From Acanthornis magna (Eukaryota > Chordata > Aves > Passeriformes > Acanthizidae), in assembly GCA_036785705.1 (NCBI GenBank), contig JAWUZG010000051.1:13668501-13732500 (forward strand): a DNA stretch of 64,000 nucleotides, given 5' to 3'. The notes beneath the pieces are model-generated. The model was not told where the DNA came from. It did no database searches and worked only from the letters and a program-made list of their open reading frames with translations. Position 1 is the stretch's first letter, and each line of letters starts with the position of its first letter. The position numbers and the translations under genes are program-made. Shown here piece after piece: positions 1-64,000 of the stretch.

Positions 1-564
1 CAGAACACACAGCAACCAGACAAACAACAAGCAGCAGAGGATGAGAATATGCATGTCAAAGCGACTCCGTACTTCCTCCTCTAGCCCACACCTTTCAGGT
101 TCCCAGCATTTCCATTGCATCAGCTTACAGCCAAATTCCTAATAGATTATTAAAAGCTGCACGTTGGCATTAGTGTTTGCATGTCTTGAGTCTGCAGCAT
201 GTTACGGAGCTGTACCTTCTGCCTTCCTGCAGAGTTCAGCCCTGCTCTCCTCCCCCGCACTCTTAACTGTGCCTTTTTTTTTCAGTACATGCCTGCAAGG
301 CTTTGGGACTGGCCTGGCTTAGCCCGAATTTGTATAAAGAGTTTCTTGGAATCCAGCTACAGTTAATGAATCACATCATATCAGCTTCTATCAGCAATTG
401 CAACATACTTCAGAGGATGTTCCCCTTGGTCTTCAGAAAAAGGGCCGGTGCTGGGCTTGCCTATCTGCACCCGTGAATTGCCAGCCTGGTGCAAAGAAGT
501 CAAGAGAAACTGGGGATCTCAGCATAATCTGGAGCAATCTGGGCAAAATGGAAACACCTGGTAG

Positions 565-707
565 AGGTCCCAGGAAACCTGGAGGAGAGAGACAGCAATG
601 GCCAGGGAAACAGCACTCTCAACCCAGACAGCCCTGCAGCTGAGGGACACAAAGCTCTTCAGCAGGCTGAAAACAGTGTTCAAGCAGCATGAAGTAACTA
701 ACCAGTG
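565..707 (+). CDS. Candidate exon A, unrecognised charged helical protein
   Basis: An open stretch of 47 codons lies between a possible acceptor (AG at 563-564) and a possible donor (GTAAAA at 708). The translation is rich in R, K, E, Q and L, with segments such as ALQLRDTKLF and LKTVFKQHEV, which would suit an amphipathic helix. I do not recognise the protein. A 143-bp open frame can arise by chance; the reason for listing it is the similar candidate 1 kb downstream on the same strand. Low confidence. Confidence 0.2.
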
Positions 708-1660
708 GTAAAAGAGAATAAAGAGGATAAGACAGATTGCAGATCTTCTCTGCATGCAAAAGCACGCTGATATTGATCCTCTGGGGGTATCACACCACTG
801 TAGAAAGCGAAGGTTTTGGGTTTCGCAGCTACGCTGATGTTCTGCTGCAGGTATGTTGAGTAGCAGAAGCTAGTGTGTTATTCAGAGACGTCATGGTGAC
901 TTATCTGATTAGAGAACTTAAGGGAGTTTTAAGGTAGATTGCTTGAATTGGTTTTGGTGGTTGATGAAAAGTAAGATTCGCTCTAATGAAAATGTTAAGA
1001 GTGGCAATGTAAAAATAAATGCTAATATCTTTTGAGAAAGTGCATTTGTGACTCCAGTACGGCTGATTATGATCATAACATAGCATGGCCAAGGGCTGAA
1101 AATTACAGCATCTTGACAGAGACTTTTTAACACGTACGGGATCTCCATTCTGTAGTAAACAGGAGTCTCCCAAGAAATGTTGTCTCCCACAGAGGCAAGA
1201 CACTAAAACAATTGGGCCCAGCCTTTAGGAAGAGCAGTGTGTCCTTATTCCCATAATGTTCAGAGCTTTCTGGAAACCAGGAACTGAAACTGGCTGAGGT
1301 GGTAACAGCAGGATGGCTGACATCAATTTGCCTTGGTGGGAAAAAGCATCATGCTGCTCTCTTTGAGTTTCTGTTGTTTGGCTTGATAAACTGTGCCTGA
1401 GAACTCAGTATGGGAAAGATGCTGAACCATAAACCAACCAAAACAGAGTTTTGCAAAAAAAGGATAGGCAGCCTGGAAGCTGAATACTTCTCATGATTTG
1501 TTAAAGGTGGGGCGTTTCTTTCCCTGTTGTAATTACTCATAGTCTAACCCAGCCAAAGGCATTGTCCTGCGTCTCTGCTAAAAAAAATGTTTGCACAGAT
1601 CGGTTAATAGTATCATAAATATGCGAGCTTTTCCCATTTGGAAAAAAATGGAGTCACTAG

Positions 1661-1799
1661 AATAAAACTCATTTAGAACTAGAGAGAGAATGGACAAATC
1701 TAAAACTGGAATTCATGAATGAAAGGATGAAAATCCTGAGAACAGCAAGTGAAAATGAAAAAGACAGACTGAAAATTAGGCTACAGGCCTTGGAAAATA
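1661..1799 (+). CDS. Candidate exon B, coiled-coil-like segment
   Basis: A 46-codon open frame (139 bp) is bounded by AG at 1659-1660 and a good donor (A|GTAAGTA) at 1800. The peptide is strongly charged with regularly spaced leucines (for example HLELEREWTNLKLEF and ENEKDRLKIRLQALEN), which is typical of a coiled coil. Its codon content looks more protein-like than its surroundings. The acceptor has a poor pyrimidine tract. It may be an internal exon or exon relic of a coiled-coil gene extending beyond the left edge; identity unknown. Confidence 0.33.
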
Positions 1800-2997
1800 G
1801 TAAGTAGAACGCCAGTAGTTAAGCCAAGGAAGAAGGTGAGGGTAGTCAGAAAGACTGATATTCTGAAGACAGATCTAAGTTTTCTTCTTGTATCTGAAGT
1901 TATTTTCAGATTCATTTGGACAACTTTGTGGATGTCTCTGTGGATCCAATTAAAAGTTAAGGTTTTAACTACCTGCAGCCAGAAGGGCTCATCTGGAAAT
2001 AAACAGAGTAGCTGCAACTCTCATGGACTTTGAGGGAGCTCAGCAGTGCTCAGCACCTTTGGGGGCAGGGATGACAGCACTCTGGGGCCTTGCTGAGAAT
2101 CACTGGTGTTGACTTCCGAAAATCATGTATTTATTGTTCCCTCTGCTATGGTAAATGAGGCATTGTCTCACCTGAGCTCTTCCTTGGGGTAGCAGTGACT
2201 GAGACACTCCACCTGGGGACATCATTTGTTTCTGCTTAATTTGTTCTGGTGCAACTGCAGCCTTTGGGAGAAAAGCCAGAAAAACTCATTATCTTATGAA
2301 GTTCTCCACAGGAGACACCATCCCAAGCTGATGCTGCACACACTTCATCCCCAATGTATCCAGACTACCACTCGTTTCATCCTCCTTCTCCCATCTCATG
2401 TTTGGTCATCTAGATTAATGTTTTTCACCTATGTCACTTAGGAGCCCAAAGCTCATTTTCAGAATAGTGAAGTAAATAACTATTAGACCAACGTGCTTTT
2501 CCAAAGAAGCTTATTGCAGAAAATAAACTCTGGACACCAGCATCCCAGAATGAATGAACAAACTCCAGATGAACTGGAGCTTGTTTAGACAGAAGAACTG
2601 TGGTAGACAGTCAATATGTGTGGTCAGAGACTGCAGATGGGCTGTAGAATCCATTCTAGCACTGAATTCTTGAGGTTGTTTTAAGCTGTGTTTCAACAAA
2701 GTTGGAGGTGAAAGAAAAGAGCAATCTGTCCCTAGTTGTGGAAAGAACCTATGTTTTAGAAAACATAGACAGCGACTTGCTGGACTGGATAGCAGGGGAG
2801 CAGGTGCTGAGTCAAAGAGCCATCTAGCTGTTGCCTTCAGCATTCTTTAGAATAATTTCCACTTATTGTCTCACACGATGTACATATTATCTACTTCTAT
2901 TATTTTGTTTATTGTGTTCACAACACCGCTATATTCTTATATAATGTAAGAGCAAAAGCTAAAACAATTCAGTGAGAATTCAGCAAACTATTCTTAG

Positions 2998-3178
2998 TAC
3001 AAAGCCCAGCATTGCAGCACCACTGCAGGGTACAGGACAAGACGCGAGTATCTTGGTGTCCATGAACACAGAATTACAGGAAAGTTTCAAGACAAGTGGA
3101 TGCAAGAGAGACAGACTTTTATTACCTTTTCTGCATGAGGATCTGATAGAGATAGGGAAGAGACTTATCAGCCTGCAG
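2998..3178 (+). CDS. Candidate exon C, unrecognised
   Basis: An open frame follows a possible acceptor (TTCTTAG at 2991-2997). It includes the protein-like stretch HEDLIEIGKRLISLQ near its end. No GT donor follows the CAG at about 3178, so this could be a decayed exon or a chance frame. It lies on the same strand as candidates A and B. I do not recognise a family. Confidence 0.2.
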
Positions 3179-3405
3179 GGATCCCCGTCTATAGATACGT
3201 CACGTATTTATTTTCTTCATTGTGCTTCATGGGTCACCAAACCCCTTATCTAAAAGGAGACATCACATGGCACAACAGAATCATGAGCTTCTTGGAGGAA
3301 CAGGGGAAAGAAGAGGACAGTAGGACACAAAGGACAAAAGGATTAGGCCCTTATCACCTTCCATGAGTCTCAGTGAAGATGTGGCAGTAACAGAGGACTC
3401 ATGCT

Positions 3406-3480
3406 TGGCTGAGCTCTCTGGAAATTCCAGGAGTTGCACTTGATGATCCTTGTGGGTCCCTTTAAAACACAGGATATATT
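3406..3480 (+). mobile_element. CR1 LINE 3'-end fragment
   Basis: The text resembles the CR1 3' untranslated end (GATGATCCTTGTGGGTCCC) and runs straight into an ATTCT microsatellite, as CR1 tails do. The 5' part is missing, the usual truncation for this family. Confidence 0.6.
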
Positions 3481-3565
3481 ATTCTATTCTATTCTATTCT
3501 ATTTTATTCTAACCTAACCTAACCTAACCTAACCTAACCTCACCTAACCTAACCTAACCTAACCT
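3481..3565 (+). repeat. Two-phase pentanucleotide microsatellite (ATTCT)n then (AACCT)n
   Basis: Six ATTCT-type units (3481-3510) are followed directly by eleven AACCT units (3511-3565) with one variant unit. The array abuts a CR1 tail and probably grew from the CR1 terminal repeat. The unit is 5 bp, not the 6-bp vertebrate telomere repeat. Confidence 0.9.
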
Positions 3566-4099
3566 TGCATGGCACCTTGCATTACAGTGCTGACAAATGC
3601 CCTTCAGGTGTCAGAGTCCTGAGCCCTGTCCTGGGCAGGGGAACTGTGGGCACACTGTAGTTATCAAGAGACCACACTCATATTTTCACATTGGTTGACG
3701 AGTACAACAGATCTAGGCCTTGTATGGGTGATCTAAAGCCTGATACCTCTGGTGCCCCTAATGTTTTCCAGTCTGTATTTTCATGGATCTATTTGGTGTA
3801 AAGGCTTTTATTCAGAAATAAACTGCTTGTTAGAGCACATGCTAGCTGATCTGCATATTTATGCCTTTTCCTTTGTGTTCAAACACTGAGATGAGCTTCC
3901 TCCATATTCAGTTTTAGCAACTTTCTTTTATTAGCAAAACCTAATTTTCCTTGATTAGGGAACATAGGCTGAAGACCCTGTGACAGCCTGAGCAACAAAC
4001 CAAGCTAAGTACTCAGCTGTTCTTTCAGGCTGCTGAATGGGAAATGTAATGAAACTGCATCGAGTGGATGTGATACCATAATGTTCTCCAGTGCTACAA
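3566..4099. other. No feature recognised
   Basis: Ordinary sequence without a convincing gene, repeat or RNA. Confidence 0.4.
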
Positions 4100-4345
4100 A
4101 AGGTCTTCACTGAATCACAGAAACATAAGAAACCATTCTGGAACACCCAGCCTGCTGCTCAGAGCTGTAGTATCACTACTGCTGCATCCCATCATGATGG
4201 ACTTGTCTGACTAAGTCCTGGAAGCCTCCAAGGCTGGAGAAACCTTCACCACTCTAGATGTCAGTTCCAGCTGCTGTGCTGCCTGTTGGCGAAAGCTTTT
4301 CCTAACGTCCAGCCAGAACCCTCCGAGATATGATTTAGAGCTACT
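4100..4345 (-). mobile_element. Old CR1 fragment, antisense
   Basis: Read on the minus strand it follows the CR1 3' region, including the degraded text corresponding to the 'fails at the edges, recovers in CTGTTGG-type' block near 4270-4320. Divergence is high, so this is an old copy; its boundaries are approximate. Confidence 0.45.
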
Positions 4346-6333
4346 GACCATTACTGTTGGTTTAATCGAGCTGTAATAAATCTTGGTTATTAGGGACTGG
4401 AAGGAGGGTAGCAAAGAGGATCAGGACAGAAAGGAGATAAAACAAGATCAAGACAATGTTGGAAAACAGCCTGTTAGCGCAGCATAAAGATGGAGTAGCC
4501 TTCTTTGCTCTTTTCTTGCACAAAGGCACAAGGTGATAGAGTTGAAGGAACAGAGGCACTGAAGACCTTCTTTGTAGTAAGCACCACATAAATGCAATGC
4601 CTTCCTTTGAGCTGCTGAGCTCATTAGCCAGCAGTCTTTCTGTGCTAAGCAGCTGTGTTTGAGCTAGTGCCGAAATGAAAAGCATGAAATCCACTGTCTT
4701 CTGTGGTATGAGGCAGGTTTTCAGCAGGCAGAGTCTGTTGGCTCTTGCACTGCTGGTGGCTTGAGCTGAACTGACAGTAGGCAGCTGAGCAGTCAAATTG
4801 AGTTCAGCCTCCCATACATCCCCACTTCCATCCTGGTTTCTATACAGATGAAGGACCCACTGCAACTGAGTCTGTGCATGACAAATGTCTTGTACTCCTG
4901 GCAGACACATAGCAAAACTTTGTTTTTCTTTTGTGTTTGCTTCCCCCCCACTATGACCTCATTGATCATCATATCTCTCTCATTCACTGCTTTTACTTCA
5001 CAGAGGTTACATCTTCAGAGTACCACAGCAGACAGTTCAAATGGGCTGCAGATATAAAAATTCATTAGTGTATTAAATGCCAGCTGGAAATACCTGATGA
5101 AACCCTTCAATATTTGCATGTTCTTAAAAACTAATTTTATTTGTTCTAGGCTTTGATGAGAAAAGCAGCCTTTTGCTGCCTAAATTTTGGAACAGTATTA
5201 ATGTTGAATAAGTTAGGTCACTGAGATAGGAATTTTGATATATGTTTCTCAACACTACTACTGGACACTAAAACCAGAAGAACAACTTAATTGGAATTAA
5301 GTAATGCATATAGTTGTATCTAAGAATCAACCTTTTTTTTTTTTTTTTTTTTAGATACCCCAAACCATGGCTTTGCCTAACTTTTATCCAATATGGAGAA
5401 AAAATATCCATATTTTCTCAAATCACTACTATGGCTTTGAGAAACCACAAGTCTCATTTTGGAAGCTCCATGACTATTCCCAGAAGATTAATTGCTTTCC
5501 CAGACAGCAACCTTCCTACAGATTTTTCTTTTCAGGAGTTCATATTGGACTTAATAGCATCCGTTTTGTGCGCAAACATTGAGGGTTGTGGAGCAATGGA
5601 AATGCCTGCATGGCAGGTAGAATGCAAGATGCAAAATGTAACTCTGCTTGTCAGTTACTCATGCCAGGAAAGTAAAAAGGACACAAAGCCACCCTGAAAA
5701 GAGTGAAGTCACTGGTAATAGAGATTTTTTCATTGTCCCACAACATTAGGCCCTAGTCAAAAGTGGGAGCAGACCAAGCCTGCTACTTGTCTCATGGAGT
5801 ATTACTTTAGAGCAGAAAACCAGTGGGAAAACATGAATTTTGACAACCCTGTTGCAGTGGAAGGTCAATAGTCTGAAGGTGTGCTGACATCTAGGCAGTT
5901 AAATGGGCTAACAACACTTTCCAGTACACTGAGGCAGAAAAAGCAAAAGTCTGAAAATTCAGATAATAAGACAAAAGCAGAAATATTTCCCTGTAGTCAA
6001 CTGTGTCTGTGATCTTTGATGTACTGACAACATTAGGCCAGCATTTACATTTCTACCCAGAGACAGTCTCCTCTGTTAGGCTGAATTTTCTGAGAGTCGC
6101 TTCAGTCCAAGAATTACTTTGAAAGAATGTCTTACTTAAAACTGTAAACACAAGCTTTTCCTTCCCAGTAAAGCTTAAAGCCAAACTCAGGATGGCAATA
6201 GAACTTGTAAGTATCACAGCCACCACTGCAAAATACATGTACATTGTTCGTGGTGTTGCAACTCTGCAGTGCTGTAATTACATTGCACTTAGATGAAGGA
6301 CTTAGCTGTCTGTACTTGTTTTATGTGAGTCCT
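4346..6333. other. No gene recognised; 23-nt poly-T at 5331
   Basis: A minus-strand open frame of 182 codons (4362-4910) ends in a hydrophobic stretch but overlaps CR1-like sequence and resembles nothing I know. A run of T (about 5331-5353) followed by AG looks like a splice acceptor, and the next 127 codons are open, but a second frame is open as well and neither is recognisable. I leave both uncalled. Confidence 0.35.
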
Positions 6334-6656
6334 GCTGGTGTCACCTGTGGGGTGGCTGAGGGCAGCCCCTGGGCTGTGGCAGCCGCTGCAGTTGGCCGTG
6401 GCCGTGTCCTGTCCGTGCACATGTGCGTGCCTGGCTCTGGCTCACACAGCCACCCTCAGCACGGACTGCCCCTGCACCCTGGGCAGCAGCACCGGGAAAA
6501 GCAGCCCTCGACAGACACCCTGCAGCCTGGGCTCCAGCAGCCGAGCACCACGAGTCCCTGGGGCTGCACCCTGCTCGTTCCCAACTATCCCTACACACGG
6601 CACTTGGAGAGTGACTTGGCCAAAACAGAGCTCTGGAATCAGTGTTTTCCCACTGA
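6334..6656 (+). repeat. Core of GC-rich segment X, partial copy 0
   Basis: This 320-bp GC-rich block is essentially identical to 15630-15953, 24205-24530 and (inverted) 34525-34850. I saw one clear substitution against the 15.6-kb copy (GTGGGGTGG for GTGGCGTGG). The sequence to its right (6657-6930) is also related to the flank of the other copies, but only at perhaps 70 percent. The very similar core therefore sits in a much more diverged frame. Confidence 0.85.
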
Positions 6657-6930
6657 AAAAAAGAACTTGTATAATTTTACTGTTCTTTCCTTTTACTTTC
6701 TGTCCATCTTCTATGATATATTTTTACCCTTTGTTTCCTTGCTGCTGATCAGCTGTTGGCCAGAGCTATCATGGGCTTTCTTGGAGGAGCATCTTGTTTG
6801 TTAAAATCATACAAATTGTACAGATCAGCAGACGTTATCTCAGTTCTCTTTTTCTTGCAGTTTTTACAGGACTCTATTCTACTTTTTGCCATGTCAAAAG
6901 CAATGAAAAAGATCTGAAAAATTCCTTTCA
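6657..6930 (+). repeat. Diverged right flank of segment X
   Basis: It aligns with 15954-16170 (shared blocks TCCTTTTACTTTC, TGATCAGCTG and CTGAAAAATTCCTTTC) but with many substitutions and small indels. This shows that copy 0 is an old paralogue of X, not a fresh insertion of the core alone. Confidence 0.6.
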
Positions 6931-7078
6931 CAAGGGCAAAAAAATAACAGATTTCCAGAAAGACATAAGGTGAGAAGTGCCCACTGAAGGCCTCTAGCCC
7001 AATGTCCTGCTGACAACAGGGCTCACTCTAGTTAGGTGAGGTTCCCTAAGGCCTTGTCCCGGTGAGTTCTGAACACAA

Positions 7079-8100
7079 TCATAGAATCAGAGGATGGTTT
7101 GGGTTGGAAGGGAGGTTTAAAGATCATACAGTTCCAACGCCCTGCCATGAGCAGGGACAGCTTCCACTAGACCAGGGTGCTCAAAGCCCTGTCCAACGTG
7201 GGCTTGAACATTTTTAGGGATGGGACATCCACAACTTCTCTGGGCAACACGTTCCAGTGCTTCACCACCCCCATTGTAAAAGGTATATCCCATCTAAAAG
7301 TATTCTCTTTCTGTATAAAACCTCTGTCCCTTGTCCTGACACTGTAGGCCATGGTAAAAATGTCTCTTTCTATCTTTCTTATAAACCCTTTTAATATATT
7401 GAAAGGTCCCAATAAAGATCTCTCCAGAGCCTTTCCTTCTCCAGGCAGAGCAACCACAAGTCCCTCAGATTTTCTTCACAGTAGAAGTGTTCCAGACCTC
7501 TGACCATTTTTGTGGCCCTCCTCTGGACTCGTTGCAACAGGTCCACATTTTTCCTGTGCTGGACTCCAGAGCTGGACACAGCACTCCCTGTGGAGTCTCA
7601 TGAGAGCCGAGTAGAGGGGCAGAAGCATCTCCATGACCTACTGGCCACATTGCTTTGGATGCAGCCCAGGATTCAGTTGGCTTTCTGGGCTGCAAGTGCT
7701 CATTGTCAACTCATGACCAGCTTTTCATCCACCAGTATTCCCAATTCCTTCTCAGCCATGCCACTCTCAGGTTCCTCAGTTTGTCTTTACCCTGATCTTT
7801 TCTGATGATGGGAGGGACTTCATTCCCCTAGCACCTGTCTTGAGTTTCAGGGGTTTCAAAGATGTGGGAAGAGGGAACTGAGGCAAAAAAAAAAATTTTG
7901 AGTACCTCAGTCTTCTCCATATCAGTTGTCACCATTTCTCCTGTCTTATTTATTGGGGGGGTGGGATACAACATTTTATTTAATCTTCCTTTTCTGGTCA
8001 ATGTATGTATAAAAGCTCTTCTTATTATTCTTTCTAAGTTCCAGCTGTGCCTTGACTTTCCTGATCCCATCCCTTTGTGTTTAGAGCACAGTTACATCAA
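7079..8100 (-). mobile_element. CR1 LINE fragment, antisense
   Basis: The plus strand begins with the reverse complement of the CR1 3' end (CATAGAATCAGAGGATGGTT) and continues through the conserved blocks for 'CTTCCACTAGACCAGG' and 'CTCTGGGCAACACGTTCCAG' into the region corresponding to the end of ORF2. Frames are broken. The left boundary is sharp; the right one is approximate. Confidence 0.85.
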
Positions 8101-9596
8101 TTAGGAACATGAAAACACTCAAGGGACTCCTGTCTCCCTGAGTTGCTGAGGGAGATACCTTTCCTACGCTTTGTACCTCGCTTTGGAGGAGTCAAAAACC
8201 TACATCTGCCTAGCCTTCAGTAGTGTAGGGAACTCCTTAACTGAAGTAATGGATTACTGTGATGTGGACAAACCTCACACAAAGTCAGTGTTTACACACG
8301 TGCTTCCACCAACTGTGCTCACCATAATCTCAATTAATGCATGTCACTCAACAGTGTCACCCCTCTGGTGTTTGCACAAGTCTTCATCCATCTTCATAAC
8401 TGTCCTGACACAAGCTGTGGTTTGGGAGGTTTGGGCACGGCATTAAGAGGAACTTTTTCACTAGGGGTCAGTGCAGCACCGGACCAGGTGTGAGATAGAG
8501 ACTTCTTCATCAATATTTTCAGGACTTGGCCAGATGAAGTCACGGTGACCTGATGTGGTGTTGAAGACAATCCCACTTGAAGCAGAATTTCTGAACAATG
8601 CACCACTGAGTCGATGACACGGATATCCATGAACAACTGATAAATAACAAATGAGCACTTACTTGTGCTTACAGCTCTGGCTTCTCACACAGAGGGTGTC
8701 TTAATGTGCTTCCCTTCCCAGCTTGACTGGGAGCTATTTCCATCACCAATCCTTTATATTCCTGTCATATTCATTCACTGTCAGGTGAGAGCCTTATCCA
8801 ATGGTAGATTGAAGTTCAGACCATGTCATCTTTGCTTAGTGTCAGTCCTTGACATCTTGTTAATTGTAATGACAGTGCAATAGAGAGTTCTGATGGAATT
8901 CCAGGAAAGTCTAGCAGTTCTCTTCAAATACTGCAAGGATGGATTTTTAAAAAATCCAACTGATAAAGACCCTACCATCCCCTCTCCTCCCCATTCTTTT
9001 TAGGCTGTCCAGGAACACAGTAAGAAAAAAACAAACAAAAACCACAAAAAAACATGATGTTAGTGATTGCTATCATTTATTTTTCTAGAAAGCAAATATT
9101 CAGGCTATAGTGACCACAATCATCTGATAATGGCCACTGTAGTCTGCAAGTAACAGTCCAGCTAAGGATTAATGATGTCACATATAACTATATTCTTGAA
9201 GTGTTTGGTTTACATTTTAACTTCTCTTGCAAGAACTGTGAGTAAAAGTAGTTTCTTGCTGTCTTTCCCCTTTCTCTAAAACCCTCTTGCCGCTGGCACT
9301 GCTGCCCCAGGGCCAAAGGCACAAGGCTGTTGCACATGATGGCAACCAGTTCCTCAGGGCACACTGGTCCCAGCTTTGTTGCCCACCTCTTTCCAATCAG
9401 AGCCACTATAGCAGAGTGTCCCATTCCCTCCCCCATGCCCAAATTGAAGCCCAGTTTTGTTACTAGCAGCAAACCCCTTCAACAATCCAGAGGAAGCCCA
9501 TTTAGGGTCAGCTCACTACAGCTTCACACTGTCCCTCTCCAGAGGATGGCAGCAGAGCTCAAGCAACCCCGAAGGACATTTTTCCCCAGCCTGGCT
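8101..9596. other. No feature recognised
   Basis: Single-copy looking sequence with only short open frames. A stretch of A-rich sequence occurs near 9025-9050. I see no exon, repeat or RNA that I can support. Confidence 0.4.
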
Positions 9597-9665
9597 CATA
9601 GAATCACAGAATGGTTTGGGTTGGAAGAGACCTGAAAGAATGTCTCGTTCCAATCCCCAAAGTTC
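9597..9665 (-). mobile_element. Short CR1 3' tail, antisense
   Basis: The reverse complement of the CR1 end (CATAGAATCACAGAATGGTT, then GGGTTGGAAGAGACC) is present for about 70 bp and then stops. Confidence 0.75.
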
Positions 9666-10259
9666 AGACCCTGCTGAGCTCCCTGCTATTTCCAGGGTTG
9701 ACCTAAGCAAGTTTTCCAAGGGATCCAGACATGACAGTAGTACTGACAAGTACAGAAAACCTGGATGGCAGTCCCAGGTAACATCAGGAGAAATTAAAGT
9801 GAGCAGCACAAGAGGAGCAGAACCATCTGTAGCCACATGGCTGTCCCGGCAGATGTCCAGGCTAGGGGGGGTCCCACCTGGGTCCTATCTGGTGTCCCCA
9901 GCCCTGCAACTCCCCAGGCTGTGCAACGAGAGCTGCTTTCCCACTTTTCTCAGAAAAAAAGTGGGATTTCAGGGGTTTGGAAAGCCTGACCTGCCACACC
10001 ACAGGATTGCCTGCTGAAAATAAAATGTATTTATTTTGGCAAGCAATGGAAAGTCTGTTATGGATGATTAGACCAGCATGAAACAGGGGCTGGGCAAATT
10101 TGTAAGATACAGAACTTTTAGTGTTAAATAAAGGTGAACGTGCCTTGTGATAGTTGTATATTGTTTTCCTTAAAGTTACTCTTTCATGGTAAGCTATTTC
10201 CAGGGTGAAATGAAAATGCTATATTTATAAATAAATATGTCTATCAACAAAAAATGTGT
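9666..10259. other. No feature recognised
   Basis: A 186-codon open frame runs through this stretch from the CR1 tail but has low-complexity, non-conserved composition. Not called as a gene. Confidence 0.35.
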
Positions 10260-10985
10260 CTACAACAGGGTTGCAGCATTGGTGGATAGGGGAGGAGTGT
10301 TTGACATTATCTACTTTGCTTGTGCAAAGCGTTTGAAGCTGTACAGGATGACATCCTTATCTCTAAAGCGGAGAGACATGCATTTAGTGGATGGACTGCT
10401 CCGTGGATAGGGATCTGACTGGAAGATCACATTCACAGAGCTGTGGTCAATGACTCAACATCCAAATAGAGACCAGTGATGAGCAGCTTTCTTCAGGGGT
10501 TGGTATTGGGACTGGTACAGTTTGACATCTTTGTTGGCAGCATGGACAGTGGGATTGGCTGCACCCTCAGTGAGTTTGCTGGTAATGCCAAGATCTGTAG
10601 TGCTGTCAAGATGCTGGAGGGAAGGGATGCCATCCAGAGGGGACTTGGCTGAAGTGGTGAGCCTGTGTGAACCTCATTAAGTTCAGCAAGGCCAGGTGCA
10701 ACATCCAGCAGGCGAGTTGGGGCAATCCCAAGCACAAACACAGGCTGGGAAAAAAATGGACTGAGAGCAGCCCTGCAGGGAAGGACTTGGGGGTGTTGGC
10801 TGCCAAGAAGCTCAGTGTGAGCTGGCATTGAGCACTCACAGCCCAGAAAGCCAAATGTGTCCTGGGCTGCACCAAAAGCAGCGTGGCCAGCAGGGCAAGG
10901 GAGGAGATTCTGCCCCTCTATTCCACTCTGGTGAAACCCCACCTGGCTCAGCATCCAGCTCTGGACGCCCAAAATAAGAAGAACA
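10260..10985 (+). mobile_element. CR1 ORF2 C-terminal fragment
   Basis: The plus strand corresponds to the last part of CR1 ORF2 (reverse transcriptase thumb and C-terminal region). The order of blocks is the usual one: the DDT/K-like region near 10500, the 'N-L-x-K-F-x-x-A-K' region near 10670, 'LGVL' near 10790, then the 'Y-x-x-L-V-x-P' region near 10920. Stops and frameshifts break it. It runs into an LTR fragment on the right. Confidence 0.8.
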
Positions 10986-11039
10986 TGGATCTGTGAGTCC
11001 ATTTGGTGTGTCATGGGCATTTCCAAGGGAAGATGTGCT

Positions 11040-11312
11040 GTCATTGGGAAGGAAGGAGGGGATGGAGGAAGAAAAGGTGTTTTTAAGAGCTTATTTTGCT
11101 TCTCATTATCCTTCTCTGACTCTGTTAGTAATAAACTCACTTTGTACCTCTAAGTTGAGCCTGTTTTGCCCTTGGAGTGTTTCCTCCCAGTCCCTATCTC
11201 AGCTCATGAACCCTTCATTAAATTTTTCTCTCCTCTGCCCAGCTGTAGCAGGAAAGGTTGAGTGAGCGACTTTTGTGGGTGCCTGGCGTTTGGTCAGTGT
11301 GAAACCACGACA
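11040..11312 (+). mobile_element. 3' part of an LTR, same family as the 41.3-kb LTR
   Basis: It aligns with 42320-42644: shared AAGAGCTTATTTT, CTGACTCTGTTAG, TAATAAA (polyadenylation signal), GAGCTGTAGCAGGA-like block and the closing GGGTGCCTGGC...CACGACA. Only the R-U5 end remains; the 5' part is missing, so this is a truncated solo LTR. Confidence 0.65.
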
Positions 11313-11559
11313 TCCCCACAGGTCCCATTGCTCTGGGACGGTGTCTCACAGCACCAGGTCTCATTTGAGTGCACTTGCCCCTGGGGCATAGAGATCATAA
11401 ACAGGCCAGGGGCCTCATCCACGATGAGTCTCTGCTGAGCTCTGGGGACGATGGTGTTTACTTGTGTGAACTGCACTCTGCTAATCCATAGGACTGTGTG
11501 AGCAGGAGTAGGGCTTTGGGACTGCACAAATGACAAAGGCAAGTTTGCTCCAAGGAGGG
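11313..11559. other. No feature recognised
   Basis: Short unassigned stretch between the LTR piece and the duplicated segment. Confidence 0.4.
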
Positions 11560-11880
11560 GAATGCCTTACAGGAATAATCTGCTGTAACTGTGCACATTT
11601 GCACGCTTACTTAAGTCGCTTACTTTCCTGACGACCTCTACAGATCTCTGAAGGAAAGTTTCTCATTACTGCTTTTGTCAGCAATATGCTTTGCACTTTT
11701 TGAGATTTGATTTACCAGGATAGAGAGTCTCATTTAAGCTTTGCCATAGTATTGCTCTGTTGAATCCAAAGGTCAAATAAGGCACTGCCAAGAAAACAGC
11801 AGCATAAGGGGGAGGAATATTCTGACAGAGAAGACCAAGAAGAAATTAAGGGAAACATCAATAACTGAATTGAAAGTGAG
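11560..11880 (+). repeat. Duplicated flank, inverted partner at 61.5 kb
   Basis: This stretch aligns, reverse complemented, with about 61545-61775 (shared AAGGCACTGCCAAGAAAACA, GAGGAATATTCTGAC and CTTTGCCATAGTATTGCTCTG). It lies just past the 3' end of gene 1, so the duplication architecture reaches from 11.6 kb to the right end of the window. Confidence 0.75.
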
Positions 11881-12317
11881 GCAGCTGTTTAAAAAAATCA
11901 GGCAAGTTTTACAATTGGGATCAAGCATTCAGCCAACTCAAGTTTATGAAAAGTCTGTTTGATAATGTAATTTGAGCAGTAGAAGGCTATATCATCAGTA
12001 TGATCAGTGTCTTGAGATACAATCAAACATGTAAAATTTAGGTACAGTCTGCAGGTGAGAGTTTTGGCCAGGATCACAGCAACAATCAACATGGTCACCA
12101 AGACTTTAACACTGGCTGAGTCAAGCCTGAACCCACTGTTACTGAACAATGAAACTGGAAGGAGATAAAATCTTACAGGAGACATCCATGAAAAAGGTCT
12201 AAAAGTGACTGCACAACACATTTTCTGAGCACACAGAGACATCTCATCATAAAAGGGCAATATTTATCTACACTAAATAGTCCATGAAACAGAGGCACTG
12301 TTGCTTGCAAGAGCTTT

Positions 12318-12323
12318 TTTAAT
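12318..12323 (-). terminator. Polyadenylation signal of gene 1 (ATTAAA)
   Basis: The minus strand reads CCATTAAAAAAGC at the position where gene 4 has CCAATAAAGAATC. It is the common ATTAAA variant, about 160 bp after the stop codon. Confidence 0.6.
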
Positions 12324-12483
12324 GGCATCAGCACAAAATGGATTACAGACAATGGCAGAAGCCATGGTAGCACAAGGGCATTTTAAAAAAATCACACAGA
12401 AAGTTATAAAGCAGAGTCAGAGATCTAGGTCTCAAATTTCTTGCTGGGGCTGCATCTTTCCTCAGCTTTGGAGGATTTGCATT

Positions 12484-13011
12484 CTAATAACGGCCAGGGC
12501 GAAGAGGACGCAGGAAGGAAAGCTTGTCATTGAGGTTGATTGCCTTGTAATTTGGAAGGTTTTCACGGTCTCGAGCAAGGTATTGAATTCCACTTCCATC
12601 ACTGTTTTCACACAGCAGCCAAACACCTCTCTGGACTTTGTGAGAAGACATGATGTCATTGTCGTGTCCCGCAGCCAGGTTGGTTGCTTCTTTTACTACC
12701 CTGCTCTTCCCTTGATACTGGGCATGCTCATAGAGAGTGATCTGGGGATCACTCAGATCTTCCGTGATCTTCTGCAGAGAACTGATCTTATTATTCAGCC
12801 TTGAACCAAAAAAGCTATGTTCTCCCTCCTCAAGTACCATAAATTTACCTCCATAGTTTGAATGCTCATAAACCACCCAAGGCTGCCCAATTACTTTTGC
12901 CGAGGAGGCAAGATCATTCCAATCTTCATCTCTTAGATTGGCAATGTCAGAGGTGAATTCTTTGGACAAACCCTGGAAGTTGACATGCTCATAAAGAATG
13001 ATTTTCCCCAT
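12484..13011 (-). CDS. Gene 1: beta/gamma-crystallin, EDSP-like protein
   Basis: The protein has 175 residues and consists of four Greek-key motifs, i.e. two beta/gamma-crystallin domains. The motifs start at about residues 4 ([10 protein letters not shown]), 45 ([11 protein letters not shown]), 91 ([11 protein letters not shown]) and 130 ([12 protein letters not shown]). The crystallin Ca2+-site pattern N/D-N/D-x-x-S/T-S is only partly kept: NDLASS and NDIMSS fit, NNKISS fits, and NDKLSF lacks the last Ser. There is no signal peptide or membrane segment, so a cytosolic protein is expected. The start was chosen at the MGKI Met because it is shared by all copies, although the frame stays open upstream. 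The closest relatives I know are the epidermal differentiation-specific (EP37-type) proteins, which have roles in amphibian skin; the function in birds is inferred only. Residues that differ from gene 3 are about 56 of 175. Confidence 0.88.
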
Positions 13012-13600
13012 CTCAGTAGGACTTCTAGAGTTTGAATTTCTTCCTCTAGGAGCTGGATGACAGCCTGCATGAAAAGAGGACAGAAAACAAGCAATGCTTG
13101 TAAGAAGCCTTTTGGACCTAAAAACAAAATGATGGATGCCCAGGAGGAAAAAGGGGGGAAAAAGGAAAAACAAAACATTTTGAACAAAGAATAAATGTAG
13201 AAGCAGCTGAAAAAGAGTGAGGTCATGATATATGTGTGTTGGTTTAGGGATATGCCCAAGATTAAGTTGTAAAATACTCCCATGTTCACCCCTCACAATT
13301 GTGTGTCACCAGCCCTCTCCACCCTCTCCCTTGGCAAGGTTGGTTTCTCCTGCAGCAGCCATCTCCTCATCCCCTGAAAGACGGCTTCAGTCTCTGCACA
13401 TGCACACAGCAGAGCCTCCCGTCCGTGCTGCACCTCTCTTCCCATCACTAAAGCCTCCTTCCCTTCCTTCCCCTGCATTCCACAGCAGCTGCCCAAGACA
13501 CCCATTCCAGTTCTCCTGTACAAAGTGTGCCTCTCACCTTGATGTCAGCTGTAGGGCTGGGGAGAGCTGAGGGTGATTCCTCCAGTGCAGGGCTGCTCTT
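13012..13600 (-). other. Gene 1 leader exon, intron and 5' part of exon 2
   Basis: Exon 1 is about 13600-13538 and ends CATCAAG|GTGAGAG. The intron is 13537-13065 and ends in a pyrimidine tract and GCAG. Exon 2 starts at 13064, 53 bp before the ATG. The leader exon and the first ~300 bp of the intron are almost identical in genes 1 to 5, whereas the rest of the intron is clearly diverged. Confidence 0.75.
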
Positions 13601-13624
13601 TGTGCAGTGTCTCACCTGCCTCCA

Positions 13625-13630
13625 TTTATA
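13625..13630 (-). promoter_or_regulatory. TATA box of gene 1
   Basis: TATAAA on the minus strand (GCTATAAATGGAGG) lies about 90 bp upstream of the exon 1 donor, matching genes 2 to 5. Confidence 0.75.
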
Positions 13631-13740
13631 GCTTGCACAGAAGTCTTGTGAAACACCCCAGTCAACGGAACCGAAAGGATCTGATATTACCCCCAGGCAG
13701 GGGTCAAAACTCACTAAACATTTCATTTTACTTTATATGG

Positions 13741-13806
13741 TCCTATAACCAGACATCTTCTTCCTCTTGTTCAAAAGTCCATGGAAGTGTGAGTGACTTG
13801 ATGAAA
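13741..13806 (-). promoter_or_regulatory. Conserved upstream promoter block, gene 1
   Basis: A block of about 60 bp containing AGTCACTCACACTTCCATGG (minus strand) is shared with genes 2, 4 and 5 about 110-140 bp upstream of TATA. The AGTCACTCA core resembles an AP-1 type site, which would suit an epithelial gene. The factor is inferred, not shown. Gene 3 lacks the block. Confidence 0.5.
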
Positions 13807-14059
13807 TGGGGGAAGTTCAGTTCTTGTTTGTCCTTCTCCTCCAGAAGAAAATGGAATCAGAGTAATAAAAGTGTATCAAAGTACTTTGTGACACATGTGC
13901 TGTAGAATGTTTCTGCCTGTTGTAGTTTACATTTTTGCTTTGCTGGGAAGCACACCTAATAGACAACCTTAGTTTTCCTAAGAGTTTTGATGGAAGATAT
14001 CCAGGTGACAGAGGTGAGATTTAGGTAACTTTTTTGTTTTTCTTTTCTCTCTTCCCCTT

Positions 14060-14712
14060 ATTATTGATGTTGGAAAAGGCCACCAAGATCATCAAATTCA
14101 ACCTTCAACCAAACGCCACCGTGCCCATTAAACCATATTGCAAAGGGCCATTTCTACTTTTGTTTTGAACATTTTCAGGGACGGTGACCATACCACTTCC
14201 CTGGGCAGCCTGTTCCAATACTTAAACACTCTTTCAGTGAAGAAATGTTTCCTAATATCCAACTTGAACCTTTCTAAGCACAACTGGAGAGCATTTCTCT
14301 TTGTCCTTCCCTGCCTGGGAAAAGAGATAAACCCCCACATCGCCACAAGCTCCTTTCAGGTATTGTGGAGAGCAAAAATATCTCCCCTGAGCCTCCTTTT
14401 CTCGAAGATAAACCCCCTCATGTCCCTCAGCCGTTCCTCATCAGACTTGTGCTCCAGACCCCTCACCAGCACCGTTGCCTTCTCTGGATTCACTCCAGCA
14501 CCTCAGTGTCTTTCTTGTGGTGAGGGGCCCAGAACTGGACACAGGATTCCAGGTGTGGCCTCACCAGTGCTGAATACAGGGGGACAATCACTGCCTCAGT
14601 CCTGCTGGACGCACTATTCCTGATCCAGGCTGGGTACCATTGGCCTTCTTGGGCTCCTGGGCATGCAGATGGCTCATATTCAGCCATCTGAAGCTCTGGA
14701 TGCCCCATCCCT
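14060..14712 (-). mobile_element. CR1 LINE fragment, antisense
   Basis: The plus strand reads as the reverse complement of the CR1 3' region (GGAAAAGGCCACCAAGATCATC, CCACTTCCCTGGGCAGCCTG, CCTCACCAGTGCTGAATACA). It is inserted in the gene 1 unit only and is absent from the gene 2 and gene 4 units, so it entered after or independently of the duplication. Confidence 0.85.
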
Positions 14713-14769
14713 TGAAGGGTTTTTTGCGATGCCTTCCACCCCAAACAATTCTTGGATCCTGTACAATGT

Positions 14770-15150
14770 ATAATCATGCATGTATTTATGTACAGTAATA
14801 AGTGTATATGGCAGTATAGTAGATCATAATCACAAGCATCAATATTCTTCTCTCAAAACCAGACAGAAAGTTACAGTCTAGAACCCAGACATGGAGTGTA
14901 AATAGAGAGCTACTGGCATGGTGTAAAACCAGATACAGAGTCAGAAATTTGAAGCAGAAGCATGGCAAAACAAACATAGATATTTCCAGACACTTCTTTT
15001 CAGAAAATACCAAATATTGTAAAAGGTGCTTTATATTGTCTGTTTTTGAATTTAAGCACTTGAAAGTGTTTAGACATGGTGTTTCTTTAACAGACATGTC
15101 AAGCAGCAATCTTATTGTGCAAAATATGACTCTAAACATTAGAGGTGCTT
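14770..15150 (+). repeat. Upstream unit of gene 1, paralogous to 22.1 kb
   Basis: It aligns with 22075-22430 and, inverted, with 36630-36990 (shared GAGAGCTACTGGCATGGTGT and AAGTGTTTAGACATGGTGTT). It contains no gene that I can support. Confidence 0.8.
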
Positions 15151-15154
15151 AGGC

Positions 15155-16680
15155 TATGTGGAAGATGACAGCATGTGTTCCATGAACTTTATCAAACAAA
15201 GCCCTTTTTGGTTCAAAAAGAGTCATAACGGTGTGCTTTGGCAGCAAAGTTCCAGCTGCAGTAGCCGGCAAGTAGGGCATGGATCCGGGCAGGGACATCC
15301 GCCAGGCAGGAGACTCGTGCTGGGATTCAAGGCACCCACGAGTGCCAGAAGGCCAGGGAGACCAGGCTGTGCTGTGTGTGGAGCTGGCTGCAAGCAACAA
15401 GCTGCAGCAGCCAGGCAGTAGGAGACACCAAAGTGTCCTTGGGTCAGAGAGCCCAGAGCCAGGGGTGAGACTGGACAGGCTGAGGGCTCTCAGCCCTGTT
15501 GGAAGGAGCTGTGAGGTGCTTGTGGCTGTGGAGAGTGAGGGTGTGCAGGTGTTCACGAGTGGCCTTCAGTGTGGCTGCTGTGCAGAGGAGGAAGGAGACT
15601 GGGCTGTGTCTCTTCCATCCTGTGGCAGTGCTGCTGGTGTCACCTGTGGCGTGGCTGAGGGCAGCCCCTGGGCTGTGGCAGCCGCTGCAGTTGGCCGTGG
15701 CCGTGTCCTGTCCGTGCACATGTGCGTGCCTGGCTCTGGCTCACACAGCCACCCTCAGCACGGACTGCCCCTGCACCCTGGGCAGCAGCACCGGGAAAAG
15801 CAGCCCTCGACAGACACCCTGCAGCCTGGGCTCCAGCAGCCGAGCACCACGAGTCCCTGGGGCTGCACCCTGCTCGTTCCCAACTATCCCTACACACGGC
15901 ACTTGGAGAGTGACTTGGCCAAAACAGAGCTCTGGAATCAGTGTTTTCCCACTGAAAAACCACCCTCGTCTAACTTCATTGTTTTTCCTTTTACTTTCAG
16001 TCCTGATCAGCTGCTTGCAGGAACTACCATGAGCTTTCTTGGAAGAGCATCTTGTGTGTTGAAATCCTACAGATCCTCAGATGCTCTCTCAGTTCCCTTT
16101 TTCTTGCACTTGTGGTTGGGCATTATGCTATTTCTACTCTCTTGAAAGCAGAACCACATCCTGAAAAATTCCTTTCCAGAAACCCAAATTCACCAAGAAA
16201 GCCCCAAACACTAAACTGAGGAGAGACAAATTGCAGGACACATTAATTGCTGAGTGCAAGGACAATGCAAAGGAGCTCCTTAGACTCACTGAGTCAATGT
16301 CAGTGCACAGAAATCCCCATCAGGACAGTGTCAGACTGACATGGCTGAATAGAAGGGATGGGCAAAGGACACTGATCATCTTTATATATAGCAAGATCCC
16401 TCAGGAACAATATGGCTCAGGAAATACTAGGATTTGCCTGTCTTGTCCTCAAGTCGTGAGATTGAATGATCCTGTGAGCCAGGAGGATTGTAGGATTGCT
16501 GGATAATTGGGGTTGGAAGTGACCTTTGGTTGCCCTTGGGCTCAGTCTGCTGCACAGGAATGACTGTGATGTGAATGATGCTTGCTTGTGGCTTTATCCA
16601 GTCAGGTCTGGAAAACCCCTGAGCATGGAGACCACAGAATTTCTCTGGGTGGTGTGATTTAAAATTTGCTGACCTCATTG
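15155..16680 (+). repeat. GC-rich segment X, copy 1
   Basis: This segment is repeated at 23735-25285 (direct) and 33800-35335 (inverted), all very similar. Several frames are open in the GC-rich part on both strands; the longest on the plus strand (15279-16145, 288 codons) is preserved in all three copies and ends in a hydrophobic stretch (about residues 270-288). I do not recognise it. Preservation is no proof of coding here, because the copies are nearly identical and the GC-rich composition keeps stops rare. It may be a gene of unknown function or a non-coding duplicon. Confidence 0.8.
15279..16145 (+). CDS. Unrecognised 288-codon open frame in segment X, copy 1
   Basis: The translation begins MDPGRDIRQA and has Ser-, Pro-, Gln- and His-rich middle parts. 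It has Cys pairs near residues 97-101 and a hydrophobic C-terminal end (FFLHLWLGIMLFLLS). No domain is recognisable. An internal TTTTACTTTCAG at about 15990-16001 looks like a splice acceptor, so a real transcript might be spliced differently. I list the frame because it is intact in three copies; I think it more likely non-coding than coding. Confidence 0.2.
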   Translation: MDPGRDIRQAGDSCWDSRHPRVPEGQGDQAVLCVELAASNKLQQPGSRRHQSVLGSESPEPGVRLDRLRALSPVGRSCEVLVAVESEGVQVFTSGLQCGCCAEEEGDWAVSLPSCGSAAGVTCGVAEGSPWAVAAAAVGRGRVLSVHMCVPGSGSHSHPQHGLPLHPGQQHREKQPSTDTLQPGLQQPSTTSPWGCTLLVPNYPYTRHLESDLAKTELWNQCFPTEKPPSSNFIVFPFTFSPDQLLAGTTMSFLGRASCVLKSYRSSDALSVPFFLHLWLGIMLFLLS

Positions 16681-17770
16681 TGAAAATTTTTCTTGGCCTT
16701 GGAAGAGACAGGGCGAAGGGTTCTCAGAGGTGCACAGCAAAAGGACATCTGGAAAGAGTCTTAACTGGAATCATGGAAGCTCTGACTGAAAGTAAGGGGG
16801 AAAAAAATAACCCTAAGGGTTTTTCAGCACTGGCAGTAGGGCCAGAGGCCCAGAGGAATCTCCATCCTTGGGGCTGTTCAGAAATCTCTAGAAGATGGCC
16901 GTGAGTAACCTCATCATGTGTTGAGGTAGCTGTGCTGTGAACAACGCCTTGGACTAGGGAGGTCCCTTCCCGAATAAATCTTTCTTTCAGTAATTCCAAT
17001 GAAGTTTTAAAAGCCTTTGTCACTTTCTGGCTAATTCCCAACTTTGTTCAATTTCAATGAAAAAGTGTCATCATCAAGTCATAGGTATAACAACTTTGCA
17101 ATAATGGATATTTATAAATTTCATTTCCCCAGCATCAGACTTCCCTCTGCCTTCCTCCACTGGCTCTCAGCTGCTCTCTTGTTGAATGTAATTCTCTTTA
17201 TTCAAGGGTCAAAGTCCTTCTCCACCTTAACTTCATCCTCCTATTACTAAAAAACTTTCAAGAATCCTCTGCTAGATTTCAGAACTGACTCTTCCCCATT
17301 TGTTTAGATTCTGTCTTTGATTAAAAAAAACCCCAAACCTCTGCAATAACAAATGCAAAATTCCTGAAACATTCCCATCCATATTCCTCCTTGAACATTT
17401 TCTTTGCTGTTTTGTAGGATTGCACTCCACTCTGGTGCATGAGTAGCTGTGCCTAGGACCGGCCAAGAAAATTGTTTGGCCTCCTAGAAGCATTTGGGCT
17501 GAAAGGAACCTTGGGTGCTCAAGCTGCTGTTCCCAGAAGGATGCAGAATGGGGAGATTGTCCCTTGCTGGTTATGAAGCAGGGGGAGAGAAAGCAGAGTG
17601 GAACAGGATGGTTTGTTACTGTGCAGTTCTGCAATATTTCCTGCAAGGGGCTGAGGGAATGGAAAGCGTTGGGACAGAGGCCACGGCTGTGTCAGTGGGT
17701 GAGAATAAGAGCAGAGAGGCTGCAGGAAGGCATGGGGAGCTGAATGAGGCAGCAAATCTCACCACAGGTA
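16681..17770 (+). repeat. Segment S, copy 1 (reference copy)
   Basis: Its paralogues are at 32870-33800 (inverted), 43316-44700 (inverted) and 46590-47070 (direct, partial). It carries only a short A run (17322-17331) at the site where two other copies carry long polypyrimidine or polypurine tracts. Open frames on both strands are short and not conserved. No gene was recognised. Confidence 0.75.
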
Positions 17771-18514
17771 ACACAGCTTCAGCAGTTCTATTCTTTTGCA
17801 AGTATCGTAAACCCTTCTGATATCAAAGATTGCCAGGCTTTGATATCCCTGAAGAAAAAGAAATCCCTTTACCTGGGTTTTGCCAAGGTAATCATATTAT
17901 ACTCCTTTTCCCTTTTGTATCTTCCACTTCAAAGGAGAAATAAGCCCAATGCACCAATTTCAGGGCACTTTCTACTACCAAGAAAGGACAAAACAGTAAC
18001 TGAATGCTTATAAGTTACACCCTAAAAAAAGATATTGCAAGAATCTTCAGGTCGTAGTGTCAGAATCCAGGAAATGTCATCAGCAAGGATGCTCTTGCAT
18101 CTTCATTTTTTTCCCCTCATTGTATGAGACCACCCCGTAATCTTGAACCCCATACATATATGTGGTGTTCTTTCACTGTTCCTCACCACATTCAGGTGTT
18201 ATCCACTACATGTTTGATAAGCAGCTAGAAAGGAACTAATCTTTCAGCCTTTAATGCCACCGGTGTAAACCATCCAGTCTTAGCTGTAAAAATGCTAAAA
18301 CTTTACCAGAGACTTCTGTCTACAGAGCTCTACACAGTAGGACAGAGTAGATTTCCTCCTCAGTCAGCCTTGGAAAACACAAGATTTTGCTGATACTTAA
18401 AATATCAGAGTGCTGAAAAGGAGGTACTGTAGATGTGAAAAGAGGAATATGAAACTAAGAGACAGGGACCTGAAACCATGGCAAGGTTCACTGTATTGCT
18501 GAATTTGCACATCC

Positions 18515-18960
18515 TAGAATCACAAAATCACAGAATGATTTGAGCTGGGAGAGATCTGGGCAGGGATGCCTTCCACTAGACCAGGTTGCTCAAAGCCCTG
18601 TCCAGCCTGGCCTTGAACACTTTGAGGGATGGGGCATCCACAGCTTCTCTGGGCAATCTCTGCCAGTGCCTCACCACCCTCATCATATAAATATGCTGTC
18701 AAACGCATGACTGAAATTTCCCCTCTCTAGGTTTCAAAGGCCCCAGTAAAAAGTCTGCAGAGGTGCATGCAGTGCTCCAGGTGGGATCTCACCATAGTGA
18801 ATTAGAGGGGGAGAATCCCCTCCCCTGACCTGCTGGCTACACTTCATGCAGCCCATGATACCTTTGGCTTTCCAGGCTGCGAGCTCACATTGCTGGGCCA
18901 CGTTTGCTTTTTCATCCAGCAGTATCCCCAGTTCCTACTCAGCAGGGCTGCCCTCAGTCC
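18515..18960 (-). mobile_element. CR1 fragment, antisense (inside left arm)
   Basis: The reverse complement of the CR1 3' end starts at CCTAGAATCACAAAATCACA and continues through CTTCCACTAGACCAGGTTGC. The mirror copy is at about 40100-40555. Confidence 0.8.
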
Positions 18961-19299
18961 ACTCATCTCCAACTGTTCTGATCTGCAAATGAGTAGGTGA
19001 AGGCTGTGCTGAAGCTGTGCTGAAGCTGTTCTGGCTGTCTCAAATCATCCCCCTGTCCTCCGTGTGCCTACAAGTACAAATAGAGAAATGGAAAATGCAG
19101 GAAGTAGCTTGAGATATTTAATTGTGAGCACACCTCCTTGCTGAATCACCCTAACTGAGCAAGTCGCTGGCTAAGTGAGTTCACCTGTAAAACATCAGAA
19201 ATCTTTATAGAGCTCTTCTCTCTGGAGGAAATGCCTTCTTTTGGAGCACTACTGCTCTGCTGCTGACACATTCATGTCTGTGCTGCCACGCACACAAGA

Positions 19300-19590
19300 A
19301 TGGCCTTGTCAGGATCACTGGGAACCAGTAACAAATGGTGACCCTCAAGGGTCCCTGCTGCCACCAAGAGTGCTCCATGTCTTCATCAGTGGCGCAGGCA
19401 GTGGGATCGAGTGCACCCTCAGCGAGTCTGCAGGTGACACCAAGCTGAGGAGTGAGTGTGACACACTGAGGGAAGGGACCATGCAGAGGGACCTCAGCAG
19501 CCTCCAGCACTGGCACCATATGGACTCATGAGGTCACAAAGGCCAAGAGCATCTCCTGTCTGACCAAGGCAGCAACCAATGCCAGGAGAT
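19300..19590 (+). mobile_element. CR1 ORF2 fragment (inside left arm)
   Basis: Sense CR1 ORF2 text (GTGACCCTCAAGGGTCCCTG ... AGTGGGATCGAGTGCACCCT). The stretch 19000-19600 is also related, in direct orientation, to 62090-62760, so CR1 and flank were duplicated together. Confidence 0.7.
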
Positions 19591-20245
19591 TGTGGCAAAC
19601 AGGAGGTCAGCACAGAGGGAGATAAACACTGCAGTGCAGAGCTGCCATGTGGCAGCTGTCATAATACACAGCTCAGGGCGTGCAGCTGTCATTATACAGT
19701 GGTGGAGGAGGGCTGAGACTCTGCCATTCCAGGTGAACTTGCCCATGGCAAAAGAGATCAATGGAATACCTTGTCATTCCTCCTGCCTTCTCAAGATACA
19801 ACAGGTTTAAAAAACAAGACAGGTTTTTCCATTGGGATCAACCAATCATTCCATTCAAAGTTGTGAGAACTTACTGTTTGATTATGTGATTAAGGGTGTT
19901 AGAAGACTGTATCACCAGCAAGATCCAGCACATTGATTGACTGTAGGAGATAAATCAAATGTGGGATAATTGGCAACACTGCATGGGAGAATTTGGCTAG
20001 GATCACAGCATTAATCAACAGGATCACCAAGATTTTAACACTGGCTGAGTCAAGCCTGCACCCACTGTTACTGACCAGTGAAACTGGAAGGAGATAAAAT
20101 TCTGCAGGAGACATTCAGGAAAAATATTTGCAAGTGACTGCATGAACCATTCTCTGGACACACAGAGACATCTCATTGTGAAAGAGCAATATTTATCTAT
20201 TCTAAAGAGGCATAGCAAAGCCCCACTGCTGATTGCAGAAGATTC

Positions 20246-20251
20246 TTTATT
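20246..20251 (-). terminator. Polyadenylation signal of gene 2 (AATAAA)
   Basis: AATAAA on the minus strand (GCCAATAAAGAATC), about 420 bp after the ancestral stop, as in gene 4. Confidence 0.65.
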
Positions 20252-20670
20252 GGCACCAATGCAAACTGGATTACAGACAATGGCAGAGGCCAGTGTACCA
20301 CAAGGGCATTGGCAAGCAAATCACAAAGGAAGGGGTGCTGGTTCTGTACTCACATTTTCTGTTGCACTTAGCAACAGAGACAACATGCAATGCTTCTACA
20401 TTCCATAGCCCAGGACTGCAATGCCAGCTGAGGGTGCAATAGGTTCCACACCCCTGGCATGCCTCTCAGCTTGGACACTCTTTCATATGATCAAGTGTGA
20501 TAACCTTTTCATTTTATGGGGCAGGAGAAGAGTGCAAGGCAGGATAGATGGGCAGTGCAGCACAGCAGAGAGCTCCCAGGGAAAAAAAGCTACACAAATG
20601 GAAGGAGAAATCTAGATCTCAGATTTCTTGCTGGCTCTGCATCTTTCCTCCGCTTTGGAGGATTTGCATT

Positions 20671-21201
20671 CTAATAAGAACGGCCAGGGTAAAGGGGACG
20701 CAGGTAGGAAAGCCTGTCATTGAGGTAGATTGCTCCGTACTGTGGAAGGTGTTCATTTTCTCATGCAATGTATTGAATTCCACTTCCATCACTGTGCTCA
20801 CACAACAACCAGGCTCCTCTCTGGACCTTGTGGGAAGACATGATGTCATTGTCAAATCCTGCAGCCAGATTGGTTGCTTGTCTTATGACCCTGCTCTTCC
20901 CTTGATAGTTGGGATGCTCATAGAGAGTGATCTGGGGATTGTGCAAATCTTCCGTGATCATCTGCAGAGAATTGATTGTGTCATTCATCCTTCTCCCAAC
21001 AAAGTCATGTTTTCCCTCCTCAAGTACCAGTAACCTGCCTGTATAGTTTATGTGCTCGTAAGCCACCCAAGGCTGGCCAATTACTTTCACTGAGGAGATA
21101 ATATCATTAAAATCCAAATGTCCCAGATTGGAAATGTCAGAAGTGATTTCCCTGGACACACCCCTGAAGTGGGCATGCTCATAAATGATGATTTTTCCCA
21201 T
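20671..21201 (-). pseudogene. Gene 2: EDSP-like beta/gamma-crystallin with a premature stop
   Basis: The frame starts like its relatives ([14 protein letters not shown]) and is open for 146 codons, then meets TGA at 20763-20761 where gene 4 has CGA (Arg147). The loss removes the last 29 residues, i.e. most of the fourth Greek-key motif, which remains readable downstream to the old stop at 20671. A C-to-T change at a CpG explains it. Apart from that the protein differs from gene 4 at only three residues that I can see (Lys/Glu in the EEGxHDF segment, Asn/Ser in DTxSSL, Tyr/Cys in ITLxEH). A truncated product lacking one Greek key would probably not fold normally, so I call it a pseudogene, but the promoter and splice sites are intact and it may be transcribed. 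A stop polymorphic within the species is possible. Confidence 0.85.
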
Positions 21202-21845
21202 CTCAGTGGGACTTCTGGAGATGCAAGTTCTTGCTGCAGGTCTTGGATGACAGCCTGCACAAAAGGAAGACAGAAAACAATCAAAGCCTATAAGAAGACT
21301 TTACAGAAAATGATGGAAAGCATGGGGAAGTAAAGAAAAAGTAAAACATTTTTCGCAATGAAGAAATGCAACACCAGCTTGAAAAGAGAGAAGGCTTTAA
21401 ACAGAAATTTGTATTTAGAGGGAAAAAGTAAAATGATGTGTGTGCCCACAACTCTCCAGTTTTAATTAGTTGTGTGTACTGGTTTAGGGATATGCCCAGG
21501 ATTAAATTGTAAAATAGTCTCATGTTCACCCCTCACAATTGTGTGTCACCAGCCCTCTCCACCCTCTCCCTTGGCAAGGTTGGTTTCTCCTGCAGCAGCC
21601 ATCTCCTCATCCCCTGAAAGATGGCTTCAGTCTCTGCTCATGCACACAGCAGAGCCTCCCATCCGTGCTGCACCTCTCATCCCATCACTAAAGCCTCCTT
21701 CCCTTCCTTCCCCTGCATTCCACAGCAGCTGCCCAAGACACCCATTCCAGTTCTCCTGTACAAAGTGTGCCTCTCACCTTGATGTCAGCTGCAGGGCTGG
21801 GGAGAGCTGAGGGTGATTCCTCCAGTGCAGGGCTGCTCTTTGTGA
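21202..21845 (-). other. Gene 2 leader exon, intron and 5' part of exon 2
   Basis: Exon 2 begins at 21254 (GCAG|GCTGTCATCC), the intron is 21777-21255, and exon 1 ends at 21778 (ATCAAG|GTGAG). All splice signals match those of the intact genes. Confidence 0.75.
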
Positions 21846-21866
21846 AGGGCATCTTACCAGCCTCCA

Positions 21867-21872
21867 TTTATA
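21867..21872 (-). promoter_or_regulatory. TATA box of gene 2
   Basis: TATAAA in the same context as gene 4 (AGTATAAATGGAGGCTGG). The conserved upstream block with AGTCACTCACACTTCCATGG (minus strand) lies at about 21961-22041. Confidence 0.75.
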
Positions 21873-22074
21873 CTTGCTCAGCAGTCTTGTGAAACTCCCC
21901 AGTCAACAGAACTGGGAAGTGGCACCATGCTCAGGGATCCAGACTCATTAACTATCCTGTCCTTATTTAGATGTTCCTATAATCAGACATCTCATTGCTC
22001 TCATTCAAAAGTCCATGGAAGTGTGAGTGACTTGATGAAATGGGGGGCCAATGTGCCACATGCAATCATATATG

Positions 22075-23734
22075 TCTTTCTGTATGGTAATAGGTGCACG
22101 TGGTACTGTAGTAGGTGATAATCCCAAGCATCAATATTCTTCTCTCAAAGCCAGACAGAAGATCACTCCATTTCCAGCAGAAATGGAGTGTAAATAGAGA
22201 GCTACTGGCATGGTGTAAAACCAGATACAAAGTCAGAATTCTAAAGCAGAAGCATGGCAAAACAAACATAGATATTTCCAGACATTTCTTTTCTGGAAAT
22301 ACCAAATATTGTAAAGGGTGCTTTTTCTGTCTGTTTTGAATTTAAACACTTGAAAGTGTTTAGACATGGTGTTTCTTTCACAGACATGTCAAGCAGCAAT
22401 CTTACTGTGCTAAATATGACTCTCAACATTTTGCCAATCCAGGCTGAAGTAAATGCTTCAGATAATATTTCTTTTTAATGTTTTTCCTCTATCAACTGTT
22501 TCTGTTTCTGTCTATGGACCACCAATATTGTTTCTCCTCATTTCCCCTTCCTCCTTTATTTTCTTCTCTACATGGGTACAAATTACATCCTACATCCAAT
22601 TATTGGTTCTCCCAAATGCCAGACTGTGCTCTCAACAACTACTGGAACTTTGCTTTGCAGAAAACAGCATTCCATAAATTTCATAATCCTCTTCTGCAGG
22701 GAATTCCATAGTGTGTGTCCTCAGAACTCAGCTCATCCTCTCTTTGGTCACTGCCTTTCAAGGGGCTTTGACTACACTCATTCTGCTCTGGTCCACCTCA
22801 CCAATCGCCAAGCACAAGAAAGATCATCCAATGAGTTATTAAATTGAATTGAACTAACAATGAATTGTAGAACTAGCTGTATTTCTGCATTTTTTCCTAA
22901 AAATACTAAGTAATTGCCTCTGGTCACTTATCAGCAGGAGCTTAAGTTGCAGCATCATGCCACTGGAGGTTGTTCTTCCTCTCTGCTGGTTTTGAAATCA
23001 ACTAACAGGCATTCTGGCCAAGATTACAAAGTCATCACTAGAACACTTCCCAGAGTCAACTCTAAGCCCTTGTTCCTTTTTCAATTGTTTAAAATATTTC
23101 TGGTTTATATTTTCACAAAATGTTTTATGTTGTCACTTAAAATGTTCATGAAAATCTACATTCACATAAAATGAATTTTCAGCACAAAAGGAACACAAAA
23201 TGAAGATGGGTTGTTCATTTGTTTGAGTGGTTTTTAATTCTTGCTTGCCTTTTCTGTTGTAAGACGCAATGATGTCCACTCAGAGGAAACTGTCTGCAGG
23301 AGCCCAACCACTAACAGAAATGGCAGGTAGGGAAAAGTTAGAGAGAACTCTGAGACCTGGGTCACTGGGTGGTCATCATGAGTCTAACACTGTCTTCCCC
23401 AAGCTTTGAGCACTGCGTGGCACAGAGCAGGGTGCGGTGCTTTGGCAGGGAAGCCATGGCCAGACTTGCATGAGCACCTGAGCTACAACAGAGGCAGTGA
23501 CACGTGACAGAGAGGCTGCTGCAGGGCATGGGGTCTGCAAGAGCAGATTGAAGAGGCATGGATCCTGCACAGGCCTGAACTAAGATGGATTGTTCTGTTG
23601 AACCCTGCTGTCTCTCCTCCTTTCATCACCAGCAATGCAGGTGTCTCCTTCTATCCTGCTAAGACCCATCTTGCTCCACAGGCTTCCAGCACTTGTGAAT
23701 TTTAAAGTGTGGGAAGGCAAGCTGGTAAGGGAAT
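22075..23734 (+). repeat. AT-rich upstream unit of gene 2
   Basis: The first 360 bp are shared with the gene 1 unit. The remaining 1.3 kb (22430-23734) is present only here and, inverted, at about 35335-36630. It holds short open frames such as 22572-22847 that are preserved in both arms simply because the arms are so similar. No gene was recognised. Confidence 0.7.
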
Positions 23735-25285
23735 GTGGAAGATGACAGCATTTGTTCCATGAACTTTATCAAACAAAGCCCTTTTTGGTTCAAAAAGAGT
23801 CATAACAGTGTGCTTTGGCAGCAAAGTTCCACCTGCAGTAGCCAGCAAGTAGGGCATGGATCTGGGCAGGGACATCCACCAGGCAGGAGACTCGTGCTGG
23901 GATTCAAGGCACCCACGAGTGCCAGAAGGCCAGGGAGAGCAGGCTGTGCTGTGTATGGGGCTGGCTGCAAGCAACAAGCTGCAGCAGCCAGGCAGTAGGA
24001 GACACCAAAGTGTCCTTGGGTCAGAGAGCCCAGAGCCAGGGGTGAGACTGGACAGGCTGAGGGCTCTCAGCCCTGTTGGAAGGAGCTGTGAGGTGCTTGT
24101 GGCTGTGGAGAGTGAGGGTGTGCAGGTGTTCACGAGTGGCCTTCAGTGTGGCTGCTGTGCAGAGGAGGAAGGAGACTGGGCTGTGTCTCTTCCATCCTGT
24201 GGCAGTGCTGCTGGTGTCACCTGTGGCGTGGCTGAGGGCAGCCCCTGGGCTGTGGCAGCCGCTGCAGGTGGCCGTGGCCGTGTCCTGTCCGTGCACATGT
24301 GCGTGCCTGGCTCTGGCTCACACAGCCACCCTCAGCACGGACTGCCCCTGCACCCTGGGCAGCAGCACCGGGAAAAGCAGCCCTCGACAGACACCCTGCA
24401 GCCTGGGCTCCAGCAGCCGAGCACCACGAGTCCCTGGGGCTGCACCCTGCTCGTTCCCAACTATCCTTACACACGGCACTTGGTGAGTGACTTGGCCAAA
24501 ACAGAGCTCTGGAATCAGTGTTTTCCCACTGAAAAACCACCCTCGTCTAACTTCATTGTTTTTCCTTTTACTTTCAGTCCTGATCAGCTGCTTGCAGGAA
24601 CTACCATGAGCTTTCTTGGAAGAGCATCTTGTGTGTTGAAATCCTACAGATCCTCAGATGCTCTCTCAGTTCCCTTTTTCTTGCACTTGTGGTTGGGCAT
24701 TATGCTATTTCTACTCTCTTGAAAGCAGAACCACATCCTGAAAAATTCCTTTCCAGAAACCCAAATTCACCAAGAAAGCCCCAAACACTAAACTGAGGAG
24801 AGACAAATTGCAGGATACATTAATTGCTGAGTGCAAGGACAATGCAAAGGAGCTCCTTAGACTCACTGAGTCAATGTCAGTGCACAGAAATCCCCATCAG
24901 GACAGTGTCAGACTGACATGGCTGAATGGAAGGGATGGACAAAGGACACTGATCATCCTTATATATAGCAAGATCCCTCAGGAACAATATGGCTCAGGAA
25001 ATACTAGGATTTGCCTGTCTTGTCCTCAAGTCATGAGCTTGAATGATCCTGTTAGCCAGGAGGATTGTAGGATTGCTGGACAATTGAGGTTGGAAGTGAC
25101 CTTTGGTTGCCATTGAGTCCAGTCTTCTGCTTAATACAGGGACGACTGTGATGTGAATTATGCTTGCTTGTGGCTTTATCCAGTCAGGTCTTGAAAACCT
25201 CTGGGTATGGAGACTACCCAACATCTCTGGGTGGTGTGATTTAAAATTTGCTGACCTTATTGTGAAAATGTTTCTCACTCTTTCA
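23735..25285 (+). repeat. GC-rich segment X, copy 2
   Basis: Very similar to copy 1 and copy 3. The 288-codon frame (23856-24722) is intact; compared with copy 1 it differs at about seven residues. See copy 1 for the coding question. Confidence 0.8.
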
Positions 25286-25389
25286 GGTGGAAGTTCTCTT
25301 GGTTTGGTTTATGTCTCTCATGTTTTTTCCTTACACGATATGCACTCCGAAAAATCTGGCTTCATCTTCTCAGTAACTTGTTTCTAAGT

Positions 25390-25790
25390 ATTGGAAAGCT
25401 ACTATTAGGTCCTGCCAAAACATTTTCTCCAGGCTGAACAAGTCCAATTCCCTAGCTTCTCCTCCCAGGGCAAGTGCTGCAGTCCCTGACCTTCTCCGTG
25501 GCCCTCCATTGAACTCTCTCAGTTTACCAACATCTTTCTCTGCTACATGACCTGAAACTGGATGCAGTGTTTTAAATCTGCCAAAGAAGCAATGAGCCCC
25601 TTAATCTGCTGACTTCGGCTCCTGTTAGCAGAGCCCAGGATGCTGTTGGTCATTTTTGCTGCCAGGGCCGACTTGGTTCATATTCAGCTTGGTGCCTACA
25701 AAGACCACCAGGTCTTTTTCAGCAGAGCATCTCCCCAGACTGTCAGTCCCAGCATGTGTCATTGCAAGATCCTGCTGATTTATGGAGCAA
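25390..25790 (-). mobile_element. CR1 fragment, antisense
   Basis: Reverse complement of the CR1 ORF2/3' region (GAGCCCAGGATGCTGTTGGTC-like and CTACAAAGACCACCAGGTC). The palindrome arm stops matching near its left end, so this may mark the inner breakpoint. Confidence 0.65.
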
Positions 25791-28469
25791 CAAGCATGAA
25801 GATCCAGGTGGGAATGCAGTAGCCTGGTGGAAGAGCACTTCTTTTTAGTCTTCCAAACCTGTCACTCATCCATAGTTATTTAGGGTCATTAGGGAGTTTC
25901 TCAGCTGACAGAATTATCAGTAATAAGACCCCAAGAGAAAGATACTTCATCCATGAAATTCAGAAAGAGACTTTTTTCCAGATATCTTCTCTCAACACCT
26001 TCTTCTAGGATAAATGTTCCTTCTCTTACACAGTATTTGTACAGAACTTTCAAAGATTTTGACCCTAACACTAATGAAAAATAAGACTTATTAAGACTAG
26101 CATTTGAAAAATCCAATTGTTGAAAAGTGACAGCACTGTACAGATGAAATCCTGTGTGACTTGGGTCTACACCTAAATGGAGTTAAGAGGCCTGTCATAA
26201 GATTTAGGTGCACTCTGTTGCCTCAGTCCAGCCAACAGTATCAGTGGCCCACGCAAAGGCTACTCTCTGCGTACACTGTTGTGTTCATCTGACCTGGGGC
26301 CAGCATGAGCTGCTGCATCTGTAGGGCACAGAGAGACAGATGAGCTTGGGTCCTGGTGTTGTGTGCATGTGTCAGTAGGGAACAGTTGGTGTGCTTGGAA
26401 TGGCTGATTTGCAGCAGGATTAATTAACTCAGGTGCAGCCTCACACTGGCACATTACATCAGTTTATGCTCCAGAGCAGTTTTCTATGCCATACTGCACT
26501 GCCATGTGGAAGCAAGCCTATTGGCACTGCTGAGGCCAGATCCCCAAATTGTATGGGCTCACTGGGCTGCAGGGCTCCCTTGGGTGAGTCATGAGAGTGC
26601 CTCCGCTGGTGTCTTAGCAGAGTAAATCTTCAAAGCGTCTGGCCTGTAAAGCCTGTAAAGCAACCTGCAGATAACCTGTCCTCAGAAAGGAGGTAAGAAG
26701 AATTACTATTTCACAGGCAGAACCAACAGCAGAACAAGATGGGGCTGGTTTAACTCACTGCCAAATGTACAAATTAGGCTCAAGGTCAGATCTTGTCTGC
26801 CAGGCAACCAGATGACGAGCAGGCATACCTGCTTCCTGTATTCCGGAATATATGTGCAGGATGCTAACAGCTGACTGCTAAAAGGCAAGATGTATCAAAG
26901 CACTGCTCCCTTGTCACCGAGCTGGTTTTAATGCCAAGGTTCCACCTGCAGGCTTAATGAAGTCTTCACACACCATTTAATGACTGAAGCATGGGCAGAA
27001 CGCAGCACTGGAATGCCTGGTCACCTGTTATTGCTCCCTATAATTTTAAAATTGAATTTCAATATTTAGATTAATTCCTTCCTGTTAAGCTGAAAAATTC
27101 TTTTGCGAAGTATTTGTACTATTTTGTTTTGACTCATTTGCTGAACAAATTGTATTTTCAGAAAGCCTCTTCTGAAGTTCTTTGAAATAGTTTTTCTGAA
27201 ACTGGTTCCTCAGACAATATTGGTTCCCAGCTCAACAGGTGAATTGATGCATGATAACTGAACCCCCACTACATTTTTGGTAGCAAGATCAAATTTGACA
27301 ATGTGACGTGACAGTGTTGTGAAATTGGAATTGAACTGCATTCTTCCACATCATATTTGGATAAATACGGACTAACTAGAGGGATCTCTAGAAAAAGTAG
27401 CTGGTCTTGAGAGAAGCAACATTCCCACCAAAGCTTTCTGCCTATATTATAAGAACTAGGATTTCCCAGATATCCCAAAGGAAGAGAGATTGCAGAGGAT
27501 CAAGGTAATAAAAATCTATATTATGGTATGTTATGTTATGTAATCATATATTTACATTATACATTTCATATTTTATATTATATAGTATGCTTTATAGAGT
27601 ATATACAATATATTATACATAAACAATCTATTATGTATTTCATATTTCATATATCATATATTTGTTCTGTTATATGTGACATTATCCACACCCTCCATAG
27701 CAGGGTGCACTGCCTGTTTTGAGCTGTGGCAATGGGATCTCAGAAACATTGATTATGTGGTGTGAACATCACAGGGGAACTGATCCAGTGGTTTAGGAAT
27801 GGAGGACGAGGTAGGCTTTGGCTGGGTCCTTCCCCCAGCCTCTCCTAGTAACTGAATCCTTCTCCACAGGAAGAAATACACATACCTGTGCATTGATTTC
27901 CCCTGAAAAACCCTTCTCTCCCCCACATTCCTTTTTTTCACATTTCTAATCTTGTTCTCTGAGGTGTGATGCCACATGTGCCAGGACTTCAATTGTTCTC
28001 TTGATTTACAGGCAGGTGTTGCTGTCAAGGTCAAATGACAGCAAAAACAGAGAAGAAATGTGAAGCATGTCCATACCAAGATTATATTAAATGCTCATAA
28101 AATTATCTGCCCTCCAAAGCAAATTTTATGCTTTTCTTGAAAGCGTGGATGGTGGGAGCCAGAGCTTGAAAAACATTCAGTCCTGCTTGGCATGCCCATG
28201 GGAAATGCAGTGGTCCCACATGCCTAGTTCCTACAGTGCAGGCTCTCCAGGTAAAGTGGAGCCAGCAGATAGCCAAAACACGGCTCTCTTCATGTACCAT
28301 AGCCTGAAAAGTCTTTGGTATAATACAGCTGAGCAGCAGGGTGTCCCGGTGTGCTGCAGCCTCCTTGGAGGAAGCGTCCCCTCAAGAACAGCTTCTTCAG
28401 AGACTTCAGCAATTCCCCAAAGCAACAGGGCGATTTCAGCAAGTGATTTCAGCTCCTCGTGAAGTCAGC
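25791..28469. other. Palindrome spacer, no gene recognised; AT-rich at 27.5 kb
   Basis: Single-copy looking sequence. The stretch 27525-27690 is strongly AT-rich, with many TATAT, TTATA and CATAT words. No exon or RNA gene can be supported. Confidence 0.4.
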
Positions 28470-28817
28470 TCTTGCAGAATCACCCGAGGGCCGACTCGGG
28501 GACCGAGAGAGGAGGGGCAGGCGCCGTATGGCAATTCCACAAGATAACCTTTATTGTCAGCAGCTCTTGTGAAGGGAAGGCCAGGGCCAGCACTTGCACC
28601 CTGCCTGAAGGCCGAGGCACCGCTCTTTTATGGGGAAGGCAGGGGTTGGGACAGGAGTCAGTTGGCCAGCTGGGTACAAGGCATTACCATAGAGAAGCAG
28701 GGCACACTGGGTAGTACACTGGGTGGTCACCATGACCTAGAGGTGGGTTTATCTCTGAGTCCTTTTGCCCTCAGGCCAAGGCAGTGCAGAGAGCTGAGTC
28801 AAGGACTCACAGCACTC
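28470..28817 (-). mobile_element. Solo LTR, antisense (approximate ends)
   Basis: Read on the minus strand it starts TGTGGAGTGC, has a TATA-like CCATAAAAGAGC (28625-28632), then AATAAAGG (28550-28555) and ends near GATTCTGCA. This is the layout of a short LTR (U3-R-U5). I found no convincing target-site duplication, so the ends are approximate. Confidence 0.5.
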
Positions 28818-30890
28818 CACAACTGGAAATAGACTTGATTGCTTTTTTCTTTTCTGAAACACTTAGAAATGTGCTGAATGGCTCATTAATATAGTAAGTT
28901 TTCACTCATGACTAAACAACGTTGTCAAAACTCAAGGATGACCTCTTGGCACCTGTTTTCTTTGCAACTGCTTTCACAGCCTTCACAGCCTCATCCTATC
29001 TCTGCTGTTTCCAGGTTTCATTTTCATTAGGGAAAAAATAAGTCAGTTCTTATTCTATGCATGAGGCCTATGAAGAGGTGATAAGCACATGGGGGAATTT
29101 GCACAACTTTACTTTCATTTACACTTTTGTCATTCACCATGGCAAGATTTAAACTGGACTATATATCACCTAGTTTACCAATTTTCTGCCTTTGAAGTTT
29201 ATCTTATTATATTGTCTACCTTTTAATACAAAATTTCCCCAAAGTAAACTGTTCATGTATTAAGACCATAAGGAATTTGCATGCAAACCTTAACTGATCT
29301 CCATCTGTACAGTGCAGATAGTTTCTGGATGGAAGAGGTAGGTACATCTTCCTTCATCCTGAACCACACAGGCTCAGAAGTGAGATAAGAATTATAAAGG
29401 TCACAGGGAACCATAATAAAACTCTTCATCATATCGTAGCAGAGCTCAGACACTTCAGAGCAATGATTTTCCTGCATCTCCTCCTGCAAACACGCAGAAA
29501 TCATAAATGAACTTTTACTAACCATTCGTTGAATCCACAAATAGTCCCTAGGGGGATGTGACAAAAGTAAAAGGTAGAGGTTCAAAAGAAATCTTTTTTT
29601 TGTCTTTAAACTCTTTTCCCTCTATTCAGGGTTATGCACAGCACCACTGTCGTGACATCAAAACAGGCTCCAGATAAACTCACATTTCTCACAGTAGCAG
29701 TCTAATTGTACTGGAGCAGAAACCCTACTTGAATTAAACCATGTGTGATTTTGTGGCACCTACCCATTACCTAAAGAAATACCATTATGTAAACCTTCAT
29801 GCTACACTTCATGTGTGATAAATCCTTAGTGTGTCCTAATTTCTTCATATCAAAAGTATTACTATTCTGTTAAATTTTGTATTTTATGTATGGGTAGACT
29901 ACTTGCCTGTAGTTTTATAAAGGACAGTTACTGAGAGAAATAGATTAGAGAAGATATATATTTTCTATTAAAAGGTTATTTTACTGAAGTTGTTTATAGA
30001 AGCTGTTTTTACAGATATTTTCAACAGGCTGATGAGATATAGGGGCTTCACTAAGGATGAGATATAGGGGCCATACAGCCCCTACGTGATCTTGCAGGAA
30101 CAATACCTATAGACCCCCTCTTGTGTGAACATCTGAGCTCTGGACCACCTGGATGAATCGGAGCCTGGTGTCAGATGCATTTGATTGTTGTTGCCATTTC
30201 CTGATCCAAAAGTATTGTAAAGCACTGTGGGGTGGATTGACATTACAGCATAAAGATCCCAGCTCTGGAATTCGCAAGCCTGCTTCTGGAAGTAATCTGC
30301 AAACAAACCTGAGTGGGAACCATAGCTTTGGAAAGCAAAAACTTTGATGGAAGTATGAGCATGAAGCCCAGGACTTCCTAAGACTTGCATCCGACTGCAC
30401 ATTGCAGCTATGGAGACTCGGTTAATGGACTGGACAGTGGATGCCCAAAACATATATCACAGAAGCTTTCTAAACTTGGGGATTTCTTCACTCAAAGGAA
30501 CTGGCAGGATTGCACACAAGCCAAGGCAATATGTGCAACACTGCTGGCCTGGCTGAAACCTTCCTGGATTGCTCTTTGTAGTAATCTTTCCTTGGAGAGG
30601 GAGCACCATCTGCAGTTAAAACCAGAAAAGCTAAAACACAATCTTCAGCCTTTTTTTAAAAATCATCGCAGTGAGATTATCAATTTATAGATTCTGGAGA
30701 AACGGCAAAAAGGCAGCTGGCCACATAGAAAGGTAGCATTCAACAGGTCAGAGGTAAATGTAGAATATGGCAGTTTCTCTAAAGAATCTCCTTAGCTTGA
30801 TGATACTAAACATTCTCAGTGTGAGGGAGAAGGGTAGGATAGGAACAGACTGTACACTGTCTGGGAAAACCCTCCCCTCTGGAATGACAT
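28818..30890. other. Palindrome spacer, no gene recognised
   Basis: Single-copy looking sequence with short open frames only. A direct duplication of GATGAGATATAGGGGC lies at 30030-30075. The right end joins sequence shared with the 3' flanks of genes 1 and 2 (GGCTGAGTCAAGCCTGAAC at 30911). Confidence 0.4.
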
Positions 30891-31116
30891 ACTTGATGTC
30901 ACTTGATCACTGGCTGAGTCAAGCCTGAACTCACTGTTACTGACCAGTGAAACTGGAAGGAGATCAAACCTTTTGGGAACCATCCATGAAAAAGTCTAAA
31001 AGTGACTGCATGACACATTTTCTGAGCACACAGAGACATCTCTCCATGAAAGGGCAATATATATATCTACATGAAACCATCCATAGAACAGACCCATTGT
31101 TGCTTGCAAAAGATTC

Positions 31117-31122
31117 TTTAAT
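31117..31122 (-). terminator. Polyadenylation signal of gene 3 (ATTAAA)
   Basis: ATTAAA on the minus strand (GCCATTAAAGAATC), about 160 bp after the stop, aligned with the signals of the other copies. Confidence 0.6.
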
Positions 31123-31284
31123 GGCACCAATGCAAACTGGATTACAGAAAATGGCAGAGGCCAGCATACCACAAGGGCATTGGAAAGCAAATCACAAAGG
31201 AAGGGACACAAGCAGAGGCAGAGATCAAGGTTTCACATTTCCTGCTGGGGTTGCATCTTCCCTCACGGTCACAGGATTTGCAGC

Positions 31285-31815
31285 CTAAGAGTCATGCCCA
31301 GGGCGAAGGGGACGCAGGAAGGAAAGCTTGTCATTGAAGTCGATTTCCTTGTAATTGGGAACGTCTTCATGCTCTCGGGCAAGGTGTCGAGGTCCACTTC
31401 CATCGCTGTTTTCACACAGCAGCCAGACACCTCTCTGGACTTTGTGAGAGGACACGATGTCATCATCCCCTCCTCCAGTCAGATCGGTTGCTTCTCTCAC
31501 TATCCTGCTCCTCCCTTTGTATTCAACATGTTGATAGAGAGTGATCTGGGGATCGTGCAGATCTTCAGTGATCAGCTTCAGAGAGCTGATCTTGTCATTC
31601 ATGTCTTTCCCAACAGAGTCATATTCTCCCTCCTCAAATACCAGAAACTGACCCTTATAGTTGACATGCTCATAAGCCACCCAAGGCTGGCCAATTACTT
31701 TCACTGAGGAGACAATGTCATTCCAGCCTACAGCTGTTAGCTTGGGAGTGTCAGTGGTGAATTCTTTGGACAAACCCCGGAAGTTGATATGCTCATAAAT
31801 GATGATTTTTCCCAT
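31285..31815 (-). CDS. Gene 3: beta/gamma-crystallin, EDSP-like protein
   Basis: An intact 176-residue protein of two beta/gamma-crystallin domains. Greek-key starts are at about residues 5 (IIYEHINFRG), 45 (WVAYEHVNYKG), 91 (ITLYQHVEYKG) and 130 ([12 protein letters not shown]). Ca2+-site motifs N/D-N/D-x-x-S/T-S are seen at 32-37 (NDIVSS), 73-78 (NDKISS) and 118-123 (DDIVSS). The fourth, NDKLSF at 161-166, lacks the final Ser. The three intact sites suggest that Ca2+ binding is possible. No signal peptide is present. The gene is the single copy inside the palindrome spacer; its promoter lacks the conserved upstream block of the other copies, so its expression may differ. The extra C-terminal part that I associate with amphibian EP37 proteins is absent. 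Confidence 0.9.
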   Translation of the reverse strand: MGKIIIYEHINFRGLSKEFTTDTPKLTAVGWNDIVSSVKVIGQPWVAYEHVNYKGQFLVFEEGEYDSVGKDMNDKISSLKLITEDLHDPQITLYQHVEYKGRSRIVREATDLTGGGDDDIVSSHKVQRGVWLLCENSDGSGPRHLAREHEDVPNYKEIDFNDKLSFLRPLRPGHDS

Positions 31816-32475
31816 CTCAGTAGGACTTCTAGAGTTTGAATTTCTTCCTCTAGGAGCTGGATGACAGCCTGCATAAAAGGAGGACAGAAAACAAGCAATG
31901 CTTGTCAGAAGCCTTTACACACCAGACACAAAATGATGGAGAAGGTGGGGGGAAAAAAGAAAGAAGGGAAAATCAACATTTTTTAAACAAAGAATAAACA
32001 TAGCCGCAACTGGAGAGGAGTGAGGGCATGACATAGAAATTTTCATTTGGATGACAATGTAAAATTAGTTATGTACCCACAGCTTCCCAGTTTTAAGTTT
32101 TTTAGTTCTGTGTGTTGGTTTAGGGATATGCCCAAGATTAAGTTGTAAAATACTCTCACGTTCACCCCTCACAATTGTGTGTCACCAGCCCTCTCCACCC
32201 TCTCCCTTGGCAAGGTTGGTTTCTCCTGCAGCAGCCATCTCCTCATCCCCTGAAAGATGGCTTCAGTCTCTGCTCATGCACACAGCAGAGCCTCCCGTCC
32301 GTGCTGCACCTCTCATCCCATCACGAAAGCCTCCTTCCCTTCCTTCCCCTGCATTCCACAGCAGCTGCCCAAGACACCCATTCCAGTTCTCCTGTACAAA
32401 GTGTGCCTCTCACCTTGATGTCAGCTGTAGGGCTGGGGAGAGCTGAGGGTGATTCCTCCAGTGCAGGGCTGCTCT
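31816..32475 (-). other. Gene 3 leader exon, intron and 5' part of exon 2
   Basis: Exon 2 begins at 31868 (GCAG|GCTGTCATCC), the intron is 32413-31869, and exon 1 ends at 32414 (ATCAAG|GTGAGAG). The proximal intron differs from that of gene 1 at only about 5-7 positions in 300. Confidence 0.75.
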
Positions 32476-32502
32476 TTGTGAAAGGTGTCTCACCTGCCTC
32501 CA

Positions 32503-32508
32503 TTTATA
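32503..32508 (-). promoter_or_regulatory. TATA box of gene 3
   Basis: AGTATAAATGGAGGCAGG on the minus strand, at the same distance from the donor as in the other copies. Upstream of about 32530 the similarity to the other promoters ends. Confidence 0.75.
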
Positions 32509-32754
32509 CTTGCTCAGCAGTCTTGTGAAATATCCCAGTTGTCAGAATGAAAAGTGACCGATTCTCCTCAAAAGCCAGATCAGCCACAGTAATTCAAACA
32601 CACCAAAGTACATTGTGACACATGGGCTATGAAAGTTTCCTGCTTGTTGCAGTTTATATCACTACTCTCCTGGGGAATACTTATAATGAGCAAGGTCTTT
32701 CTTTGGAAGATATCCAGGTCACAGAAATGGAATTGAAAAAAAAAAATCACTTTT

Positions 32755-32870
32755 ATCCTTAGAATCTTGGAATCATTAAGGCTGGAAAAGGCCTCCAAGA
32801 TCATCAAAATCCAACCTCTGCCTGAAGATCAACATACCCACTAATCCATGTTGCAAGTGATACTTCTCTC
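32755..32870 (-). mobile_element. Short CR1 fragment, antisense
   Basis: AGAATCTTGGAATCATTAAG followed by GGCTGGAAAAGGCCTCCAAG is the reverse complement of a CR1 3' end. It marks the point between gene 3's upstream region and segment S copy 2. Confidence 0.7.
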
Positions 32871-33800
32871 CTCTGGCTTCGTAAGCCACATGGGACAATC
32901 TCCCCATTCTCTGTCCTGCCTTTAGCAGCAGCTTGAAATAGAAAACCCTGGCGGGTTCCCTCCAGCCTAGAAGCTTCTAGAGCTCTATAGACCCTCATAG
33001 TCTTGTAATAGGCACAGCTACCCCTGCACCAGAGAGGAGTGCAATCCCACAAAACAGCAAAAAAAAGGTTTAAGGAGGAATATGGATGGGAATGTTTCCG
33101 GAAATGTGCAGTTGTTCTTGCAGTGGTTTGTTGTGGTTTTTTGTTTTTTTTTTTTAAATCAAAGATAGAATCTACACAACTGGAGAAGTGTCAGGTCCAA
33201 AAATCTAGCAAAGGATTCTTGAAAGTTTTTCAGAGGATGAAGTTAAGGTGGAGAAGGACTTTGACCCTTCATTAGAGAGAATTATATTTGACAAGAGAGC
33301 AGCTGAGAGCCTGTGGAGGAATGCCGAGGGAAGTAAGACGCAGGGTAAATGGAATTCATAAAGGTCCAACAAGTAATCCCCAAGCTGTTGTACACATGAC
33401 TTGATGATGACACTTTTTCACTGAAACTGAACCATGGGTGAGATTAGGCAGAAAGTGACAAAGGCTTTTAAATCTCCATTAGAATTACTGACAGAAAGAT
33501 TTACTCCAGAAGGGACCTCCCTAGTCCAAGGCGTTGTTCACAGCAGAGCTATGTCCAAACATGCCCAGATTACTCATGGTCATCTTCTAGAGATTTCTGA
33601 ACAGCCCCAAGGATGGAGAATCCTCAGGGTCTCTGGCCCTACTGCCAGTGCTGAAAAACCCTTAGGGTTATTTTTTTTCCCCTTATTTTCAGTCAGAGCT
33701 TCCCTGATTCGAGTAAAAGGCTCTTTCCAGATGTCCTTTTGCTGTGCACCTCTGAGAACCCTTCGCCCTGTCTCTTCCAAGGCCAAGAAAAATTTTCACA
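32871..33800 (-). repeat. Segment S, copy 2 (inverted)
   Basis: Reverse complement of about 16681-17600. At the site of the tract expansion it has only a short T run (33138-33157). No gene was recognised. Confidence 0.75.
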
Positions 33801-35335
33801 ATGAGGTCAGCAAATTTTAAATCACACCACCCAGAGAAGTTCTGTGGTCTCCATGCTCAGGGGTTTTCCAGACCTGACTGGATAAAGCCACAAGCAAGCA
33901 TCATTCACATCACAGTCGTCCCTGTATTAAGCAGCAGACTTGGCCCAATAGCAAGGGTCACTTCCAGCCTCAATTATCCAGCAATCCTACAATCCTCCTG
34001 GCTCACAGGATCATTCAAGCTCATGACTTGAGGACAAGACAGGCAAATCCTAGTATTTCCTGAGCCATATTGTTCCTGAGGGATCTTGCTATATATAAAG
34101 ATGATCAGTGTCCTTTGCCCATCCCTTCTATTCAGCCATGTCAGTCTGACACTGTCCTGATGGGGATTTCTGTGCACTGACATTGACTCAGTGAGTCTAA
34201 GGAGCTCCTTTGCATTGTCCTTGCACTCAGCAATTAATGTGTCCTGCAATTTGTCTCTCCTCAGTTTAGTGTTTGGGGCTTTCTTGGTGAATTTGGGTTT
34301 CTGGAAAGGAATTTTTCAGGATGTGGTTCTGCTTTCAAGAGAGTAGAAATAGCATAATGCCCAACCACAAGTGCAAGAAAAAGGGAACTGAGAGAGCATC
34401 TGAGGATCTGTAGGATTTCAACACACAAGATGCTCTTCCAAGAAAGCTCATGGTAGTTCCTGCAAGCAGCTGATCAGGACTGAAAGTAAAAGGAAAAACA
34501 ATGAAGTTAGACGAGGGTGGTTTTTCAGTGGGAAAACACTGATTCCAGAGCTCTGTTTTGGCCAAGTCACTCTCCAAGTGCCGTGTGTAGGGATAGTTGG
34601 GAACGAGCAGGGTGCAGCCCCAGGGACTCGTGGTGCTCGGCTGCTGGAGCCCAGGCTGCAGGGTGTCTGTCGAGGGCTGCTTTTCCCGGTGCTGCTGCCC
34701 AGGGTGCAGGGGCAGTCCATGCTGAGGGTGGCTGTGTGAGCCAGAGCCAGGCATGCACATGTGCACGGACAGGACACGGCCACGGCCAACTGCAGCGGCT
34801 GCCACAGCCCAGGGGCTGCCCTCAGCCACGCCACAGGTGACACCAGCAGCACTGCCACAGGATGGAAGAGACACAGCCCAGTCTCCTTCCTCCTCTGCAC
34901 AGCAGCCACACTGAAGGCCACTCGTGAACACCTGCACACCCTCACTCTCCACAGCCACAAGCACCTCACAGCTCCTTCCAACAGGGCTGAGAGCCCTCAG
35001 CCTGTCCAGTCTCACCCCTGGCTCTGGGCTCTCTGACCCAAGGACACTTTGGTGTCTCCTACTGCCTGGCTGCTGCAGCTTGTTGCTTGCAGCCAGCTCC
35101 ACACACAGCACAGCCTGGTCTCCCTGGCCTTCTGGCACTCGTGGGTGCCTTGAATCCCAGCATGAGTCTCCTGCCTGGTGGATGTCCCTGCCCAGATCCA
35201 TGCCCTACTTGCTGGCTACTGCAGGTGGAACTTTGCTGCCAAAGCACACTGTTATGACTCTTTTTGAACCAAAAAGGGCTTTGTTTGATAAAGTTCATGG
35301 AACAAATGCTGTCATCTTCCACATTCCCTTACCAG
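33801..35335 (-). repeat. GC-rich segment X, copy 3 (inverted)
   Basis: Nearly identical to copy 2. The 288-codon frame (35201-34335, minus) is intact, with only a few residue changes. Confidence 0.8.
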
Positions 35336-37000
35336 CTTGCCTTCCCACACTTTAAAATTCACAAGTGCTGGAAGCCTGTGGAGCAAGATGGGTCTTAGCA
35401 GGATAGAAGGAGACACCTGCATTGCTGGTGATGGAAGGAGGAGAGACAGCAGGGTTCAACAGAACAATCCATCTTAGTTCAGGCCTGTGCAGGATCCTTG
35501 CCTCTTCAATCTGCTCTTGCAGACCCCATGCCCTGCAGCAGCCTCTCTGTCACGTGTCACTGCCTCTGTTGTAGCTCAGGTGCTCATGCAAGTCTGGCCA
35601 TGGCTTCCCTGCCAAAGCACCGCACCCTGCTCTGTGCCACGCAGTGCTCAAAGCTTGGGGAAGACAGTGTTAGACTCATGATGACCACCCAGTGACCCAG
35701 GTCTCAGAGTTCTCTCTAACTTTTCCCTACCTGCCATTTCTGTTAGTGGTTGGGCTCCTGCAGACAGTTTCCTCTGAGTGGACATCATTGCGTCTTACAA
35801 CAGAAAAGGCAAGCAAGAATTAAAAACCACTCAAACAAATGAACAACCCATCTTCATTTTGTGTTCCTTTTGTGCTGAAAATTCATTTTATGTGAATGTA
35901 GATTTTCATGAACATTTTAAGTGACAACATAAAACATTTTGTGAAAATATAAACCAGAAATATTTTAAACAATTGAAAAAGGAACAAGGGCTTAGAGTTG
36001 ACTCTGGGAAGTGTTCTAGTGATGACTTTGTAATCTTGGCCAGAATGCCTGTTAGTTGATTTCAAAACCAGCAGAGAGGAAGAACAACCTCCAGTGGCAT
36101 GATGCTGCAACTTAAGCTCCTGCTGATAAGTGACCAGAGGCAATTACTTAGTATTTTTAGGAAAAAATGCAGAAATACAGCTAGTTCTACAATTCATTGT
36201 TAGTTCAATTCAATTTAATAACTCATTGGATGATCTTTCTTGTGCTTGGCGATTGGTGAGGTGGACCAGAGCAGAATGAGTGTAGTCAAAGCCCCTTGAA
36301 AGGCAGTGACCAAAGAGAGGATGAGCTGAGTTCTGAGGACACACACTATGGAATTCCCTGCAGAAGAGGATTATGAAATTTATGGAATGCTGTTTTCTGC
36401 AAAGCAAAGTTCCAGTAGTTGTTGAGAGCACAGTCTGGCATTTGGGAGAACCAATAATTGGATGTAGGATGTAATTTGTACCCATGTAGAGAAGAAAATA
36501 AAGGAGGAAGGGGAAATGAGGAGAAACAATATTGGTGGTCCATAGACAGAAACGGAAACAGTTGATAGAGGAAAAACATTAAAAAGAAATATTATCTGAA
36601 GCATTTACTTCAGCCTGGATTGGCAAAATGTTGAGAGTCATATTTAGCACAGTAAGATTGCTGCTTGACATGTCTGTGAAAGAAACACCATGTCTAAACA
36701 CTTTCAAGTGTTTAAATTCAAAACAGACAGAAAAAGCACCCTTTACAATATTTGGTATTTCCAGAAAAGAAATGTCTGGAAATATCTATGTTTGTTTTGC
36801 CATGCTTCTGCTTTAGAATTCTGACTTTGTATCTGGTTTTACACCATGCCAGTAGCTCTCTATTTACACTCCATTTCTGCTGGAAATGGAGTGATCTTCT
36901 GTCTGGCTTTGAGAGAAGAATATTGATGCTTGGGATTATCACCTACTACAGTACCACGTGCACCTATCACCATACAGAAAGACATATATGATTGCATGTG
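35336..37000 (-). repeat. AT-rich upstream unit of gene 4 (inverted copy)
   Basis: Mirror of 22075-23734, with very few differences. No gene was recognised. Confidence 0.7.
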
Positions 37001-37020
37001 GCACATTGGCCCCCCATTTC

Positions 37021-37085
37021 ATCAAGTCACTCACACTTCCATGGACTTTTGAATGAGAGCAATGAGATGTCTGATTATAGGAACA
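37021..37085 (+). promoter_or_regulatory. Conserved upstream promoter block, gene 4
   Basis: AAGTCACTCACACTTCCATG followed by an AT-rich part ending GATTATAGGAACAT. It is shared with genes 1, 2 and 5 at a near-constant distance from TATA. An AP-1-like core is an inference. Confidence 0.5.
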
Positions 37086-37184
37086 TCTAAATAAGGACAG
37101 GATAGTTAATGAGTCTGGATCCCTGAGCATGGTGCCACTTCCCAGTTCTGTTGACTGGGGAGTTTCACAAGACTGCTGAGCAAG

Positions 37185-37190
37185 TATAAA
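37185..37190 (+). promoter_or_regulatory. TATA box of gene 4
   Basis: TATAAA in AGTATAAATGGAGGCTGG; transcription would start near 37215. Confidence 0.75.
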
Positions 37191-37855
37191 TGGAGGCTGG
37201 TAAGATGCCCTTCACAAAGAGCAGCCCTGCACTGGAGGAATCACCCTCAGCTCTCCCCAGCCCTACAGCTGACATCAAGGTGAGAGGCACACTTTGTACA
37301 GGAGAACTGGAATGGGTGTCTTGGGCAGCTGCTGTGGAATGCAGGGGAAGGAAGGGAAGGAGGCTTTAGTGATGGGATGAGAGGTGCAGCACGGATGGGA
37401 GGCTCTGCTGTGTGCATGAGCAGAGACTGAAGCCATCTTTCAGGGGATGAGGAGATGGCTGCTGCAGGAGAAACCAACCTTGCCAAGGGAGAGGGTGGAG
37501 AGGGCCGATGACACACAGTTGTGAGGGGTGAACGTGAGAGTGTTTTACAACTTAATCTTGGGCATACCCCTAAACCAACATACATAAATCATTAGAACTG
37601 GGCAGTTGTGGGCACACATATCGTTTTACTTTTTCCCTCTAAATACAAATTACTATGTAAAGCCTTCTCTCTTTTCAAGCTGCTGTTACATTTCTTCATT
37701 GTGAAAAATGATTTACATTTTCTTTTCTTCCCCATGCTTTCCATCATTTTCTGTAAAGTCTTCTTATAGGCTTTGATTGTTTTCTGTCTTCCTTTTGTGC
37801 AGGCTGTCATCCAAGACCTGCAGCAAGAACTCGCATCTCCAGAAGTCCTACTGAG
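37191..37855 (+). other. Gene 4 leader exon, intron and 5' part of exon 2
   Basis: Exon 1 ends at 37279 (ATCAAG|GTGAGAG), the intron is 37280-37802 with a pyrimidine-rich end (CTTCCTTTTGTGCAG), and exon 2 starts at 37803. Reading through the splice, the frame of the crystallin ORF stays open back into exon 1. Confidence 0.8.
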
Positions 37856-38386
37856 ATGGGAAAAATCATCATTTATGAGCATGCCCACTTCAGGGGTGTG
37901 TCCAGGGAAATCACTTCTGACATTTCCAATCTGGGACATTTGGATTTTAATGATATTATCTCCTCAGTGAAAGTAATTGGCCAGCCTTGGGTGGCTTACG
38001 AGCACATAAACTATACAGGCAGGTTACTGGTACTTGAGGAGGGAGAACATGACTTTGTTGGGAGAAGGATGAATGACACAATCAGTTCTCTGCAGATGAT
38101 CACGGAAGATTTGCACAATCCCCAGATCACTCTCTGTGAGCATCCCAACTATCAAGGGAAGAGCAGGGTCATAAGACAAGCAACCAATCTGGCTGCAGGA
38201 TTTGACAATGACATAATGTCTTCCCACAAAGTCCAGAGAGGAGCCTGGTTGTTGTGTGAGCACAGTGATGGAAGTGGAATTCAATACATTGCACGAGAAA
38301 ATGAACACCTTCCACATTACGGAGCAATCTACCTCAATGACAGGCTTTCCTACCTGCGTCCCCTTTACCCTGGCCGTTCTTATTAG
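37856..38386 (+). CDS. Gene 4: beta/gamma-crystallin, EDSP-like protein
   Basis: An intact 176-residue partner of gene 2 in the opposite palindrome arm. Greek-key starts lie at about residues 5 ([10 protein letters not shown]), 45 ([11 protein letters not shown]), 91 ([11 protein letters not shown]) and 130 ([12 protein letters not shown]). Ca2+-site motifs are NDIISS (32-37), NDTISS (73-78) and NDIMSS (118-123); the fourth, NDRLSY, is incomplete. A Cys replaces the usual Tyr in the third motif, which alters a core aromatic position; gene 2 still has Tyr there, so the change is recent. The start is the shared MGKI Met. No signal peptide is present. It is probably the only working member of the gene 2/gene 4 pair. 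Confidence 0.9.
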
Positions 38387-38805
38387 AATGCAAATCCTCC
38401 AAAGCGGAGGAAAGACGCAGAGCCAGCAAGAAATCTGAGATCTAGATTTCTCCTTCCGTTTGTGAAGCTTTTTTTCCCTGGGAGCTCTCTGCTGTGCTGC
38501 ACTGCCCATCTGTCCTGCCTTGCACTCTTCTCCTGCCCCATAAAATGAAAAGGTTATCACACTTGATCATATGAAAGGGTGTCCAAGCTGAGAGGCATGC
38601 CAGGGGTGTGGAACCTATTGCACCCTCAGCTGGCATTGCAGTCCTGGGCTATGGAATGTAGAAGCATTGCATGTTGTCTCTGTTGCTAAGTGCAACAGAA
38701 AATGTGAGTACAGAACCAGCACCCCTTCCTTTGTGATTTGCTTGCCAATGCCCTTGTGGTACACTGGCCTCTGCCATTGTCTGTAATCCAGTTTGCATTG
38801 GTGCC

Positions 38806-38811
38806 AATAAA
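38806..38811 (+). terminator. Polyadenylation signal of gene 4 (AATAAA)
   Basis: GCCAATAAAGAATC, 420 bp after the stop; the transcript would end near 38830. Confidence 0.7.
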
Positions 38812-38899
38812 GAATCTTCTGCAATCAGCAGTGGGGCTTTGCTATGCCTCTTTAGAATAGATAAATATTGCTCTTTCACAATGAGATGTCTCTGTGTGT

Positions 38900-39479
38900 C
38901 CAGAGAATGGTTCATGCAGTCACTTGCAAATATTTTTCCTGAATGTCTCCTGCAGAATTTTATCTCCTTCCAGTTTCACTGGTCAGTAGCAGTGGGTGCA
39001 GGCTTGACTCAGCCAGTGTTAAAATCTTGGTGATCCTGTTGATTAATGCTGTGATCCTAGCCAAATTCTCCCATGCAGTGTTGCCAATTATCCCACATTT
39101 GATTTATCTCCTACAGTCAATCAATGTGCTGGATCTTGCTGGTGATACAGTCTTCTAACACCCTTAATCACATAATCAAACAGTAAGTTCTCACAACTTT
39201 GAATGGAATGATTGGTTGATCCCAATGGAAAAACCTGTCTTGTTTTTTAAACCTGTTGTATCTTGAGAAGGCAGGAGGAATGACAAGGTATTTCATTGAT
39301 CTCTTTTGCCATGGGCAAGTTCACCTGGAATGGCAGAGTCTCAGCCCTCCTCCACCACTGTATAATGACAGCTGCACGCCCTGAGCTGTGTATTATGACA
39401 GCTGCCACATGGCAGCTCTGCACTGCAGTGTTTATCTCCCTCTGTGCTGACCTCCTGTTTGCCACAATCTCCTGGCATT
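38900..39479 (-). repeat. 3' flank of gene 4, mirror of 19.6-20.2 kb
   Basis: Inverted copy of the gene 2 3' flank. No gene was recognised. Confidence 0.6.
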
Positions 39480-39770
39480 GGTTGCTGCCTTGGTCAGACA
39501 GGAGATGCTCTTAGCCTTTGTGACCTCATGAGTCCATATGGTGCCAGTGCTGGAGGCTGCTGAGGTCCCTCTGCATGGTCCCTTCCCTCAGTGTGTCACA
39601 CTCACTCCTCAGCTTGGTGTCACCTGCAGACTCGCTGAGGGTGCACTCGATCCCACTGCCTGCGCCACTGATGAAGACATGGAGCACTATTGGTGACAGC
39701 AGGGACCCTTTAGGGTCACCATTTGTTACTGGTTCCCAGTGATCCTGACAAGGCCATTCTTGTGTGCGTG
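39480..39770 (-). mobile_element. CR1 ORF2 fragment (inside right arm)
   Basis: Mirror of 19300-19590. Confidence 0.7.
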
Positions 39771-40099
39771 GCAGCACAGACATGAATGTGTCAGCAGCAG
39801 AGCAGTAGTGCTCCAAAAGAAGGCATTTCCTCCAGAGAGAAGAGCTCTATAAAGATTTCTGATGTTTTACAGGTGAACTCACTTAGCCAGCGACTTGCTC
39901 AGTTAGGGTGATTCAGCAAGGAGGTGTGCTCACAATTAAATATCTCAAGCTACTTCCTGCATTTTCCATTTCTCTATTTGTACTTGTAGGCACACGGAGG
40001 ACAGGGGGATGATTTGAGACAGCCAGAACAGCTTCAGCACAGCTTCAGCACAGCCTTCACCTACTCATTTGCAGATCAGAACAGTTGGAGATGAGTGGA

Positions 40100-40560
40100 C
40101 TGAGGGCAGCCCTGCTGAGTAGGAACTGGGGATACTGCTGGATGAAAAAGCAAACGTGGCCCAGCAATGTGAGCTCGCAGCCTGGAAAGCCAAAGGTATC
40201 ATGGGCTGCATGAAGTGTAGCCAGCAGGTCAGGGGAGGGGATTCTCCCCCTCTAATTCACTATGGTGAGATCCCACCTGGAGCACTGCATGCACCTCTGC
40301 AGACTTTTTACTGGGGCCTTTGAAACCTAGAGAGGGGAAATTTCAGTCATGCGTTTGACAGCATATTTATATGATGAGGGTGGTGAGGCACTGGCAGAGA
40401 TTGCCCAGAGAAGCTGTGGATGCCCCATCCCTCAAAGTGTTCAAGGCCAGGCTGGACAGGGCTTTGAGCAACCTGGTCTAGTGGAAGGCATCCCTGCCCA
40501 GATCTCTCCCAGCTCAAATCATTCTGTGATTTTGTGATTCTAGGATGTGCAAATTCAGCA
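40100..40560 (+). mobile_element. CR1 fragment (inside right arm)
   Basis: Mirror of 18515-18960. It ends at the CR1 3' tail (TTGTGATTCTAGGATG). Confidence 0.8.
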
Positions 40561-41264
40561 ATACAGTGAACCTTGCCATGGTTTCAGGTCCCTGTCTCTT
40601 AGTTTCATATTCCTCTTTTCACATCTACAGTACCTCCTTTTCAACACTCTGAAATTTTGTATAGCAGAGTCTATATAGCTCCAAGTATCAGCAAAATCTT
40701 GTGTTTTCCAAGGCTGACTGAGGAGGACATTTACCATATTCTACTGTGTAGGGCTGTGTAGACCAAAGTCTCTGCTAAAGTTTCTGCATGCTAAGGCTGA
40801 ATGGTTTACAGCTGTGGCATGAAAGGGTAGAAGAATAGTGCCTTTCACGCTGCTTTTCAGGCATGTAGTGGATAACACCTGAATGTTGTGAAGCAGGGTG
40901 GAAAAACACCACGTATATGGAAAGAATTCAAGATTATGGGGTGGTCTCATACAATGGGGGGAAAAAAATGAAGATGCAAGAACATCCTTGTTGATGACAT
41001 TTCCTGGATTCTGGCACTATGACCTGAAGATTCTTGCAATATCTCTTTTTAGGGTGTAACATATAGTTATTCAGTTAATCTTTTTTCTTAGTAGCAGAAA
41101 CTGCCCTGAAATTGGTGCTTTGGGCTTATTTCTCCTAAGTGGAAGATATAAAAGGCCAAAGAAGTGAGTTATGATTAACCTGGAAAAACCCAGGCAAAAT
41201 ATTTTATTTTTCTTCAGGGATATCAGAGCCTGGCTATCTTTAACTTCAGAAAGGTTTATTATAC

Positions 41265-42644
41265 TGTGGTGGTTTTTGCTTGGCCCAGATTTTGCTAGTG
41301 AGTAGGGTGGGGTACAAAGATGGCTCCTGCATGTCCTGTGTGAAGATTCTGGAATTTTTCCACCATGTCCAGCAGAGCCAATCTCTGATGGCTCTGAAGA
41401 TGATGGACATGCTGCTGGCCAAGCGTGGGCCAATTAGAGATGTCAGTTATGCCTCTGTGAAAACATATTTAAGAAGAAATCAAAGCAATGTGAGCACACA
41501 CTTCTTTTTAGCCAGAGGAGGAGAAGGAGGTAAAAATATGTGAGGGAAAACAACATGGAGGCACCAAGGTCAGTGGAGAAGGTGGGGGAGGAGGTGCTCC
41601 AGGCACCAGAGCTGAAAACCCTCTCCAGCTGTGGTGAAGACCATGGGGGAGCAGGTGGTCCCCCTGCAGCCCAGGGAGTCCAGGGGGTGCAGAGATCCAC
41701 CCACAGCCTGTGGGGAGGTGCCCACGCCAGAGGAGCAGGTGGATGGCTGGAGGAAACTGTGATCCAGTGGGAGTCCCAGAGACTGAGAGTTGCAAAGGCC
41801 TTGCAGGAGAGAGAAAGGCCTTGCTCCCGGGATGGAAACAGCCTGGCCTCAGCTTGGAAATCTGCAACCTGGACAGAAGAATCTCAGACTGTAGCAATCG
41901 GGCGGGTTTGCTGCCCGTGAGATTGGACCCACGCCAAAGAAGTTCACAGAGGACTGTCTCTCGTGGGAGGGACCCCATGGCTAAGCAGAGGACTCTTCTC
42001 CCTGACGGACTGACCCTGACCAAAGGCAAAAACTCCCATACCCTGCCCCCACCCTGGAGCTGTTGGTTAGAAGGAAGGAGGGAGGGATGAGCTGAGAAAT
42101 GGTGTCTTAATAGGGAGGGGGTGAGTAGAGAAACAGCACTTGTAGCAGAAGAATTGTGGTGAGGGACTAAGAGAAATCACATACCTTGCCCCAGCCCAGA
42201 TCTGTTGGTTGGATGGAGGGAGGGGGATAAGTAGAGAAACAGTGCCTGTAGCAGAAGAATTGTGATGAACTGACTAAGGAAAAAAGCCCCACACCCTGCC
42301 CCTGCTCCGGAGTTGTTGGTTAGTTGGAAGGAGGGAGGGGGTGAGCTGGGAAGCGGTGCCTTAAGAGGGAAGTGGGATGAGTGAAGAAACAGTGTCTTAA
42401 GAGCTTATTTTTACCTCTGATTTATCCCCCGACTCTGTTAGGTTAATAAATCACTTTTGCAACTTTAAGTTTCCTGCCTGCTTCTTGCCCTCTCCAGTGC
42501 GTACTATCAGCGATCTTATCTCAACTCATGAAGTCCAGTGTTGTGTGTTAGTTTTCCCTCTCCTCTGCATAGCTGCAGCAGGAGAGAGCATAGAGAGCAA
42601 ATGTCGTAGGTGGCTGGCATTTAGCCAGGGTCAAACCCATGACA
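41265..42644 (+). mobile_element. Solo LTR inserted in the right palindrome arm
   Basis: It starts TGTGGTGGTTTTTGC and ends GGGTCAAACCCATGACA. It has a polyadenylation signal (AATAAA near 42443) and is flanked by TATAC on the left and TATTC on the right (4 of 5 match). The left palindrome arm lacks it, so it inserted after the inverted duplication or was lost from the left arm. It contains three tandem units of about 110-145 bp (see next entry). Confidence 0.7.
42030..42400 (+). repeat. Tandem units inside the LTR
   Basis: Three diverged units begin at CATACCCTGCC (42037), CATACCTTGCC (42180) and CACACCCTGCC (42291). Each continues with a GTTGGTTxGAxGGAGGGAGG block and a GAGAAACAGTG-like block. 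Repeats like these are typical of U3 regions. Confidence 0.6.
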
Positions 42645-43315
42645 TATTCCCATAAAAAACTATAAATACTCTCGCTACAGTGTCTAAGAAAGTGTAGAAA
42701 TCATTTCTTGAAGGAGGGAGGTAGAGAGGTAGATACAGCGATTTCTGTCTCTTGCGTTTATTCTATATAATTATTCCTTGTATTTTTACTTATTGGATAA
42801 AAACAGGAGGCAATCACATTTTAAAAAAACCAAAAGACAAATAACTGTTTGATTGGCTTGTTATGCATTGTTCCAGCTGTCTCCTGTCACCTGCTTTAGT
42901 TCTTTCACATTCTGTTTCCTTCCCATTGCAGTTATAAATGTAAACTTTCTGTCAAGATGACCAAGGTTCTGGTGAAATCTTCAAGGAGTTCCTATTAGCA
43001 CCAGATTCACCTGGAAACCTGACAAAAGTCACAAAAGCATTTGGGTAGCCAGGTAGCTCATTTCCCATGCCTGGAGGCATGGAACACGTGGCTTAGGGAA
43101 CCTTATTCTTATCAAAGGATGAAAAGAGAAGTCCAGAATGGAGAATGGAAGACAAATAAAGTAACAGGCAATGTTTAATTCCCAAACACCTGTGACTGTC
43201 TTACAGTCTGTCTCCCTGGAGAAGCAGCTGCTCAGCCACCTGCTTGCCCTTCCTCTGCTGCAGTAACACCCCATCAGCTGAGGACAAGTCTCTCTGTGTG
43301 TCTGTGGCTGCCATG
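42645..43315. other. Right-arm sequence absent from the left arm
   Basis: About 670 bp between the LTR and segment S copy 3 with no counterpart near 17.8 kb. No gene was recognised. Confidence 0.5.
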
Positions 43316-44700
43316 CCCAGCTGAAGCAGTGTTACCTGTGCTGAGATTTGCTGCCTCATTCAGCTCCCCATGCCTTCCTGCAGCCTCTCTGCTCTTATTC
43401 TCACCCACTGACACAGCCGTGGCCACTGTCCCAACGCTTTCCATTCCCTCAGCCCCTTGCAGGAAATATTGCAGAGCTGCACAGTAACAAACCATCCTGT
43501 TCCACTCTGCTTTCTCTCCCCTGGCTTCATAACCAGCAAGGGACAATCTCCCCATTCTGCATCCTTCTGGGAACAGCAGCTTGAAGTAGAAACTCCTCAA
43601 GGCTCCTTTCAGACCAGATGCGTCTATGAATCCATACAATTTCCTTGGCATGTGCTAGGCACAGCTACTCATGCACCAGAGTGGAGTGCAAATCCTACAA
43701 AAGAGCAAAGGAGAGGTTCAAGGAGGACTATGGATGGGGTGCTTTCAGAAACTTTGCATTTCCTATTGCAAAGCCTTTTTTTATGTTTTTCCTTTTTTCT
43801 TTCTTCCTCCTTTTTCTTTTTTCTTTGTTTTTTCCATTTTTCTTTTCTTTTTTCTTCCATTTTCTATTTCCATTTCTTTTTCCACTTTTCCTTTTTTTCT
43901 TTTTTCCTTTTTTCTTCTTTTTTTCTTTTCTTTTTGTTTTCTACTTTTTTCTTTTTTCTTTTTTATTCTTTTCCCTACTCTTTATTTTTTCTTTTTTCTG
44001 CTTATTTCTTTTTCTTTTTTCTTTTTTCCGTTTTTCTTTCTTTTTCTCTGTTTTTTTTTCTTTTTTTCTTTTTTTTTTTTTCCTTTTTTTTTTTCCCTTT
44101 TTAAAATCAAAGACATAATGCAAACATGTGCAGAAGTGTCAGGTCCAAAAATCTAGCAAAGCATTCTTGAAAGTTTTCCAGTAATAGGAGGGTGAAGTTA
44201 AGGTGGAGAACGACTTTGGCCCTTCAATAGAGGGGATTGCATTTGACAAGAGAGCAGCTGAGGGCCTGTGGAGGAATGCGGAAGGAAGTCTGACCTTGGG
44301 GAAATGGAATTCATAAAGGTCCAACAAGTAATCCCCAAGTTGTTGTACACATGCCTTGCTGATGACACTTTTTCACTGAAACTGAACCATGGATGACATT
44401 AGGCAGAAAGTGACAAAGGCTTTTAAATTACTGACAGAAAGATTTACTCCAGAAGGGACCTCCCTAGTTCAAGGCCTCGTTCACAACAGAGCTATGTCCA
44501 ACACTCATGGCCATCTTGTAGAGATTTCTGAACAACTGCAATGGTGGGTCTCTGGCCCTTTCTGCCAGAGTTGATAACCCCTTGGGATCGTATTTTTTTC
44601 CCAGATTTTCAGTCAGAGCTTCCCTGGTTCCAGGCAAGACTCTTTCCAGATGTCATTTTGCTGTGCCCCCTCAGAGAATAATTAGTCTTGCCTTCTCCAG
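43316..44700 (-). repeat. Segment S, copy 3 (inverted, with tract expansion)
   Basis: 43316-43770 matches the reverse complement of 17340-17770, and 44105-44700 matches the reverse complement of 16800-17320. The polypyrimidine tract sits exactly between the two matches. Confidence 0.8.
43774..44102 (+). repeat. Polypyrimidine tract, about 330 bp
   Basis: Almost pure T and C on the plus strand, mainly TTTTTTC-type units with CTTCC interruptions and very few purines. Open frames here translate to Phe/Ser/Leu runs and are not genes. Confidence 0.95.
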
Positions 44701-45145
44701 GCTGAACAGAACCACGCCCCTCAGGTTCTCCTCATACACGGGATACTCCAGTGCCATCCTCTGGCCTGTGTGGAACTCGCAGCAATTTGTTCACATTTAT
44801 CTTGTCATGGGGCATCTGAAACACATGCAATAATGGAGCTGTGGCCTCAGTTCAGAGGAGATGGGAATAATCTCTTCCCCTTCTCTGCTCCCCCAGTTCT
44901 CATGCCGTGCAGTATGCAACTGCCCTTCAACTTCTCATCCAGCAACAGAATGGAGTGAGAAAGAGGCCATTCTGGCACAACCAAAAGACATTTCTCAGTG
45001 GCTGTATATACTAAAGATGGTTTTGTTTGTAAAAAGGGTAAACCCTTTCCAGAAAGAGTGACTACAACTGCTACTATTTAAAATTATTTAAGAAAAGGTG
45101 TAAGTTAGGTTGAAAAGAACCAAAACAGGAGAATCCTTTGCTCAG
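44700..45145 (+). repeat. Left arm of the second palindrome (inner part)
   Basis: Reverse complement of about 46010-46460 with few differences. With segment S on each side, the arms extend to about 43.8 and 47.4 kb. Confidence 0.8.
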
Positions 45146-46009
45146 AAGGATGATTGATGCCTCCTCAAATGTGTGGAGGGGAAAGCTGACAATCTCACAT
45201 TACAGATGTGCATGCTCCCAGCAGATCTATTTCCTAGTCTGTTGCAGAAATACCACTCTCTTCCCCTCCCACTTTCTTCAGAGCTTCTCAGGAAAAACAC
45301 ACATTCACCTCCCTCCCACAACACACATTCAGGTGCCCCTAGTGTCTTCTGGATTTCCTACTCATTTGGAGTACGAATCACATCTAGGACACTGGTGCTA
45401 TCCAAAATTTCATTCTTGGTCCGGCCCTTCTTTCAGAACTCCTGAAAAACTGTCTATCAGGTAAAGAAAACCTTTCTGCAAAAGAAAGTCTTTTGAGCAT
45501 TGTGAAAGGAAGAGAGAAAATAGTAGCTGCAGCCTCTCAACACATTTTTCTGCTTCCCCCAAAGACAAAAGTTTCTATATTTCTGTTTGCACAGAGCAGC
45601 TTTATTCCTAATTTAACTGCATGGAAAAATTAATTTTTGAAGCATTTGAGATCTAGCAGGTCTGCCTTGTTCCTTGACTTTCTTGGTCCTGTCCCATCAG
45701 TGATTGAACTTCTAAGCAAAATTTCACTGTAGGTTTGCCAGTTAGGAGAACACTTTGCTGCCAAACCAAGAAAAGCATCAGAAGATTGCAAATTGATTCT
45801 GTTAGGAGGTGAAATTGCAGGAGTGATCCAGTGTTTCAGTCATGTTATGTCATGTGCTTCTCTCACCACTGAGGATGCTGGGCCTTCCTTGGTTTCCTAA
45901 TGGTTTCAACCACTTGCCCTCACACTCACAGAGTTGACTCACTTGAGTCACACATCAAAGCTCTTTGGAGCATGCTCTGAGGAATCAGAAAAGCATCCTG
46001 GTCACCTGA
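45146..46009. other. Spacer of the second palindrome
   Basis: About 860 bp of unassigned sequence without a gene. Confidence 0.5.
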
Positions 46010-46460
46010 CTCCAACTTCCATGTAGTCTCTGAGCAAAGGATTCTCCTGTTTTGGTTCTTTTCAACCCAACTACACCTTTTCTTAAATCATTTTGAATAG
46101 TAGCAGTTGTAGTCACTCTTTCTGGAAAGGGTTTACCCTTTTTACAAGCAAAACCATCTTTAGTATATACAGCCACTGAGAAGTGTCTTTTGGTTGTGCC
46201 AGAATGGCCTCTTTCTCACTCCATTCTGTTGCTGGATGAGAAGTTGAAGGGCAGTTGCATACTGCACGGCATGAGAACTGGGGGAGCAGAGAAGGGGAAG
46301 AGATTATTCCCATCTCCTCTGAACTGCAGCCACAGCTGCATTAGTGCACCTGTTTCAGATGCCCCATGACAAGATAAATGTGAACAAAGTGCTGCGAGTT
46401 CCACACAGGCCAGAGGATGGCACTGGAGTATCCCACGTACAAGGAGACTCTTTCTTTACA
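46010..46460 (-). repeat. Right arm of the second palindrome (inner part)
   Basis: Matches 44700-45145 in reverse complement. The 46470-46630 stretch then resembles part of segment X (GGAAATACTAGGATTTGCC), so the arm is a mosaic. Confidence 0.8.
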
Positions 46461-46589
46461 GCAAGCTCCCTCAGGAGCAATATGGCTCAGGAAATACTAG
46501 GATTTGCCAGTCTTGGTCCATAAGCCATGGGCCTGAATGCTGCTGCGAGTCAGGAGGATTGTGAGCTCATAAGACAATTCAGGTTGAAA

Positions 46590-47069
46590 GTGACCTTTGG
46601 TTGCCATTGGGTCCAGTCTGCTGCTTAGTAAAGCCAGAGACCCAGGGGAATCCCCACCCCTGGAGTTGTTCAGAAATCTCTAGAAGATGGCCATGAGTAA
46701 CTGATCGTGTTTGGACATAGCTCTGTTGTGAGCGAGGCGTTGGACTAGGGAGGTCCCTTCTGGAGTAAATCTTTGTGTTGGTAATTCTAATGAAGTTTTA
46801 AAAGCCTTTGTCACTTTCTGCCTAATCTCTGCCTAATGTCATCCATGGTTCAGTTTCAGTGAAAAAGTGTCATCAGCAAGGCATGTGTACAACAACTTGG
46901 GGATTACTTGTTGGACCTTTATGAATTCCATTTCCCCAAGGTCAGATTTCTGTCCGCATTCCTCCAAAGGCTCTCAGCTGCTCTCTTGTCAAATGTAATT
47001 CTTTCTATTGAAGGGCCAAAGTCATTGTCCACCTTAACTTCATCCTCCTATTACTGAAAAACTTTCAGG
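46590..47069 (+). repeat. Segment S, copy 4 (partial)
   Basis: Matches 16800-17260 in direct orientation. It breaks off at ACTTTCAGG, directly against the polypurine tract. Confidence 0.75.
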
Positions 47070-48411
47070 AAAAAAAGAAAAAAAAGAAAAATAGAACAAA
47101 ATAAAAAAGAAAAAAAAAAAGAAAAAAAGAAAAAAAAGGTTAAAAGAAAAAGGAAATATTAAAAAAGAGAACAAAGAAAAAAGAAAAAGGAAAAAAGAAT
47201 AAAGAAAAAGGAAAAAGGAAAAAAGAAAAAAGAAAAAAGAAAAGACATGAAAAAACAAAAAGAAAAAATGTGAAAGAAAATAAGACAAAAAAGAAAAAAA
47301 CGAAAAAACAAAGAAAAAAGAAAGAGAAAAAATAACAAAATTAAAGGAAAAAAAAGGGAAAAGAGAAAAAACCCCAAAAGAATGAAATAAATTATAGAAA
47401 AAGAAAAAAGAAGAAAGAAATAAAGGAGAAAAAAAGAAAAAAGTAAAAGAAAAAAGAAAATAAAAATTAAAAAAGAAAAGAAAAAGGAAAAAGAGGAAAA
47501 CAGAAAAAGAAAAGAATAAAATAAAAGAAGAAAAGAAGAAAAGAAGAAAAGAAAAAAGGAAGAAAAATAGAAGAAAAGAAGAAAAAGGAAAAAGGAAAAG
47601 ATAAAAAAAGAAAAAAGATAAAGAAAAAAGAAAGAGAAAAAACATAAAAAGAAAAAAGAAAAATAAAAACAGAAGAAAAAAGGAAAATAATAAAAGGAAA
47701 AATAAAAGGAAAAAAGAAAACAGAAAAAGAGGGAAAAAACCCAAAAGAATGAAATAAGTTCTAGAAAAGAGAAAAAAAGAAAAAAGGGAAAAGAATAAAA
47801 GAAAAAAAAGAAGAAAGAAGAAAGAAGAAAGAAATAAAAGAGAAAAAAGAAAAAAGTCAAAGAAAAAAGGAAATAAAAAATAAAAAAAGAAAAGAAAAAA
47901 GGAAAAGACGAAAACAGAAAAAGAAAATAATAAAATTTTTAAAAATAAGAAAATAAGAAGACAAGAAAAAAGGAAGAAAAATAGAAGAAAGAAAAGAAGA
48001 AAAAGAAAGAAGAAAAAAGAAAAACATGAAAAAAGAAAAAGAAAAAGAAAAAAGAAAAAAAGAAAAAAGACAAAAAAGGAAAAATATGAAAGAAGAAAGA
48101 AATAAAATTAAAAAAAGATAAGAAAAGGTAAAAGAAATAAGAAAAAGAAAACAAAATTTAAAAAAGAAAAAAGAAAAAGAGAAAAATGTAAAAAGAAAAG
48201 AATAAAATTTTTTTTAAAAAAGGAAAAAGATCTGAAGAAAAGGAAACAAGAAAAATGAAGACAAATAGAAAAAAAAGAAAAAAGAAAAATAGAAAAAATA
48301 GAAGAAAAGGAAAAAGTAAAAGGAAGAAATAAAAAGAAAAGAAAAATAAAGAGGAAAAAACCCCCAAAAGTATAAAAGAAAAAAGGAAAAAAAAAGAAAA
48401 AAAAAGAAAAT
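47070..48411 (+). repeat. Polypurine tract, about 1.34 kb
   Basis: Nearly all A and G on the plus strand: irregular GAAAAAA, AAGAAAAAGG and GAAGAAA units with rare T or C interruptions. An internal higher-order period is visible: the block around GGGAAAAxxCCCCAAAAG recurs near 47360, 47730 and 48350. Open frames here on the minus strand are Phe/Ser/Leu runs and are not genes. Confidence 0.95.
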
Positions 48412-49650
48412 ATGGCAAAGTGGGATTGGACCCCCCTTCATGATGAGGCCCTTCAACTCCTGATTTTTGAAGCTAACACATACCAATCACTATGTCCTAT
48501 ATACCTGTCGGGGTGCAAGGTGTCGCCATCTTGCAGAAATTCAGACAAGGGAGTGGGATGGGGCTGTGGTAACCCCATATCCGGTGTCTGTTCTCTTAGA
48601 GATGCAAATCATGGTAACCCTAGAGGCCATGCCCCTGTGTGGCAGTGCAGTTTGCTGGATGGTAGCGATGTAGAAGGATGTGCCTTGTACAATGCCTCGT
48701 GCAATAAAGATGGCTTTGCTTGCACCCAGCAGACTCCGTGCATTTAATCACCAACATATACCCTACTGATGCAGTACACTTTGAGTGGGGATTTGCAAAC
48801 CCTCCACTGTCCATACATTTCTGGCAGAAAGGACCTGATGGTCCTACCAGACCCACAGGGTTTTATTCAGGAAGTTTTCAAGTTGCCAAAAAATGATATT
48901 CTGCTTGGGAAAAGGGCTTATTCGTGGTCAGCACTGCTTTTCAGGAAGCAGAGAAAACTGTTCACACACAGTCACTAATTTTAAGAGGACCTTTCAAAGC
49001 CATCAAGTCAGTTTTGGCAGGAACTCCACGCCGTGACAGGGTGGCCCAACGTGCCTCTGTTCAGAAATGGGATGCTCAAATTGAACATTGCTGCACCATT
49101 TTTCAAGTAACAGAAGGAGCTCCCAAAAATCTTCCTCTGCCAGAGGAGGTAACCTGAAGTAGCACCACTGATTCTTCACCTTCTGTGATTTAAGCTGCTC
49201 CCCCATATTCAGAACAAGTGCAGAACTTGTGGTTTACTGATGCATCAGCAAAACAAGAACGAAAGGGTTGGCAATATCGAGCTGTAGCCTTACAAATACC
49301 TACAGGAAACCAAATCATAAGAGAAGGGGATGGTAGTGCACAACTAGGAGAATTAGTAGCAGTCTGGAGTGTATTCAACTATGAATCTGAAACCTCTGAC
49401 TCTGTGTATATTTACACTGATTCCTTTGCAGTGTTCAAAGGTTGTACTGAGTCGTTCCCCTTCTGGGACAAAAATGATCAGGAAGTAAATAGAGGCCCTG
49501 TTTGGCAAAAAGAGAAATGGCACGATACTCATGCTCTAGCAAAAAAGGGGAATTTTCTGGTTGGGTGGGTGGCCTCTCACCAAGAAAATGAAACCCCAAC
49601 TAGCCACTGGAATAACAAAGGAGATGAAAAGGCCAGGTTAGCCCCATGAA
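48412..49650 (+). pseudogene. Class I ERV pol remnant: RT connection and RNase H
   Basis: After a broken stretch (48412-49160) a clear RNase H domain is readable from 49218 to 49646. The catalytic acidic residues of the family are all present: D8 (FTDAS), E45 (LGELVA), D68 (YTDSF) and D136 (NKGDEKA), counted from 49218. Upstream and downstream there are stops and frameshifts, and the RT palm is missing, probably lost at the polypurine tract. The sequence is a decayed endogenous retrovirus that cannot make a polymerase. Confidence 0.75.
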
Positions 49651-50527
49651 ATGTAGAAACTCCAGCAGAAAACTGGGACTGATTAAAGGAATGGTTGCAC
49701 TTAAAGGGACAGCACCCAGGGGCACAAGACCTATAGAAAGGCACAGTAAGCAGAGGATGGGCAGTGATGGGAAATGTGCCGTACCTGCTTATCTTCATGG
49801 GAGCAGTGCAGAACCCAATCAGAGTGTCACCCTTTAGAATAACTCCCCTTCCATATCAGAGACGGGAAAGGACTGTGGGACACATGTACAAATAGATGAT
49901 ATTGTACCCTTTTGAAAATCTGGGGGAAAACAGTATGTGTTAGTAGGAGGAGAAGTTAGATCAGGACTAGTACAAGCAGAAGCCTTCCCTCGGGCGACTA
50001 GTGCAAACCCATTGGAAGCCCTTAAAATGTGGTTCAGTTTCTTTCCAAAACCTGTAGCTATCCAGTCAGACAATGGGTCACATTTCACAGCTACCATGGT
50101 CCAGGAATGGGCCAAAGAAGAAGGGATCCAGTGCATATTTCACACACCCTATTGTCCACAAGCAGACGGCATAGCTGAGAGAACAAATGGCCTGCTTGAG
50201 CGATTTCACAAACCTCATCACTCCAATTGGACTGGAGCACTATGGGATGCGGTAAAAACAGCAAATGACCGATGGGGAGTAAATGGATGTTGCAGACTCA
50301 CAGGTTTTTATCCACAGCCTCCCTCTTTGATACCAGCAACATCAAAACCTACAGGTTATCAAAGAGCCTCATGCTTCCCAGGACAGCCAGTATTGGTGAA
50401 GCTGCCTACTGTGGGAGCTGTACCCAGGGTACTTGCTACTCCGTTAAACATGTACACCTGGAAAGGAAATGATGCTCATGGCAAAGAACACAAAATAAGC
50501 TCTCAATGGACTGGTCCTACATTTTGA
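49651..50527 (+). pseudogene. Class I ERV integrase remnant
   Basis: The frame 49937-50527 holds the integrase core with D45 (SDNGSHF) and E81 (IAERTNG), spaced D-x35-E, followed by the C-terminal region (SSQWTGP). The zinc-binding N-terminus and the first catalytic Asp lie upstream across stops, so the gene is broken. Confidence 0.75.
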
Positions 50528-50603
50528 TGCTGGCCATGAAAGGGGATGGACAGACCTTTTCTTTTACAGGTAACTGTTCTAATGAGAAAAAGTATTCAGA
50601 ACT

Positions 50604-52446
50604 GTGAATGAAAAACCTCAGGTATGGACTATGTTTCGGATTACTGGTAACTGTGATTGTAACATGTTAGTTATGTTTGTATGGTTATTGACTTTGTGCG
50701 TGTGTTCAGCAGAGCTAACTGTTCCAGATGAGAATCAAAGGAACCTCACCCGGAAACAAGTAAAAGGGTTTGCAAAAATATGGGATCATACAGATCAAGG
50801 TGTATGTGTGACATTACCTGAGTCTGTTGAACAAGGATTGTGATTATTAATAATACCTTTGAATTTACCTTTTGTTCTTAATATAGCTTGTGTGACAGCT
50901 TTGTGACCTCTCCCTGAACAATAGACAAGCAAGACAAATGGAGGCCAAATTCAGGGGAAAGGTACCCCTGAATGAGTTTACCAAACTCATGGCCCACCTT
51001 CTGATACGTCTCATGAAGGGCAGTTACACACAAAATATCGTAAAACTATGTGTCCAAAGATGGAGTAACCATCTTATCTCAAATGGAAACCCCTCACCCA
51101 GCCATGAAATCAAGGAAAGGTAAATTTGGTCCTGACACAACAACTTTTGTCTAATGCTAGACAACCCTGCCTTATTTACTGGTGGGATTCACTGTTTGAC
51201 CCATTATACACACCAGATGCAGATGAAGGCAAATATACCACGATTTTTAGCCCCTCCTGGTGTGTGCAGCTTCCTAACAGAAGAAACATAATTCCAATCA
51301 ACCGTCAAAATTTAATGTGGCATGGTCTATACAAACACTTCTTAAAGGCAAATTGAATGAACCCAAATTTACTACGCCTCATGTAGAAATCAGTCCTCTA
51401 TTCAATTGCTCAAAGGTTATAACATGGAAAGAAGGAGCTGGAGATCCCCTAGAAACGTGGTTTTCACTCTGAATTTGAACACTAATAAGGGATATGTGTA
51501 CTTGTTGGGGATACCCCTCAAAAGGCTGGAGCAATCAAGATGAGTCCTGTAACTCCACCTCCAAATACCTTCTCAGCCCATGTAGAGTTCCCTTTACCCA
51601 CTACTCAGTCCACAGTACCCCAAGAAATACTAAGCAAAAAATCACCACCTTTGATTATGCAGACAAAACTAACTGCAAAACTGCAAAATGCATAGCCCCT
51701 CTTGGAAAGGCTGGGGGATGCTCTGATGGGGAATTTTATTCACATTTGTCATTAGAACAACATGTTGGACTTAGGTGTGGAATTGAAATCTCCTTCCTTT
51801 GCCCCACATGTGTCTCTACTTTCATTAAAGTGTCTGGAGGAGGTCACCATTGCAGTGTGCCCTCTTCAGAGGCAACACAAAGACACCAAATTGAATTAGA
51901 AGATATTACCAGGCAATTAAGCGTGTTAAGCAATTGGCCACAACATGCATTTGGAGAATTAAACACCCAAGTCCACCAAACTCCTAAAATGACTTTGCAA
52001 AATAGATTAGCCCTGGATATGATGCATTGTTAAAAGAGCAAGGAGTTTGTGGGATGTTAAATTTGACAGAAACGGAGTGTTGTAAAACAACTCACAACAC
52101 CTCTACATTCACTGAGGAGGCACGAGCCAAGATGAGAGGAATAAGTAATCATCCTAGAAATTTGTTTCATGCAATGCAACCACGAGAATTGGTTGATAGG
52201 TCATGGGTCACTACCACCCTAGAATCTCTGGGGCTCACAGGGTGGGGAAAATGGTGTGCACAAATTGGAAGAACTATGGTCATTGGAATTGTATTCCTGA
52301 TTGTTGGCATTGGCCTGGTGAAATGCATGATACAACACTTGCTTCTTTCCTTCTGTCCCTCTGTACACTACATTCAAATCAGCACCACTGAAGAAAGCTA
52401 CACTGATGTCCTGCAAAATAATGCCGAATCAGAGGCTGGGATGTAA
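50604..52446 (+). pseudogene. Class I ERV env remnant
   Basis: A leader with hydrophobic core (MLVMFVWLLTLCVCSA) begins near 50650. The surface part is cut by stops and frameshifts (ends at 50843, 51123 and 51356). The transmembrane subunit is recognisable: a heptad region with LQNRLALD, a frameshift at about 52020, then GVCGMLNLTETECC, and a membrane anchor near 52270-52340. The cysteine motif reads C-x9-CC, not the usual C-x6-CC of gammaretroviruses. Several lesions exclude a working envelope. Confidence 0.75.
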
Positions 52447-53292
52447 GAGCCTGATAATAAGGGAAAGGCTTCAAAAATGCTTCATCATTATAGAAACAAA
52501 ATATACTTGTGCTCCTCTGCTTGGCTCAGGTGGGAAGATGCAATGGGGGATAGCTCAGAATCCATGTGTTTTGGGACACTTCCCACTGCTTTGCAGCCAA
52601 TTTCAGGTTTCCTTGCCCTGTTCACCAAAGCAGGATTTCCAAATTCAATTCCAAGAGCATCTGGCATTCTCCCTACTCTAGAACTTGTCAACTGGCAAAT
52701 GTCGCCTTCTGCCCAAAACAACTTGGGGGAGAAATTATTTCGGCAGTGCTATTGGAGTGCCTTGGTCATATCTGGGAGATCCCTTTCAGAATCTCAGCAT
52801 GATAATGATGTTACACAGGCACCGTTAATAGGAGACAGGTTATTTCAGATGTCTCTAATTATCTTTCCTAGGAAATGCACTTAATGACATTTTCCTTTCT
52901 TAGAGAGGAAAGAAGGTATTGCCTTATTTTCTTGGCATATGTAACTGAGAAGTTCCTTACAGCCAGGAGGTTTCTGAAGCAGATCTCTCTGGGCCTTCCC
53001 TCTGTTTCTCTTGGGCAAAGAAAATATTACATTACCTCCCTTAGCTGCTGTTGTTCTGATTTTAATCAGTTGACATTCCTGTCTGGCTCTGTCCCTCCCG
53101 GTCACCGGAGGGGATTTTCTTCACTTTGGGGGTTGTGGGGAGGTGGTCTAGTTGTTCTTGGGGTGCAGTGCGCTGCAGATCAGCTGGCAATTTTGACACT
53201 GCTCAGATAGCAGTACCCTTGGAATCACATTGTCTGGTCATCCTCACCCCTCACCCCCATGGCAGACTTTAAGAGGCCTCTCAGAAGGATAC
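52447..53292. other. Between the class I ERV and the ERV-L provirus
   Basis: A purine-rich ATAAGGGAAAGG follows env and could be the polypurine tract before a 3' LTR, but I could not identify the LTR. No gene was recognised. Confidence 0.35.
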
Positions 53293-53297
53293 ACCAC
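53293..53297. other. Target-site duplication, left (ACCAC)
   Basis: ACCAC here and at 59620-59624 flank the ERV-L-like provirus. Five bp is the length expected for ERV-L. Confidence 0.7.
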
Positions 53298-53879
53298 CGT
53301 CTCGGGTTAGAGACAATTTTCCTGGGTGGAAAGTGCTCTGAACAGAACACCTCCCCCCACAGCAAAGGCCTCCGGCACCCCCTCCCCCACAACAGCAGAA
53401 GCTCGGGAACAAAAGTGGAAAAAGCTGTTTATTCAGTCCCCCCACAGGCACAGGAGAAAGGGAAAGGGGAAAAGGAATCACCAAACCCAAATGAACAGTT
53501 GATGAACTTTAGTGTCCTTTTCCTCAGGCATAGCGACCCCTTTCCGGGGGTTTCCCCCCAGGGATTTCCTGTCCACCGTCCTCCGGGGCTCCCAGGGTTC
53601 TCCGACGAAAAAGTCGAGGAAAAAAGGGTCCAAAAAAAGAGACAATGAAGAACCATACCCAGGGGAGGAGGGAAGGAAAAGCAGCAGTCACAGCAGCAGC
53701 AGCAGCCCGACCAAAACAATGTCCCTTCCTCCCGGAACAGCGAGCGGGGGAGAGTTTCAAAACATCCCGCGTTGGCAGAGCTTCTCCTGGCTGCTGAGCA
53801 CAGTTAAAGTTACAGGACATTTTAGGCAGGCATGCAAACGATATGGGATACAGGATTATCATTACATCACCCCAGGACA
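53298..53879 (-). mobile_element. 3' LTR of ERV-L-like provirus
   Basis: About 582 bp. On the minus strand it begins TGTCCTGGGGTG and carries AATAAA (53428-53433). It is identical to the 5' LTR over 53304-53879 and differs only in the last six bases. Confidence 0.9.
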
Positions 53880-53896
53880 TTCCACCCCTTATTCCA
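53880..53896 (-). other. Polypurine tract of ERV-L-like provirus
   Basis: AATAAGGGGTGGAA on the minus strand directly before the 3' LTR is the plus-strand primer site of the element. Confidence 0.6.
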
Positions 53897-53939
53897 TATC
53901 GTTGGCTTAAAGCCTACACTAATATGTTTTAATTCTAAA

Positions 53940-53990
53940 CACACACACAAATATATATATATATATATATGCATACATATAGCATGTATT
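53940..53990. repeat. (AC)n(AT)n microsatellite
   Basis: ACACACACAC followed by about nine AT units between the integrase end and the 3' LTR. Confidence 0.85.
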
Positions 53991-54169
53991 TGGCATGGAT
54001 GCCAAATGGTGGCAGTAACATTCAGCAAACAATGGTCTATCCCGACATTAAACATGGCCCTCACCCAAAATCAAATCTCCCTGAGGTACACATCGTATTT
54101 CTCCATTTTCCTGCATTACCCACCAAGTACACCCTGGTCCCTGAGCAAAACAACCCCACGGATAGGTTT

Positions 54170-57100
54170 CTATTTACACGAGGCAGAATTAATCCAAACA
54201 GCCTTTCCTAACAAGCCTCTGGCATGTACTGCTGGGACCTTATCTCCATCTACTGTATGGAGGAGCTCAGATTGGGCAGGGCCTGCTCGGTTGATGGAGC
54301 CTCGGGTATTAACTAACCAAGTGGCCTTTGCTAAATGCTGCTCCCAATTTTTGAAAGTCCCTCCACCCAGTGCCTTCAAGGTGGTTTTTAACAATCCATT
54401 GTACCGTTCTACTTTGCCAGCAGCAGGGGCATGATAAGGGATATGGTATACCCACTCAGTGCCATGCTCCCTAGCCCAGGTGTTAATAAGGTTGTTCTTG
54501 AAATGAGTCCTGTTGTCTGACTCAATTCTTTCGGGTGTACCATGCCTCCAAAGGACTTGCCTTTCAAGGCCCACGATGGTGTTACAGGCAGTGGCATGAG
54601 GCACAGGGTATGTTTCCAACCACCCAGTGGCGGCCTCTACCATTGTGAGTATGTAATGCTTGCTGTGGTGGGTTTGAGGCAGTGTGATGTAATCGATCTG
54701 CCAGGCCTCACCATACTTATATTTGGTCCACCTTCCCCCATACCACAGGGGTTTCACCCGCTTGGCTTGCTTGATCTCAGCACATGTCTCGCAGTCATGG
54801 ATCACCTGGGAGATACAGTCCATGGTTAAATCCACCCCTCGGTCTCGTGCCCACTTATTGGTGGCATCTCTGCCCTGATGGCCTGAGGCATCATGGGCCC
54901 ATCGAGCAAGAAACAGCTCTCCCTTATGCTGCCAATCCAAGTCTACCTGAGACACCTTTATCTTTGCAGCCTGATCGACCTGTTTGTGGTTTTGGTGTTC
55001 CTCATTAGCTCGGCTCTTGGGGACATGGGCGTCTACATGGCGGACCTTCACAGATAGTTTCTCTGCCCGGGCAGCAATGTCTTTCCACTCCTCAGCAGCC
55101 CAAATTGGTTTTCCTCTATGCTGCCAATTGGCCCTTCTCCACTTTTCCAGCCAGCCCCACGGAGCATTGGCTACCATCCATGAATCGGTGTACAGGTATT
55201 TTGGTATTACTACAGGTATAGTACTTTGGCCACTTCTCTCTTTCAGCAATGTCCAGGGCCAGCTGAACGGCTTTGAGCTCAGCAAGTTGGCTTGATCCAC
55301 CTTCTCCTTCTGTAGCTTCTGCAACCTGTTGTGTGGGACTCCATACAGCTGCTTTCCATTTTTGCTTTGCTCCCACAATACAACAGGAACCATCAGTGAA
55401 GAGAGCATAACGTGTTTCATCTTGTGGCAGTTGGTTGTAGGGTGGAGCTTCCTCCGCCCGACTTACCTGTTCCTGCTCTTCTTCATCGGTCAGACCAAAT
55501 TCTTCACCTTCAGGCCAATTTGTAATTATCTCCAGGATCCCAGGGCGATTCAGATTTCCCATACGGGCACGCTATGTAATGAGGGCAATCCATTTGCTCC
55601 ATGTGGCGTTGGTGGCATGGTGGGTAGAGGGAACCTCTGCTTTGAACATCCATCCCAGCACCGGTAGTCTGGGTGCAAGGAGAAGTTGTGTTTCCGTGCC
55701 AATTACCTCTGAGGCAGCTCGGACTCCTTCATAGGCTGCCAAGATCTCTTTCTCTGTTGGGGTGTAGTTGGCTTCAGACCCTCTGTAGCTTCGGCTCCAG
55801 AATCCCAATGGTCACCCTCGAGTCTTGCCAGGCACCTTCTGCCAAAGGCTCCAAGACAAACCATGACTCCCAGCTGCAGAGTAGAGCACATTCTTTACTT
55901 CTGGTCCTGTCCTGCCTGGGCCAAGGGCTACTGCATGGGCAATCTCCTGCTTGATCTGGGCAAAGGCTTGTTGCTGTTCAGGGCCCCAGTGGAAATTGTT
56001 CCTCTTACGGGTAACCTGGTAGAGAGGACTCACAATTTGACTGTACTCAGGAATATGCATTCTCCAAAAGCCTATGACTCCCAGGAAAGCTTGTGTCTCC
56101 TTCTTGTTGGTTGGTGGAGACACTGAGGTGATTTTATTGATGACTTCGGTGGGGATCTGACGCCGTCCATCTTGCCACCTCACTCCCAGGAACTGGATCT
56201 CTTTAGCAGGCCCCTTGACGTTGCTCCTTTTGATGGCAAAACCGGCTTCCAGGGGAATCTGGATGGTTTTCTCTCCTTTCTCAAACACTTCTTCTGCTGT
56301 GTTCCCCCACACAATGATGTCATTGATGAACTGCAGATGTTCTGGAGCCTCACCCTTTTCCAGTGCAGCCTGGATCAGTCCATGGCAGATGGTGGGACTG
56401 TGTTTCCACCCCTGGGGCAGTCGGTTCCAGGTGTACTGCACGCCCCTCCAGGTGAAAGCAAACTGAGGCCTGCACTCTGCTGCCAGAGGAATGGAGAAAA
56501 ATGCTTTTGCAATGTCAATGGTGGCGTACCACTTTGCTGCCTTGGACTCCAGCTCACACAGGAGCTCCAGCATGTCAGGCACTGCAGTGCTCAGCGGTGG
56601 AGTCACCTCATTCAAGGCATGATAGTCCACAGTCAATCTCCATTCTCTGTCAGATTTGCGCACAGGCCAGATGGGGCTGTTGAAGGGTGAGTGGGCCTTG
56701 CTGACCACCCTTTAGCTCTCCAGCTCACGGATCAGCTTGTGGATGGGAATCACAGCATCTCGATTTGTCCGGTACTGCCGGCGATGCACTGTCGAGGTGG
56801 CAATTGGTGCTTGTTGCTCTTCCCCTCTCAGGAGTCCTACTGCAGATGGGTTCTCTGACAGTCCAGGCAAGGTGTTCAATTGCTTAATGCCTTCTGGGCC
56901 TCTAGACCAGTCACAATGGAATGTTTCTTCCACTCTTTTCCAGTCAGGCTCACCTCAGCTTCCACCAGAGTCAAGTCTTGTGATCCTCCTGTCACACCGG
57001 CAATAGAAACAGACTGCCCCCATGTGTTGCGATGGAATTACAGTGCACTGCGCACCAGTGTCAACCAAAGCCTCGTATTTTTGTGGTTCCGTTGTGCCAG

Positions 57101-57230
57101 GCCATCAAATCCACACAGTCCAAAAAGCACGGTTTTCCCTGGCCCCTGCCTGGCTAGAGGCAGGGCCCCTCTAGCCCTGGTGGGTATACATGTTAGAGGT
57201 TCCTTCAAGGGGATTGGACACGTCAACTGG
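54170..57230 (-). pseudogene. ERV-L pro-pol, inactivated
   Basis: The frame codes, in order, for an aspartic protease (DTGA at 57062-57051), RT (56933-55812), RNase H (55562-54960) and integrase (to 54170). RT has the first catalytic Asp (YATIDIAKAF), but the active-site box reads FINDI with Asn for the first Asp (codon 56324-56322). RNase H has TDGS, AELKA, YTDSW and a late VDQA. Integrase has H-x4-H (HDASGH), C-x2-C (CETC) and D, D, E, the last two spaced x35, with a G-to-R change in SDNRTHF. Lesions: a frameshift in protease near 57000, TAA at 56714-56712, TGA near 55814, TAG near 55574 and a frameshift near 55200. The enzyme cannot be made. Confidence 0.9.
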
Positions 57231-57232
57231 AG

Positions 57233-58903
57233 CTACTTCCCTTCTGGTGGAGTTTCCTCTCTGAGTCTTGCTCTCCTCAGTTCACGCACCCGTCGCGCCA
57301 GAGCAGCAGTGGGTTGTTGGTCCCACCTCCTCATATCTTCTCCACTTTCACACAGGAAATAACACAGCTCACGTCGAGGGGTGTACCTGCTCCTCATAGC
57401 TGGGGAATGTCTGCGTTCAGTAACAGAATCTTTGATCTTTACTGCCGAGATTTGGAGAAAGCCCTCTTTAATCTCTTTACTGAGTTTATTGTGATTTTCC
57501 TCTATCCTATCTTCAAGTTTCCACAGACGTGTCTCCACGGCTGAGATTCTTGCGTTCATTGGGCCATGCACGGCATCTGCATAAGCTCAGAGCTTCCTTG
57601 CCATATCAAGCATGGTCTCATGCCCATCATCTCGCTTCATCATTGCTAAAGCAGAAGCGTATTCTTTTGGCCCAAGTCGTACGATTTTTTGCCACATCAC
57701 AGGTGTACGTTCTACCTCATCCAGATCCATATGCAGAGCTGGGTTTGCTATGTCCTCTGAGAAGACAATCTCTACCACTGCCATTTCTCTCAAGCGTTGA
57801 ATCCCTTGTTCTATGGTCTTCCACGGGGTTCGTTGCTGATAGAGATCCTCGGGGCACAGGTATCTCTCCCTCACACCTCTGATAACTCGTCTCCAGAGGC
57901 AGCAAGGGTCAGCCCCATTCTGTGCCACTCGGTTGATATCTGAGTCATGTAACAGGGTCCCCAAATGTCTCGCGTTGGTGCTGTCTAGAAGTGTAACATC
58001 GCCTGCAGCATCCCAAAGACGGATTAACCAGCTAATTATAGATTCATTTTCTCGCTGAATGTAATCTTTTCTTAGGCTGCGAAGGTCCTTCATGGACATG
58101 GACTCGACAATGACCTCTGACTCAGTCATTGGCTTTGAGGATCCCTCACCCCCATCATCATCTGCTGGGCGATCGGTTTTGACTTGGTATTTCCTGCTTC
58201 TCGTAACAGGAGCAACTGCCATTGGCTTAGGCTCCCTATCTGCCTTTTCTAGAGTATTTAACGCTGTACGATAAGCATATGCCAGGCCCCAACTTATTGT
58301 CTTAAGGTTGTCATTGCACTTCTCTTTGAGATACTTCCCCACCTCAGCTGGTCTCAGAATTTGTTCAAGGGGAATCTCCCAATCTATTGGGTCAGAGAAT
58401 TTCTTTAAAATTTGGCCTATGTCCTCCCATACTCCACACCACTCAAATTTCCCCACGTCTGCATCAGGTGTCTGCTCCTGCTCAGGCCCTCTGGACCTCT
58501 CAGCCCTCATTCTGGACAAGGTGACCATCATATAGCTGAAACCTATCAGATTAAGCACCATGAATACCAGGACAGTGGTCTCTTTAACATCCAGGGGAAA
58601 GTGAACATTTTCAAAAGGTGACGTACGAGGTTGGGTAATATTACTAACAAAACTCCAAAGGAAGCTACTATAACTAGGAGAGGAAAGCAACAGAGCATAT
58701 ACATGCTTACCAGTTTCCAATACCTCTGTTACCTTTTTATAGACCATCCAAACCATGCACATTAGTATAACAAGCTGGAGCTGTGCCCCTGATCTATGAA
58801 AATTATAAATCAGAGACAAAATTGCCCCTATCTGTTGGCAGGGAAACAGGCCTACATGCCAGACAGACAGAATCACATCAAACAACATCCCATCAAACAA
58901 CAT
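57233..58903 (-). pseudogene. ERV-L gag-like frame with predicted membrane segments
   Basis: A 438-codon frame (58903-57587) continues in the same frame after a single TGA (57589-57587) to 57233, about 556 codons in total. The N-terminus has hydrophobic stretches at about residues 41-55, 67-87 and 109-129, followed by a charged hinge (RMRAERSRGPEQEQ) and a capsid-like helical part around 230-430. After the TGA a coiled coil (VETRLWKLEDRIEENHNKL) and an arginine-rich tail follow. No complete CCHC zinc finger is present, as in other ERV-L gags. The membrane segments are unusual for gag. Confidence 0.75.
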
Positions 58904-58999
58904 GGTGGCGACTGATTGCTGTAATCCAATACAGAGTGTTCAAAACCAGAATGTAATTATTAGTTTTTTCCACTTTCTCTACCCCGTAAAAGGTGGACA

Positions 59000-59038
59000 C
59001 CAAATTGTCAAGCCCCTTAAAGTTGGGCACCGAAAATT
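59000..59038 (-). other. Candidate primer binding site region
   Basis: Just inside the 5' LTR the minus strand has CGGTGCCCAACTTTAAGGGG and, 15 bp later, TTGGTGTCCACCTTTTACGG. They look like two versions of one element. Either could be the tRNA primer site; the second begins with TGG as expected for a primer site but lies further in than usual. Confidence 0.4.
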
Positions 59039-59619
59039 TGTCTGGGTTAGAGACAATTTTCCTGGGTGGAAAGTGCTCTGAACAGAACACCTCCCCCCAC
59101 AGCAAAGGCCTCCGGCACCCCCTCCCCCACAACAGCAGAAGCTCGGGAACAAAAGTGGAAAAAGCTGTTTATTCAGTCCCCCCACAGGCACAGGAGAAAG
59201 GGAAAGGGGAAAAGGAATCACCAAACCCAAATGAACAGTTGATGAACTTTAGTGTCCTTTTCCTCAGGCATAGCGACCCCTTTCCGGGGGTTTCCCCCCA
59301 GGGATTTCCTGTCCACCGTCCTCCGGGGCTCCCAGGGTTCTCCGACGAAAAAGTCGAGGAAAAAAGGGTCCAAAAAAAGAGACAATGAAGAACCATACCC
59401 AGGGGAGGAGGGAAGGAAAAGCAGCAGTCACAGCAGCAGCAGCAGCCCGACCAAAACAATGTCCCTTCCTCCCGGAACAGCGAGCGGGGGAGAGTTTCAA
59501 AACATCCCGCGTTGGCAGAGCTTCTCCTGGCTGCTGAGCACAGTTAAAGTTACAGGACATTTTAGGCAGGCATGCAAACGATATGGGATACAGGATTATC
59601 ATTACATCACCCCAGGACA
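59039..59619 (-). mobile_element. 5' LTR of ERV-L-like provirus
   Basis: About 581 bp, from TGTCCTGGGGTG at 59619 to AACCCAGACA at 59039, with AATAAA at 59168-59173. Open frames inside it (for example 59264-59620) are identical in both LTRs and not genes. Confidence 0.9.
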
Positions 59620-59624
59620 ACCAC
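59620..59624. other. Target-site duplication, right (ACCAC)
   Basis: Second copy of the 5-bp duplication flanking the ERV-L-like provirus. Confidence 0.7.
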
Positions 59625-60072
59625 CAACTGTGGCATTCCCTACTGTACTTCTCACAGGATGTTTTTCCCTATAAAAGCACACTGCGCAACACTCTTGCTC
59701 AGGAAAGACTAGAGCATTGGCACCTCAGCCTGCCTGCCAACCCAGGGATAAACAGTATCTGGAGCTCCCAAACCCTGCTGAGCTACACAGGGTACTAAAA
59801 AGAGTAAAACAACGGCTTGCAAAATCAACAGTCAGTAAAAAACCTTCACAGAGGGGATTATTAATCCACAGTGCAAATGGACATTTGAAGAGAATGCTGC
59901 ATAAGGAAGGCTTGTAACTTGTGATATTCCAAAAGGAGATGTCTAGAAGAGAAAGCTCAGACACTATGGCTGTAACAGAGAGGTGATACACACACAGACT
60001 TAACTTTCCTCGGTTTGATCAAACACGTTGGAAGAACAGGCGTGTTTCGGTAAACATGGAATATAAAACTTG
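59625..60072. other. No feature recognised
   Basis: A TATAAAAGC word occurs at 59671, and the sequence could belong to an older LTR, but no boundaries were found. Confidence 0.35.
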
Positions 60073-60077
60073 GGCTT

Positions 60078-61025
60078 TGTTGGAGGTTGGGGGGGGGGAA
60101 ATGGAATTTTTCCCATTCTGTTGCTAGGCAAGTAATGATCGGTACTTAGAGGACATTTTACTCTCACAAAAGAGACAAAGACTTTTTGGCTGGGCGGGCA
60201 CGGGAACAAGAGATGGCAAGACTTGATAACGACACACGGACTCGCTCACAAGTCTCGGAGGAGACAGCAGTGGAAGGAACGGCTCTCCGTTTTTTTGGCT
60301 GCGACTGCAGGAAAAGAAAAGCCCGGCTTTGCACTAGTTTTTCTCTACCTGGTGGGTGAGTTCTCGGGGCACGGGACTCCAATCATCTCTTCCCCTCCGG
60401 GAGGGTGCATCTCCCAGCTGCACTGCAGCGGAACGGGACCCCCGCCTGCCACCACCCCGCGCCCTGCCTGCTGCCCCGCACCCTGCCTGCCCCAACTGCG
60501 GAGTTTCCTGCTGCCTCCTCTGCTGGCTGGCCCGGGTGGGCTGACCCGGCCGCTCCATCTCCCGGCTCTGGGCTCTCTGCTGCGCCCCCCGTCCATCTGC
60601 GCTCCACCCTGCTCCAGCCCGTCGGCCATTACGCGCGACACAGATCCAACCTCGCGCCACAGCGCCATCTGCAGCTTCCCGGGAGTCATCGCACCTGCCC
60701 TGCTGGTCTAGGAGCCCAACAGCGCCCCTGCTGACCGTGACCGTGACTGCACCAACCGGGAAAGTGCCTGACAGTCCAGGGACATTTGCCACCGAGTTTT
60801 TTTGGTTTTGTTTACTGTTTTTTACCTTGTTTACTGTTTTTTGTTACTGATTGTTTGCCTCAGTATAGATACTAGTAAAAAAACTCTTATTCCTTTTCCC
60901 ATACCTTTGCCTGAGAGCCCTTGATTCTAAAGTTATAATAATTCGGAGGGAAGGGGATTCACATTCTCTGTTCTAAGGAAGGTTCCCACCTTCCTAAGCA
61001 GACACCTGTCTATCAAACGAAGACA
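60078..61025 (+). mobile_element. Solo LTR with perfect 5-bp target duplication
   Basis: It starts TGTTGGAGGTTGG and ends AAACGAAGACA, flanked on both sides by GGCTT (60073-60077 and 61026-61030). It is GC-rich and CpG-rich in the middle (60220-60760), then T-rich, and closes with CTTTGCCTGAGAGCCCTTGA and AATAATTCGGAGGGA, a U5-like end. A length of 948 bp and the 5-bp duplication fit a class III (ERV-L type) element. Confidence 0.8.
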
Positions 61026-61030
61026 GGCTT

Positions 61031-61544
61031 AAAGTCAGATCTTGTATGCCCAGAAAAAGGTGATGTTATACATTAACCACTTGTCTTATTTCTTAATGAT
61101 GCCTTTGTTTCCGTGTTTTAGGGCTCTGGTGCAGCTCCTTTGGATCAACTTTGCAAATGAGCCAGTGTGACTCTTCAGCTGTAGTGGCAGCTCCAACACT
61201 CAAGCAGTCTACCCTCAGAGGAGTGGAGGGAAACAAGGAGAAAGAATATTCTGCTGCACATGCCTCAATCTATGATTTTTGGCTAGATGATTTAACATTC
61301 ACTTGGGGAAACTCAAGCTGTTTTTCAAGTACAGAATTCTCAAACTTGCTGTTTGCAAGCCTGCAAGTTTTCGCTGTGGCTTTCTGCCCTGCTCATTTCA
61401 TCTGGTACTGGAATTCCCACAGCATGAATTTACAGCATCTTTTAATGCATGCAACACTGAAAAGCCATTGTGGAAAGCAGGGCTGAAGCAACTTTTTTTT
61501 TCCCATATGCATTTTCAAACACATCTCCTCTTTACACAAAAACA
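61031..61544. other. No feature recognised
   Basis: A 111-codon open frame (61151-61486) is not recognisable and has no conserved partner. Confidence 0.4.
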
Positions 61545-61775
61545 CAGCTGCCCCACTTTCAATTCAGTTGCTGATGCTTCCTTTAATTTCTTCTTGGTTT
61601 TCTTTGTCAGAATATTCCTCCTCCTTATGCTGCTGTGTTTTCTTGGCAGTGCCTTATTGACTCTGGGTTAATCAGAGCAATACTATGGCAAAGCTTAAAT
61701 GAGATTCTCCATCCTTGTAAATCAAATCTTAAAAAATGCAAAGCCTGTTGCTGACAAAAACACTAATGAGAGACT
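61545..61775 (-). repeat. Duplicated flank, inverted partner of 11.6 kb
   Basis: See 11560-11880. Confidence 0.75.
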
Positions 61776-61779
61776 TTCC

Positions 61780-62110
61780 TTCAGAGATCCATAGAGATCA
61801 TCAGGAAAATAATTGTGACGCAGTGAAATGTGTGCAGCTGGTTGTTCCAATAAGGAATTCCTGTCCTCGGAGCAAACTTGTTTTTGTCATTTATACAGTC
61901 CCAAAGCCCAATCCACTGAACAGCCTCCCCATCAAATCTATTTGTTTCCAATTTAGAGAGAAGGATGCTGTGGGGGACCATGTCAAAGGCCTCGCAGAAA
62001 TGCAGGCAGATGACATCTCTAGCCCTTCCCTTTTCCACTGGAGTAGTCACTTCATTATAGAAAGTCCGTAGGTTGCTCAGACTGGACTTCCCTTTGCTGA
62101 AGCTGTGCTG
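61780..62110 (-). mobile_element. CR1 ORF2 RT fragment, antisense
   Basis: The minus strand encodes a recognisable CR1 RT piece (FCEAFDMVPHSILLSKLE) with stops further on. Confidence 0.8.
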
Positions 62111-62429
62111 GCTGTCTCAAATCACTTCCTTGTCCTTCATGTGCCTACAAATACAAATATAGAAAGACATAACAAGCAGGAAGTAGTCTGAGTTATTTAA
62201 TTGTTAACACACCTCCTTGCTGAATCACCCTTACTGAGAAAGTCAATGGTTGAGTAGGTGAATATTCTGACAAAAGATAGGAAATCTTTATAGATCTCTT
62301 CTCCCTTGAGGAAGTACCATCTCCTGGAGCAGTAGTGCTCTGCTGCTGGCACATTAGTGCCTGTGCTGTCACGCAAACAGTGAGTACACGATAAACCTTA
62401 TCAGGGTCAATGGAAACCATGAACAACAA
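62111..62429 (+). repeat. Duplicated flank shared with 19.0-19.3 kb
   Basis: Aligns in direct orientation with 19020-19310 (TGTGCCTACAAATACAAATA, CACACCTCCTTGCTGAATCA). Confidence 0.75.
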
Positions 62430-63500
62430 ATGGTGACCCCCAAGGGTCCATACTGGCGCCAGTGCTATTAAATATCTTCCTTGATGTCATCGACACGGGG
62501 TCAGGTGCACTGTCAGTGGGTTTGCAGATGACAGCAAGCTGAGTGGTGCATTGTTATGCTGGAGGGAAGGGACTATTCAGAAGGATCTTGAGAAGCCTGA
62601 GAAATGGCCCAATGCGAACCGTGTAAATTTCAGCAAGGCCGAGTGCGAAACCCTGCAACTGGGTGTCAGAGAAATCACCAGGAGCAGTGTAGGCTGGGGA
62701 ATGAATGGGCTGAGGGCAGCCCTGTGGAGAAGGAATTGAGACAAAGGTGGATGAAAAACTGGACATGACCTGACAATGTGCACTTGCCACTTAGAAAGCC
62801 AGCTGTATCCTGGACTGCATAAAGTGTAGTCAGCAGGATGAGGGAGGTGATTCTTCCCTTCTAATCTGCTGTGGTGAGATCACCTGGTGTACTGCATGCA
62901 ACTGTGGGGTTTCCCAAACAAGAGAAGAGAGAGCTGTTACAGCAGATCTAGAAGCGTGCCATGAAAATGGTCAGAGGGCTGGAGAACCACCTACAAAGAA
63001 AGGCAGAGATATTTGGAGTTATTCAGCCTAGAGAAGACAATGCTTCTGGGAGACCTTATTGGGAAAATTCAAAAAATAAAAGGGGCTTATAAGAAATGCA
63101 GAGAGAGAAAGGCTTTTTACTATGGCCTTTCCAGCTGAAAGAGCATAGGTTTAGGCCAGACGTTAGGAAGAAATTCTTCACTGTGAGTCTGGTGAGGCAA
63201 TAGAAAAGGCTGTCTACAGTCGATGTGGGTGCCCTTTTCTTGGATCTCCCCCCACAGTCAGTGTGTAGGCAACACCAAGTTGGGTGTGAGAGCTAATGTG
63301 CTGCAGGAATCAATGGGCTGAGCCCAAGTGTATGAAGTTCAACAGAGCCAAGGGCTGAGTCCTGCCCTGCTGTCCCAAATCCCCAAGCAGTTGAGCAAGA
63401 TCCACCTGTGCCCAGGTGATCTGGAGGTGAAGGATCTGGAGCACAGGTCTGATGAGGAGCGGCTGAGGGAACTGGGGTTGTTCCAATTTACAATTGAAGA
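62430..63500 (+). mobile_element. CR1 ORF2/3' region fragments
   Basis: Sense CR1 sequence: the late ORF2 region from GTGACCCCCAAGGGTCCATA, then the 3' region with GGTCAGAGGGCTGGAGAACC. A second CR1 piece follows from about 63250 (GGAGGTGAAGGATCTGGAGC). Both are broken. Confidence 0.8.
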
Positions 63501-63540
63501 AGGACAAATAGGAAGTCACTTTTATGAAGTATATCAGGTT

Positions 63541-63605
63541 TATGAAGTCACTCACACTTCAATGCATTTTTGAACTAGGGCAATGAGATATCTGGTTGCA
63601 GGAAC
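63541..63605 (+). promoter_or_regulatory. Conserved upstream promoter block, gene 5
   Basis: GAAGTCACTCACACTTCAAT and the following 40 bp match gene 4 with a few changes, about 135 bp before TATA. Confidence 0.5.
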
Positions 63606-63711
63606 ATTGAAACTGAATAGAATATTTGATGAGTTTTGATCCCTGACCATGATATTGACCACTTCCCAACTCCTTGGAAAAGGGTGTTGCACAAGATTTC
63701 TCTGTGCGAGC

Positions 63712-63717
63712 TATAAA
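63712..63717 (+). promoter_or_regulatory. TATA box of gene 5
   Basis: GCTATAAATGGAGACAGG, same context as gene 1. Confidence 0.75.
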
Positions 63718-63741
63718 TGGAGACAGGTAAGACACTGTTCA

Positions 63742-64000
63742 CAAAGAGCAGCCCCACACTGGACGGATCACCCTCAGCTCTCCCCAGCCCTGCAGCTGAC
63801 ATCAAGGTGAGAGGCACACTTTGTACAGGAGAACTGGAATGGGTGTCTTGGGCAGCTGCTGTGGAATGCAGGGGAAGGAAGGGAAGGAGGCTTTAGTGTT
63901 GGGATGAGAGGTGCAGCACGGACGGGAGGCTCTGCTGTGTGTATGTGCAGAGACTGAAGCCGTCTTTCAGGGGATGAGGCTGCTGCAGGAGAAACCAGCC
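63742..64000 (+). other. Gene 5: leader exon and start of intron, runs off the window
   Basis: Exon 1 (about 63742-63806) ends ATCAAG|GTGAGAG and is followed by 194 bp of the conserved intron. The coding exon should start about 300 bp beyond the right edge. Whether it is intact cannot be seen. Confidence 0.75.

Follow-up and report, generated by a model that had tools for sequence, protein, structure and literature searches.

What keeps the 5' parts of clustered paralogous genes nearly identical while their coding exons diverge? This question is raised by an array of genes in Acanthornis magna, part of which lies in a stretch of 64,000 nucleotides (the window). An earlier reading of the window from its letters alone (the sequence-only reading) had noticed that about 300 bp of exon 1 and adjoining intron of two genes, g1 and g3, differ at only 5-7 positions, whereas about 56 of 175 amino acids differ. 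The near-identity of g1 13301-13600 and g3 32177-32476 holds, with a corrected count of 4 mismatches in 300 bases (ungapped comparison); the coding parts indeed differ at 56 amino acids, g1 being 175 aa long, and their dS is 0.33. Two explanations had been set against each other, conversion of the promoter-proximal part or diversification of the coding exon. These are not alternatives, and both processes probably occur, in different parts of the genes. The contrast itself very probably has ectopic (interlocus) gene conversion as its main cause, which circulates a 5' cassette among the ten genes of the array.

Organization of the array

A search of the assembly revealed ten units of a leader and an exon 2 on one contig, C51, and one truncated orphan leader. 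Four genes (g1 to g4) are complete inside the window, which also contains the start of g5; g1, g2 and g3 are located on the minus strand, g4 and g5 on the plus strand. Every gene in the window appears to possess a TATA box, a short non-coding exon 1 and a donor site, and in g1 to g4 an intron of 473-545 bp is followed by a single coding exon of 175-176 codons. Exon 1, the splice sites and the start site are predictions from the DNA sequence. The reading frames are intact in eight of the ten genes, the exceptions being g2 (stop) and g6 (frameshift). The features are as follows (window coordinates unless marked C51).

13298..13632, minus: g1 leader cassette (TATA box TATAAA, putative exon 1, proximal intron to +240)
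13630-13625, minus: g1 TATA box TATAAA
about 13603-13538, minus: putative g1 exon 1
13537 and 13065, minus: predicted g1 donor GT (at 13537) and acceptor AG (ending at 13065)
13065..13537, minus: g1 intron, 473 bp, proximal part within the cassette, distal part diverged
12484..13064, minus: g1 exon 2 (5' UTR 13064-13012; CDS 13011-12484, 175 aa)
21538..21872, minus: g2 leader cassette
20671..21201, minus: g2 coding exon with TGA at codon 147 (20763-20761)
32174..32508, minus: g3 leader cassette
31285..31815, minus: g3 coding exon, 176 aa
37185..37519, plus: g4 leader cassette
37856..38386, plus: g4 coding exon, 176 aa
63712..64000, plus: g5 leader cassette; the gene runs past the window end
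18390..25105, no strand: arm of a recent inverted duplication, holds g2
33952..40667, no strand: arm of a recent inverted duplication, holds g4
15143-16528, 23720-25105, 33952-35337 and C51:13771365-13772750: copies of a 1386-bp intergenic unit

Nested recent inverted duplications carry g2, g3, g4, g7 and g8; the block with g3 and g4 (window 30118-44500) has a further recent inverted copy outside the window, at C51:13776583-13761472, which carries g7 and g8. The 1386-bp unit is located upstream of g1, g2, g4 and g7 and its copies are 98-99% identical; it has seven matches in the assembly (four of full length), every one within the array. The likeness of this unit near old paralogs fits array-wide exchange, and a recent duplication of the unit would account for it as well. 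At 49-58 kb of the window, open frames that look retroviral by eye are found on both strands, and long pyrimidine/purine-strand tracts are located at 43762-44117 and about 47053-47860.

Encoded proteins

The array proteins are two-domain members of the beta/gamma-crystallin superfamily and are avian EDSP-like. The g1 to g4 proteins match PF00030 in two stretches each (E 2.5e-32 to 3.2e-30), and most of the best 120 protein matches per query come from birds and bear the name EDSP or epidermal differentiation-specific protein(-like). A structure model with a mean pLDDT of 90.5 predicts a fold similar to that of gamma-crystallin 1m8u (TM 0.84). The stretches NDIVSS, NDKISS and DDIVSS (e.g., in g3, 31285-31815) would fit the calcium-clamp motif of beta/gamma-crystallins. 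A secreted role is unsupported, since no signal peptide was seen by eye at the N terminus (MGKI...). The eight intact coding exons end after 175-176 codons, behind the crystallin pair, and thus lack an aerolysin-type domain, which excludes a pore-forming protein of the EP37 or betagamma-CAT type. A distant paralog on another contig (C49:9241025-9241543 and on) is 47% identical. In addition to the crystallin pair it contains about 180 residues that gave no significant Pfam match, and its layout appears to resemble that of EP37. In 3519 bases examined at this paralog, the leader has matches of 24 and 15 bases only.

Among the matches listed, the nearest relatives of g1 and g3 are 84-91% identical and occur in many songbirds, and those of g4 are 84-89% identical and occur in four genera. 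Within the array, the g3 protein is 68% identical to g1 and 64% to g4. A protein tree was calculated from 94 rows, namely 91 of 151 fetched proteins, chosen by us, and three window genes. Among the proteins in the tree, the top identity to other species is 90% for g1, 91% for g3 and 89% for g4, and each of the three joins different songbird relatives; only the g4 set (five rows) has high support (98%), and 50 of 91 inner branches are supported by less than 80%. Since g1, g3 and g4 are closer to proteins of other songbirds than to each other, the coding paralogs would be old and predate much of the songbird radiation, though their leaders are only a few percent apart.

Extent of the conserved leader

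Identity was followed in windows of 60 bases, in which 0 is the first intron base. Between -60 and +240 all pairs of genes are 92-100% identical, and in the +240 window all pairs still reach 87-97%. Pairs other than g2-g4 are 80-93% identical in the -120 window; further upstream, identity drops to about 70% or clear homology is missing. Around the donor site, the conserved block extends from about -100 to +290. The sequence-only reading had drawn the conserved span at 13065-13600 of g1, which is right for the cassette (about 13298-13632) but not for the distal intron, as 13118-13237 is diverged. In the acceptor/5' UTR region (about 13112-12990) g1 and g3 are close again, whereas g2 and g4 are not. 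As had also been noticed, the distal intron and the 3' flank are diverged: in old pairs, the windows at +300..+480 show 59-87% identity and those of the 3' flank 66-93%, with 70-98% in exon 2 windows and 78-85% DNA identity over the coding exons. The ratio of leader K (-60..240) to coding dS, calculated for eight genes with g6 (frameshift) and g8 (coding exon identical to g3) omitted, is 0.025-0.20 in 24 old pairs and 0.72-4.9 in four young pairs. Synonymous sites of the coding exon are not as conserved as the proximal intron, dS being 0.23-0.46 across the 24 old pairs.

The leader has a G+C content of 0.55-0.56. Values are lower in the 3' flank (0.40-0.53), exon 2 (0.43-0.47) and the distal intron (0.34-0.48); biased conversion would give such a raised leader G+C. 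A genome search with the leader returned 11 matches, all inside the array, which rules out a dispersed repeat. Birds are without PRDM9, and their recombination is reported to track CpG islands, not start sites per se (PMC12047795). The leader is CpG-poor (observed/expected 0.04-0.17), and a CpG-island recombination hotspot of this kind is therefore ruled out.

Separate histories of leader and coding exon

The leader and the coding parts have independent histories, as shown by comparisons that were all made within one Acanthornis magna assembly. In Mantel tests over 45 gene pairs, leader distances are unrelated to exon 2 distances (r -0.11, p 0.81), whereas the distal intron (r 0.87) and the 3' flank (r 0.76) follow exon 2. 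The mean exon 2 distance is 0.186 in 38 old pairs and 0.032 in seven young pairs; the mean leader distance is 0.031 and 0.035, respectively. In the young trio g2, g4 and g7, the greatest divergence sits in the leader/intron block. The arms holding g2 and g4 differ at 77 of 6716 bases overall, but at 26 of 240 at +240..480; 29 of the 77 differences fall at intron +226..+446 and 31 inside 350 bp from +226 (permutation p 0.0005). For g4 and g7, 16 of 110 bases differ at -110..0 and 9 of 240 at 0..240, compared to 5 of 650 in exon 2. The young pair g3-g8 has no clustering of differences in the leader (5/410 vs 41/4082; exon 2 0/610).

Tree-based and run-based tests agree only in part. In AU tests, the leader rejects the grouping g2+g4+g7 (p 0.027) and exon 2 rejects g7+g9 (p 7e-57); for g5+g6+g9 the leader gives p 0.058. 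Alleles that differ within the five young pairs are found in other coding clades at 27 of 45 leader-core sites and at 29 of 80 exon 2 sites, a modest effect (Fisher p 0.015). In a max-run permutation test, eight runs had a p value of at most 0.0011 (0.05/45). Two of them connect old pairs inside the leader (g2-g10 at -52..+112 and g2-g8 at +155..+258); the remaining six lie outside the leader or come from young pairs.

Judged by its bases in this one assembly, at least one gene of the array, g7, is a chimaera. Its coding exon is g4-like (99.3%), as is the DNA upstream of about -106; the stretch at about -105..-61 is g5-like, and from -36 to +217 (254 bp) g7 is identical to g9. Both genes have common changes at -4, -3 and -1, which the other eight genes all lack. 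Since g7 and g9 are about 15 kb apart in opposite orientation and their flanks are unchanged, conversion fits g7 and crossing-over does not. The max-run test did not return g7-g9 at p<0.01, as there are few variable sites; the evidence for the chimaera consists of the private changes common to g7 and g9 and of the fall in identity between g4 and g7. The g9-like stretch of 254 bp also leaves a simple promoter hotspot unsupported. The suggestion of the sequence-only reading that conversion keeps the promoter-proximal part uniform is supported by the unrelated distances, by the leader/intron block being the most diverged part among g2, g4 and g7, and by the mosaic structure of the g7 leader.

Tests of selection on the coding exon and rival explanations

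The coding exon was also proposed to be driven to diversify. NG86 pairwise dN/dS is 0.37-0.68 and below 1 in all 24 old pairs, and the ML omega under a single rate is 0.80. Site models point to a subset of codons: M2a is favoured over M1a (2dlnL 10.7, p 0.0047) and M8 over M8a (p 0.0005), and the M2a class has an omega of about 2.2 at 32% of codons. These p values come from code of our own, run on eight sequences with the branch proportions taken from M0 and held fixed; moreover, tests of this kind can be inflated if conversion takes place within the exon. The signal persists when g2 is omitted, when five lineages are used and under another topology, and none of 23 null simulations reached it. 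It is present in the N half (p 0.0017) and absent from the C half (p 0.46). Of the 27 high-posterior sites, 22 are located outside strands and 5 within them, compared to 73 of 171 residues in strands (p 0.006). Positive selection on part of the coding exon is therefore likely, with the models as support rather than proof. As the cause of the contrast, however, diversification fails. If selection of the kind seen in venom-type families had accelerated the coding exon, with the leader evolving at a normal rate, the site-model signal and its position outside the strands would be expected, but divergence extends to synonymous sites, the distal intron and the 3' flank, and the pairwise dN/dS values stay under 1. 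It is the leader that stands out, and we regard this explanation as very improbable.

Purifying selection alone, which would have kept the leader base by base as a regulatory element since the old duplications, is very improbable and as a sole cause already contradicted. It would account for ten much alike copies with few indels that contain a TATA box, exon 1 and a donor site. It also predicts that leader distance rises with coding distance, which is not the case. Scaled from the old pairs, constraint would allow 0.3-1.4 leader-core differences per young pair, but 4, 13, 9, 4 and 18 were observed; the five young pairs partly overlap, and the background rates were chosen by us. Compared to its own unconstrained background, the leader core has an excess of differences in g4-g7 (p 0.0001) and g2-g7 (p 0.028), not in g2-g4 (p 0.32), g3-g8 (p 0.35) and g5-g9 (p 0.18). 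Nor does constraint explain the three private changes that g7 and g9 have in common across coding clades, or the structure of g9 and g6, in which the cassette is shared only from about the start site on: exon 1 and the proximal intron are kept, yet the DNA upstream is different and without the TATAAATGG box. A recent spread of the leader by transposition or segmental duplication (exon shuffling), rather than by repeated conversion, is extremely improbable. The array does contain many recent inverted duplications, and the orphan leader (C51:13786200-13786425) belongs to a 2.3-kb copy (98.6% identical) of the g5 5' region and is truncated at about +106. However, in ten of ten genes the leader occupies the homologous place, and the distal intron and exon 2 that come after it can be aligned; all 11 leader matches are within the array, and the source changes along the leader of the single gene g7.

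Proposed mechanism

Under interlocus conversion, a cassette of about 300-400 bp, composed of the core promoter, the non-coding exon 1 and the first about 240 bp of the intron, would evolve as one pool common to the tandem and inverted genes of the array, whereas coding exons, distal introns and 3' flanks would mostly retain the older history of the paralogs. The non-reciprocal exchange would correspond to gene conversion, acting patchwise over the array and followed by a filter. Tracts in the coding exon would mostly be purged by selection, presumably since the proteins of the paralogs are distinct and in part under positive selection; tracts in the leader may be harmless or useful and thus be tolerated, or favoured for uniform expression. 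Converted leader tracts would in turn renew the identity that conversion requires. Selection for uniform regulation via the leader is a plausible conjecture. A stronger version, in which selection keeps the cassette circulating for joint regulation, the coding exons are barred from conversion and diverge mostly in loops, and the cassette is a non-CpG-island conversion hotspot, appears rather unlikely.

Comparison with known systems

Among the titles listed in literature searches (20 of 3,344 in the largest), none deals with the avian EDSP family, and none was returned on feather keratin and conversion; two papers listed for avian EDSP concern the newt limb and human cell culture. Going by these searches, the array appears to be unpublished. 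The process itself is known. In the mammalian BEX/WEX/GASP genes, the BGW element in 5' UTR exons is kept alike by gene conversion (PMC1274310). As in the songbird array, the genes are clustered, their coding parts are diverged, the 5' UTR exon is converted independently of the coding part, and chimaeric genes and a raised G+C in the converted part are found (PMC1274310). In contrast to the array, whose coding exons form one family, conversion of BEX/WEX/GASP also joins different protein families (PMC1274310); furthermore, the array cassette, known here from one species, includes the promoter and the proximal intron.

In the central Mup genes of the mouse, the histories of promoter and exon 1 conflict, and conversion is considered to bring the promoters and coding exons of the tandem array into new combinations; the pattern is the reverse, however, with coding parts more than 98% alike and divergent promoters (PMC4777540). 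Ectopic conversion mainly in one gene part of a small array was also described for the HMA4 triplet of Arabidopsis halleri, which is a mirror image, as the coding sequences are converted and the promoters have a different history (PMC3749932). A snake serum protein array (PMC6609765) was considered and provides no close precedent. Regarding the proteins, amphibian EP37/EDSP and the alpha subunit of betagamma-CAT likewise have two N-terminal beta/gamma-crystallin domains, but add an aerolysin-type domain, whereas the array genes stop after the crystallin domains (PMC3110756, PMC10206775).

The array offers a compact natural case in which the promoter and coding histories of the same genes can be separated base by base. 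The identity of promoters or introns is unfit for dating or pairing such paralogs, and the CpG-poor cassette can be used to test which factors confine interlocus conversion in birds. The songbird array adds a clear case from birds to a process that has been described in a few other gene families.
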